Assembly (NCBI GenBank): GCA_016165875.1
Contig: JABBOT010000015.1
Span: 5,439,928-5,503,927 of the forward strand
Origin: Acanthopleura granulata
Taxonomy: Eukaryota > Mollusca > Polyplacophora > Chitonida > Chitonidae
Direction of reading: 5' to 3'
Length of the DNA stretch: 64,000 bases
The notes below the pieces were generated by a model. That model did no database searches, had not been told where the DNA came from, and was given only the letters and a program-made list of their open reading frames with translations. Positions 1 through 64,000 of the stretch are shown here, in pieces. Numbering within the stretch: the stretch's first letter is position 1; every line of letters starts with the position of its first letter. The translations under genes were made by a program, and so were the position numbers.

Positions 1-1719
1 GGGCGCTAGTCCACTAACAACAGATAAGCACAAACACACGCTTCCTAAGTTAACGCACTGATATCCTCGACGGTCCCAAACAATTCAGCAAATTTCACGG
101 CTTTTACTTTACATGAACTATAGGATAGTTCAATGTCTACCATATGACCCGTTCTGCACATGCGTACTGATGCTCATTCCAAAAGATTTGTACCTAGGAG
201 CAGTGTTGTCGTAACGTATTTACTTGAGGTTTGACCATAACATACGGACATTCAACACTTTGCATGTGTGCGTACCGATATATTTAACTTAAAGCAAACT
301 TATACATGAGTGCACACCAATGCGCAAAACACTGGATTGGACTACCTACACCTGCCATTTCCAACAAACGCAATTGCCTCGATCTGCTACTGCGTTTTCT
401 GAAATCATATTCGCCACCTATCGGTATCGGGAAAACAAGGGAGATACACTTAGTTTTCGACTGCATTTCCCACAGCAATACACACACCAGAGAGCGTGTT
501 GTGAAGTGTGGCGTGTTAAATAAGTGCCCAGTGGTTGTTCGTGGCTTAAAAAAAAAAAAAACAATACATGTACATATATCTATGTCTTAAAATGCAGCCA
601 GTCTGATATTGATAATAAAATTATTATCTCCTTTAAGATGTTTTCTTCCTTGCTGTAAATCTGTAATTTGATGTGTTTTAGCCGTCTCTCTATGTGTATG
701 GACTGCCACACACTACCACAGAATGCTGATATCAAAATCTAGTGAGTCCTTCAGCGGGAACATTACCCAAACACAGAGGGAGGGAAGAAGGAAACACACT
801 GACTTGAAAACAGACAAAGGCTAATCCCGACAACATAAGATAGTCCTGCAGGTGGGTTACACGGCAGACGAACAAGTCTGACATACGCATACAGGCTTTT
901 ACATAGTGCCATATCCAAGAGTAGAGCTGTGTGTACACCACTGGACAAATGAATTCCTCAGAGCATCATTATATTTATAAATACATCTATCCTCGGCTTG
1001 TTGCATAGCAATGCATATAGGCTTGATATGCGTCGGAACGTCTGATCCTGACGAATGAGATCAATACAAAGTGTAAAACATCGATGCCGTATATAGATAG
1101 AAGTATTCCGAACGTTGGTATATAATCTATCTGGATTTCTGCATCAAATTCGTACATCCACAAACACGGTGTACATTTCGGCATATCAGACTAACATATA
1201 GGAAGGTACCAGACCTATATAGCAATGTATTATCAGATATGGACAGCTTATGTTTTATGATTTTCGTTAAGTACATACATACGAGGCCCTCTGTAACTGA
1301 ATAACTGAACAAAACAATCAAATTGTTATGGATGACATGGGTGTTTTCTATACTTATATAGTAGTCTAATTTGTTGAGAATTGAAGGCATACATCGTTTT
1401 TGTAAGTACAGCTATTCTATTGGCTACATGTTCAACCATCGATTTGTGATAATCAACGCTATGTCGCAATGTTTGCTTTTGACAAACTGAAGCGTTTCGT
1501 GGGCTATCAGTACGTATTTGTCTTGTGAAACGAGGGTCTGTAGACTCAGCCAGGGGTTTCTCGTGGGCTTGCCTACAGCAAAATGCATAGCATACATGGA
1601 TGTTCAACACAACATTGAAACTTGGGGTTTTCATTGGATCTGGGTTATAAGGGCCTACACGTGCATGCAAGTATAGTGAGCTTTGTAGTATTAGCTCAAA
1701 TATATTTGAGTGCCCTGGT
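1..1719. other. Intergenic sequence, left edge
   Basis: I see no gene, RNA gene or recognisable repeat here apart from short A/T-rich runs. The open frames are short, lack splice context and have no family resemblance. The stretch lies far upstream of the flotillin start. Confidence 0.5.
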
Positions 1720-2200
1720 TGACCTGCAGACCTTTGGCAAGTACCTGACGTACTTTCCCATGTGCAATGTACAGCTCGTGGATTTCCCCCTGGCTTTTGC
1801 CCGGTCTCCTGCCACCATAATACCGGCTGCAGTTGTATAAGTGAAATATTCCTGAGTAGGGCGTAAAATACGAACCAAGTGAATGAAATGAAATGCAAGG
1901 TAGAAGACAGATGGTCTTCACTCGGCTGCAATACGAACCCACGCTAGCAGTGGACAACTTGTACTGTTCCAAGACCCTTACACCAATGCGGTCGCTGTGA
2001 GTTCAAGTCCAGCTGATGCTGGCTTCCTCTCCGGCCGTACAGGGTGTTTTACGCGGTACTGAAGAATAATTCACTTATAGGACGGCGACCAGCATTATGG
2101 TGGCAGGATTCCGGACAGAGCCCGGGGGAAACCCACCACCATCCGCATGTTACTAGCAGACCTTCCCAGGTAAGGCCGGGGAGACAGCTATCACGTCCTT
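1720..2200. repeat. Broken and inverted pieces of a tRNA-derived SINE
   Basis: Three pieces of one SINE family lie side by side. About 1722-1900 is a + strand body and tail, recognised by the run ending in a GTATAAGTGAAATATTC-type segment and a degraded GGCGTAAAA motif. About 1980-2043 is a + strand tRNA-like head carrying GTTCAAGTCC, a B-box-like sequence. About 2043-2200 is the body and tail on the - strand. The order suggests nested or recombined insertions. The long open frames across this stretch are by-products of the SINE. Confidence 0.7.
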
Positions 2201-2875
2201 TCATCAAGAAAGGGCTGATGGTTTTCAACAGTTCCTTCAGGGTGTATGTTGTAATAGAATACATTGACGAAGCGGCAGTTGTCGTACCTGTGTTTAACTC
2301 CCTTACAAGCACTTGATAGTAATAATTCTTGCAGACAAGATAATATTACTAGGAACTTTGCTCTCTGGAACTATAACGCATTTTTTTCTGAAGGCTAGCA
2401 AGTATCTTTTTGCAGGCTATAGGGTGGTTCAGGGGTTGTTTTACTGTTGCTAGAGCACTGGTATTAATATGGTGGATTGCATAAACAATCAGTACTCTTT
2501 CTAGCTCTAGTGAAGTGCCAAGCATGCACTGAAGAATGTGCTAACTACCGTTTTTGAACTTAGTCCACCAACAGAATCCCGATTTAAGCAGAAATACGAT
2601 CTAAAGGACTATCGCACAGCTACGACGACAGTGTGATAGTTGGCAAATTGTCACATGTTACTAGTGAAATCCGGCCTCTTGTTAATTTACCTCCTTTAGG
2701 ATTTTATGCCATAACGGAATTTTCTTGTGCTTGAAAAAGTGGCAACTTGCACGCCACTTGGGACCATGGCTTAGGCAGAACTATACAAATAACAAAAGCA
2801 AAATGCAATGTATTAGAATTACTCAGTACGCTGTTATGTCAGTCTATTTAATATACAACCACATGAAAATAAGGT

Positions 2876-3165
2876 TCTATGTCCGGAGATCCAGGATAAA
2901 TCTCGATTTGTTGCTGCCATGGTTGGGCGTTCAGTACTGAGAGGTTGGAGCAAGGAAACCGGGTTGGTCGGCTCGGTGTCAGTATAATGGGTGGGGTGTC
3001 ATGTTTGGTGTCTGTGGCATGATGTTCCATGCAGTGGCAGCAGCACACATAGAATCCCCCTATCACAAGAAGACACGGTGTATATACATTCTAAGGACTC
3101 CGTCGTCAAATAACTGAAAAATTGTTGAGTAAGTAAAACCTAAGCATACATACAGACATGTACAT
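2876..3165 (+). repeat. Second SINE family, copy 1
   Basis: This segment shares its layout with 3300-3640. Both carry a GGATCCAGGAT-like or related head, a TCAGTATAATGGG-type middle, the string CACAAGAAGACACGGT, and an end with CCGTCGTC and ACTGAAAAATT before a degraded tail. The other copy has tRNA-like A and B boxes, so I infer a tRNA-derived SINE distinct from the family at 62136. The head is more degraded here than in copy 2. Confidence 0.6.
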
Positions 3166-3299
3166 ACATACATGAAAACAATGCAAAAGGACCAGGTATA
3201 CACTGATCGAATGAAGAAACTGAAATATGACACAGGGCAGGAAACTTTCTTATGCGTTTTATCTACGCGTAACTCAGTTGTATACCCTTGAGTGCATTA

Positions 3300-3640
3300 T
3301 ATAATTATTCTGACCGCATCGATGGTCTAGTTATTGGAGCGTCAGGGGATCCAGGATCAATCCCAGTCGGATCATATACAAAAGGCTATATAAATAGTAC
3401 CTGTTGTCGTTTTGCATAGTCGACCCAGTGTCAGTGTAATGGGAGCGCATACGTGGAGTGTTATGTCTGCTGTCTTCGGCATGACATCAATACAGTGTGG
3501 GCAGCGGTTTGGCCGTCGGAACTTGTCCTTCCACAAGAAGACACGGTATTGGTATACTTACAAATTAGGATTCGTCGTCCTCATATGACTGAAAAATTTT
3601 CGTAAAAACTTAAGACTACACATACATAAACACAATGAAT
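3300..3640 (+). repeat. Second SINE family, copy 2
   Basis: The element starts near GATGGTCTAGTTATTGGAGC (A-box-like) and GGATCAATCCC (B-box-like), so the head looks tRNA-derived. The body shares CACAAGAAGACACGGT and the TCGTCGTC...ACTGAAAAATT end with the copy at 2876. The boundaries are approximate because I could not identify a target-site duplication. Confidence 0.65.
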
Positions 3641-4464
3641 CTATCTGGAAGTTTGTCATTTGCCGGTGATTCATATATACTTCGCCAGATTCTATATACC
3701 CATACATTAAACCTGGTCGCCGTCATGAGTCAAAACTCCTCGATCACTGCGCTACACACCAGTCATTCATCACATATTATTGATCACAATGTATAAAGTT
3801 CGTCTTCACAATATAAAGTTAGAGCTGCAGAAAAAAAGCCACAAACTGTTTTCATCTGCGTTAGATTGGTATAGCATCAATATAAATACATACATATAAA
3901 TGGTTATTGCATGAAGAGATAAAATTTGTATTTTTTGCAAACAGAGTGGGAAAAGATATCGAAGAATGGTATATACACGGGACATGACGAGTCGCTCGAT
4001 CGGCAAAAGCATGAGATGTAGAATTGATCCTTGTGGTACGACATGAGTGTCATTAAATGTTGGGTAAACTTTTTATACATTACAACAGTTTATATATCTG
4101 TTGTACAGATATAGGATGCGAACCATTTGTTTGGTACTGAGAGAAAATCATTTATTCCTTAAACTTATTTAAAAGATGTTGTCAAAATGTATAATTTAGT
4201 GGTAAAAACGCTTAATAATACCATTTGCATAATTTCTTATGCCAAGTGTTTCTTATGCTTTATTAAAAGCCTCACGTTGTATTAGATTTTTCATCACGCA
4301 AATGATGTGGGTAATTGGTATGGCCTAATGATAGACACATGGAGTAATGATGGACGCATGGAATAATGATGGGTGTGTGTGGATATGCGTGTATATTAGG
4401 CCATATAGAATGCACGCATGGATCGTTCATGTGAACATAGGCAATATTCGTTACCTGACTGAAA

Positions 4465-4735
4465 GCAGGATTCGGTGGCTCAATCTGTTAGCCTAATGAC
4501 CTAGAAGCCTCTCACCAGTGCGGTCGCTGTGAATTCAAATCCAGCTCATGCTGGCTCCCTCTCCGATCGTACGTGGGAAGATCTGCCAGCAACCTGCAGA
4601 TGGCCGTGGGTTTCCCCAGAGCTCTGCCCGATTTCCTCCCACCATAATCCTGTTCACCATCGCATAAGTGAAATATTTTTGAGTACGGCGTAAAACATGA
4701 ATCAAAGAAGTAAAGGAATAAATAAATAAATAACT
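4465..4735 (+). repeat. Full-length tRNA-derived SINE (family 1)
   Basis: The tRNA-like head (GGTGGCTCAATCTGTTAGCC, then a B-box-like AATTCAAATCC) is followed by the family body (CTCATGCTGGCTCCCTCTCC, GGCCGTGGGTTTCC, TTTCCTCCCACCATAAT) and ends in AATAAATAAATAAATAA. TGACTGAAA flanks it at 4456-4464 and 4736-4744, a probable target-site duplication. It faces an inverted copy at 4974-5259. Confidence 0.85.
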
Positions 4736-4973
4736 TGACTGAAACATGTATGCAGACCCCCTCAAGTTTTTGCATGTTTTTTTTCTTTTTCACATATATA
4801 TAGCTATAACTAAATGTACAAATATATAGAAATCTACATTTTATTCATGTATATATGTAATATATAACTTTTAATAAACTTAGCTTATATGTACACGCTT
4901 GCCTTCAAACTGCTTTCATGTACAAAATACATTACACAGGTATTTCGCCGAGTTCATATAGAGGTACTTAATA

Positions 4974-4974
4974 T

Positions 4975-5005
<31 letters not shown>

Positions 5006-5259
5006 TTTGATTGGTGCTTTCGCCGTACTCAACAATATTTCACTTATACGACGGCGGTCAGCATTACGGTGGGGGGAAACCGGGCAGAGCCCGGTGAAAA
5101 CCCAGAACCATCCGCAGGTTGCTGGCAGATCTTCCCACGTACGGCCGGAGAGGAAGCCAGCATGGGCTGGACTTGAACTCGCAGCGACCACATTGGTGGG
5201 AGGCTTTCTGGGTCATTGCGCTGCGATTGCGCGCTAACCGACTCAGCCACGAAGGCCCC
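4974..5259 (-). repeat. Full-length SINE (family 1) with 13-bp target-site duplication
   Basis: Read on the - strand, this has a GGGGCCTTCGTGGCTGAGTC-type tRNA head, the conserved body and an (AAAT)n tail, which appears as TTTATTTATTT at the left. GAGGTACTTAATA occurs at 4961-4973 and again at 5260-5272, a perfect target-site duplication. Two short open frames on each strand are created by this element and are not genes. Confidence 0.92.
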
Positions 5260-5272
5260 GAGGTACTTAATA

Positions 5273-6600
5273 AACTCTTCAAGTTTTGCTGTATTCGCTT
5301 AATGAAACGGGTCGATGCAGAAACAAAATTAAACCATGCATGACACAGTTAACTTTAATAAAAATAAAACAAGGATATACATAATTAGGGCTGACAAGGG
5401 GATTACCCAGCAGTCAGTCATGGAGGAATGTATCAACATAGCTATAGAGTCTGAGTAGGCTTCTGCAAAGACTATTATAATTATATAAAAGCGTAGAGTA
5501 TGTCCATGCCTCTTGGCAATTCGCATGCATACTTCATAGCACATATACACAAGTACATATATATACACATACAAGATACAGGCCTGTCTAGGCCTACATA
5601 TTTACTTGCACTTGTTTCCTTCATTAAATGATAACAAAATAATGATAAACAGTATATGTAACGTCATATGAATCTCAATCGCCTCAGTTCTCCCAAAGAA
5701 TAGGACATAGTCTACAATTTTTTTTTCAATATCCATATAGGACCTGTAATCCATATAGCTCCCGTGCACGAAGCTATAACATGCCAGCTTGCATGAACTT
5801 TCTCTGCATTCAGTTTATTTTTTTCATTCTGATTTCAAATTAGTTCGTACCTGTATTAAAACTAGTCTAATATCTGGATGGCAATAATATGTTATCATCC
5901 ATATACATGACATATTAAACATTATTTGTTGTTCTGTCTGCAGGATTTATAAACATGTAGGCCTATATACAACGTAAAACCCAAGCAAACATATAGACAT
6001 GTCTAGGCGTTATACATACGGTATGCCCATTTACCGCTAATTAAATAACCTAAAATTTCGTCCATGACTTAGATTAAGTTGCTCATATTCCCTGGCTCTG
6101 AAAATTCTGTTGAATTCGGAAAGGTTTTTTTTTAATATGTTTTGAAAACAAGATGACATCCTATTGACATAAAGCAGTGCAATAATATTTTATGCCATAG
6201 CTTTTCCGCTAAAACTGCACTGACTTTTTGGGCAAAAGTTTAGGCAATTTACACTACACTTGATAGCCCAAGAGTATCGCAAACGTGCTTTTGTTGATTT
6301 ATTTACTTGTTAGATCTGCTGCAGATATTTACCCTTCTTTTTCTTTCACCCAGTCTCTCCGCCTAGCGGATTACGTGTTCGCAAACATTACATAAATATA
6401 TGCAAAACACGGATACATTCACTATCGTCAAACATTTACGACAGCCATTGTAATTCTCCTCTGTGACATGTTGCAATACTAAGTGGTATTTCGTTTTATA
6501 GTTATGCGGAAATTACGTATGTACATGTATGTGGATATTTCCAAATATCCAGGCCTTTCGCAATAGCCATCCAGTTGGTGCATTGGTGTGCCAGGGGTCA
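5273..6600. other. Intergenic sequence upstream of flotillin
   Basis: No coding sequence, SINE or RNA gene could be recognised. A/T-rich stretches dominate up to the probable promoter region. Confidence 0.45.
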
Positions 6601-6627
6601 TGACCTCTTCAGCTGCCCAGTTTCCAT

Positions 6628-6730
6628 CCAATCAGAAAGCTGGGATGTCGCAAATGCGGACTCAGAATAAGATCCCAGGCCTAGGAAGGAGGCAGACTTC
6701 TACCATCTGAGGAATACTCCGCAAGCAAAA
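6628..6730 (+). promoter_or_regulatory. Possible proximal promoter and 5' UTR of flotillin
   Basis: A CCAAT box within ATCCAATCAG lies at 6628-6632, about 100 bases before the start codon. I see no TATA box. The run GCAAAAATGGG gives an A at -3 and a G at +4, a favourable initiation context. The transcription start cannot be placed from sequence, and additional upstream 5' UTR exons are possible. Confidence 0.3.
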
Positions 6731-6776
6731 ATGGGTTTCGAAGTGTGCGGGCCGAACGAAGTGATGGTAGTTTCAG
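6731..6776 (+). CDS. Flotillin exon 1
   Basis: This exon encodes residues 1-16 ([16 protein letters not shown]) with the final Gly codon split, so the intron is phase 1. The donor is G|GTAGAC. The CGPNE.MVVSG block is the diagnostic flotillin N-terminus. The start is the only ATG that opens this block, in a good initiation context. Confidence 0.95.
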
Positions 6777-9700
6777 GTAGACACATCTCTGATCTTTCAT
6801 TTTCTATAAAATTCGTGCAGATTCAATTCTCTGGTGAGCGTTGGTTTGCGTAGTTTTTTACCCCCGGCCAACGTCGGTCGCTGGCTTCGGCGACATTGAT
6901 AAACAACCCAGCGATTGCAAAATGCTTCACCTTGGTGTGCCATGCTTTCAAAATGCCAACTGTACTGTTCGTTTGGCTTCATTAAAGCAGCCCTGAGTAG
7001 CAGGTGTAGCGTAGTTACTGTTTTATGTTGTGTTCTGTCAATAACGCCCACCATTTGTTGTGTGCGCTTGGTGCGTTTTGTCTGCAAGCCGACTACAGGG
7101 TGGTCATTAGCATTACATATGTAAACAGTCTACTTGTACCTCAACCTGTAGCCTGTTCATGACAAGCTATATGTAAAACATCAACATGTACAACTAGAAT
7201 TTAAGAGTTAAATGCTATTCCGTGCCTTTTTACGTTGAAAAGCATTTACGATGTATGCACTGTTTAACACGTTAACACCTGCATATTCAAAAAGTAGGTC
7301 AGTTTTCTTTCCTGTCAAATTGTGTACATCATACTGGCATGTGTGTGTAAGCATGCGTATCTAGTAGAGCGAATACATTTATACCCAGTGGTGGGTCACG
7401 TATTTATCAGCTAAGTGCTGAAGTAGAGTGTCACATGCCTATTCATGCCTTTGTTTTCTTTTTTCTATCATCTTGCTTCTAGTTTTCACATCCTTTTTTT
7501 TTCTATGTTCTTGCTTTTGTTCTTTTTTTCTGTTTCCCACTTACTTCCATAGCCAAAAAAAAACAAATATAAAAGTCCTGATATATAACTTAATCCATGT
7601 AATCAAAATTACTACATTAGAGAATTCTACCACTAAATGAAGTGAATTGTTTTTTGGTTACATCTTAGCAACGACATAAATTTTATTTATATAAATTCAT
7701 CATAGTTGTGACGAAAATTTTTTGACTAGTGTTTCATATATCTTCAACAAGAAGCAACATTTCAGAAGCCTCACATGTTCACGCAAACCGAGATGAGGCA
7801 AGGTAGATATTTTCGCAAGCAGATGTGGTGATAGGCCTGCACTGAATATCTGTTTATAAAAGTTTGTGGCTCCATTCTGTGTTTGTATGCATCAAATTTT
7901 TAAGAGTAAAATGTGTGTTTTTGAATGAATGATAGCCAGGAAAGTAATGATTCTGTTTGACAAGTACCCTGACTCCTGCAGCATATGATAATGACATGCA
8001 CACAGTCAAGTTCATGCAGACCCATGCACATCACATTACTCTCTGCTTTGCCCGAAGAAAGTTTCTGTAACTTTGCTTTTCATGTTGAACACTAGTTTGC
8101 TGTGGCTATTTAGGTCTGTCGCCACCTTAAGTCAGGAATGTCAAAGGTTATATTATTTGTTGTGTATTTTTTTTTTTAAGTCAAGATGTTTTCATGTTAC
8201 TTTACTAAAGGCTGTGGTTCACTTTTGGCACTCTTGTTTCCTTCCTTTACTGGATATACATGGACTTGACGAGTCATAGAACTGTCAGAAAATTCTTGAA
8301 AACAGTGTCGGAAACTGTTCAAGTACATAAATAAATTTATATAACTTATAAAACCCTATTTGAAATCCCTTCATGCATTGCAATTTATATCCGTGCAAGC
8401 TGTAACAACATCATTATGTGAAAACTGTGTTACTTTTTAATTTAGGCCAAATTATACAGCTATTTTATTTGATTTTGGAGACTGAACTGCTTTGATTGCG
8501 TGAGACAAATTGAGTCATTCACAAAAAGAAAAAAATATAATTTTTCAGTCTGCACAGAGTAAATAATGCCCTCAGAATAGATGCTTGAATGAGCATCTTA
8601 GAAACATGGGAAAAGGTTGAAGAATAACAGTACATGTTCGTATAGCAACACTGCATGGCCCATCATTCCACTTTCACGGTTTTTGTATTTGTTTGTTCAC
8701 AGGATGCTGCCACAAAGTACCTCTTTTAGTTCCTGGAGGCCGCGTTTTCGTATGGCCAGTTATCCAAAAACTTCAAAGGTATGATTCTTGGTTGAATGTT
8801 TATAACCAACATGAAAGTGAACGGAATAACGCTTCGATTCTAATATGTGTGCACATACAGCATTATATCTAACAATTTCCAGGGTTTTCCAGGTTAAAAC
8901 AGTTTTCAATACATATTTGATATAATGTAATTGGATGATGTTATTGTTTTTAATTTTTTGTTTTCGAATGATTTGGAAGTATGAAACAGAACATGTGTCC
9001 CTACAAGTGAGGGAACTGTGTAGTTCATAGAAAATATTTACCACCTTATAAATACTATTTTGATGAAATGTGTTACTGAAGTTACTGAATGATTTCTTGT
9101 TAGGAGAGTAATCAGAATTCTTCTTACAGCTTTCATTATTATTATAGATGTCTTATACATGTACATGTTATGTTGTTGAGGGGTATAAATGCCTAGTCAG
9201 CACTTGTAGTTGTTTACAAGTAGTTGTCTTTGGAAGGGCCATCCTTATAAAATTGTTTGTTTGGAGTAACCAATTATGATGAAATGATGTTTAGTTTTTC
9301 ATTCTGGCCAATGAAAGATAGACGTTTTTTTAGTTAAGAAATCAGCGTTGAAAGATGTGCTTGTCCCAAACTCAATAGGACTTCAGAGTCGGACTCTATG
9401 TGGAGGGTCTGTTGGGTTACCCCAAACAAACATATTTTTAATGATGGCCAAACAATGGAACTACATGTATATAAGCCAGGGATTTTTTTGGCCAACTTCT
9501 TTTTTGAAATTCAGTTTGAACAAATCAAAAAACTCAATATTTTTTTGTCACCAGTGTACATCAGAAACTCTATATTTCATGAAAACTCAACACAAGATTT
9601 GTCTGTAACTCAATTTTGTGATATTTTTTTTGGTTACCACAATGAGAAGTTGGCTAGAAAAACCACAGAACAACATAGATGGCCCACTGCAGGAAAGCTT

Positions 9701-12700
9701 CAGAAAGAGTTTAGCTTTAGCGATCATTCTATCATGAAAGAACATAGTTTAGCGTAGCATACTCATTTTAATAATGAATGGAGGAATAATGTAAATTTAT
9801 GTCACTGTTCTTGTGCTCCTGTATTTGATAGTAATGTGTATGTACTGTATGCAACAGGATGAACCTAAACACTATGACTCTAGCTATAGAGAGCTCCAAG
9901 GTTTACACACGTCAGGGCGTGTCCATCTCCGTGACTGGCATTGCCCAAGTAAGTTGTAGACGAATCAGTGGTTGTTTAGCGTTGATGGCTCCTCCCACTT
10001 CCCCACTCCCTGGTTATGTAGTTGTTTGTATGGCTCATGGTGTTTGTCTTATTACCCGGGTGTATTTGGATCCCACAGTAGTATCTGCAGTGACTGAAAT
10101 AGCAGTGTTCTGTTATTTGGTTATATTTTTGTTGTTTTTACCAAATAACTGTTGTTTTATGTAATTGTTGTGTTTTTCATGTTATTAGTAACTGTTTGTT
10201 TTGGTGTTGAGTTACTAGTAACTGATTCATCATTGTTGTGTCCAAAAAACATAGGTGACAAGGCCATATTAAAGAGTTGAGCACAGTCATGGCACATGCA
10301 GGTCTTCATAAGGCTGAAATTCTAATTGTCCCCCCATCCCTCATTGCATTTAGCTTTAGGAAGCTGCGTTGTTTGCATATCAATGTAACAAATCCACTTG
10401 CCAGTTATATTCAAAAGCACAAACAAGTCGACTGTTTCAACACATATGACTATTTGCACAGTTAATTTATAAATGTAGCCTGTGGGTGAAATTGTTTATA
10501 TACATGAATATGATGGTTTCAATTTAAAAAATGTGCAGTTATTTTCATTTGTCAGGGGTGCTGTGTAATATTTTTTATGATAACGTAAAACAGGTTTCGC
10601 AAATTTATGGTAAAATGGTATGGTAACCTTTTTTGGTTGCACAAATCACTATTATGGAAACCTAAGGTAACCTGTATGGCAGCCTATAGTGGAAATGTAC
10701 TGACTAAGACAGAATAAATGTTCTGAAATCGGAATGTTCTGAAATCGGAATGAAAAAATTAAGTTGATATTTTTCAAACTTAGAAAGCGCTGCATTAGTT
10801 GCATGTAAGTACAAAAAATCAATACAGTCCCTACTACAACTTTCATCTCAACATTATTTCTGTCCCCCTGTCGGCCTGTCGGTAGTGTTCTGGTCAGAGG
10901 TTTTCTTTTGAACCAGACACTTGTGCCTGGCTCCCATTTCTGCTTTGTCAAGTAGGTTTCCACACATTTTATATCAGGTTATCCGTATAAAGTGACTCTA
11001 GTCAATCTAGATGGACTCAAGGTGTTGTTTTAAAATTCTGACATTCATGGCAACAGTGAGTCCATCATCCGTAGTAAAAGAAAATCATCGCAGATCTCCG
11101 AAGTCGATGGCACTTTAACTCACCTTTTTTACCCATGTGTATGTCATTTTCTGGTTGAATCTCGAATTCTACTTCCTTAATTTTCTAACTTTAGTGAAGA
11201 AGCTAATTACGTGGCCATGAGAACTTCAAATGTACCAAAAGGTGCACTATTGGCAGCCATTTTGAAAAGTCTCGTATTCTGCTCTTGGTCCTAAAATGTA
11301 AAGGAGTTTTGGTGTCAAAAACATCTTCAAATCTTTGACGTTTTCATTGCTGTTTGTAGTTTCCACTCCTCTGTTCATAATACAGCTGAGTAAGTCTTAA
11401 AAACACTTTCATTTTTGTCAATTTTGAATACAGGTAACTTTGTCTCACATGACCGTGGACCTCATCAAGAGCAAATCCATCTACTTCGGGTTTAGAGATC
11501 TGAGGCGATTTGTTTTTTTTTTTGTAAGGGTGAAGGACTCGGGTTTGGATGGATTTTAAGACAACACTCTAAGTCCCTCTAGATGGACTAAACCTGACTC
11601 CAACTTGACAAGAACGGGAATGTTTAACAGCAATATAAGCATGTTTGACCACAATCTCTCATAAGTCTGTCAAATTGAACCCCCTGTCTACCAGGTCTTG
11701 AGGAACTGCGATTCACAGGCAAATTCCTAGGACTCGAATTTCCCTGAAGTCCTCCGCCTCATTCAAAAATTCTTTCACATAATTAGCTTATGTTTGATAT
11801 TTGCATATTTCCGGAAGACAGTTTTCTTCACTTGTTCTCACTTCCTTAGCAAAGTAAGGCCCACCGCTACTTTGCAACAGCAGGAACCCATCATCAAGCC
11901 GGAAGTGTGTCACCAGACACTCGTTCTTTGTCGATGTATATTTAATATCCTAGCAAGGTATGAGGCCTTTGTAGTAAGGGACTGGATAGGGTAAGGGACG
12001 GCTGCTTGGCTTGGTCCAGCCCATCAACTGCTTTCATACCACCACCACGACAACAGTGATTCTCCCCTTGGTTTTCTTTAACATTGTTAAAAAGTTATGA
12101 CAAATGATTTTGTTTCTATGGTAACCGATTACAGGTCTCCTAAGCTCAGTTTTGTGAAATCTTTAGGTGAACCTTTTTTGCCATGACGTAGCATCCCTGT
12201 TTGTTGTTTGTTGTATCTGTCATCACATGGATTCACTTTTGAGTCAACTTATAATTAAATGTTGATTGTGCCCGAACAGGCTGTTGAAGTGATCTTTGAT
12301 GATTGTCGGGAGTGCCTGTACTCAAAGCCGTCCAATCTTTGCTTCAAATGAGGTTATGTGTGTGAAACATTCACATCTGTGATTCGCTCAAACACCACCT
12401 GAGTCATCTCTGTCCAGCGACATGCCGCAGATGGTAGAGGTGGTAAATGGTGCTGTCATCTTCTCACCTTCAAGTCAGGGAAATGTTCCTGAGTAAAGCC
12501 TGGAGGCAGGCCTGGGATTTTTCCTCCAGTTGGCTGATTCCAGACTTTTCCTTTCAAATTTGAACAGAAAAAGCAAGTGATTTTGTGAGAACATGTGGTT
12601 GCTGATGTAAATTGGGGGTAGGTTATGGTATGTTCAGACTTTCTTTGCTAACTTCAAACTTTTTTCTGACCATGAATTCCCATGCCTGCATGAAGGTCAA

Positions 12701-15700
12701 GTACATCGATTGGCTGAAGTAAGGAACTGTTACGGTGTAAAACAGTACTCATCTGTAATAGTTATTACACAAGGCAAGAATAACTGGTATTACAGATTAC
12801 ATAAGACTGCGTTTGCAGTTAAAATGTATAGGTATAAAAGGTATATACTGGATCATCAGAAGACAACATGTATCAAACCCCCCTTGATTAAAAACATGCT
12901 CCATTACGATACTTATGACACAGTCATGGATTTGTCGCCCAGATTTTTCGCGAAGTTGTCGCTGCACTGATTTGTGTTATTCTTTTGAAAAGTTTAGGTA
13001 CAGAAAACTTTCAGATTTCCAGCTTGGTTAGTTAAACTATTGAATAAAAACCATGCTATGACTCTTTCTGGCCATGAACAAAGTGCTGTATATATGTATG
13101 CTCTTATGTTCTGTCCTGTAATAAGCCAAACAGTGACATAGCTGAAATAGCATTCATTCGGACGCTAAGTCACACGTTTGGATGCATATGTGCTCCTAAA
13201 ACGCTTTGTTAGACAATGATGTGTTTATACTGTGAAATGAAACCTTTATTATGGGCAACTTCAGGGGATTTTCTGGCCAGTTTCTTTTTAGAAACCCAAG
13301 AGAAACTCTGTGTTTTTCTCAATCTCCCAAGACTGGATTTAACCCTCCTCAATAATATTTTCTTTAAGACCTTCAACATTAAACCTTTTTGACTGTTCCA
13401 TGGAAGCAGATATGTCGGATGATATGGTTTTTCTATCCAGGTACTCTTGCAATATCCACACCCAGTGCTCTTTCTGAATTCTTTCAGTTTGATCTTGAAG
13501 AACATGTTGCAGATGGAGGGCATCAACGCACTTGCCAAGCTTATAGCTCTAAACATGAAGCAGTTCTCTCCCTTGTTCATGGGCGGACAAGCTCCTTAAA
13601 GTCCAACTGCTGACATGACTGATATAACATTTCATGGATCTGGTAATGTTGTCTCTTTCAGAATAAGCCTGAATGTTATGGACTTGGTTGTTGAGAGCCC
13701 CTTAGTTTACACGGCTCTAGGGGTTCCCATATCAGTCAATGGTATTTCCCAGGTGAGATTCCCTTGGGTTGGACTGCTGTGGGTTCTTGCTTATCTGACA
13801 TAAGCCTCAGGTGGAGGTTTACAGTAAAAAGTGCATGTGTACATGTTCAGTATGTACCTGGGAAAATTGGGCACTGCTGATAATTCCTAACAAAGACTGT
13901 ATGGTGTACCTGAGAAAATTGGACACTGCTGATAATTCCCAACAAAGACAGAAAATTGGGCACTGCTGATAATTCCTAACAAAGACTGTATGGTGTACCT
14001 GAGAAAATTGGGCACTGCTGATAATTCCTAACAAAGACGGTATGTAGTACCTGGGAAAATTGGGCACTGCTGATAATTCCTAACAAAGACTGTATGGTGT
14101 ACCTGAGAAAATTGGGCACTGCTGATAATTCCTAACAAAGACTGTATGGTGTACCTGAGAAAATTGGACACTGCTGATAATTCCTTACAAAGACTGAGAA
14201 AATTGGACACTGCTGATAATTCCTAACAAAGACTGTATGTAGTACCTGAGAAAATTGGACACTGCTGATAATTCCTTACAAAGACTATGTAGCACCTGTG
14301 AATATCTCCACACGGAACCATTTCCAGTCAGGTGTCAGACTGTCTGCAAACATTCAGAAACTTATCCTATGTGGATTGTTACAGACTTCAGGTAATTCTT
14401 CACAGTGGTAATAGTTTTATACATTTTATTTTTGCTGAAGCTATCATCAATCAGTTACGACCAGGTGTCAGTAATTGTTATGATATGTACATAGATGTGT
14501 ACCATCATGGCAAACGTGATCAGCTTTCAGCCCAAATTGGGATCATAGCTTTTTTCAGTATTTCCAGTCATTTACATACCTGTAGCATCAGCAGTGGAAA
14601 CACCACAATGTACATGTAGCTTACCATACATTTACGCCGATTACTATGTCACAGTTCTGCCTTGGTCTTTCTGGGCTTATTAATCATCTCATAAATTGCA
14701 GATGGCAATAACAGTTAGAACGGCCTCCTATAGTACAATATCCAATTAAAATATCTGTGAAATTCTTACCCCGTAGGCTGTTTTCTTTCAGGGGTGTCAG
14801 TAATGTATTCTGTTGAACCATTTTATTGCTACATGAAGGTAGAGCTGCTGGTACTTTTTCGTTGCTGACTGTTTACAAGCTATATCTCTATACAAGCCAT
14901 ACATATGTTTTTTTCATTTTCCCATTATCGTCATGTATTTTGATACTTTGGTTATGGGCGTTAATTTTTTGGACTTCTTTGGACTTTTGCTACTTTTTGA
15001 CTTTTTGTGATTTTCAAGGTCAGACTTTTACTTATGGCTTCGTATTTTGATTTTCTTCCAAATTTACCCCTATTTGTGGGGAGGGGGGAATAATCTGTTC
15101 ATTACTTTTTAGGTACAGCTCTTAGGGTACAGTTTAAGACTTTTGTAAATCCTACCTGATGAAAATCTGAGTGGCTGACTTGACTTTACAGAATTCACCT
15201 CAATGTTATTACCCTTCAAATAAGCAGCTGCCGCATGTACACCCAATTGGGGGTACAGTTGTCAATCACTGGCATCTCACGGGTGGGTGGCCAACCGATC
15301 TCTGCGGCCTGGGCACTTGGAGCTCTTCTCACTTTCACCATGTATTGTTTTTATATTTTTAGGGGTCCAAGCCATCCTGGCAGGACACCACTTGAAATTG
15401 TTCGGATCATTGTTATTATTATTTTTGATCCGCTGGTAAAGTTGCAGTATCTCCCAAACTACTGAGGGGAGAGAATCCAACCTGGGCAGTATTGATAATG
15501 AACACATGAAGCAACTTTTGATGGTTTGTGTCCATTGTCCAGTCACGTGATTTAGAGGCCATTTTGAATTTCATTGTTAAGCTTAAAAAATCTTCTCCTC
15601 AAAGAAGGACAATGTAGTCAGGAGGAAATCCCATTTGCTGTTTCTAGGTGGATGACCCTACTCAGTTTCCCCTGTGTGTTAAATTTGATATGCAAATTAC

Positions 15701-18700
15701 GCTGTAGCTGACCTCGGAAGCTATGTGAAATTTATGTCACCTCTAAATACTGTATAAAATGATTAATCAAACATACTGTCTGGTGCTCCTTGTTGTCAAG
15801 ATTACAGATATGCAAGAATTATTTTGGTACATTGTATAGTTTTCAAGTTATCACCAGAAAAACAACCAAAATTTTTCAAAACCCTCTGATTTGAATAACA
15901 CTGGAGCTTCATGTGAAATGACAAGATCTCTTTACCTGGGTTAAGTCAATGGCATAAAGAGAAAGCCTTGTCTGGTTATTCCCAGTATCTATCAACCTAG
16001 AGGAGATCCTTTAAGGCTTAAATCACCTCAGTTTCTGTCATGGAAGCGCCTCTAAACCTTAGGACAATGTATTCTTACTGTCTTTCGCTGTTGACTATGA
16101 ACCCAAGATCAAAGCTGCATTTCGTGTGTGCTGTTCTGAAGTATTAGAGATTATGTATATGACAGTTGGCAGTTTAAGATTCAAAGCCAGTTGATTTAGT
16201 TTCCGTTCTGTTATGCTTTTTCTCCGTTTTCCTGCTTTTGTTATTACTATTACAGTGTTGGCATGTGGATCTTCATGGCCTAACCCCAGGATTGATGTCC
16301 TCCATATCTGTATTTATTAATAGGGGTTGACATATGAATTCAATCACCGCAGTTTACTGCTGAAACAGGAGGAAATAGCAGTCTCAGGTTCAATTCCAGT
16401 GTATTTCTCTTCAGTTGTATTTCGGCCAAGTACCCAACCTAATGAGAAAGGTGCAACACAGAAGCAGAGCCCAACAGTTCGGGTGAAAGCCGGACGGCAG
16501 GTGGCCGAGTTGCGTCATTAGTGTTCAGTGGGACGTGCCATGGCGTTGTAGTGTAGTGGAAACGCCATGTGATTACTTGGCTACACCGGTCGGTAACTTG
16601 ACTGCCTGTGGTAGCTTACGGTGTATGTAGTGAAAAGATTTACATCATGTAAGCCGACAGGGATGCATTTAACAGTTCCTAATTGCATTTAGGCCAACCT
16701 TGCTGCAGTCAAGGGCTTGTGTAGTCATTAAAGTGGTGGAAATAAAGGATAATGTGGAAGTTAATTATCAGACAGCAGGGATTTATTTGACCTGACCTCT
16801 TGGGTTACTGCCTAGGAATGCGTAACGGACAGGTACCTTGCCTGTCACATTTACAACCTGTGCAACAAATTTCCAGGCAATGAACAAGTCACACAGGAAG
16901 TACCGTTCGCGGTTGGAAAACATGAAATTGTTGTAAGTCGAGAAGATTAAATAATCACATTTGTCACACAAAATATATCATCTAAATGATACACACAAAT
17001 TAGAGCATAGAGGCAAAAGTGTGTGAAAATAAGGCTTTTACAGGTACAAGTGTTCTTACAAGAGCGAAACAACAGTACCATGGTAAGGACTTAGTTGCAA
17101 GATTTTGTTAGGGAAATGTCTTCAGTCTTACAGTATATCACAATATGATATTCTAGTGCAATGCATTCTCTTTAAACTAATGTCATGAGCTGGGGAGGAA
17201 AGGTGGGAAATAAAATGCTGCGGGATCACCCATTAAGGATACAATAATAGATAGGCACTTTGTGCGTGGAGAAGACTAACGAATTGTATTGGAAGACAAC
17301 TGGTCACTAGTTACAAGAAGAATAAAATTAGAGCAATAGACCTATTTCACAGCCCTTGGGCTCTGGTTATAAAATGTTGTCACGATACAAGAGCTTCCAG
17401 GCTACCAATAAAACCTTGAAATATGGATTTTCAGTTTACCAGCCTAAGGTGAATTGCATCACTTTTTATGATTCTAAGTTAAATGTCAAAGACACGGTCA
17501 CAGCAATGTTGAGATCTTTATGGAACTCTTCTGTGTGCACAGGTTTAATCGCTCTTGCATGCAGCAAAACATGCATTTTCAAGTCTACCTCAGCTGCTAC
17601 TGAACAAGTTTCAAAGGTATTTTTATCATTAGAAACTACTACAAAGGTGTGGCAGAGATCACAGGCTTTCATTCAGGTGGGAAATGAAGATGGCCGAGCT
17701 CAAAATGTGCTTCGTTGTTGTTGTACCCAACACGCGTAACTGCCTTCATTAGTTGCAAGGGCTGCCGATATGCATAAAAATAAAGTTTTTTGCTTATCTT
17801 GGTGATTTGATGTGTATCTGGTACACAAGGTTTTTTAAAACTGATGCCTGTTTTGGAAAAAATAATGCATAATGTATGGAAATGCTCATGTTGTGTGGAG
17901 CCTGGAGAAGCAGTATTTTTGAATACATGGGCTGTATACCCACAATTGTGAAACTGCTTGGTTTGAGGTATGGAGAACTGGTAAGGGTGTTGAAATAAAT
18001 CTATGTCGAAAATTGCAGAGTGGTCATCCTTAAGGTCCCCTTTTCTGTGTCATGATTCGGAAGTTTGTTGGAAGGTTTATGGTTTGGTTCTGTCATTGAT
18101 ACATGTGTATGAGTCTTTGTGTTTTAGTGTTTTCATCTGAAAGCAGTGGGCTTCCCTTTGATCTGACAGTGTTGTCAATTCAGGTTGCTGACGTCACTTT
18201 TATGACCCATTACATTTTTTCCCCAGTAGACTGTGGTGATGTCATAAAGAAAACAAGAACTATGCAACAAAAGACGATGAATTATGAAATAACGTCAACG
18301 ATTCTGAACAATTCAGAACCAGTTTGCACAAGATGCCATCATACGAGATGAAATGAAATACGAGACCCTCATTGCAGTGGATGATTTATCAATTGCCTCT
18401 GTACAGTCAGAATAAAGTTGCTTGCTTATTTATGTACATCTATGTCTCATGATACTAAATGTATTTACCAAACAAAATTTTCATGACAAATTCCATCACA
18501 TGTAAGTAACAAAATAACATTCTGCGTTCAAGAAAGTGACCTTAGATGTAGCTGGTGGCTGTATTCTGCAAAAGTGTAGACTTGAGGAGCCTGTTTTATT
18601 TGTACCCATTCATAATGGGCCAAGTCACTAAAAGCAATTCGTCGTATGGCTGCCTATTTATCCCAGTTATGTCTCAATTTTAGAAATAGCATAATGAAAA

Positions 18701-21700
18701 TAACCAGTACATAACATCACAACTAAGGCATGGTGTGTACAGCTTTATTTACCCCACTCACCCAGAATTGTAACTTTTTCTGTAAAAATCATCAGAGTAA
18801 TTTTCTGCGGGAGTCCTTTTCAGCTGCTGAGCATGCTTTGGAGATTCACTTTTCAGTCCTACCACAGGAACCTACAATTTTTTAGATCCAGAAACTAACA
18901 GTATGGGCTTTTTTGTTTGCAGAATTTCGCTTAATACTCTGACCTTGCAAATAGAAAGCAATAACGTTTACACTCAGCTGGGAGTTCCAATTTCTGTGAC
19001 AGGCATTGCTCAGGTGAGGCCGCAGTTCCAGAGAATCTGGTGACATTAGTGTGAAGGTTAGCTGAAGGTCAAGGCTACCGTGTTTAGGGCAAGGCCATGA
19101 AATGTTGGTTGCTCTGTGGGAATTCACACACAAACTGTTTGTTTCCATCACTGTCCATGTCTTTTCTTCTCTGTCTTGTCATTGTCTGTATATATGTCAC
19201 ATTTTGTACCAAAAGGATGATTTTTCTAAACTGTATGACATTTAATGCGTGAAAAGTAAGAGGGTCTAAGTTTTAGTACGCATGTACTAACAGGAGAGGT
19301 TATTAATGTTGATCAAGCACAACTGGTTGTGGGGATTACATGAATGTAAACCATCGATAATGAGACCAGAATCCAGAAAGACCAAGAGTTACTGATGCTG
19401 CTCAAGCAAATATCTAATATTATTCACAGTTTGTGCAACTTTCAAAAACACTTCCTCGTACCGCATCTGGCACATACTCAGCAAAAGGTGAAAAGAACAA
19501 TTTGGAGAAAAAAAAGAATACTCGCTGTTATCTGTGAGAGAGTACAGGAAATGTCGTTAGACACAGTTAAAGGACTTTGTACCGTTATGTTAGAAACTTT
19601 ATGTTGATGAGTAGCGTTGTGTACAGTAAGCAGTAGTGCTCAAATCACTAAAGTAGCTCCATCAGGTGAGGTACATTTGTCTCACCCATCCCAGTGCTGC
19701 ACAGAAACGAGGCACTCAAAGCCATTCGTCATGCTTTGCACAAGCCATGAACTGTTGTATTATGTGTATTTGCTGTGGCTTTAAACTCTGCTTTGTCAGG
19801 TTGTAAGGTGACTGTGTGTATGTACATACCGTCCTTACCCACTGTCGTATACGTTATCGTGTGACCACCAGAGGGCGATGTTTGTAGCTGCTTCACGCAA
19901 GAGTCACAGAATTCAATTTTTGCCTCCGCCACCAGAGCAGGTAACCTGCGGAAATTGAACCACCAGTGAGATTGGCGACGGTTTCGTCAAAGATGCAAAT
20001 TAGTTAATAAAATGGTATCAGCCTCGCTAATACTGCATGCATGCGTGCACCTGAAATCCGAAGTTTCCTGCAAGGGTGACCAATCAGAGTGCAGGGTTCT
20101 CAACACCTCTTCTAAATGTTTTGGCGTTTATATTTCTATCCACAGACTGTCCCTTAATGTACTGACATTACAAATAGACAGCAGTAATGTTTACACACAG
20201 CTGGGCGTCCCTGTTTCTGTCACAGGTATCGCACAGGTGAGAAATGTTGCTCCCTGACCCGCAAGGTCATACAGCACAGGTCAAGGTCATGAGACATTTG
20301 ACAAGGTCACTGTGCCAGGATCAAGATCGGTGTGGTCATATGCATGGTTCTTACTATCGCAGTCTGTATTAAGTACAGTTAAAAGACACAACATAGTTAG
20401 TCATCTGATCATAGGAAAAGAAGTACTACACATATACATGTCATTGAAAGGCTGTATTATAAGTTTTTAGAACAATGTACTGCGCAGTATAGGGAATTGG
20501 ATATGGACAGAATTTTTAAAGACAAAAAAAAAAATTGAAAAATTACAAGTTCTCACCAGAGGAAAGGTACACTTGTTTCAGAATTTAAGAAAAAAATCTG
20601 TACTCAAGGGTTGTCCTGCTGCGTTGTGACAAGTTGTAAAGCAGCGATTCTGGCCGAGTGACCACCATACAACAACTTAGTAACAGTATACAAATGCCAC
20701 CATTCATACTTAAATTCATACTCCTTACTTTCTCTAATTTTCTCTGTGACTCTTCCAAGCATATAACTGTCAGTGAAGAAATCTTGAGCATGTCATTAAA
20801 AACAGCATTCCCTCATTTACTCTGAATGAATTCATTTTTTTGTGAACAGAAATATGTTCCCTTTGTTTTGTTTTTTTTTCAAGAAAACAGCACTTACAAA
20901 TCACACAAGAATTTTCAGGTTAACCAGGTCATAATTCCCCACAAAAACTCACACTTTCTCACGATATAACTCTGGGTGAATGTTTTGTTATCGGTTTATG
21001 GACTTTGGTGTTGTGTTTGACCATTCTGTGCCTTCATTTAATTTGTTTATATTTTTGTAAAGTACAGATTCGCATGCAGCTTCATTTGGTAGATGGCTTT
21101 GTGACAGTGGCCTTGGATTTGACCTTTACCTGCCTTGTACACATTTTTACTTTTGGCTTAAAGAAGAAATTGATAGTTTGTAACTTTGTTGATTGTAAGA
21201 AATATGTAGCAAACCCCCATTTTTTTAATTGTTAAATAAATAACTGTAATTTGTACTGTAAACATTTCTTTTCCAACTTTTAGATTTAATGAAAAACTAC
21301 TCATTTTGTTGAAGTAATCATGGTAAAATTTGTTGACTTTTTTTAGCGTTTTTTCCAATTGTATAGATTATATGGTTGTGTATGAAGAATGCAGTCTCTC
21401 AACATTTGAAAACTGATTTAGGTAAAAATTCAAGGACAAAGCAATGACATGCTGGCAGCAGCCTGTCAGCAATTCCTGGGGAAAACGGAGAATGAAATCC
21501 GTAAGATTGCCCAGGAGACACTGGAAGGGCATCAGAGAGCTATTATGGGAAACATGACAGTCGAGGTAAGTTAATCCCTAAACTGTCAGCTTTATGTCAG
21601 AAGCTGCCTCGTTCTAAATCTATGTTTGTTTCAGCTGTTGATTTCTATTACACATGGGTACAAGGATTACAAGAAATTTTTAATTGTAATGTGGGCCTAG

Positions 21701-24700
21701 AATTAACTTTTATAATAGAATTTATTTTGTACATTTTCTTTATTTTTGTCAAAATTCATAGAGTTTTCATCAAGATACAGTGTTTGTGCTACACTTGATA
21801 CACCCTTCCTAAATCTTTGCCAGGACATGTATAGCAATTTTGGAAGGATGAAGCGAAACCTGGAACAAGTCAGATTATGTTTGAAGAGCTACCATGTCAT
21901 AGATGTAGCGAAACAGGTTACCTCGATAAGGTGTTCATTTAATTTTCTTAATTACAACCCTGGACATAATTTGCTTAATAATTTACAAAGTATAAATGTT
22001 TTAACTATTTCATTTGATCAAGTTCACATTTTGTGTTTTCTTTGACCTTGGCTGTCTTATAATATACCTCGTCCGTTGTGCACTTCATCATGACATAACA
22101 AGCTTTGTATATTTGTCCTTGAATTTCGCATTGACAGGAGATCTACAAGGACAGGAAGAAGTTCTCCAAGGCCGTGTTTGAAGTGGCCTCTTCAGATCTG
22201 GTTAACATGGGCATCTGTGTCGTCAGCTACACGCTTAAGGATATACGCGATGAGGAGGTCAGTAATCTACCCTTGTCACCAGGTCTCCCCTCCTAAAAAT
22301 ATTTGGACCCTACTACTTCGAACAATTCATGGTGATGCAGAGTTCTGCAGAAACATAACCAGTTTTAGAGGATAATGTCAGAAAATCTTTGGACTCCAGC
22401 TGAAATAACATAATCCTGCAAATGATTGACCAGTTAAAACTGATTTTACAAGGAAGTGAAAAATAGTCAAGGCTGTTGAAGTGGTTAACATACTAGTCTT
22501 TCATTCTCTAGGACAAACAAGGTGTTGGTTCATTTTCATTTAAGTCCTTGGACTGGGAATATGTCTCTAAATATGTTCTCCCACCCTCTTTGTTCGTGTG
22601 CCTTAATGGCATTGAGCAGTTGACAATACAGATGTGGCCATTGATGTAGTCTTAAATTCATTGCACATCACCCAGTATCGGCATCTTATCAAAGATGGTT
22701 GGTTTGCCCTGGACACTCCAGTTTCTTCCTGTTAAACTGACCCTTAGTGTATCATTGGAAAATTCTTATGGCACCATAAACAAGACTTGAATAAGTCAGT
22801 AAATATCTGAGATAAGTGTTGCACTGCTTGTTTAATATTTGGGGATTCTCCAGTAACTTACCCATAGACCCTTCTCTATGCCACATGAAACGCGAATTCT
22901 TTAGCCCCAATTATAGAATGGGATTTTCAAGATCCCTCTCATTCCACTGTTCTTGTTACCTTGGAGAGCAATAAACTGCCTCGTGCAGTCTTGCATGAAG
23001 CTCATTGGAGATGACTTAGCAGCCACTAATATACATTAACATGTATATTTCAGGCATGAAAAGTTTTCCCAGTAACTTGCCAAAGATTGGTGGGTTTTTC
23101 TTCACATAGGAATGTACAGTGTAAATTAAAAAAAAAAAAGACATGTTTATCTTAAATTGTTATTACACCATATTATTGTTTTCTTCAGGGTTACTTGCGA
23201 GCCCTTGGCATGGCCCGTACCGCCCAGGTGAAGAGGGACGCTCGTATTGGTGAAGCTGAGGCGAGAAGAGACGCTGGTATCAAAGTAAGTCAGACTCTTA
23301 TCTGTGATCTTAACTCAGAAACAAGAAATTGCTGCTCCCGGCAATGAATACAGGTACAACATATTACTGTGGTCACTTGTTTCAATAGCTGATTTCTTAT
23401 TTTTAGTAAAAAGATTATATTTACTTATATGAGATATTCATTTCTTTAAGGTTTTCACCAAACATTCAAAATTGAACGGGAAAGCAAATTGAGTTTTATG
23501 TAAATATTTAATTGACTGTCACCCATTTCTTTTTGAGAGATCCATCATTTGTCATTTACGTAAAGAGTATGTAGCCAGGAGGCAATACATGTAATTCTCT
23601 GCTTTGTACCGTTTGATTAGGAAGCCCAGGCCGAGGAACAGAGGATGGCTGCCCGGTATGCCAACGACATTGAAATTGCCAAGGCCCAGCGAGACTTTGA
23701 GCTGAAGAAGGCCGTCTATGATATGGAGGTGCAGACCAAGAAAGCCATGTCAGATCTGGCTTATGAACTCCAGGTAAATCTCATTGAGAGCGGGATTGGT
23801 TTACTCTCCACCCCAGGATAACAAAGGGCTCATACACTTGGCCTTTACTTTGCCTTTTGGTACTATTCCAGATCTTGCGTTCAAACTTGAAGGCTCATTT
23901 TTTTCAGTTTTGTCTATCAAGTCCAACTGTAAGGTATTAGCACAGTAAACGAAGAGTAAAGGGTAAGACAGCTTTTTTGATCCAGTGGTCAGGCAAACAT
24001 TGCTTTTTTTTTGTGGGTATGACATTTCATTGTTTTTTCATTTTGTTTAAAGTTTTGCGAACTTTGTAGTGCAGCATCTAGTTGTGTAGAATGTAGTTCG
24101 TCATTGAGTAGCATGTAGTTTTTCCTCAAACATTGATATAATCCTTCCGGATGTTGTGTACCAGGCTGCAAAGACGAAGCAGCGAATCAAAGAGGAAGAG
24201 ATGCAGATCAAAGTGGTGGAGAGAACCCAGCAGATCCAAGTCCAAGAGCAGGAGATTGTGCGCCGTGAGCGCGAGCTCGACTCCAACATCCGCAAACCTG
24301 CCGAGGCCGAGAAGTTCCGGCTGGAGAAACTCGCTGAGGCCAACAGGTGGGTGGAAGTATTAAGGAAACTTCTTGGGGAGAAAGTTTTGATAAGCCTCTT
24401 TGGAGATATGTTTTGAGGAAACCTCTTAGAGAGTGTCTTGAAGAAACTTCCTGGAGAGATGTGTTGATCAGACCTCTTGGAGAAAGTTTGTTAAACCTGT
24501 TATGGAAAAAGGATTGAGGAAACCTCTTGGAGAGATGTTTTCAGGAAACCTTGGAGAAAGTTTTGAGGAAATTTCTGACCAAAAAAGTTTTGAGGAAACA
24601 TCCTAATGAGAAAGGCTTGAGGGAACTTCTTGGAGAAAGTTTTGAGGAAACCTCTTGGGGAGATTTTTATAAGAAAACCTTGTGTGGGGAAAGGTTTGAG

Positions 24701-27700
24701 GAAGCCTCTGGCAGAAAGCTTAAGAGCGTTGTTGAGAGCGCACAGGCATGGTGTAATGGCAAGACTCTTGAGAAGGCAGCAAAATCATTTTTAATTCTAA
24801 AGTTGACCAAATTATGGAGGAGGAGTATTTCGACTTCTGTAGCTTTAAGATGTGTTTTAAACTTAAAAAGAAATGTGACAGTGCTGTGTCTGTGATAAAC
24901 AACCAGTTCCATCAGCCTTCTGCAGTAGTGTTCTTTTGGAGTGGTCATTGGTTTGCTCTCTTTTTTCAGAACCCGAATTATTTTGGAAGCCGAAGCCGCT
25001 GCAGAATCGATCAAGGTACAGAATTAACAAATATATTCTGTCTTTGTTCTCTAGTGTCATGTCTGCTGCTGAAACTGTTTACAAGACCAAGTATTACCAC
25101 CCTGATTACACTCAGCTCTATCTCCAAATGGAGGGAAACATATGTCTTAATACAAAGATGTGAAAACTGAATTTAATATCTGATTTTATATGGTTTAGTC
25201 CTCCAAATTTAGAATATTGTCAACCATCCTATACTGTTTAGAAGCAACAAGAATGCATCAGTTTATAGATTTAGGTGTGTTTTTAAGGATTTTCTAAGTG
25301 AACACAAAGTTTAACGGAGGTGACTTGACTCCGATAATATGACATACACAGTGAGCTTTGTTAAAAATCCGCCCGTGGTTTACCCCAGGCACCCATGTTT
25401 CCTTCATCCATAATGCTGACCACAATGCTGCGATTGAAAACTTCTTCTTATTATTATTCTTTTAAGCAACACTCAAGATAGTAAACAAACAGACGTACAT
25501 GTATATGCTACGGTTAATCCCTGATGGTTTGGTGAGTCCATGACTCGTTGTTATCTGACTCGTCGTCGTTATCTGACTCGTCCGCTGGTTTCTCTCTCTC
25601 TCTACAGGTGAAGGGTGAAGCTGAAGCCTTTGCTGTGGAAGCCAAAGCCAAGGCTGAGGCTGAACAGATGGCCAAGAAAGCGGATGCCTGGAAGGATTAC
25701 CAAGATGCTGCCATGGTGGACATGGTCCTCGAATCTCTGCCTAAGGTGGGTACTACCTGGATAGGTGTTTTCATGCTGTGGGCCTTTGCAGGCTGAATCA
25801 AGTTGAATTCAGTGTTTTCACAACTTCTGAGGCACAAGTCATTTTTAGTTCACTGTTACAAATTAAGACAAGCTGTTATGGATGGGGAAGGGGAAGGAAT
25901 GGCATCGGCGTGGGTGTTTGGGTAAGCTTTTTGTGAAAGTGCCACTCTGGCCAGAATACAAATTACGTCGAAATATTACAATGATATGAAAGAAATCCTA
26001 CAGAGTAAGCCTAACACCATGTTTCAAAAAGATTTTGATGAATAACTCTATTTAACCTATATAAGTGAAGATTCCTTGAAAAACAAAATCTTCGGCGGTG
26101 TTCATTAAATTTTCCTGATGTGATGTGATAATATTCCCTGTATGACGTCGAATCAGGCAGAGGTAACGTTGAGTAAGGCATTTATCCGGGGATGACGTCA
26201 AGAACATTTGAAAGGGCAGCGTCATATGTGTATACACGTCAGCGATTGATGACGTCATGTGTTCGTGGCTGACATCACACCAGGCAAAGTGGAAGTGACA
26301 GAAATATTTTGTTTCCATATACTCTGACGAAACGTACAATATCGGTTTTAATTCGCTGCAGTATTTTCACAATTTAGGAAAGCAATTCAGACTATCACAG
26401 TCTTTGTTCTTTCACTTTGCGTTTAAAGCATAGATGTTTTGACACCAAAGTAGCTCTTTAAGGTCAGCTGCCCAGTTAATTTAAGTTAAAGCAATTTAGT
26501 CCTTGTCCTTAGGTTTGTTTGGAAATGAAGGTATGCAAATTGACTGTTATGTTGTAGCAAGACTTCCAAAAAATAGACAGTATGATTGTCTTTAAGACAT
26601 GTACAAGATCTAATAAACTTACTTACCAAAAACTTATCTACCTTTATACATCTGTGAGAGTCTTTGATGTCCTTTGAATTGGCTCTAAGGCACTCCAGTG
26701 TTTTCCACCCTTGAACCTGACCAACATCCCTCAAGTGAAATATCTGTGAATGTGACATTGAAATCTTCTGCTGTTTGTGTTCTTGTCAACCTCAGGTAGC
26801 AGCTGAGATTTCTGCACCACTGTCCAACTGTAAGAAGGTAACGATGGTGTCCAGTGGTAAGGGTGATGTGGGCGCACTCAAACTGACCGGCGAGGTAATG
26901 GCCATCATGGAGAAGCTGCCCAAGGTGGTGGAAGGGCTGACCGGTGTGGACATTCACAGGGTGAGTCAAGGTTACGAACAGTAACAGTAATACGTGTGTA
27001 AAACCATGTCACCCATGTCAGTTACCCTAATTCTTCAACCTTTTCAACCACCGCTGGAAGCTATATTTCAGTATTCCCTTGGAGAACAGTAGGGTCTAGA
27101 GAAAATAATTTTTCTAGTTTTATGAAGCTTATACCAGTGATGACACAAACAAATCATCTTTGGATTCATTTTTACAGGAATTGTGCACATAAATTACCCA
27201 TTAAAAACTGCTTTAGTGATTGAAAAGGTTTAAGATTTACGGTAGATCAGTTGCAGCCAGCAACAGTGTTCCAACTGGTCCTTGATCTTGAAAGGATTTC
27301 ATTGAATGAGGTTGTATAGTTTATTTGGGGATAAATCTTCTGTAAGCTTGGTAATTTTTATGAGTGGAAAATTCTTGAGTGCAATCGTAAAAAAACTATG
27401 AAATGAAAAAATATCTTTACTCCAGTTCTAGTTTCTCTCTTAAATTCTCGACAATTTTATGGCATGAGATGTGTTCTGTACGTGTACCTTAATGTTACAA
27501 CCACATAACTACTATGGCGACATGCTGTCTGCCATGGTAGTTAAGTGCTCGTACGTGCGTGGGAAGGTCTGTCAGCAGCCTGTGGATGGCCGTTGGTTTT
27601 CCCCAGTTTCTGCCTGGTTTCCTCTCACCACAACGCTGGCCGCGGCCGTATGAGTGGAATATTGTTGAGTACGGCGTAAATCACCAGTCAAATAAATAAG

Positions 27701-28021
27701 AAGGGTTCGTAACGAGGAGAGGGCTTCAAGCCAGTGTGCTGTTTGCCAGGTTTCGTAAGCGTAAGTAACCCTTAGGTAAGTACACTTGCTATCTCTACAG
27801 CATGGGATGTCACAGCATTTAAGGGAATATTTGTGTACGAAAGGTGTATGGTGTATGAAGCTGGCTTTGTACTGTGGACACCCTGGTTTCCTGTGCTCAA
27901 CAACATCTCAGCCATCTCAGCTGTATAAGTGGAAAAATTTTGAATAGTCATTAAAATCAAATGGAATAAATGAATGTTGATTGTGTTCCAGGCCTTGAAA
28001 GTGGGTCCCAAGGTGAAGTAA
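6731..28021 (+). CDS. Flotillin-1 (reggie-2) gene, complete, with five alternative exon-3 copies
   Basis: Joining 6731-6776, 8703-8778, one 91-nt exon-3 copy, 21422-21565, 22138-22257, 23189-23284, 23621-23773, 24165-24346, 24970-25015, 25608-25745, 26796-26960 and 27992-28021 gives 428 residues in one open frame, matching the usual flotillin-1 length. The start [16 protein letters not shown] matches the family N-terminus. Residues 1 to about 190 form the SPFH/PHB domain ([40 protein letters not shown]). From about 190 to 350 is an Ala/Glu-rich coiled coil with KPAEAE and GEAEAF motifs. Flotillins are inner-leaflet membrane scaffolds that hetero-oligomerise and support microdomain signalling and clathrin-independent endocytosis. 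The human palmitoylation position Cys34 is Val here. Introns are phase-consistent and GT/AG throughout. Confidence 0.96.
8703..8778 (+). CDS. Flotillin exon 2
   Basis: The acceptor TTCACAG opens [18 protein letters not shown], continuing PVIQKLQ and two bases of an Arg codon (phase 2 out, donor AG|GTATGA). It covers residues 16-41, the start of the SPFH domain. Every exon-3 copy joins this one donor. Confidence 0.95.
9858..9948 (+). CDS. Flotillin alternative exon 3, copy A
   Basis: This is the first of five interchangeable 91-nt exons. The acceptor is GCAACAG and the donor CAA|GTAAGT, a perfect consensus. It completes Arg41 and encodes [30 protein letters not shown] (residues 42-71). Its YTRQG segment is the closest of the five to vertebrate flotillin-1 as I recall it. 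The differences from the other copies cluster between the conserved LN, YT, GV and GI positions. Confidence 0.95.
9949..13661 (+). other. Intron between exon-3 copies A and B
   Basis: About 3.7 kb with no sixth exon copy that I could find. It contains a palindromic MITE-like element at 10992-11601. The block near 13264-13302 resembles the block near 9479-9521, each some 370-400 bases upstream of an exon-3 copy. Confidence 0.5.
10992..11601. mobile_element. Palindromic MITE-like element
   Basis: The left arm (GTGACTCTAGTCAATCTAG, ATGGACTC, GTGTTGTTTTAAAATTC) is an imperfect inverted repeat of the right arm (GGATTTTAAGACAACACTCT, CTCTAGATGGACTAAACCTG). A second complementary block around CAGATCTC supports extended foldback structure. 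There is no transposase. The ends and any target-site duplication are not certain. Confidence 0.6.
13662..13752 (+). CDS. Flotillin alternative exon 3, copy B
   Basis: The acceptor is GTCTCTTTCAG after a pyrimidine tract, and the donor CAG|GTGAGA. The copy encodes [30 protein letters not shown] after completing Arg41. It has the same 91-nt length and phases as copy A. It is the most diverged of the clean copies ([14 protein letters not shown]), suggesting an old duplication kept under coding constraint. Confidence 0.93.
13850..14297 (+). repeat. Minisatellite, nine copies, in the B-C intron of the flotillin array
   Basis: Nine tandem copies contain the core CACTGCTGATAATTCC followed by TAACAAAGAC, GTATGGTGTACCTG and a GAAAATTGG join. 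Most units are about 52-55 bp, and two are short units of about 36 bp lacking the GTATGGTGTACCTG part. The array begins about 100 bases after the donor of copy B. Near identity between units indicates recent expansion. Confidence 0.95.
15192..15282 (+). CDS. Flotillin alternative exon 3, copy C
   Basis: The acceptor is TGACTTTACAG with a weak pyrimidine tract, and the donor CGG|GTGGGT. It encodes [30 protein letters not shown], 91 nt and open. The last codon is Arg where the other four copies have Gln, and the YT-preceding residue is Met. Splice signals are weaker than in the other copies, so this may be a rarely used or decaying copy, but no stop or frameshift is present. Confidence 0.85.
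15283..18922 (+). other. Intron between exon-3 copies C and D
   Basis: About 3.6 kb. A 127-codon open frame at 17356-17739 has no recognisable domain, splice context or codon signature and is not annotated as a gene. No mobile element could be defined. Confidence 0.45.
18923..19013 (+). CDS. Flotillin alternative exon 3, copy D
   Basis: The acceptor is TTTTTTGTTTGCAG, a strong pyrimidine tract, and the donor CAG|GTGAGG. It encodes [30 protein letters not shown] and is the copy nearest the family consensus. It shares 71 of 91 bases with copy E, making this the most similar pair and probably the most recent duplication that I can date by eye. Confidence 0.95.
19865..19877 (+). promoter_or_regulatory. 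CTCF-like core motif upstream of exon copy E
   Basis: CCACCAGAGGGCG matches the bilaterian CTCF core consensus CCASYAGRKGGC. It sits between alternative exons D and E. CTCF binding is known to affect inclusion of alternative exons by pausing polymerase, but a single motif match is weak evidence of binding. Confidence 0.3.
20146..20236 (+). CDS. Flotillin alternative exon 3, copy E
   Basis: The acceptor is TTTCTATCCACAG and the donor CAG|GTGAGA. It encodes [30 protein letters not shown] and is the last copy before constitutive exon 4. It differs from copy D at only five residues, all conservative. A CTCF-like motif lies about 270 bases upstream at 19865. Confidence 0.95.
21422..21565 (+). CDS. 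Flotillin exon 4
   Basis: The acceptor TGATTTAG opens [20 protein letters not shown], and the exon ends [18 protein letters not shown]. It has 48 codons, phase 0 on both sides, residues 72-119. It includes the highly conserved LEGHQRAIM segment of the SPFH domain. All exon-3 copies must join to this acceptor to stay in frame. Confidence 0.96.
22138..22257 (+). CDS. Flotillin exon 5
   Basis: This exon has 40 codons, residues 120-159, running from [10 protein letters not shown] through [10 protein letters not shown] to [11 protein letters not shown]. The acceptor is TTGACAG and the donor GAG|GTCAGT, which has C instead of the usual A or G at +3. It encodes the end of the SPFH core. Confidence 0.95.
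23189..23284 (+). CDS. Flotillin exon 6
   Basis: This exon has 32 codons, residues 160-191, from [20 protein letters not shown] to [11 protein letters not shown]. The acceptor is TTTTCTTCAG and the donor AAA|GTAAGT. It marks the transition from the SPFH domain into the Ala/Glu-rich coiled coil. Confidence 0.96.
23621..23773 (+). CDS. Flotillin exon 7
   Basis: This exon has 51 codons, residues 192-242, from [20 protein letters not shown] to [10 protein letters not shown]. The acceptor is TTTGATTAG and the donor CAG|GTAAAT. It is heptad-rich coiled coil with the conserved [11 protein letters not shown] segment. Confidence 0.96.
24165..24346 (+). CDS. Flotillin exon 8
   Basis: This exon encodes residues 243-302 plus two bases of Arg303 (phase 2 out, donor AG|GTGGGT). 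It runs [20 protein letters not shown], then [13 protein letters not shown] and [18 protein letters not shown]. It is coiled coil, with the KPAEAE motif conserved in flotillins. A degenerate repeat tract follows the donor directly. Confidence 0.95.
24360..24720 (+). repeat. Degenerate short tandem repeat in flotillin intron 8
   Basis: About ten loosely similar units of roughly 30-40 bp carry variants of GAGGAAACCTCTTGGAGA and AAAGTTTTGAGGAAA. The tract begins within 15 bases of the exon 8 donor. It produces fortuitous open frames (for example 24527-24895) rich in EETSW/EKVLRK-like repeats that are not genes. Confidence 0.8.
24970..25015 (+). CDS. Flotillin exon 9 (46-nt microexon)
   Basis: This small exon completes Arg303 and encodes [15 protein letters not shown]. 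The acceptor is CTTTTTTCAG and the donor AAG|GTACAG. It matches the conserved flotillin segment with AEAEAA. The phases (2 in, 0 out) fit exons 8 and 10 exactly. Confidence 0.93.
25608..25745 (+). CDS. Flotillin exon 10
   Basis: This exon has 46 codons, residues 319-364, from [20 protein letters not shown] to [11 protein letters not shown]. The acceptor is a (TC)n run ending CTACAG and the donor AAG|GTGGGT. It carries the GEAEAF and [10 protein letters not shown] repeats implicated in flotillin oligomerisation. Confidence 0.96.
26796..26960 (+). CDS. Flotillin exon 11
   Basis: This exon has 55 codons, residues 365-419, from [20 protein letters not shown] through [20 protein letters not shown] to VDIHR. 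The acceptor is CAACCTCAG and the donor AGG|GTGAGT. It is the C-terminal globular tail conserved in flotillin-1. Confidence 0.96.
27540..27702 (+). repeat. 5'-truncated SINE (family 1) in flotillin intron 11
   Basis: Only body and tail remain, from CGTACGTGCGTGGGAAGGTC through TTTCCTCTCACCACAACGC to GGAATATTGTTGAGTACGGC, ending (AAAT)n. A more decayed tail of the same type lies at about 27870-27975. Confidence 0.75.
27992..28021 (+). CDS. Flotillin exon 12 (terminal)
   Basis: This exon encodes ALKVGPKVK and TAA. The acceptor is TTGTGTTCCAG. The short basic tail fits flotillin-1, whose last exon also encodes a short basic end. This stop brings the protein to 428 residues. Confidence 0.92.
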   Translation, partial: ALKVGPKVK

Positions 28022-31000
28022 GTGACCCCTGATCATCACCAGTACACATCCAGAGAGAGGAACAGATAGTGGCAGCTGAGGATAATCTGACAGACTTTTC
28101 TAACCAAGCCCTTCTCAAACATTTTCAAGTGTCAAACCCATATATGAACATTAAAACCTCCTTCAACAAACTCACTGGGATGGTGGAGAAGCCTGGTGGA
28201 ACTTGCTGGGAAAACTCCTTAATTTTTTGATACCTTAACATGGACTGATGTGATGAAAGGACCTAGCTAGAAATTGTCTTGATCTGTCGTGAAAACTCCA
28301 CACTGAGCGCTGAAAATGATGTGCCGTTGCGTGTGTACGTGTATATGCCAAAATTCGGGTACTGTCTGTTGCCTCCGCTGAAGCGTTTCACCTGAAGTTC
28401 AGCCTTTTGCAAGTGACACATTTTGCTTGACTTTGATTGATTTATCCACCTCTTTTGATCAGTGATGGGTTTTCTGTTAAGTTTGATTAATTTCATCAGG
28501 ATAAACTTAACTTTCCATCAAAAATTTTAAGGCCTCTGTGTCCTTGTGAATGTGCACTTTGACATGCTAAACTTTAGGGCAAGTGTAATCTGTGGCAAGC
28601 TTTTAGGAGCAAAGGGATACATATACATGCGTCAAGGCATTTTATTCTTCAGTACCCAAACCAAATTTGTCCTGAAGTCTGAAGTTGTTATTTTGACTGG
28701 CTTGATCCGGTATGATTATGACCCTCATGAACATGTGTCTACGTCAACAGTGAATATTGCCTGAGCTCTCGATAATGAGAAACTGATATCGATAGATAAA
28801 ACTGTTGGTGATGCATTGTTCATGAACTCAAGGTTAGAAAGATAGCCTGATTATTTAACACACTGAGGGAATAGTAATGCTTTATTTTAGTTCAATTCCG
28901 AGATTTAAGGTTTTCATTCGAATTTTGTTACCCTCTTGGAGCGTTCTTGATTGTCCAAGTTCTTATGAAATCAGACTAGCTTTTCTTATAAGTGTGAAAC
29001 GTAGATAAAAAAAGTTATGCATTCACAATATGGTCACAAGATTCCCCTTTCTTCGAATCCTGTACCAGTTTTCAGCCCTTGAATTTCTAGCAAGTTATCT
29101 TCCTCCAGAGGTTACCCAGTTACAGGCATTCTTTGTCACACACAGTATGTAGTTCCGGAGGTGTCTGGAATCAGACAAAATGGCATTCGTCATTTCATTT
29201 ATTGTTACTAGTGAACTTTGAACACAGGCATGCATCTTATATTATTGGTATAACCTCATTTTATTTTTTTTTTTTTGTGGATTTTTTAAAGAATTTAGCA
29301 ACAGAAATTAGCAAATACTTTTTATCAGTATGTGTTATGGTATTTTGTATTTTGTCCCCAGTTCATGTCACTTGTACAGAGCATGTAGTTTTATTTCACT
29401 TAAATGAAGTTTAATGTTGATTTATGTATGTGTCGCCATTCCTATGTGAAAGAATTAAGTATTATATGAAAACATTTGTTGCAATTATACATTGTTTTAA
29501 TGTCATGGTCTTCTCAATGCGAAAGCGTTTGCTCCCACTTCTTGCACTGCTTTCTGTGCCCTGTGAGGCGTCGACTCGGGCGATGGTTTTCAACAGGCTC
29601 AGCAGCATGCAACTCCCTTCCACGTTCAAAAGAAAGAAGCTCTTACAGACGTCACATTTGTAAATCTTAAACAAATCTCTTGATTCATCAAGTGTTAACC
29701 AGCAGTTCTGGGATACTGGTATTAATGGAAACTTGCCTCGAAATATTTGGAATGTGAACAACATTATCCTTCATATACATTTTCCCGATAATTTGCATTA
29801 TGCAGTTGTTTTTTTTAGGGTCCACAGTGGTATTAATACCAAGTATAAAGATTCCCTTTTTGTGTCCTCAAGACTGGGTCTGAGGGCTTAACTTTGGACA
29901 AATTCCCAATGAGTATGTACAGTAATGTTGGAAGAGTTTGAGTTCATTATATAAGAAATTTATAGTTATCAAAGGACAGTGTATCCCTGGCTCACTAAAT
30001 GAAAATGTAATTGTATATATATGAATTTGCACATCATACATTTTTGAGAAATCCAAAAACGAACAAGAACCCTTTAAGATAAGCGTCGTTTTTACTGACG
30101 ACTCTCCAGAACAGTTCTTTCACTTGACATACTGAAGAGGTGACAATAGTTCAGACAGAATGTTTCCCCCGAAGCCTTGCGTATCCAGTTAGGACGCGCT
30201 AATTGGAGACAGTGTGCTGCTTGACAAGCTGTGGTGACACACCAGTGTCTTTTAGTTTCACCCTGAATGAAGAACTTTGTTCTGTCTGACTTCATTTTGT
30301 GCGTGTTATTATCTGTATTCTTATTCTCCTTGTTTAATTTGATTCATAATTTACCTTACATTTATTATTACGTTTTATTATTGCTACAGCAGTGATTGGA
30401 AAAATGATGAATCGGTCCAAGTTCTGTTTTTTAACTTGCTCATTTTTTGTGTGTTTTTTTTTTTGTTTTTTTTTTCATTTTTCTTTCTTTATATACCAAT
30501 AAGAACTATGTCATGTTTAGTCGACCTTATTTTAATACCTTATAAATATGGCATAGAGCTCATTTCTGTGACTCTGTCAGTATAATATTGACGCACGGTT
30601 TTACATGTCTATTGAGTAAGCTGAGACAGCATTACTCATTTGAGGAAGCTCAAGTCTTTCTGGTGAACTGCCACTGAATTGGTCAACCATGTGTTGAGCT
30701 CTACAGCGAGTATATTTCCATGGTCAGCTCACTGTACCTGCCACAAGATAGGACAAGTCCCAAGCTAAGAGAAGTCCCAAGTTTGAGTGAATTCAGTTTT
30801 CCACACCTCACAGTCCTTCAGTATAGCAACCATCATTGGCACTTCACCTAATACAGCGTTGCCATGAAAGCAGTACCTGATGAATGGTCATAACTGATCT
30901 TTCGTTCACCTGTTCATCGATTTTCCTAAGTGACAGTGTGATGTTTGTTGTTTGGGTGCAGAAGTGTGAGCTGCAGTGGGTGTTCTGAACCATTGTGATA

Positions 31001-32540
31001 ACTGCATCACAGTTTATAGATTCACTTGAGCTCTGAGAAATGTAGCAATGCTGAATCGGCGCCCACAAAGGACGTTTCATGGGGAAGACTGTGGGGTAAT
31101 TGCTGTTGAACAGTGTATAATTCATACAGGATGTGTCTGTCGCATTGGTGTCACAATTGCATGTTACTGAAACGAGAATTGAATTTTACTGAATTTAGCA
31201 TTAGCACTGTTCTCCAACAGGCTACATGTATACTCCAGTACTCCCAGTGTATGTGCATAGTGTTTTTATATATAGTCATTTTTGGAAGAAAGTTCAAACT
31301 GAAACCTGAAAGTGTTTCTTGTTAGCAAAGTTGTGCCCCTTTGCATGATGGTGAAGAAAGAAGGCTGCCATTATAACAAGAATGATGCCTTCTTGCTCCA
31401 GTAGTTGCTGTCAGACTCTCTGATGTGGTCAACTCAACATCTAACAGAAGAACTAGGAGACATCATTCATTCTGCAGGTTATCGTTAATGGCTGTTGCTC
31501 AGGAGTGATTTCCAGGCCTTACATCATGTGGCCAAACCCTGAAAACCCATCATATACAGAAATGTCTGACTGTATTATCATAAATTCACATAATAGCGAC
31601 CAAACTTTTACACTGCATTGAAGGTAAATTCACGAACGTTTTAAAGGGAGAATTCAAATCATCCATCCAAGGTTGAAATATACTTGTACTTACATTGATT
31701 AAGCCTTTGAATTGAGAGACATCAAGACTTTGCTCAAGATATGATGGAAGGCATTGGTTGACAAAGTAGTTGTAAAATTAGCGATGGTCAGCCAATCAGA
31801 ATTGAGTTTCAACAGATCAATAACAAACGATGGAGCGGATGCTATTTCACTGGTGATCATCTACCTCTTAGTTAATTCACGCAGAACGAGTGCAAACCCA
31901 TGGATCTACATCCGTATCTCGAGTTCCAGGGTTCTTTCTGGTGTAAGACGACGTAAACATGTTAGCCTGTCGGATCTGTTGTAAAGAAAGATATATGGGT
32001 GTGGTGTAGCATGAAGGGCTAACTACATGTAACTACTCATTATAAGTCACGTTTATGAACTGGTGGTATGTATCTGATCACATATAGAATGTAGAAATTC
32101 AGTCAGTGATGTAAATCTATCCTTACCTGTAGCTAATTAAGGCTTCATCGATGGCTGCTATCATATTGTTGAAATTGTGAACAGTATGTTATGAATAAAA
32201 ATGTAATGCTCAGTTTTGTTAACAGTTGCAGGCAGTTCTTTGTTATGAGCTCTGTTAATTTGAAATGTGTGTTACTGCCTTAGTGGCATTATTATACTGT
32301 CATAGATGCAAGAACTCAGATTTGATTCTTTTTAATACTTATTAAAAAAAAAATACAGTCTCATGTTTTTATCCTGCTGCTAGATTTTCATTGTGTTTGC
32401 AGATATTGATTCTTTCAGCTGCTGTATGACTAAGTGTTTAGTAACTTCCCATGTGATGCTTTTAAAACAGTCTTAAGAACTTATGTTTTGTATTATAGAT
32501 TGTATTTTATCTTTCATTGTAGAACTTGCAGATTAATAAA
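28022..32540 (+). other. Probable long flotillin 3' UTR
   Basis: There are no coding exons and no splice-consistent open frames. The sequence is A/T-rich. Candidate poly(A) signals AATAAA lie at 32194-32199 and 32535-32540, the latter followed by GT/T-rich sequence. Nearer variant signals may be used, so the UTR length is unproven. Confidence 0.35.
32535..32540 (+). terminator. Candidate poly(A) signal for flotillin
   Basis: AATAAA in GATTAATAAAGTAACC is followed within 30-50 bases by T/G-rich sequence. Another AATAAA occurs at 32194-32199. The choice between them cannot be made without transcripts. Confidence 0.35.
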
Positions 32541-33043
32541 GTAACCATATGTCTCTAAAGTCACACTTGGTTTGCATTATAGAACAGGCTGGGGTCAAAG
32601 AGTCGACATTTACCTTTCAATTGCCAAGGTGTATGTTTCATAGGTTGATCTAACCGCCACTGTTCGCAGATTCAGTGGTCACTGGAGGACACAGTGTGGC
32701 GTCACAATGTTTTTGAAGTCGGGTCAGATTGCAGGAGCGACAATTGTGCTGGCAGTGGCGCCACTGGTCTCCTCCAGTGGCCAATGGAACGACACATCAG
32801 TGGCCACTATCTCCTAGAGTGACTGCTGAGAATTGAACATTAGGACACCCAGGATATCACCAGGGTGCAAAAATCCATCCTCGAACAAGGAATTTTAAGG
32901 GTTTAACAGGAACCTGTTAGCAATAAGTAGAAGATAGGTGTGCTGGGTGATTTCTCATATCAACCTCCAGCTTGACATGTAACGGCACAGCTCCAGTAAC
33001 CTACCATTTGCTGGTGGTTTACCCTGGTTTCCTCCACCCTTAA

Positions 33044-33534
33044 AGGAAAAGACCCCAGAAGAATTCAGTTATGGTGAGTTAAAAGATCATTAAAAACTTT
33101 ATCTGAAAATACATTCATTGATTTTTCAGAATTTTTTTTCACCAACTTAAATGCAGTCAAATGTTTTGATTGTACGGTGGGTTTTATGGACCATTTTGAT
33201 CATGACTGTCAACAGTGACGTCAAACCTACCTTTCTCTGGCCCTAAAGCAGAACTTAAACATCTCATTCGCTTTTCTGCACAACGGGACACATCACAGGA
33301 GTACGGTTCACAACGCTATTCAGACGTGAACATTAAGGTGTACAAAAAGTTTTGTGACGTCACGGTTGGCACACATTATCAATATGGTCCATATTACCCA
33401 CTAGACAATCCAAACATTTAACTGCATTTAATTTGGTGAAAAAAATCTAATACGTTCAGTGAAGGTATTTTCAGATACAGTTTTTCATGGTCTTTTTCAC
33501 TAACCATAAGTTCATTTTTAGCAGGTCTTCCCCT
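33044..33534. mobile_element. TTAA-flanked foldback MITE (piggyBac-type target site)
   Basis: This 491-bp element has long imperfect terminal inverted repeats: AGGAAAAGACC at the left and GGTCTTCCCCT at the right, extending inward (ATCTGAAAATAC matches the complement of GTATTTTCAGAT). TTAA flanks it at 33040-33043 and 33535-33538. TTAA duplication is the signature of piggyBac-type insertion. There is no transposase. A 68-codon open frame inside is incidental. Confidence 0.82.
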
Positions 33535-33914
33535 TTAAATCTGAGAGCCGTCGTAGCCCCAAGAGCGAGAGATGTCAAACAGCGTCACCAAGAACTCAAT
33601 AGTCAATAGTCAGTGGTGAACTCGCCTTTTATCTACGGGACCAGCAACATTTTTGAACCTGATTGCCATCATATAAGAGGAAAATTCTTAAAGTAACACT
33701 GAACACCAATCAATCAATCAATCATTTGAATTGTGACTGCTGAATGGCATGGCCGAGGCTTTATTTGGCGAAGTTTGTCATATATTCCTCCCTGAGTAGC
33801 CTCAACCCACTATTAACCAAGGCACCCTGTCATGACGTGAAAACGAACGTCAGATATTTATCACCTCGAGTTTTGCTATATGGACACACAAGGTGGTGAT
33901 TCAAACATAGTCTT

Positions 33915-34055
33915 CCATGGCGCCTCTGTCGCGGAGCAGGTTAGCATGCTACCTTTATATAACACATCAAAATTATGACCCAGGAACCACTCACCAATGG
34001 TGTCGATGTGTAATGCAAGTCCAGCTCATACAGGGCTTCCTCTCTGGCGCCATAC
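33915..34055 (+). repeat. Decayed SINE head (family 1)
   Basis: This segment resembles the 5' part of family 1: GGTTAGCATGCTACC, CACTCACCAATGGTGTCG, and GCAAGTCCAGCTCAT followed by GGGCTTCCTCTCTGGC. No body or tail follows, so this is a 3'-truncated relic. Confidence 0.55.
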
Positions 34056-34260
34056 TCTCATTGGTCACGTTGGAAAAAAGTCTTGGGATTTTTTCGACCA
34101 TCCCTTCATGGTTGAAAAGTTCATGGTACAAAACGATGTAACGTATGACCCGTCTCAGATAATGTTCGGGCCTTTCAAAGCGTTAATCGAGGTACTTCTG
34201 ACAACTCTTCTTTGGAAGAAAACGAAAACATCTCAAGGCATTCTATGGTAACAACTGTGA

Positions 34261-34266
34261 TTTATT
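34261..34266 (-). terminator. Candidate distal poly(A) signal for dynamin
   Basis: TTTATT on the + strand reads AATAAA on the - strand, about 4.7 kb beyond the dynamin stop. The position is consistent with a long 3' UTR meeting the flotillin 3' end, but other signals in 34.3-38.9 kb are possible. Confidence 0.25.
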
Positions 34267-37200
34267 ACATTCTATACAAATTAAATACAGGAATTACAAC
34301 TGATATATAATAGTACTTCTCTGATTCGCCATCCACACATGGCCGTATGCGCACGCCCCATACATTAACATACAATGTATTGTAACATTATGATGACAAC
34401 AATAAACACTATTCTGGCCAGTCACCTAAACCGCACACTTTGACTTTTTTTTTAATACATGACTATCTGGCATACAGTTCGATTGCTAAGTCCCACAATA
34501 TTTCTTTTGACAAATCCTGTGATGCAAGCACAATTGGTAACATCCAATGTGATGGTTATACTTGTTTTAGATTACAATATACTGGTTTTGCTGTCAGTTG
34601 CCATAAACCTAATTTTTGTGGGCATCAAAATTTAAACAGATATATAACGATTTGGTTTCCAACACAGGCCAACTTGAAATTTCATGTCAGTGTGATTCTA
34701 TTTTCAGACGGGACCAGCAACATGAATGAAAAGTTCCCTTTGCCAGCAGGTACATCTTTCTGACCAGCACTATATACTGAATTCCATTTGTGTGAGTGAC
34801 ATAATACATGTACCATCACCAGTGAATGACATCATTACAGTCCTTATTGGGACTTAACCAAAAAAGAACAAAAGTCCTAAAATATTACTTTTGGCACTGA
34901 AACTAATACATTTTCCCACTAGAATATCATCACATCTTACGAATAACATGCAAAATACCTGTGCAAGATCCACTGGAGTGGCAGAATTAGGCAAAATAAG
35001 TAAATGTGTGAAATACAGACATGGCGGAAGAAATGGCGAAAAAAAAAAATGGTGATTTACAGGGGAGACGCATTAAGCCTATTTTAATCACTTTCGCATC
35101 TGCATGCACGTGCCTCAAATCAGCTGTTTTGGTCTGTTTCAACTTTTGTAAGCAAGGATACTCTTCATTCATGCAACTGGCTTTGAAATTTGTACATGGA
35201 ATTTTAACTTCAAATGGTTAATGCTTTTATTTACCTAAATTGGACCAAACAAATCAAGTCACTCTTCAATCTGTGCAATGAGTGGGCAACATATGTTGTA
35301 TTTGCACCATATTTATTCTTAAAGCTGACCTGCATTCAACGACTACCGGGTAATTCCAACTCGATGTCATGATGCCGCTAAATCTGGAAAACCTAAGTAA
35401 ACTGATACCCTTATCAAGTTGACTTTTAACAGATCAGCTCACCGGAGTTCAACTTTTATAACAACAACAACTTGCATCACTTTACAACATACAACACAGC
35501 TATCTGTTCAAGGTAACTAACATTTACATCTGTAATCGAGAGAATTATATGAATTCTGGATCTTTGATCAAGTAGCTTGTTGGACTTACGGTTAACTGAT
35601 CAGTTTCACACATAAGCAAGCCACGAAATTATCCCTTAACTTGCAGAGCATCACCAACAAGTCGTAAGGGTTATGGTTATGCTGGCTCACTACTAGCCCA
35701 CATATAGCAGGTTTATAGAATTCAACAGTCATTCCAGTCTGATTGCGACTGATCTTGTCTCGTCGCTTGAGTAGGGAAACTTTCCCGACAAAGGTAATGC
35801 AGGTCAAATTTGTGCAGTCTATTGTTGATTCCTGCAATTACAATGGTGCTTTGTGGGCAAACTGAGAACAAACAATGAGTGCATTGCAAGAGACCAATAG
35901 CCAAGTCAGTCTGGGACAAAATCGCCATTGTGTGGGAAATGATACACCATTGGCAACCATTCCAATCAGCCTCCAAAAAGACGCCATGACCAACGTCATT
36001 ACCAGTTGCTGTGTCATTCCATTCTATTGATGGCAACGACTTCAAGGATGTCACAAGATACAGCCACTGCATTGTCACTAAGCAGCCTGTAAGAGAGACC
36101 ATTCTATGTCATCATTCAATGTCACTTTTTTACATGGTGTAAGAAAATGGCCACAAATTAAACTGCATACTGACCATCCAAGGTATTTTCTGCTGTTACT
36201 TTGTTAAGTGCTACCCTTGCTCAAAGAATAACAAAATATGAATGTAAGTAATTAGCTTCTGTATGGCTACACACTATACATGAAAATTAATAATCCAACT
36301 AAACCATACCTTATTTCGCACTTTTTTCTTCTTTTGGAATTTATAATTCAACATCAGATATAATTTCAGTATGTCCTGTGACAGCCACTGTAACTGAACA
36401 CTCTAGTATATTTAAATCAATAATTCGCTCAACCTTTTCACAAAGCCGTTGCACAGCTCAACAAAACTTAGTTCATAATATGTACAAAAATATGACATCT
36501 ATTATGACAATTAAAATATACAGACAACAGAGGATTAACATAATTTCTCATTTTGTCCATAAAACTTAATACGAGTTTACATGTCTGTACAGCTGATTGG
36601 ATCCAAGAGAGCTAAAGATTACGAAAGCTGCAAAATAAATAACTTAATGAGAAACGTGCTATTTGGTAAAAAATAAAAAGCAATTTATAACAGAACCGGG
36701 TGGGTTGGAAAGTGATGGAATAGAGCAACTATATGTTAATATTATTTAACATCCACACAGAACAGCGGCCATTTTGTTCTTATCCAACATTTTCCTAATT
36801 ATCCAATGCTTTCGCACATGACTAAAACTTCACTGACGAAAGCATGAAACTTTGTTCACTGACTGAGTTCCATTGAATTACACAGCCCAGACAGTTAAAT
36901 TGCAGTTGCCTTTTTTTTTTTGTGTATGTCAAAATTGGGAAAAGCATTAACGACACAAAGAGGTGGGAGAAAAGTCTAACTTCAGCATGTGTATGTATGT
37001 GTATATAGGTCTGCTGAACAACAGGCCCAGGTGAATCTGTAGGCTTTACAACTATCTAAGCTTCTTACCATCATCATGTCACCTGTCCCTTATTTCTTTA
37101 CAACATTTTACTGTTTAACAAAATCTAATAGGTCAACTTCAACTGCTCTCATTGAAACTCAACTCATGTAGTCATAGATTTACATATACCATTCTACTTT

Positions 37201-38974
37201 ACAATGCTTTTAATTACCAATAATTATTTTATGCTGTTTCGCAACAAGCTTCGAGACAACTAGTACCATCTTTGTTGCCACACCCGTAAACCATGTGTTT
37301 ATCTTTTGACACAATGTTTTTAGACTCTTGGGTAATGTGCTTCACAGGTGTTCATATCTCCTAGCAACATGTTTTCAATAAAACCACAGTTTGCTCAATC
37401 TGTTTCTCTATAAACTAACATTAACACAATAGTGACTACATGTACAGCACACTACATGTACAGCACACTACATGTACAGCACACTTTCCATACTACACAA
37501 ATATGTACAAACATAGAACTTTTTTTCTCAATGAAGAGCTTGACCTCTTGCACATGTTCAGCTATAAATGTATCAATGTATCAAAGAACAAAGCAATGTG
37601 TATGTTTCTACACATACAAGATACAATGTGACATTTTTGGAACCATTTCAGACAATTTGCTCACCAAAAAGTTTGCTCTTGCAGTTCTTGAATCCCATGT
37701 TCATCAGAGAAACAACAGCTCGACTTTTCAATTCATGAACTGCATATTAGATTTCTATTGGCTTCCTAAAACTGTGGAGCTAACAACCAGGTTTTAATAA
37801 CTGTTTTTGCAAATATTATTCACTGTTCAAGGAATTCCGCTCAATGCAATTCTGTTCAACCTTTAGCCGCATTATCTCTCGCCCACAAGGTGCAGGGTTT
37901 ATAAATTCAAAATTCCTCGTTCACTTTGCCAGACATTCTTCGTTCACTTTGCCAGACATGTTTCCAAAAATACCGCAAAAGAGAATTGACACTCACCTTT
38001 CTATTTACAATTTACATGTTCACCATATCATGTAGTGTCGTGCAAAATATCTATAACTACTGTATTTTTGCACCAACACACTGACGAGGCGTTAGTTTAC
38101 CCACTATAGTACTGTGCATATGAAATCTATTGCAACACAAATAAAGTATCGATTTACAACTGTTTACCACTACCCACTACTAACAAGTGTCCATTGCACA
38201 GACCTGACAGCTCTCTGATAAACCCTTTTTTTTCATAAATTTATCATCAAAACAAGAGACATGCTAACAAGTAAATGTGAGAACATTGCAGCTAAGTCGC
38301 AAAGAAAGACCACTGTAGAACTGTCAATTGATTTAAATGCATTACTTGGCTAAGTTGTCATAATTCTAAAATCATGGTTATTTTCTTATTTTCAACGAAG
38401 GTTTCTAACAGCTGGGTATGATGTTTTAAAAACAGCACAGACAGAAGATATTGGCTAATGTCATTTAAAAAAAAAAAAAAAAAAAGCTGGATCATAGATG
38501 TTATATGACAGGATGGGGAGTTTAAAAATATTTACATATACCAGTTTATAATGTACATGTATGTTACCAGGAAAGCTATAAAGAAACCAATGCTTTCATC
38601 GTTTTCTTCACACATTTTCTCTGAAAATTATTTTTCAAGAAAACTTTGGAATGGAGATCACAAGTACCTACAATGTACAATGACGTTATTAATTAGTTGC
38701 ATAAAAAAATTATGACACTGACAAAATTTCTCCCGCTTCCTCAAGAATATTCAATTAGGAAAAAAGTTGTCTAAGGCTATAGAATGGTTTGGTCACATGA
38801 CTGGTCACGTCATCTGAGCATTCTCTAAACACGTGACACAAATGCTATTTAACTTATTATATCATGATATCCAGCATCACCACGGCACTGCAATGAAATA
38901 CATGTTTTGCTGCTTGTTTTTACAAAACTGGATCCTGTTGTTGAAGTAGCTCCCCCTGCTGGCGACCTCTGGCA
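34267..38974 (-). other. Probable long dynamin 3' UTR or intergenic sequence
   Basis: No coding exon was recognised on either strand. A 126-codon open frame at 35722-36102 (-) has no family resemblance. The stretch contains an 18-bp repeat (ACTACATGTACAGCACAC) present three times at about 37435-37488 and an A-run at about 38467-38485. Confidence 0.35.
37435..37488 (+). repeat. Three-copy 18-bp tandem repeat
   Basis: ACTACATGTACAGCACAC is repeated three times with no or almost no change. No function can be assigned. Confidence 0.85.
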
Positions 38975-39053
38975 TTACTGAGGTCGGGAGGGTACTAGTG
39001 GCGGTCTGTCAGGGATACGGGGGGGAACATTAGGCGCATTGCTGTTTGGCCGT
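38975..39053 (-). CDS. Dynamin terminal exon (D11)
   Basis: The acceptor is CTATTGCAG. It completes Thr (or Lys after the optional exon) and encodes [20 protein letters not shown] then PSRPQ and [11 protein letters not shown] and VPSRPQ are SH3-ligand-like. A GCCAGCAGGGGG run just after the stop resembles a CTCF core. Confidence 0.92.
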
Positions 39054-42000
39054 CTGCAATAGAAAGAAACATAAGTTACTAGTGAAGAAAATGTGATGCT
39101 AGACATTCTCCTTAACAGTGACTGTCCATGAAATCCTGAAAACTTGACCTCCAATTTTGCAGTTCTTGAAATATTTACCAGCTGATAATTTCTTCTCGAG
39201 CACATCTCTGGAAGGACCTGCAATGTCAAGACAGGAGCATTCGTGTGCATTAATGGTGAAATGCAAGGCCCTTTGATAAAACTGTAGTCTACCAGCTTCT
39301 GCTATGACATGGCTGTATTAGGTTTTGTTTTGAAAAGAACTCATTAATAATTTTTGCTCGCAAATGAATCTTGACATTTGTGCAGTGTAACATTGAATAA
39401 TATTAAAGTAAGAAAAATAACTCTGAAGAAGAGCAGCTGGAAAGAAACAATTTGTGCAACATTATTAAGTCCTAGACAAATGGGCCAGGACCACCACAAA
39501 GTCATAACCTTCCAAAATCAAAGGGAGATAATCCCTGGCAGAATGCCCAGATTTTCTGGGGTTTTAATACTTCTGGTTGCACACAAGCTGTACATTTAAT
39601 ATAACTCCCATTAAATAACTGACCAATCAAGCAAAACCATAACATTTGGTAAAATTTCCAGTAGTCATCAGAAACCTTTGAATTTCACCTTTAACGTAGC
39701 GATGTATTTGAGAGCACCTGGAGACAGCCTAGCTAGGAGTCTGCACATAGTTGTCACAGCCAGGGGGACCCAATATGACGTTAGTTTTTTACAATCTAAT
39801 TTTTACGTTCATATGATAAAGTGTTTCACTTGAGCTCTTGCTGAAGTCCCACCGGAACTAGCTGTTCGAACAAAACATTAAAGCTAACCTTCTCCCTCAT
39901 TATAAGCTTGCTGCTGAAAGATAAACGAGTGTACTGTGATGTAAATGCATCGTATTTCAATGCTATTTGTAACAAAAAATATCTGAAATGTTGGGAGGCA
40001 AACATAGGCAACAAGACCATATTGGAAAATTCAGCATACACTTTTATGACTGTATTGTTTTGAGATCAGATGTTGTTTAACGATTGAAGGCACATGACTT
40101 TGTTTCATTATTCCAAGTGCAACAACCACTTGATTTTCTTGAACCTGTCAGAACACATAAAATTATTTTTAAGAGAATCCACAGCAACTTTGACAAACAG
40201 GTTCTCTTTTATATGCATGTATATGTATTTCCTAATTCTGCTAACCCTTACTCTGCGACAAGCCAAGCTAAAATGACAGAATACTGAGCACAGAAATTCA
40301 GTAATGGCTAGCATTACTGAAAACCCACCACCCTACTGAGAGCAAAGCACATGCAAGAACTAACCGAGACTCTACAAAAGTTTCTGCCACACACTTTACC
40401 TGAGCAAGCAGAAAACCGGAACCAGAAGATAAAGTTATGATGAGAAGTTCATTAGCTATAATGTACATGCACAGAACAATCATTCTGGGAGAACTGCATG
40501 GTAATACACCCTTCTCTCATCACTATGCCGTTGTTGGGGGACAAATCCACTGGCTCTGTTACAAGTGAAGTGCGTTATGCTGGTGTGCCTGCAAAGTCAA
40601 TCATAGCCTATGACATAGACCCTTCTAGCAATCCCTGACACAACGGGGAAAAGAAAAAAAATGATTATTGCCTTAAATACCAGAAATAGAATTGTTCTTA
40701 ATATCTGAATCACCGTCTTACTGCTTTTTCTTTTGCAGGTAGATGGGCAACCAAAGAAGCCAACGAATATACATTTTAACTACCACGTTATTGTGACTGT
40801 ACCCTTGATCTCATGAAGTCAACCATCGTTTCGGTTGCTCTGCTTATATAATATCCGAACTTTAGTTTGCATTTTATACCTCCTCTTAGGACATCCAACA
40901 GTCTATGTGAACGAGTTTTAATACCAACAAAGCCTCACAACATACCCTGCCTATCCTGCTGTAATCGAAATAAAACTGAGGTTCGTTGAACTTCCACTGA
41001 AAATTTCAAGATGGCGGACACCGCACATGTTAAAAGCGCAGTATAGTGAGTGTAACGAGCAAAGCCCCGAACGCATTTAACCAATGTACTTGAGCCTATC
41101 AGCACTGAAATGTATTCTATGATAAATGTTTAGGTTTCTTGCATGTAGATAATTCTGTTGCCTGGCCTTTGTTTATGATCAAGACACTGTAAATCTATCA
41201 TAATTTCACACTTTTATCCATCAACTGTTTGCTGTGCGAGCCAGGAGGTTTGCGAATCGCTTTATGAGGAAAGCAAATCTACTGAGTCACAAACAATGGA
41301 ATTGTTGCCTGCAGGCTGGAGATTTTCGCCCATGCTGGCCTAAGCGACAACAACTCTTCGGTTCTGTGGCTCACGTTCACAGGAACCAACATGACAAACA
41401 AGAAATACAAAATCGGTTCCATGAGGGAAAGTTATGAAAAACATTTGTTTTTCCAGTAAGATATAGCCTATATATGATTAACTGATATACCATAATTTAC
41501 ATTAGTCAAATTCTTTAACATTTCAAGTAGCACACATATATGAATATATACCCTAAGAAAGGGGCCGGGGGGGAATTTCACTGATATCCAGCCAATATAT
41601 AGTTTCTCCACTTTTTATACTAACAATACTTCAGGGGAGGAATGGTGGCCTATAGTATACACAGTCAGGTTATAGATTCCTGCTGTATGTGGTCGGATAC
41701 TCTCAGCCCCATTTGAATTAAGAACACTCCATTTCACCTCAGATGACCCAGATAAACCTCATAGAAATCATGTACTAAGCTACGCTGAACTTTATAAATT
41801 TTCTCTTGGCATGCCCTACATAATGTTGAAGTAACTACTTAATGCTGAAGTGTAACATGGCCTCGTTAGAATTTTCGAGATTAAAAGGTGATTTATAGAG
41901 TTACCAAACACGTCATCAAAAAAAAAAAAAAAAAAAAAAATGCCTTTGCCCGATTAGGTCTGTATGGATCCCTCTTCTGAAATGTCTTCTCTTTTAACTC

Positions 42001-45000
42001 ATGAAGGTTAATATATGCGTCAATATCCACTGTGATACCATTTTAATATCTGTCTGTTTTTTGTTTTTTTTTCTCAACTGGACTCATGTTTATGTATTAC
42101 TTTCCACACATGTCAAGTTGTGGAAACATTTCACTTGATACATATACACATAATTATAGGCCATTCGGCCATGCTGGGCGATGTTTAATGCACAAATGTT
42201 AGTCAAGACACACTCAAAGTCAGTATTAGAACACAAAGTACAGCAAAGAAGTCCAGATAATTCTGCATTACAACATGTGAAAATAGCACAGGCTATCTGC
42301 ATGCACAGAACCACTTGCCAAAGCCTTGAAACAAAAGTGATAAAACTGAAATCAAACCGTAACCATTAAAATAACGATCTGGATAAGACATTTACTGATA
42401 ACAATAAAATTACTGATGTGGAATGTCCAGTGGAATATTTGCCAACAAAAATTAAAGATCACAACTGCGATAAATATCTTGAGAAACAGTTAAGAAACCT
42501 TTGGGCAAAGAAAGAAGGACTATTCTGTTCACTATCCCTCACACAAATTTTAGAGTGGCTGTGGAATGCTGTCACAAAATCCCATGCATGGTGCCTGGAT
42601 ACTTCAGGTATGATATCAGTTCTGAGACCCTTACTTCAAGGCTTCACACTAAACTGACTGGAAGGCAACCGGAGCATGAAGCACACAAAATGGCAATGAG
42701 TAATAATAGTTGCGAATTTCCACATTCACATACTTAGGTATTGTTGGTGACCCGGTCAATTGCTGTCTAACGTAACTCTTTGTGTAGTTTGTGGCTGCGT
42801 TTGCTGCAGCATGTCCAGCCGCTTGACCAGCGCTAGATTGAGCGAACCGTTTGGCGATTTCCTGAGACTGACGGCTGTTCACCGGTAAGCTGCCCACTCG
42901 GGTGAGATTTTGGCTCATGGAGTCGGACATATCGTAGCCTGATTTATTCCACGAAGGCCTGATCACAATGGGAACAGTGGAGTAGTCAAGATGCAGAAGG
43001 GTAATTATAAGTAACAGCATTCACAACAACAACAACATCAACGACACATCAACATTTGCAGCCCTACCTTAGCAAAGTCAAAGAAAAACACAACGACAGT
43101 AAAAATAAAAAGTGAAACATTCCATGATAGCTCAAAGGAAATAATACAGCACATAAGAATCGAATAATCAGCATATACTGAGGAAAACCTTAACCTAAAT
43201 AGCATTTGTAACACAGGGTCGCCACATATACATATATATCAACACAAACATTTATGGATTTTTCACGACTTTTTCATGACCAAATCAAAAAAAATTCATT
43301 ACTTTTTTGCAAAAATGATACAAACCTGAAGACCCCTCTTGTCTGTTTAAGTAATTAGTTTTATTTAATTCTTCATCACTGACATGGCAGAGCAAAAAAG
43401 TATACATGTAAACATTCAGAAAAAAAAAACGTTACTTTTTCTGAAATTTTCAAAATTGATGACTTACAACAATTCATGACTAGGAATGTTATTAGTGACT
43501 ATTCCAGATTTTTATGACTGTGGCAACCCTGAAAACACGAATACATACAAACAGCAATGCATAAAAAGAATTTGACCAACTTGTGCATGAAATTCGGAGC
43601 CATTCCAAAACATATTCAACATCAAGCCTTAAATCCAAAAACTACACTAAGGTGCAAAAAATAGAAGTTCCTCCCACAGATCTCACGAGTTAATCCACAA
43701 TACCCATGTGGCATGTGATATGCCAGAAGATTAAGTTTCCTCAAGTACCAGTACCACTTGTTAGTAACGCAAAACCACTAGCCTACACAGTACTAGCTAA
43801 CTTATTGAGAAGCTAACCATACTGGTTGATCTTGGTCAGTGCAAGAGGTCAGGGGCCGAACTACATGCAAAACATGTGAGTGCCGTACAGAACAATAAAA
43901 TGACCAGTGACCTAGTGGAGATCAGATATTTTACAGTAAATCCCAGCTGCGCTAGCTTATGTGCCACTTTCTGTCCATATGGCTGAAGCAAGCAACATTG
44001 TCTAGGGAGCCTAATCCAAAAGTGTGCATCATCCAAAAGTGTGCATCATCCAAAAGCCCACATTGTGACGACTCCAAATGGTTATCATGATTTTTTTCCT
44101 TTTTTTTTTTTAGATTTTTATTTTTACAGTGAACAAAATACAAATATATTTATTTATTTATTTGATTGGTGTTTTGCACCGTACTCAAGAACATTTCACT
44201 TATACGATGATGTGTTAGCATTATGGTGGGAGGCAACCGGGCAGAGCCCGGGGGAAACCCACGACCGTCTGCAGGTTGCTGGCATACCTTCCCACATATA
44301 GCCGGAGAGGAAGGCAGCAGGGGCTGGTCTTGAACTCACAGCGAACTCATTGGTGGGAGGCTTCGGGGTCATTGTGCTGCGATAGCGCGCTAACCAAGCC
44401 ACGGAGGCCCCAATACAAATATAAACCGAGTTTCTATGACGGACATTCTGGATCACACTGAATAAGCTGAAGAACAGTGACGTCACAGATTCTCGTTTGC
44501 TATAAAACAGACTATTTAACAATTTAACATTTCCACATTAAATAGATACAGATGTAGCAATATAAATATATTTATGTTGAACGTAGCACTACAGCAATCA
44601 GAGGATGTTAAGTCATTAAAAGGTATCAGTGACGCAACTGTGCTTCAACCTGTTCAATATGGTCCAAAAAGTATTTTGTTCACTGTAAAGGAAATGTAAA
44701 AAAACCATCATGATGACTATATTTGCACTCAGCATGACATGAGCTTTCAGATGGTGTGTACTTCATCTAAAGGTGGTCAGTTCCTTTCACGTTCAAAGAT
44801 TCAGTTAGGAGTTCATAGGAACCAATTCCTAACAGCCAATTGTATATTAAGTCAACCTTAAAATTGTTAATCAGATCAATACTACAACAACAAGAACTGG
44901 CTCAAGAAGGTCTTCAAGGAATTAAAAATGAGGTGCATGTTACCAGAAACAGTAACAAAGACCAAATGTGTACTTACGTAGGAATAAGTGGCTGAGGCAG

Positions 45001-48000
45001 GGGCGCTGCCGGGGCTGGCCTAAGAGGTACATGTGGTGCAGGGCGAGACGGCACCGAGGGCCCTCCTCCGGGGCGATTGGGAGGTGGGGGCGGGGGACGG
45101 GCTCTGGACACACCAGGTGAGGGCGGTCGGCTGTGGATGAAAGGGCAAAACAGAGTCGGTCAACTGATGTAGAATCTTTTATAATTTTATAATTCCTTAT
45201 ATTCTTGCTCAAAAACCTGTTTGAATTTGTATGAAATCGCTGCCGAATTATCTTCGTTTGAACTGTGGAGTATTTTGCTGCCGACAGGGGATCTGAAGGT
45301 GTCCAAGCTTTTAAGTTTATGACAGACTGACCAATCAGTGAGCTAGGAGATATCAGCTGATATAAAAGTTGTGACGTAAATCTTCGGAGTTGACTGTCAA
45401 TGTAACATGTAATAACATATGGACAGGACACTGTTTTAATGTTACATGTTTTAATTATAACAAGTACATGCGTGAACAACACTGCAAAGTATTTCCAGAC
45501 CACTGTGTTGTTTGGGTTTCTTGATCATTTCATGTTATAAATATTTTACATATATACTTAAATTACAAACAGAACCCTAACAGCTTACTACATTCTCAGG
45601 TCACAAGAATTACATCACAGCCCAGATAGAAAGACTGCATTTTATGCTAGTCGACGGAGCACAGTCAAATGTCAGTTTCTGCTATCGTAGTGGCCATTTG
45701 AAAAAACACATTATCGAAATAGACATATATATTGTCCAACCTTTCTGGTAAACTTAACTTAGAGCATGCACTGTCTTTCACTTTCAAGAATTTTGCCCAT
45801 GTACTATAAAAAATTTGGAACACTTCCTGCCTCATAAATTGAAGTCAGAGACATGTTTGGAATTTCTAAAATATTTTAAAATCTCTCACTCATAACAAAG
45901 AATGAATTCTGCATCAAGTCATATTCCAGCCAATGCAGACTAGGCTCAGTATACAGATTTTACAGTTTCAGAAGTTACAAATTTATTTCTTTTTTTTCGG
46001 GGGGGGGGGGGTTCCTCTGTAAAAAGGGGAGCAGAATTCTACAAAGTCATTTCTGACAGATGTCAAAGTCTGAAACTTCCTCACAAGGCCTAGTGTTTGG
46101 TACTGAAAGTTGAAATTTTGACACGTCTGCCTCAACATAACATTTACGAGGACGATGAAAATATTTATTTCTAAGGCCAAGAAATAAGCTCCACAATCAT
46201 ATATCAAATTCTGACTCACTGTAACTCACCTAAAGTTGGACATTTTTCAAGTTAACCATTTTTTTTTGGATTCTGACTGATTCATCCACTTAGTAGGGAG
46301 CTTTTGAAGTTTTTTGTGAAGTATGATAAATTCATTACCAGAAAAATAAAAGTTGGCATCTAAAGCAACATTTTAAGGTCCTTATTCACTTCTGAAAGTC
46401 TCTTTTTACTTGCTAAACTTTAGGTGAAGTTATGAACAGCTTGGTGGAATCAGCCCCTGACTTCAAGGCAATTCTCTTATCTCACCCGTTGTAAGAGGAG
46501 CTATCCACTGTGAGCCAGTCGTCGTTGACTGGTGGTGGCATGGGGGTGGACACTGTAGATGTTGACACCTCCGATATAATGCTCAGGGCCTCCTTTGTGG
46601 CGTGGTACATCCTCAGGAGTTCTTCTCGACGGCTGGCCTCCTCTGCTGACTCCTCCATCATGGAATTCTGGGATTGGGGTAAGAAACACAGAAACTCTCT
46701 TAACATTCTAAAATCTTTTATAGCCTGAGGCAGATATAGCCAGAAAAGAAAAATTTTGAGAAATGCTTCAAAAGGGCTGGTTACCTGGTCTCCCTGCGAG
46801 TAAAGATGAGCCAGGAGTTCTGCATGAATGAACTCTTTGATCTGAAACACGAAAGGCAGGAAATTTTCAATTTGTACATTACTTCACTTCAAAAAAAAAT
46901 TCACTTATTTGACTGCTCAAGAATTTTTTGGAATATTGAAACTGGATTGCCTATGGTAAATCACCAACAATGGGCAAATTACCCTTTGAACTCTCCCTCA
47001 GGTTTCACACAGATGTTCACACTACGCCGGAGTAGGACACAAATGGTCTTCAACATTACAATGAGCCACATCCTCATTGAGAACACTACTGTCTGTTCAT
47101 TGTCGTCCAGGCCCCATGAGTGAGCCACATCTTTTCGGGAACACTGCTGTCTGCTAACTGTCATCCAGGCGCCATGAGTGAGCCACATCCTCTCAAGAAC
47201 ACTACTGTTTGTTCACTGTCATCCAGGCCCCATGAGTGAGCCACATTCTCTCAAAAACACTGTTGTCTGCTCACTGTCATCCAGGCCCCATGAGTGAGCC
47301 ACATCTTTTCGGGAACACTGCTGTCTGCTAACTGTCATCCAGGCGCCATGAGTGAGCCACATCCTCTCAAGAACACTACTGTTTGTTCACTGTCATCCAG
47401 GCCCCATGAGTGAGCCACATCCTCTCAAGAACACTGCTGTCTGTTCACTGTCACCCAGGCCCCATGAGTGAGCCACATCCTCTCAAGAACACTACTGTCT
47501 GCTCTCTGTCATCCAGGCCCCATGAGTGAACCACATTCTCTCAAGAACACTGCTGTCTGCTCACTGTCACCCAGGCCCATGAGTGAGCCACATCCTCTCA
47601 AGAACACTACTGTCTGCTCTCTGTCATCCAGGCCCCATGAGTGAACCACATTCTCTCAAGAACACTGCTGTCTGCTCACTGTCGAGCGAAGAATCTATGA
47701 ATTCTAACACATGAGCCTGAATCACCACATACTCTACTCCCTTGAAGTGCTATGTTAGAATTCAGATTCATTATTACACAAACCCAGGCTTGATGCAGTA
47801 TACTAATTTATTTACTTATTTATCTGATTGGTGTTTTAAGGCATTGTCAAGAATATTTCACTTATATGACAGTGGCCAGTATTATGGTGGGAGGAAACAG
47901 GGCAGAACCGAGGAAAACCCTTGACCACCTGCAGGTAGCTGGCAGACCTTCCCACATACGGCTGGAGAGAAAGCCAGCATGAGCTGGTCTTGAACTCACA

Positions 48001-51000
48001 GTGAAATGCACTGGTGAGTGGCACATGGGTCATTACACCGTACGGTAACCCTCAGCCACATGTATGTAGGCTCCCCCCCCCCCCAGCCAGCATATTAACA
48101 TCCTCTTCAGTGTTCATCCACATGCTAAAACAAAATAAAACATTGATATGGACGAAAACAAATTCATCTGGTAAAAAATTAATAAAACAGATACATGAAA
48201 CTGATTTTAAGGGTAAACCAAAAAAGGTTAACCAAAAGATTCTGGAACGAACTCGAGGCCATCAACATAACCTCATTGCCATGCATATGCACGAGATGCT
48301 CCAACCCTCATAATAAAGTCCCCATGATTTAATTTTCTATTTCAATTCGGCTTTATGCCAGACCGACTAAGATTTCACACAAGGTTTTCATTTTCACGAC
48401 AGGAAACCAATGCCCTTCGTGAGGTAACTAACTGGTGTCAAGAGCCTATTGGACAAGAAGGGCCTTACAACCAAGTCTGCAAGAGCCTTCCATCAGGACC
48501 CTGGCCAATAATACATCATGAAGGAAATCAAATCAAAATCTGCTTTTCAAGGTAAGTTCGGACTCACGTCATTGACAATGAGGTGCATGATGACCTTGGG
48601 CACAAGGTCACGCTGTGTCTTGTTAATGATTTTCATGTACGAGTCAACCAGGTTGCGGATCGTCTCTACCTGACGCTCCAGCTGAGGGTCCATCGAGCCC
48701 AAGTCTTCTGCTCGCTACAATAAGAGCAAACTAAGATGATCTAATGTAACGGTCAACTCTGACGAACACAGATATTTTCCTCTCCACTTTAAGTCTAGTC
48801 TGATAATGCTTTTGGATAGTTGTTCTGCAAATTTACAAACACACCTTTTTTAAACTTTTTAATATCAAATGCCACTATTTAGGGTTAAAATAACATGAAA
48901 TTCATTCACTGGGTGAAAAAAAAATTAACCAGAAGACAATCATGTTCAAAGAATTGTTTATCTGTGTGCCATTCAATGCCACACTCTAAACATTGCTATT
49001 TAATTATTTATTTATTTGATTGGTGACAGCTTTATCGTGGGAGGAAACCAGGCTAAACCCTCAACTGTCAGCAGGTTGCTGGCAAACCTTCCCATGTACA
49101 ACTGGACAATAAGCCAGCACAGGCCAGGCCTGAAGTCGCAGCAACGTCATTGGTATGAGGCATTGGAGTCCGCGGTGGCGCCCTAGCCCCTGCAGCCAAT
49201 ATTGGAGCATTTGTGGCCAAGGGGGTTAGTGCGCTAGCACTACTCAATGATTCAGGAGCTTCCCACACCAATTTTGTCGGTGTGAGTTCAAGTCTAGCTT
49301 ATGTTGGCTTCCTCTTCGTACACAGGAAGGTCTTCCAACAACCCGCAGATGGTCATGGGTTTCTCCCAGGCTCTGCTCGGTTTCCTCCTACCATAATGAT
49401 GGCAGCTGTTGTATACATATTGAAATATTCTTGAGTGCAGTATAAAACAAAAATCAAACAAATAAATACATAAATAAATTATGTAAATATTGCTACAGCA
49501 AATGGAAGTCCTGGAACAATCATTATGATTAATGGCTGTCAGCTGTTTCTGAGTTCTCAGAAAGTCCTTACACTGTCACTGTTGTCTTCCTGTGATCTGT
49601 CGGGGTAAACCCCCGCTCGTAGAAAAGACGCTTTCCAGCTGTCCACTTCCTCCTGGCTATCAGCGGAGAGCTCAAGCTGCTTGTAATCTTTGTACACATT
49701 TCTACAGAGGACAAAATGGAATTCTATCAGTAATGTGGACTTTTCATGGAAACAACTGGTACACAACAATTGTAATTATGAACAAAATCACGCACATTTA
49801 CAATTTAAGCTTTACTGTTTAGAAAGGAAATATTATTTAATCAGGGCCATGGAAATAGAGAAAACTTTCAAAATGTGGAAAAATAGAACTCAACTGGTGT
49901 ATAAGAGTCAAGGAAGCTTGGAATTCTAGTAGACAGAAGTATTGAACAAATACACAGAAGAATAGAAATCTGTTAGAACTGTAGGATGTTCTTGAAAATG
50001 ACTACAAGAAAAAAATTAAATTCCATCACAGCTACACACAAAAAACTTTTGTACCAAATGAAGTTTTAACATGAACAAAAGCATGGAAATAAAAATAAAT
50101 TTTTATAACAAAGACAACTGTGAATTTTTCAGACATAAACAACAGCATGTTGATGGAACCTTAACTTTTCTAAATTACATTAAACAATGTAACTCTCAGG
50201 AGGAAAATTTCACAAAGCCATTCTCGATTTAAGAGAAATTTTAGAATTAAATTGAACAAAAAGCAAGCACTGCGCTTAAATTTTTCCATTTTCGCGACAC
50301 TAAAGCAAGTGACATTAAACTGACATTATTTTGAAAAATCACTCGAGACAGGCACAGTAATTATTACACTACCACTCCAATTGGAATGGAGTGTTGTAGG
50401 TGAATTTACTTCTGTGTTCAACACACAGGTTTCTGTACCAACAAGTGCATGTAGCCAACCATATCAACTGATGTTCTGTTGCAGTTTTCATTCATCTCTT
50501 CTTTTTTATGTTCCCATGAGTTGGGAGAGGGAAAAGGGGTGAGGTCAAGTTAACAGGGAAGGAAAATAGTCATTAATCTTCTACAGCCTTGGATTCTAAT
50601 TAACAAGTGGTTCCTGCAGGGACACTGAATTATGAGATATTCTCCCTTGAATAGGTCTTCATGGCATGGAGGTAAAAACAGACTTCCTCAGTTCACAGAC
50701 AATGTATAACATCAGGTCACATTATACTGGATAAAAATGTTCGGAAAATATGAAATATATGGAAGGAAAAAATTCATCACGGAACTTAACCAACCAAATA
50801 TGCAGTGACATAAACAAACAGTGGAAGAAGAAAACTGCAAAGGTTACCAATGGGATCAGTCATGTGCGGTAAAGAATTGGATCAAAACCGTACCTTCAGG
50901 AGAAAATTGCTACATTTATGTTCTACAATTAATAAATTCAACCTGCAGAAACCACTTGTTTTGATAGTCTGTATAATGAAACAAATCATTAAATAAAAAA

Positions 51001-54000
51001 ACATATATGCATAGCATGGATGCCAAAAAAAAAACCCCCAAAAAAAACCCAGAAAAAACCTACATGGAACACGCACAACCTAAATGGCAAATGTATAAAC
51101 AACATGAGCCAGCTCATAAAATCCATCACCAAATTAAAGCAAAGGAACTCAATAAACCTGTTTGAATCTACCTCAGGTTATTTGCTGTTTATTTTACAGG
51201 TGATTTGGATTCATAGTTGCTTATTTCTTTGTTTTGCTTGTTATGTGTTGTGTTCAAGAGCAGTTTAGTCAAACAGCAGCCTTCTGGTTTGGTTTGTGTT
51301 TTGGGGGGGTGGGGGGTGGAGTCCACTGAAGGTGGGGAGTGGGGGTGGGATGGGGAGGGCATGTAGTACTCGAAACAAAAAAACCCTGCATAAAACAACC
51401 CACTTCGCCTTGTACCTGATAAACACCCACATGTTAAGTCACAGCCAATCCAGGCCTTGCTGAATTCAAACAGGCCACCTTATTGGTCAAGAGCTAGTTG
51501 TCTCAACTGAGGCAGTCTACGCTGCATCCGCTGGCAATGACCATCTTCCATCTTGTTCAAGGATTTCAGTAAGCATTTAAAGACTAACGAAAGCAAGCTG
51601 AATTTAAACCAAACACCAGGGTTATCTGAATGGTATTGCATTTTGTTTGGGGTCTGTTTAGTAGCAATGAAGCTGTTTTAGAACAAGTAAGTCTACCTAT
51701 TTGTACAATTTCGGGGTCCTTGGGGAAAGCGATTTGTTCATGTGCAAAGGTTTTGGACATTAGGAGTGAAAAGGGATGGGGATGGGGAAACGGAGGGGTT
51801 TATGTTTTGGAGGTTGCGAGATTTCATTAATAACAAAAGCGTCAAACGTTATCGCAAGAAGACAAGCTTCGCACAACAGTCATTACACATAATTCTTTGT
51901 TCTAAATATTGATCAAATTTCTGTTCTGGGGTACTCTAAATGGCCAATGCATTTCAATGGTCGCCTGTGTGTTGGAAGAAACTTCTGTGCGATACTCTGA
52001 CACCAACATGTATGGTAAGCCCTTCACAGGTGATCCTCTTTTAATCCTGGTTAACGTAAGGTCCGTTGGTGGAGGAACACTGCATGATCCAGAGGAATGC
52101 TCCACACCTGGCAAACTACCTGACAAATATGCTGAGTCAGCAGAAGCAAGCGTCAAACATGGGCCTGTCTTGACCACCAACATAAAAAAAAAACACTGTA
52201 AACCAACGAGCCTGACCGGAGTCCCACTGATGACTTGAGATAAGGGTTTTCTGAGAGTGAGACTGTGTAATGTCTCAATAACATGGTCCAATCAAAGTGT
52301 TTGTACTGGAGAAAACAGAAAGAAGAGCACTGAGCCGACTGATTATTGGTCCTTTACCCTGTAATCAGCAAAAAATGCACGTTTGTATAACCTCCAGAAG
52401 TATTGAAAAAATTCTGTTTGTGTTTTTTTCTCTCCAGATACATCTGTGATTCGCACATCACAGATGCTGAAACCCTAACTGCTGGACACCTGTTTTTCCC
52501 CCTAAAGTGCAATATCTGAATGCGTTCATAAGCATTGTTATCACTATGTAATGTTCTCCTGCAACCCAAAAGTCAAAACCTGGATAAGTGGCTCAACTTT
52601 ATAAAGATGCTAATGCTATATGGTGTAGATAAAAAAATAAGTCCATTAGGTCAAATAGTCACTCAGCTTCTTTAAATCTATATTTACAGAATTTACGGAA
52701 ATTTTTCAAATAAAGAGAACACTTAATCATAATCATTCTGTAAAACACACTTTTGGCATTAAATCAGATAAAGGGACAATCTAGAATAAAAAACATGATG
52801 AGGCTTACTTCTTTCTCTCTGGTCTAAACGTATGTTCCATTATTACATTTTAAATTTAAAATCAATATGCACATGCAGTTTACTGAACTTAAAGTGACAA
52901 ATAGCTGCAACTGTCCATTGAAAAAAAACCCCACAAGATAAACTAAAGAGGTAAATTGAATTCAGAAGTAAAACAATTAAGTCATAATAATGAATAATTA
53001 GAGGCCATGCATCAAATGAATAATGTACTGCTTTCTAGTATAAAAATAACCTGTGCAACCAATCAGAATGTGTGGTAGACTTCACATAAGCAGTGACAGT
53101 GACCAATCAAAGAACATGTTACAAACAGTGAAGAAAGCACACAACTTTCAGCCTGAACAGAATCTCACCAGAAACAGAAATCTGCCTTTTAATGAAAAGT
53201 GCAGTTTAACAGCCTTTGTTTCAGATAAAGTAAAAGCAAAACATGAGCTGCAGACTGTGTAACTTATGAATTATATGCAGGAACCAATGTTATACATACA
53301 CGAAACAACAGCATCAAAGCAGACAGAGAAAAAGGAATTTTGAATTATCAAATACTTCGCAGCATCCAAAAACGGGAAGGGCATGCCAGGACTTCTTTGA
53401 ATTGTAAAAGCCCCCAAAGGGTTAAAGAGAGAACTTACAAAAACTTCTACAAGAATTCACGCAGTCAAGTTCAGGCAGATCTGGTCAATAAGTCAGTTGA
53501 ACAAGCTTCTTCAAAGGGTCTTTGAGTACGGCCACAAAATGAATGACCAAAGTTAGTCAAAAACATCCACAATTATCAATGGTATTATTCTACGCCTTTC
53601 TAGTTTTTAATGCGCAATGAATCTCTGTGCATATAAACTGAGCCTTGTGATAAATGACCCTATGACTGAATGATCCAAATTTAAAGTTCCAAACAGAAAT
53701 TTCAGCTTGTAGTCATATAGCAGTTTCCTTAGTTACAAGAACTTTTTAACATGTTTACTGATGGCAACTCTCTTTACTCACTTTAATATTTAAAATTACA
53801 ATCTTGCAGACAGAAAGCAAGTTCCAAGCCAAAAAATTATTCCTTGAAACTCAGAATGAACCTCAGACAGGCAGAAACTTTTAGGATCATTCCGAAGTTA
53901 GATATGATATGGAAAAATCTGTCAGTGCTGTGTTAGTTAAGGGCTTCCTGATGCCACCATCATTCACAAAGGTTTCATAGGATTTCGTTGAAATAAAAAG

Positions 54001-57000
54001 AGACCTGAAAATCCTGGGCAGTTAAACTTGAACACAAGAGGATAATTTTGATCCTACACATGAATGAATAAATGATTTTGACTTTATAATTCTAAATGAA
54101 TACATGGACAATAAATCTACTGACGGCCATTCCTGGAGTTGCATGTAGGAAATAATGCAACTCTCAACTTTTCTGTCCAATAAAAAAACAAAAAAAAAAC
54201 AAAACAAAACATACTAGCATGCTTTACAAACAAATGTAGAAGGCTTCATCCTGTGAGAATGAAGTAGAAGTTCAATCCAATCAAACCAATGTCCTAATCT
54301 ATTTTTTTTTTTAATCCACTACATCAAAGCATACTTGGAGTTTAGGTTCACCAATGACTCTAGAGAGATATTAGAACAACAAAGCACAGCAAACAACCTA
54401 GGTGTGGCATTCAGATACAGATATGCAGGGTACAGGTGTCAGAGAACAACGCCTGAACACAGTGTGAAAAGGAACCAGTCAGGGGTCAGTGTACACACAT
54501 GAAACAGCTTACCTAGTGTCGGGATTAAAAAGAGCGAAAAGGTGTTTCGAGGAAAAAATGCCACCTTCGAGATCGCGTAACTTTAATCCATCAAGGGGAA
54601 GCATGAAGCGTTTCTCGGACTCCTGAGTACAGCGAAAGACGAAGCCAAAATCAAAATGGGGGTGAGAAAAAAAAAAAACAACATAACAGAGGACTTTAAT
54701 ACAGCGCAAACAATGCTAAGAGGTGCTTTATGCCTGGCATGTCTGAGGGGGGATTGTAGGATGCCTGGGCTGGTAGATAGCAGTTACCTCCCTTGAAATG
54801 TTGACCTCGTGCCTGATGAGTCATAGTCATCCACTACTGTGCCTGAAACCAAAGGTCAGCTCCTGATGCGAACTAAGACTCAGTTACCTTTGCCTCTCTA
54901 AACACTTGCCTGAGACAGAAAAATACCACCTCTAGCAGCTTGCTCAAGCAGGAAAGTGCATAGGTATATATGATGTATGCGACTGGGTTGTGTTGTCAGT
55001 TACTCACGATGTGCTTCAATGTGATTGGTGGGGGGTGGGAGTGGAGGTGGGGGTGGGGGTAATCAAAGGACCTAGGACATTGGGAAAGAGACCTCTTTTT
55101 AGGGTTTGGAGAAAGCGGGGTTTGTTCCTGACAGAGAAGTTAGATGTTTTATACTTACCATCGTTCAACTATTACATGCAGCACTAATACGCTGATAATT
55201 TCACTCAGTATCAGTGAGACTACACCTACCCTCATTCACTATCTGTTTAATCAAAAGTTTTGCTTAGATCATAAATTTATGATCCTTCCCAGAAGAGTGG
55301 AAAGAATACTGTGAAATGCACTGAAAACCCCTCGACCTTAAGCATAGGTACAATGTAACGATTAGAATTCCAGGAGATATTATTAATAATACCAGCTATA
55401 CGTAAAATTGTGTAGGTGTGTTACACATTTGGTACACAAACTGTTCAAGAGATAAGAGCATTGAGAAGCTTTTTATAAAATTTAATTTAAATGACCCCAA
55501 TGACCTTGAAGAAAATGGCCAAGGTCACTGAAAATCAATATGGTTCTTCCTCAAGCCAATGTGTAAGTGTGGTGTAAGTTTCGTGAGCTTGGGCTACGCC
55601 ATTCTACAGCATTTACAAGAATTTAACTTAAATGATCTCAATCAACTTGCAGAAAAAGGCCAAGGTCGCTGAAAATCAATAGCGTTCTTCCTCATGCCAA
55701 TATGTAACCGTGATGTAAGTTTGGTGAACTTGGGCTAAACATTTCTAGAGATCAGAGCGTTTACAAGCCTTGCATAAAATTTAATTTAAATGACCCAAAT
55801 AACATTAAAGAAAGAGGTCAAGGTTGCTGAAAATCAATAGGGTTCTTCCTCATACCAATGTGTAAGTGTAAGTTTGATGAACTTGGGCCAAACACTTGTA
55901 GAGACAGAGCGTTTACAAGCCTTGCATAAAATTTAACTTACATGTAAATGACCCCAATGACCTTCAAGAAAAAGATCAAGGTCGCTGAAAACCTATAGGG
56001 TTCTTCCCCATGTCAATGTGTATGTGTGGTGTAAGTTTGGTGAAAATTGGATAAACCCTTCTACAGTAAGAGTGTTTACGAGGAATATTGACAGACAGAT
56101 GGAGGGACGGACGCCTCCTGCTAAGACAGTACCCCTTGTCCAAAATTGGCGGAGGGGTAAAAAGACTCACCTACGCAAACCATGGTAAAAGATAAATGAA
56201 GTGCTGTAAAAAAACAAAATTCTTGGCATCCATACATATCAATGTGATCATGCTGTCTTCACATAACAAGAGAAGCAGACAACTTGTTGGCAAAGCGGAT
56301 GACTCCATACCAAACGCAGGCAAAGCAAAGCGAGTAAAGCTTAGCAAATGAAAACATAATGACAATGATAATAAATTATCAATTGTTTCTTTGTTCTTCA
56401 GGTCTTTCTCAATACCTTGAATCGGGGTTGAAGAGTTTAAATTGGTGCTTCTTAGACATAAAACTTTGTTCCACGTTATCCCGTAACTTAAGCCCGTCGA
56501 GGGGTAGCATGTAGCGTTTTTCTCGCTCCTAAAAAAAGTAGCAGAAAACCAAAAAGGCCATACAGATACATGCAGCACATGAGCACTAGGATGCGCAAAT
56601 ACACGGGCTAAAACGCTTACGGTGTAATTTGAAAATACGACGTACATGAGCCAAAATGCTTACAGTGTAATTTGCAAATACACAAGCTGAAACGCTTACG
56701 GTATAATTTGCAAATGCACCATAAAACGCTTATGGTGCATTCTGGTGCATTGCCTCTCTATAGAAATAATAACTTCTATCCTGAACCCCTTTGAGTATCT
56801 CTCCTGTGCTACATACCAATCCTGTCCCAAATTTCGCAACCCTTTGTGCGATCAGACAACATTCCATTCTTTTTTTTTTTCTCCTTCTCTCCAACTTTTT
56901 TTTTTTTTTTACATTCAAAACTACGGATATGGATATGAATATTTTCCAGTTGCCCCATTGGCTTGTGGATCGATTGAAATAACTAGGACAACATTTCAAC

Positions 57001-60000
57001 TCGACACAAGCAAACAATGAGGTTTCACAATTTGGGACCTTCATGGTGTCACAATTTAGTACCAGGTTGCTGTACAGGCAGCATTGTTTCGTCGACTTCT
57101 TCCCAATAAGGACTCTTCAGCAAAGCCTACCAAAACCACCATCACTAGTATGCACCAGCTGACATTCCAGCTCTGAGATGGCACTGACAGGATTATCTTA
57201 TCAATCAGGCAATTAACGTTACTGTCTTCTTCCTTTGTGCCCAGTGGGTTTATGCTTCCAAAAAGATTTTGTGCTATTCGCTACTTCTTTTCAGGATAAA
57301 TTTGTGACCCACTTTTCATCTAGTTCATTTAGACTACAAACATCTTCAGTGTAATGCATTTTAAAACGTTTAAAAAAAATCAAACATTCGTAAACTAATT
57401 TGTTCTATATGTATATTTGAAACAAATCTTGCGTTCAGTGTTTAATTCCTTTATTTTGAAAGCATTCCTGAAGGTTGCAAAAAACTTTTTTTTTGATGTG
57501 TGCTTGACGAGAGTTCCAAAACGGAACTGTTCAGGCGGTGCCTGTATTCTAGTTTTAATTTTCTTTCCCTTTTTCATTTTGTTTTCTTGTTTTTTCTTGG
57601 GTGTTTTTTTTTTCTTTTCGGGGGGGGGGGGGGAAGGGGTCCCCCTTTTTGTATGGAGCTTTATATATATCACGGAACATAAGCATACAAATACATATGT
57701 ATACTATGACCTATCTAACTTTGCAAATCAAGTAGTGATTCATTAAGACGTCTATTAATCATAAAAGATGAGAGTGTCATTAGTATATTAGATGTACAAA
57801 TACTGTGTTGGTGAGTGCTGGATTCATGCTTAGATTAGAGGAAGTTGGTAAAGCAAACTAAGACAAATATGCACTACATGTCAGGTGATAACAAGAAAAT
57901 GCTTGATTAAAATAAAACCCGAAACCTTATCCTGGAGAGAGTAAACCCTGGACCTAAAAAAATTTAAAAGCTTAACCCATCACCATGTCTACTTGGGGTT
58001 GATTCTTTTTCTCTTTCCGGAGAGTTCAGACCTTTCCAGGGCAATTCTTTTAGCCAGAGGTACTACAATGTACAGAGTTAGGAGATCTTCAACCTCTCTG
58101 TTTATTTGATTTATGTTTCCACTTCTCGTGAGTTCTTGTGAATTTTGAGGTTCGTGTCTGCAATCCAAAGAGTTCGGAAAGAGAAAAAGGAATCAACCCC
58201 TGATGTAATGAGAGACGATGTATCTAAAGGGAGATAACTCCCTAATAAAAACTCCCTGATAAAAGCCATCACCATGCACACACAAACTGATATGAATGAA
58301 GCCTGTTGGTTAATAATAAACAATGACATATTCAGTAGTATGCCAAGCCAGCTGAAAACCCATGCATATCTAATATTTGAGACTTTGGTTAATGTTTCGT
58401 AACAAGAGTTATCTCAACATGATAAGAGAACTCTTGTCCATTTAAAGGGGGAAAAAAAAAATGTATAGATAGTTTACAGAATCTTGTCAAGTTTGGTCAA
58501 CTTGTCAACTGTATTTTGTCCTATCAGAATCCAATACATTTCATCAAATAAAATCAAGCTAATTTTTTACTTTCTCTACCTTTCAATTGCTTGCAAGCAG
58601 CCTAAGCCTAAGGCATCAGATAATCCATGTATCTATCCAATTCTAATGGCAAGTAGAGCCTTGCAGAAAGGTCCCCTTTTGTTAGGTTAATAAGCAGAAG
58701 TTTACCACGGTCAAACATTCTTCCATGAAAACAGAAGACTGTTAATCTGTAGCTAAAAAGATAGTGTGGCAGGTTTTATAGCAAGGCATGATGAACACAT
58801 GCACCAAATCCAAGGCTATTCAGAGATGACATTCCACTCCCATATTAAAGGGACATAACTCTGCCAACTGTAACGAAGGGAGGGAATTAGTCATCCAAAC
58901 TTTAAGTAAGCTGTGTGCAAAGGGAATCCCTTGTCATGAGTGCTGTTTAAATTGTTACTTGCAAATATTGAAAAAAAAAGGAAAACTAAAGCAAACTATC
59001 TGCACAAAACACTGAAGTGACTTATGCACTTTAAAAAAAATTTTTTTTCATTATTCCAGGTTTTGTGTAGTCATTTCCATGTACAAACCTGTAATAAAAT
59101 GTCATAAATGAATTTACGGATTACAGAGGGTACCTATTATCAGTGTTAATCAAAGCAAAGGTTGGTCTCCGAGAGAATATTCCTGTCTCCATATCCCGGA
59201 TTTTCAAGCAGTCTAGAGGGAGCAAATATTTCTTGTCCTTCTCCTGAAATTCAAGCGGTAGTGTTCAGCCGAGATTAAGAACGCTAGTTCCGAAGCCAAG
59301 CCTGAAGTTTTCATACAAAGTAAAAGCCAACACTAAACCTGAATTAAGAAAAGACTTTTATTTTTAGCTGGTGATTTGCTACTATTCCAAGCTGGTTTAA
59401 TGGTTAAATCTTTGAAGTCAAGGGTAAAAAAACAACAACACTAAAAATGAAAGCAGACTTGAGAAAAAAATTAATCTCTTAACACTGTGCCTAAAATCTA
59501 CATTCTTTTTATCTAGATAACTATATCTATAAGTCAACAGTAAGTTATTAGAAAATATTTTGCAGCAATATACCTCAATAAATGATCTCTTTTATTTTTC
59601 CTGACGGCAGAAAAATTTTGATTGCCATGGAAAGTTTGTTTGCAAGATTGTGCATGAATTCTATTACAAGGTTTTTGGTTCAGGTTGACCACCAACCAGT
59701 GAGACGTTGTGTGTTAATTGCTGTGAGGCAGAACATTCTCTACTTGGTACTAGTAATTCCTTATCATTGTGCATACCACCTAATCCTGAAGCAAGAACGA
59801 ATTTTTCAAACTTTCTTTGTTCTGAAATGAAGGATCTAAATTCTTAAAATTACTATATAAAATGTCATTTTGGTATCTTTCTTTTGACAAAAAGTAGAGT
59901 CTGAACGAGTGAGATACAAGTATTGGTCAATATTTTCTGCTGCTGAATTATTAAAACATTTACAGTGAACTTGCGTAGGGAGAAGTTTCATTACACTTGA

Positions 60001-63000
60001 GCAAAAGAAAAAAAAAAACCAACACATTTTGTCCCGTCTTTTGTTACCTCATTCGCAAGCTTTTGAAGCTTAGTAGCTGTGAACTTGTGACAAATGATTA
60101 CTACAATGCTGCCTTGTGGAGAATCATGTCAAATACACAAAAACCTCACCCGGTGGCATAATTTAAACAACAGATAAAACATTTAATCATGAAACTTAGT
60201 AGGCATGACACCATACCCAGTCACATCATCCTGACACCAAGTATGACACCAGTTTAGGCTGTCAGTAAGTTTGAATCCAAGTGTGATGCTGCCAAGTTAC
60301 AGTACAGCCTGACACCAAGTGTGACAACGTCAAGCTACAGTACATCCTGACACCAAGTGTGACACTGTCAAGTTACAGTACATCCTGACACCAAGTGTGA
60401 CATTGTCCAGTTGTAGTACATCCTGGAACCAAGTGTGGCCATGTCAAGTTACAGTACAGCCTGACACCAAGTGTGACAATGTCAAATTACAGTACAGCCT
60501 GACACAAAGTTTGTCACTGTCAATCAAAGTACATCCTGACACCAAGTAAGGCACTGTAAAGCTGCAGTACATCCTGACACCAAGTGTGACAATGTCAAGT
60601 TACAGTACAGCCTGACATCAAGTGTGACACTGTCAAGTCCCAGTACATCCTGACAAAAAGTGTGACAATGTATTCAGTAAAATATTCAACTGTTACCTGA
60701 TGCCACTACTTACTATCATAAAAACCTACACTGAGGGAAAGTAAGTTAATCACACTGAAATGCTTATCATCATTTTGTGTGAAAGCAAAACATGTACACA
60801 TTTAAGTTCAAACGAATTTATAAACATAAAGTGCAAAGATTACAACAAAGAAAAAAAGTTCAATAGATATAACTCTCACTTTCACAAAACTACTTTGGAA
60901 AATAGCTGCATCACATTTGATCATCAATATAAGGGACTTTTTAAAATATGTGTTTGCTACAAAATTTAACCTTCATCCAATTTAAGAAAAACTTAATCCG
61001 AATAATTTTAATGAAGTACAAATATGTCATTAATATCTCATCATAATTTACAATTCTGTCCCATTTTTAGCCAAAACATTTCCAGCTTAGTCCTGCCTGT
61101 AAACTTAAACTTTTGGCTTTGTTTTTTTTTTCCTGCATATTAATTAACATACCTCCTCATCCTTGAACCAGGACAGCGTCTCTGCAGTCAGAACAAACCA
61201 GAAGTCCTTTGATCCTCCTTTCATGAAGCTGATATTATGTAAAGTTAACCAACCTTTACGAATCACCTGTAGGCACATGAGAACAAGGTAAGTCAAACAG
61301 ACATAGCAAATACCAAGTAACTAAGCAATGCACGTCGATATGAAAGAAAGAAAATAAGCACTCATCCAAAGAATCCTTCACTACAGTAATTCGGCAAGAT
61401 GTTTATCCAAGCATATTCCGTGCTGTATTAATGTGATAATTCTGCAACTCTTTCACATGTTAACAAGATTATTAAAGGTTATTTAAAGTACATTCTGAAG
61501 GTTTAATAAGAAATATACATATGTGTGTGTGTGTAGATTGATAAAATCAGGCTATTTATAAAGCCCTCAGGCAGTTTCTGCCAAGAGCATTTCATGTATG
61601 TGTAACATATGCTGACATGGTAGTTAAGTTAAGGCCTGCTTAGCTTAAGTATGCTTCATGAAACTGGCCCCAGAAATTGGTCAATTCAAGCAATGCAATT
61701 TGGTCTCCAAAATCAAATTAAAAATGAGCAGAAATGGTTAAGGAATTAAGTATAAAGCTGTCCCTTCTTTACCAATCACTTTAATTCACAATTTTTAGAA
61801 AATTAAACATCATGACAAAGAATAAAAAATGTTGAAGACATACACTGCCATGGTAGTTACAATCAACTTTATTTATGAACACTTTGTCAAACCGTGACAT
61901 GATCATTATTTTTAGATTTCAAGGAGGCAGAAAACAGTAAGTATACCCCATTGTGCTCACCATCTTTGAAACTGATTTTTACTTTACAAAATTTTACCTT
62001 CAAACAGACTATTTTAGAAGCATCATACCTGATTCCCAACTTTTCTTTTTGCTGTGCTTTCTGACTTTTGCTGGGCACTGTTGAAGAAAAAAATAGAATT
62101 AACAAGTTATATTCTTTCATTTTAAATATAAATATGGGGGCCTCAGTCGTGGCTCAGTCGGTTAGCGTGCCCTCGCAGCGCAATGACCGAAGCCTCCCAC
62201 CAATGCGGTCGCTGTGAGTTCAAGTCCAGCTCATGCTGGCTTCCTCTCCGGCCGTACATGGGAAAGTCTGCCAGCAAACTTTGGATGGCCGTGGGTTTCC
62301 CCTGGGCTTTGGCCGGTTTTCTCCCACCATAATGCTGGCCACCGTCGTATAAGTGAAATATTCTTGATTACGGCGTAAAACACCAATCAAATAAATAAAT
62401 AAATAAATAAATAAATATCAATACAGTCCATACAGCCGCCTCAAGCTAACTGGGTGAAACAAACCCCAAAAGGTTAAAAAATAATATTCATTTACTAGTA
62501 GTATTTTGAAATTTTGAAATGATTTTAAACATGAGAATAGGTTTCAACATGATGACAGCTTAAAATTTGGGAACCTCTGATTTCTGATTTTGGTTTCCCC
62601 AAGGCTGTGCCTGGTTCCTTCCCTCCATAATGCTGGCTGTTGTTGTATACATGAAATATTCTTGAGTCCAGCATAAAACATCAAATAAACAAATAAATAA
62701 AGAAATACTTAAAATTTGGGATTAATTATTTACTGTAATTAATGGCAAACCTGGGACTGGACTTACTTGGCAAATCCAATGAAATCTTCATGGTTGGTGT
62801 TCATGTATGCCAGTTGGACCTCCACCAGCAGTAAAATCTGGTCTTTTGTACACTGTTCCCGCTCTCGAATGCGTGTATTCACTATGCGCTCCGTCTCTTC
62901 TCGTAAACGAGGGTAACGATTCATCTGAAAACGAAACAATCAGAATATGGTTACACTTTTAGTGGGAATTTTCATCTTAAAGCCTCAATACATTTTGAAA

Positions 63001-63357
63001 GTCCTGAAAAGTGCATACTTTCTCCAGGCAAATAAATGCAATACAATATTGCTTTTGGTGTCGAAACTTACATTTTTCCGAAAGGACATCATTTCAAATA
63101 TACGTCAAACACCTTTTTGAGATGAACAAACTTCGGGCAAAATTTGCAATTTACTTCAGGACAAGATTTTAGGTCATTGACCACACGTCTCTATGTTCAT
63201 TTACTTTTGGTCAGTTACCTGGTCACTCATTTTGCGGACTATGTTCGTAAGCTCCTGTATAACCATATCAACACACTTAATGGATGGCTCCCGTAATTTG
63301 GAAATCTGTTTCTTGACAATTGTCTCAAAAGCCATGTCAGGCGTGAACAGGCCAGTT
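38975..63357 (-). CDS. Dynamin gene, 3' part (stalk to C-terminus), 5' end outside window
   Basis: The - strand exons are 63357-63219, 62924-62767, 62077-62029, 61266-61153, one of three PH exons, 49701-49572, 48714-48568, 46841-46785, 46667-46486, 45130-44978, optionally 42958-42734, then 39053-38975. They join in frame into about 438 residues (about 513 with the optional exon), ending in TAA. Domain order is second half of the stalk ([42 protein letters not shown]), PH domain (VIRKGWLT to [13 protein letters not shown]), GED ([33 protein letters not shown]) and a proline-rich tail with PSRP motifs. Dynamin is the GTPase that assembles on vesicle necks and severs them. The GTPase domain lies to the right of the window. 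Confidence 0.95.
39054..42733 (-). other. Intron before the dynamin terminal exon
   Basis: About 3.7 kb in which I found no further exon. It contains an A-run at about 41919-41940 and no defined mobile element. Confidence 0.45.
42734..42958 (-). CDS. Dynamin optional C-terminal exon (225 nt, in frame)
   Basis: The acceptor is CATTGTGATCAG and the donor AA|GTATGT. Phase 2 on both sides and a length divisible by 3 let it be included or skipped without a frame change. After completing Thr it encodes [60 protein letters not shown] and [14 protein letters not shown]. It is not proline-rich. The [15 protein letters not shown] stretch vaguely recalls the GQAA-containing end of Drosophila shibire (memory only). 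Use is inferred from splice sites and the open frame. Confidence 0.7.
43214..43531. mobile_element. hAT-like MITE
   Basis: The left end CAGGGTCGCCACA and the right end TGTGGCAACCCTG are inverted repeats with one mismatch, and a CAGGG...GCCA terminus is typical of hAT-type elements. The 318-bp element has no coding capacity. A clean 8-bp target-site duplication is not visible, probably from decay. Confidence 0.65.
44149..44411 (-). repeat. SINE (family 1) with 12-bp target-site duplication
   Basis: The reversed tail TTTATTTATTTGATTGGTG, the body and a near-complete tRNA-like head end in GGCCCC. AATACAAATATA flanks it at 44137-44148 and 44412-44423. It lies in the intron after the proline-rich exon. 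Confidence 0.92.
44978..45130 (-). CDS. Dynamin proline-rich domain exon (D10)
   Basis: The acceptor is CATCCACAG and the donor AC|GTAAGT. In frame from D9 it completes Gly and gives [36 protein letters not shown] and [14 protein letters not shown] plus two bases. It is rich in PxxP and PSRP motifs that bind SH3 domains of amphiphysin, endophilin and Grb2-type partners. A different open frame over this exon (44940-45503) is not the coding one. Confidence 0.93.
46486..46667 (-). CDS. Dynamin GED end and start of proline-rich tail (D9)
   Basis: The acceptor is CAATCCCAG and the donor GG|GTGAGA. It encodes [40 protein letters not shown] and [20 protein letters not shown] plus two bases of Gly. 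LLRMYHA.KEALSII ends the GED helix. STPMPPPV begins the tail. Confidence 0.96.
46785..46841 (-). CDS. Dynamin GED exon (D8, 57 nt)
   Basis: The acceptor is CGTGTTTCAG and the donor CAG|GTAACC. It has 19 codons: [19 protein letters not shown]. This matches the KEFIFSELLANLYS segment of vertebrate GED. Both flanking introns are phase 0. Confidence 0.95.
47043..47690 (+). repeat. Minisatellite with 58-59-bp units, eleven copies
   Basis: Each unit carries CATGAGTGAGCCACATCCTC, then TCAAGAACACTACTGTCTG and TCACTGTCATCCAGGCCC. Units alternate between subtypes (TCTTTTCGGGAACACTGCTG against TCTCAAGAACACTACTG), showing higher-order duplication. It lies in the D7-D8 intron of dynamin. Confidence 0.96.
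47807..48075 (-). repeat. SINE (family 1), - strand
   Basis: TTATTTATCTGATTGGTGTT opens the reversed tail. ATTATGGTGGGAGGAAAC and GGTAGCTGGCAGACCTTCCC are body. The head degrades into a C-run at about 48072-48083. No target-site duplication was found. Confidence 0.75.
48568..48714 (-). CDS. Dynamin GED start exon (D7)
   Basis: The acceptor is CTTATTGTAG and the donor GAC|GTGAGT. It has 49 codons: [40 protein letters not shown] and [29 protein letters not shown] is the GTPase effector domain signature, which folds back on the GTPase and stalk. Confidence 0.96.
48993..49172 (-). repeat. SINE (family 1), - strand, left half of an inverted pair
   Basis: TTATTTATTTGATTGGTG opens the reversed tail, followed by GTGGGAGGAAACC and AGCAGGTTGCTGGCAAACC. 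Part of the region before the gene-proximal head is missing. Together with 49203-49477 it forms a potential hairpin in the dynamin pre-mRNA. Confidence 0.75.
49203..49477 (+). repeat. SINE (family 1), + strand, right half of an inverted pair
   Basis: The head begins near GTGGCCAAGGGGGTTAGTGC, the B-box-like sequence is GTTCAAGTC, the body is TTTCTCCCAGGCTCTGCTCGG, and the tail is CAAACAAATAAATACATAAA. It is more diverged than 62136. It is immediately preceded by an inverted copy at 48993-49172. Confidence 0.75.
49572..49701 (-). CDS. Dynamin PH domain end exon (D6)
   Basis: The acceptor is GTCCTCTGTAG and the donor AGT|GTAAGG. It completes Arg and encodes [20 protein letters not shown] then [20 protein letters not shown] and [22 protein letters not shown] is a dynamin PH C-terminal helix signature. 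It must accept all three alternative PH exons (phase 2 in). Confidence 0.95.
49702..54512 (-). other. Intron between PH exon c and the PH end exon
   Basis: About 4.8 kb with no fourth PH exon copy that I could find and no clear mobile element. Open frames of 60-130 codons on both strands have no recognisable domains. Confidence 0.45.
54513..54622 (-). CDS. Dynamin alternative PH exon, version c
   Basis: The acceptor is CTGTACTCAG and the donor AG|GTAAGC. It is 110 nt, phase 0 in and 2 out. It encodes [20 protein letters not shown], then [16 protein letters not shown] and two bases of Arg. [10 protein letters not shown] is closest to vertebrate dynamin (SSKHIFALFN by recollection), so this may be the ancestral-like version. 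Confidence 0.94.
55022..55062 (+). repeat. G-rich tract with quadruplex potential
   Basis: At least four runs of three or more G lie within about 40 bases (TGGGGGGTGGG, GGTGGGGGTGGGGGT). It lies in the intron downstream of alternative PH exon c and appears as C-rich RNA in the dynamin transcript. A second G-rich tract lies at about 51299-51359. Confidence 0.6.
55430..56162 (+). repeat. About 150-bp tandem repeat array with element-like end, between PH exons b and c
   Basis: Four diverged copies contain AAGGTC.CTGAAAATCAATA, GGTTCTTCCTCATGCCAATG and GTGTAAGTTTGGTGAACTTG. The right end reads GACAGACAGATGGAGGGACG, then CAAAATTGGCGGAGGGG, which looks like the terminus of a dispersed repeat family common in marine invertebrates (recollection). 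Confidence 0.8.
56416..56528 (-). CDS. Dynamin alternative PH exon, version b
   Basis: The acceptor is CTTTTTTTAG and the donor AG|GTATTG. It is 113 nt, one codon longer than the others, with identical phases. It encodes [20 protein letters not shown], then [17 protein letters not shown] and two bases of Arg. The extra residue lies in NVEQS, and KKHQFK adds positive charge near loop 3. Confidence 0.93.
59134..59243 (-). CDS. Dynamin alternative PH exon, version a
   Basis: The acceptor is GAATTTCAG and the donor AG|GTACCC. It is 110 nt, phase 0 in and 2 out. It encodes [20 protein letters not shown], then [16 protein letters not shown] and two bases of Arg. It covers the end of variable loop 2 through variable loop 3 of the PH domain. 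Distinctive features are RRPTF where the other versions have KKH or SKH, and a Cys after LPLD. Confidence 0.93.
60217..60672 (+). repeat. Minisatellite with about 39-bp units in the D4 to PH-a intron
   Basis: About eleven imperfect copies carry AGTTACAGTACATCCTGACA followed by CCAAGTGTGACACTGTCA variants. The copies diverge by point changes and small gaps. The array sits directly upstream of the first alternative PH exon in the - strand transcript. Confidence 0.92.
61153..61266 (-). CDS. Dynamin PH domain exon, N-terminal part (D4)
   Basis: The acceptor is GTGCCTACAG and the donor GAG|GTATGT. It has 38 codons: [20 protein letters not shown] then [18 protein letters not shown]. It carries variable loop 1 with a hydrophobic tip (FM) and the following Lys, the membrane-inserting loop in dynamin-1 (around I533-K535). 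This constitutive donor feeds the three alternative PH exons. Confidence 0.95.
62029..62077 (-). CDS. Dynamin stalk-PH linker exon (D3, 49 nt)
   Basis: The acceptor is CTTCAACAG and the donor CAG|GTATGA. It completes Asn and encodes [16 protein letters not shown], equivalent to the NAQQ...GNQ linker of vertebrate dynamin-1. It is basic and flexible, joining stalk to PH domain. Confidence 0.9.
62136..62416 (+). repeat. Full-length tRNA-derived SINE (family 1 reference copy)
   Basis: This is the best-preserved copy in the window. It starts GGGGGCCTCAGTCGTGGCTC with the A-box-like GTGGCTCAGTCGGTTAGCG and the B-box-like GTTCAAGTCC. The body contains GGCCGTGGGTTTCCCC and CTCCCACCATAATGCTGGCC, and the end has AGTGAAATATTCTTGA then an (AAAT)n tail. 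It lies just upstream of the D3 acceptor. The tRNA-like head is not a functional tRNA gene. Confidence 0.92.
62573..62707 (+). repeat. 5'-truncated SINE (family 1) with 14-bp target-site duplication
   Basis: The body and tail (CCCTCCATAATGCTGGCTG, ATGAAATATTCTTGAG, (AAAT)n-like) are flanked by CTTAAAATTTGGGA at 62559-62572 and 62708-62721. The perfect duplication proves insertion by retrotransposition in the D2-D3 intron. Confidence 0.9.
62767..62924 (-). CDS. Dynamin stalk exon (D2)
   Basis: The acceptor is CGTTTTCAG and the donor AA|GTAAGT. It encodes [35 protein letters not shown] and [13 protein letters not shown] plus two bases of Asn. The [12 protein letters not shown] motif is a dynamin hallmark at the end of the stalk. 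The initial Met is internal to the protein. Confidence 0.95.
63219..63357 (-). CDS. Dynamin stalk exon (window exon D1)
   Basis: The acceptor is CTTCACAAG and the donor CAG|GTAACT. The exon completes an Arg codon and encodes [32 protein letters not shown] and [13 protein letters not shown]. This is the region that vertebrate dynamins encode as mutually exclusive exons 10a/10b. I see no second copy between here and the next exon. A partner could lie upstream, beyond the window. Confidence 0.93.
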
Positions 63358-64000
63358 CTTGTGAAGGGAAAAGAGAGAGAAACATAATTTATCAGTGAAG
63401 AAGCTTCAAATCTGATTCTGCAACATCGGCTAGTACATGTCATTCTGCGAGGGAAGAAATAAATTCATTATTAATACATGAGGGTGAAATCCAAAGATTG
63501 TCAGTGTTTAGTGAAATACCACTTTTGTCATTACATGTTGATATTTTGTTTCACCAAGACACCAGGATGTCAAAAAAGAAACATTTTTAAGATGTTCCAA
63601 TGTGAGCTCCGCAGAATGACACCATAATACAAGCTCATTCAACTTTTAGCACTCATCTGTGAAGGCCAACACCTAAAAACACTGCTTAACTTGTTTACAT
63701 GCACATAATAACAACATTATCAAAACATAACTAATAAATATAATATTGGACAGTGTGGGCTGAATAACATATTGTTCTCGCAAAAGTTGGAAATGATAAG
63801 CCATGAGAAGTAAAATCATTTCCACCTCTCACCTGAACAATATTCATCCTTCAATATCCTATGCAATATCCTCTACTTACAAGGTTTTCAAAAAGTTTAC
63901 AACTTCACTTTTGGAACTACCAGTAGCTTATCTATGTTCAGAATTCAGATCTTCTCATCTGTCCAGTCAGTTACCATGATCATTACACGTGTCAAGGGCA
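63358..64000 (-). other. Dynamin intron running off the right edge
   Basis: No further dynamin exon is visible. The preceding coding exon, encoding the first part of the stalk and before it the GTPase domain, must lie beyond 64000. Confidence 0.6.

What the first reader, a model, noticed from the sequence alone, without database searches (positions are those of the whole stretch)
9858..20236. Five tandem interchangeable copies of the flotillin SPFH exon 3
Seen directly: five exons (9858, 13662, 15192, 18923, 20146), each 91 nt, each with AG acceptor and GT donor, each open, and each encoding a version of the same 31-residue segment (x.LN...L...S...YT..GV..S..GI). I know of no described flotillin with an alternative-exon array. 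It would let one gene make five membrane scaffolds differing inside the SPFH/PHB domain.
Basis: partly seen in the sequence, partly recalled or inferred. Interest (0 to 1): 0.96.

Follow-up and report, generated by a model that had tools for sequence, protein, structure and literature searches.

The report
Flotillin gene with five swappable exons
A gene for the membrane scaffold protein flotillin-1, probably from a chiton, carries five versions of one exon of which only one at a time keeps the reading frame open, so splicing would let this single gene build up to five different scaffolds; protein records of abalones, mussels and a lamp shell vary in the same stretch, so it is likely an old switch, and I did not find it described in print.

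Summary
Five 91-nt exons (9858, 13662, 15192, 18923, 20146) lie between flotillin-1 exons 2 and 4, all open with AG/GT sites; of 32 copy subsets only the five single-copy ones keep the frame. A scan finds no sixth copy. Peptides are kept better than silent sites, and exon similarity stops at the splice sites: not an assembly error.

The window is probably a chiton: Liolophura flotillin-1 X2 has copy a letter for letter. In 7 of 15 species groups compared, flotillin-1 records differ in this segment, with up to five versions. In the nine groups picked, all other differences fall in two more exon-sized blocks. A copy-a-like class spans chiton, gastropods and bivalves (moderate support).

Best reading: an old mutually exclusive exon array swapping a predicted beta-hairpin in the SPFH domain. 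Copies a, d and e look functional; b and c are divergent and uncertain. No docking/selector signal was found. No reads were available. Known kind; this member was not described in the papers searched.

The parts
6731..6776 (+). flotillin-1 coding exon 1 (ATG..., [15 protein letters not shown])
8703..8778 (+). flotillin-1 exon 2, constitutive donor exon before the array
   Evidence: single copy in the gene by scan
9858..9948 (+). alternative exon 3a (copy a); peptide identical to that of Liolophura sinensis flotillin-1-like X2
   Evidence: class shared with gastropods and bivalves
13662..13752 (+). alternative exon 3b (copy b); carries A70S, not seen in the 126 retrieved relatives
   Evidence: private changes neutral-like under the conservative ancestor
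15192..15282 (+). alternative exon 3c (copy c); most divergent, carries V56M, A70S, Q71R
18923..19013 (+). alternative exon 3d (copy d)
20146..20236 (+). alternative exon 3e (copy e), the copy closest to 3d
21422..21565 (+). flotillin-1 exon 4, constitutive acceptor exon after the array
22138..22257 (+). flotillin-1 exon 5
23189..23284 (+). flotillin-1 exon 6 (residues 160-191); single copy here, the matching residues alternate in records of several gastropods and mussels
23621..23773 (+). flotillin-1 exon 7
24165..24346 (+). flotillin-1 exon 8
24970..25015 (+). flotillin-1 exon 9
25608..25745 (+). flotillin-1 exon 10
26796..26984 (+). flotillin-1 exon 11 with stop codon
   Evidence: start corrected there from the first trials

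Best explanation
This is a single flotillin-1 gene, probably of a chiton, with five tandem versions of exon 3 of which splicing would join exactly one between exons 2 and 4, so that the gene likely makes up to five flotillin-1 proteins differing only in one 31-residue stretch of the SPFH domain. Shown: five open 91-nt exons with splice sites in one phase; zero, or two or more, copies break the frame; the array's peptides are kept better than neutral change would leave them; records of other lophotrochozoans differ in just this stretch. Inferred: that mutual exclusion is backed by the frame rule, with mis-spliced messages removed by nonsense-mediated decay; that splicing factors choose the copy by tissue or stage; that the swap changes a beta-hairpin at the rim of the flotillin cage, and so lipid, partner or subunit choice. 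Copies a, d and e are the ones I expect to be used; b and c are less sure.
For: Geometry and frame: (5 of 32 copy subsets open, all five single-copy). Full-length flotillin-1 of 426 aa whose residues 3-421 align with human flotillin-1, E 8e-179. Constraint: NG86 pN 0.10-0.39 against pS 0.57-0.78 for all 10 pairs. Neutral simulations reached the observed peptide identity in 0-6 of 3000 runs per pair. In a comparison of the copies with 500-nt flanks, the two pairs with an exon hit (d/e, a/d) align no further than about 5 nt beyond the exon. Relatives: 7 of 15 species groups show two to five versions of this segment. In the nine groups picked, the 339 positions outside three exon-sized blocks are identical within each group, and 10 direct pairwise comparisons from those groups show differences only in the blocks. 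Order: the Plakobranchus and Nucella gene models contain a copy-a-like stretch followed by a second copy or part of one. Copy a is identical to the segment of a second chiton species.
Against: No RNA reads or junctions from this animal were available. The isoforms of relatives are database records, many automatic, whose read support I could not inspect. Copies b (A70S) and c (V56M, A70S, Q71R) depart where 126 of 126 retrieved records (several per species) have Ala70 and Gln71, and 125 of 126 have Val56. Under the most conservative ancestor, the changes private to b (1193 of 5000 neutral runs keep the peptide as well) and a (511 of 5000) are not distinguishable from neutral, and those of e (220) and c (161) only marginally so. 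No common docking/selector pairing was found. In 6 of the 15 species groups the listed isoforms do not differ in this segment, and the same holds for two further pairs not made into groups, Crassostrea angulata and Mytilus coruscus.
Confidence: 0.84

Rival explanations
1. Most of the array is relic: one or two copies (for example a and d) are used in this animal, while b and c are fading duplicates whose splice sites happen to survive.
For: b and c are long branches and break residues fixed or nearly fixed in the retrieved relatives; b's private changes are spread evenly over codon positions, 7, 6, 7. No close counterpart of b or c was found in the region searches, which scored only 17 and 18 candidates.
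Against: Both are still open and correctly phased with intact AG/GT. With the majority ancestor, neutral runs keep the peptide as well in 0 of 5000 for b and 7 of 5000 for c. The other members of the Liolophura cluster, where counterparts of b and c might sit, are hidden behind one representative.
Confidence: 0.12
2. The extra copies act mainly as poison exons: including two, or none, shifts the frame and lowers flotillin-1 output, and the protein variants matter little.
For: 91 nt is 1 mod 3, and every wrong combination gives an early stop.
Against: A poison exon needs no conserved peptide, yet the peptides are conserved, and relatives list single-copy full-length isoforms for several versions.
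Confidence: 0.03
3. The array is an assembly artefact or a recent tandem duplication.
For: Repeats of any kind can be misassembled; a minisatellite lies between 3b and 3c.
Against: The copies are only 49-71 of 91 nt identical, synonymous differences are high (pS 0.57-0.78), and the 500-nt flanks share only one 33-nt stretch beyond the exons, between a and b; records of relatives vary in the same stretch.
Confidence: 0.01

Closest known systems
Tandem mutually exclusive exon arrays (Dscam1 exons 4/6/9, insect muscle myosin heavy chain, nAChR alpha6)
   Same: Homologous exons in tandem, one of which is chosen per message, swapped in one part of the protein (features mostly recalled; PMC2257972, PMC1397879 and PMC1919356 seen only as search listings with the start of the abstract).
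   Different: Here the gene is an SPFH membrane scaffold, with 5 copies of a 31-residue stretch and introns of 1.1-3.7 kb; no docking/selector signal was found.
Flotillin-1 isoform records of Haliotis rufescens, Mytilus californianus, Lingula anatina
   Same: Isoforms that differ in the segment coded by this exon.
   Different: They also alternate in a second block, residues 160-191 (Haliotis, Mytilus), or in the exon-2 block (Lingula); the window has one copy of each of those exons.
Human tandem duplicated exon substitutions (e.g. SNAP25 exon 5, U2AF1 exon 3/Ab)
   Same: An exon duplication with a swap of one homologous segment (PMC9741552, PMC2581893 and PMC5224494 seen as listings with the start of the abstract).
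   Different: Two alternatives in those examples rather than five; different proteins.

Membership tests
Flotillin-1 (SPFH superfamily) | Full-length homology to flotillin-1, closer than to flotillin-2 | tested here: met
   Residues 3-421 align with human flotillin-1 chain 9l3g_A at E 8e-179 and with flotillin-2 at 1.6e-108; most named hits among the best 120 are called flotillin-1 or flotillin-1-like
Flotillin-1 (SPFH superfamily) | SPFH beta domain followed by a long helix | tested here: met
   Predicted for the Liolophura orthologue P0001: strands to residue 157, helix 172-370; mean pLDDT 69 only. The spliced window protein itself was not folded
Tandem mutually exclusive exon array | Homologous adjacent exons, equal phase, intact splice sites | tested here: met
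Tandem mutually exclusive exon array | Only one copy per message is compatible with the frame | tested here: met
   5 of 32 subsets open, all single-copy
Tandem mutually exclusive exon array | Messages really contain one and only one copy, and more than one copy is used | tested here: inconclusive
   No reads here; relatives' records show single different copies, but two gene models (Plakobranchus, Nucella) join two copies or parts
Dscam-type RNA-structure-controlled array | A docking site that pairs with a selector beside every copy | tested here: not met
   Ungapped 16-nt pairing of two candidate docking regions with 450 nt on either side of all copies is no better than shuffles in four set-ups; single-sequence test of low power, docking sites elsewhere not tested

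The most novel reading that the evidence does not exclude
Flotillin-1 of lophotrochozoans is a splicing-coded, combinatorial membrane scaffold: exon-sized cassettes (exon 2, exon 3, exon 6) in the SPFH head and hinge region are swapped independently, the exon-3 array is older than the split of chitons, snails, bivalves and brachiopods, and the rim of the 44-subunit cage is thereby retuned cell type by cell type.
Probability: 0.4. Interest if true: 0.82.

Novelty: new member of a known kind. Interest (0 to 1): 0.66.

Why it matters
Flotillins mark membrane microdomains, and what their SPFH head recognises is, as far as I recall, unsettled. A natural series of proteins identical except for one stretch of that head, with records in molluscs and a brachiopod, would be a ready-made structure-function experiment: each isoform's lipids, partners and location can be compared directly. 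It would also add an SPFH scaffold to the genes with large mutually exclusive exon arrays. My paper searches (several lists capped) showed no earlier description, although database records of other species already list such isoforms.

Tried and rejected
A simpler ungapped score gave nothing above shuffles: weakest-of-five best reached or exceeded in 55, 60, 38 and 60 of 60 shuffles, mean-of-five in 26, 10, 30 and 52 of 60.

Sixth or decayed copies, and second copies of the other exons: scan of the whole window with the peptides of exons 2, 3a-3e, 4, 5, 6, 7, 8, 10 and 11 (exons 1 and 9 were not scanned); none in the gene. The one odd hit, an exon-2-like peptide at 42567, lies far outside the gene and was not pursued.

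Clade test of the copy-a class: the tree groups 12 rows at 92/83 (not starred). Holding my own 11-row set together was not rejected (p-AU 0.40), which does not prove it; the set was named after I had seen the sequences and omits Lottia, which the tree places inside. Only 30 columns were available.

RNA evidence from unnamed transcript-like contigs: I compared 32 such records and printed the three nearest of each; among those no two unnamed records are near-identical outside the segment yet different inside it. P0053 (longest contig 4392 bases, so probably cDNA) carries a divergent version like that of Mytilus californianus X4.

Region searches with copies b and c found no close counterparts; they scored 17 and 18 candidates only. 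The hidden members of the Liolophura cluster may hold them but cannot be listed.

How relatives were picked: one search found 4874 proteins and listed the best 120; searches added six. From these 126 I made 15 species groups by hand. Babylonia and Acanthaster records lie on different contigs and differ along the whole protein, so they speak neither way. Two further same-species pairs, Crassostrea angulata (P0029, P0078) and Mytilus coruscus (P0098, P0110), were not made groups; their segments are identical. The nine groups were picked because they vary in an exon-sized block. Other groups vary elsewhere: insertions near residue 160 in Ostrea and Crassostrea virginica, C-terminal tails in C. 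virginica and Centruroides. In one search positions absent in both records count as equal.

Own-genome search for a second flotillin gene: no answer.
Full report
What is there. The + strand between 6731 and 26984 holds a complete flotillin-1 gene. Its exons are 6731-6776, 8703-8778, then five alternatives for exon 3, then 21422-21565, 22138-22257, 23189-23284, 23621-23773, 24165-24346, 24970-25015, 25608-25745 and 26796-26984 with the stop. With any one copy of exon 3 the message encodes 426 residues; the version with copy d aligns from 3 to 421 with human flotillin-1 (9l3g_A, 9bq2_B; E 8e-179) and less well with flotillin-2.

Frame rule. 91 is 1 mod 3. I translated all 32 subsets of copies between exons 2 and 4: only the five single-copy subsets stay open to the natural stop, while skipping the array or including two to five copies runs into early stops (whose exon 11 start was still wrong but lies behind those stops). 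This is what a mutually exclusive array should look like. That faulty combinations are removed by nonsense-mediated decay is an inference.

Not chance, not artefact. A scan of the whole window in six frames finds exactly five copies. The copies score 70-128 against each other, and the best non-copy hit per query scores 25-38. Copies are 49-71 of 91 nt and 14-25 of 30 residues identical. With 500-nt flanks on either side, similarity for d/e and a/d ends within about 5 nt of the exon; a and b share one 33-nt upstream stretch; no other pair gave a hit. Such old, diverged copies are not an assembly error.

Constraint. NG86 gives pN 0.10-0.39 against pS 0.57-0.78 for all ten pairs. Neutral simulations with the observed number of changes reached the observed peptide identity in 0-6 of 3000 runs per pair. 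Taken copy by copy against a majority ancestor, 0, 0, 7, 0 and 0 of 5000 runs (a to e) keep the peptide as well. Against the most conservative ancestor the counts are 511, 1193, 161, 18 and 220 of 5000. So the array as a whole shows constraint, d does on its own, and c and e marginally. For a and b this second test is not significant, though a is identical at protein level to the segment of another chiton species. Copies b (A70S) and c (V56M, A70S, Q71R) break positions where 126 of 126 retrieved records (several per species) have Ala70 and Gln71, and 125 of 126 have Val56. They are either specialised or fading.

Whose genome. The nearest protein is flotillin-1-like X2 of Liolophura sinensis (96%; all other listed hits are at 84% or below), a chiton of the Polyplacophora. 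Outside the segment the two differ by six substitutions and in the C-terminal tail, so the window is probably a related chiton. The Liolophura cluster is listed with five member sequences and one contig, which would fit five isoforms, but only the representative can be read.

Relatives. One search listed the best 120 of 4874 hits. I compared 15 hand-made species groups with at least two listed flotillin-1 records. In 7 the records differ in this segment: Haliotis rufescens has five versions, H. cracherodii three, Lingula anatina three, Mytilus californianus three, M. trossulus two, Sinanodonta woodiana three and Bradybaena similaris two. In 6 they do not (Littorina, Biomphalaria, Ostrea, Crassostrea virginica, Centruroides, Saccostrea echinata), and in 2 (Babylonia, Acanthaster) the records come from different contigs and differ throughout. 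Two further pairs, Crassostrea angulata and Mytilus coruscus, have identical segments. In the nine groups laid out, the 339 positions outside three blocks are identical within each group (positions absent in both counted as equal). The blocks are residues 17-40, 41-71 and 160-191, which are the products of window exons 2, 3 and 6. Block 160-191 alternates in 7 of the 9 groups, independently of block 41-71: M. californianus X1, X3 and X4 and M. trossulus X3 together show all four combinations of two versions each. Block 17-40 alternates in Lingula. Groups outside these nine also vary elsewhere: insertions near residue 160 in Ostrea and C. virginica, C-terminal tails in C. virginica and Centruroides. 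The window itself has a single exon 2 and a single exon 6. Many of these records are automatic annotation; I could not see the reads behind them. One record from ENA (P0053, longest contig 4392 bases), probably a cDNA, carries a divergent version like that of M. californianus X4.

Age. The copy-a class (Met42, Arg/Lys59) groups copy a and Liolophura with Haliotis, Bradybaena, Lymnaea, Plakobranchus, Nucella and Lottia (gastropods) and Sinanodonta, Mercenaria, Dreissena and Mya (bivalves; these class names are recalled): 12 rows, support 92/83, not starred, 30 columns only. In the gene models of Plakobranchus and Nucella, which wrongly or truly join two copies or parts, the copy-a-like one comes first, as in the window. 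This suggests, without proving it, that the first duplication predates the split of chitons from snails and bivalves.

Where it sits in the protein. A predicted model of P0001 places residues 41-71 at the end of strand 37-43, strand 47-57, a turn at 58-62 and most of strand 63-74 (mean pLDDT 69, about 73-77 in this part). A review puts SPFH1 at residues 1-43 and SPFH2 at 43-160 of flotillin-1, and SUMOylation at K51 (PMC11775717, passages); the window copies have E, E, S, E, D at the matching position 52. The cage has 22 flotillin-1 and 22 flotillin-2 subunits, with the SPFH domains at the membrane-bound wide end and Tyr160 at a hinge (PMC11260169, passages). The exon-3 swap would therefore change a hairpin at the rim, and the exon-6 swap of other species the stretch that begins at the hinge. 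Effects on lipids or partners are inference.

How choice is made. I looked for a Dscam-type docking site, after exon 2 or before exon 4, pairing with selectors near every copy and found nothing above shuffles. A 30-nt element is shared 349-378 nt upstream of copy a and 368-397 nt upstream of copy b, but the first overlaps an inverted repeat and may be a mobile-element remnant. Introns of 1.1-3.7 kb argue against exclusion by crowding. Trans-acting splicing factors plus the frame rule are the likely means; this is untested.

In print. Nine searches of the paper library, read as listings and several of them capped (six of them, 5, 11, 13, 43, 44 and 49, joined flotillin with splicing or exon terms), showed no paper describing mutually exclusive or duplicated exons in a flotillin. 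A 2025 flotillin review has no occurrence of words beginning with splic, exon or isoform in its main text (PMC11775717). The library is open-licence only. PMC1891103 concerns a gene cluster inside an intron of insect flotillin-2, not alternative flotillin exons (passages).

Verdict. A real five-copy exon array with the build of a mutually exclusive one, in a gene family where I found none described; a new member of a known kind, with an evolutionary spread that makes it more than a curiosity. Proof of use of each copy in this animal is missing.

Noticed in passing
window 23189-23284 and relatives P0042/P0057, P0010/P0049, P0008/P0039, P0056/P0083, P0045/P0054: In records of several gastropods and mussels the residues of window exon 6 (160-191) alternate between two versions, independently of exon 3; the window has one copy only.
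   Followed up: partly
relatives P0006/P0012/P0025 against P0021/P0036/P0047 (Lingula anatina): The exon-2 block alternates between two versions, combined with all three exon-3 versions.
   Followed up: partly
window 9480-9509 and 13265-13294: A 30-nt element is shared about 350-400 nt upstream of copies a and b and, at up to 3 mismatches, found nowhere else in the window; the first lies in an inverted repeat (9464-9681).
   Followed up: partly
window 13853-14302: A minisatellite of about 52-nt units in the intron between copies b and c.
   Followed up: no
window 24355-24718: A degenerate 25-nt tandem array in the intron after exon 8.
   Followed up: no
window 46482-46880 (-): Dynamin GTPase effector domain (PF02212, E 4.4e-07), so a dynamin-like gene lies downstream on the other strand.
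   Followed up: partly
window 42567-42638 (+): A peptide [11 protein letters not shown] resembling the start of exon 2, far outside the gene; score 37 where the next best is 21; possibly chance.
   Followed up: no
window about 2010-2190, 4490-4700, 4990-5260, 44200-44400, 62140-62370: A dispersed repeat seen by eye in the sequence and in the translations, perhaps a SINE; not aligned or classified.
   Followed up: no
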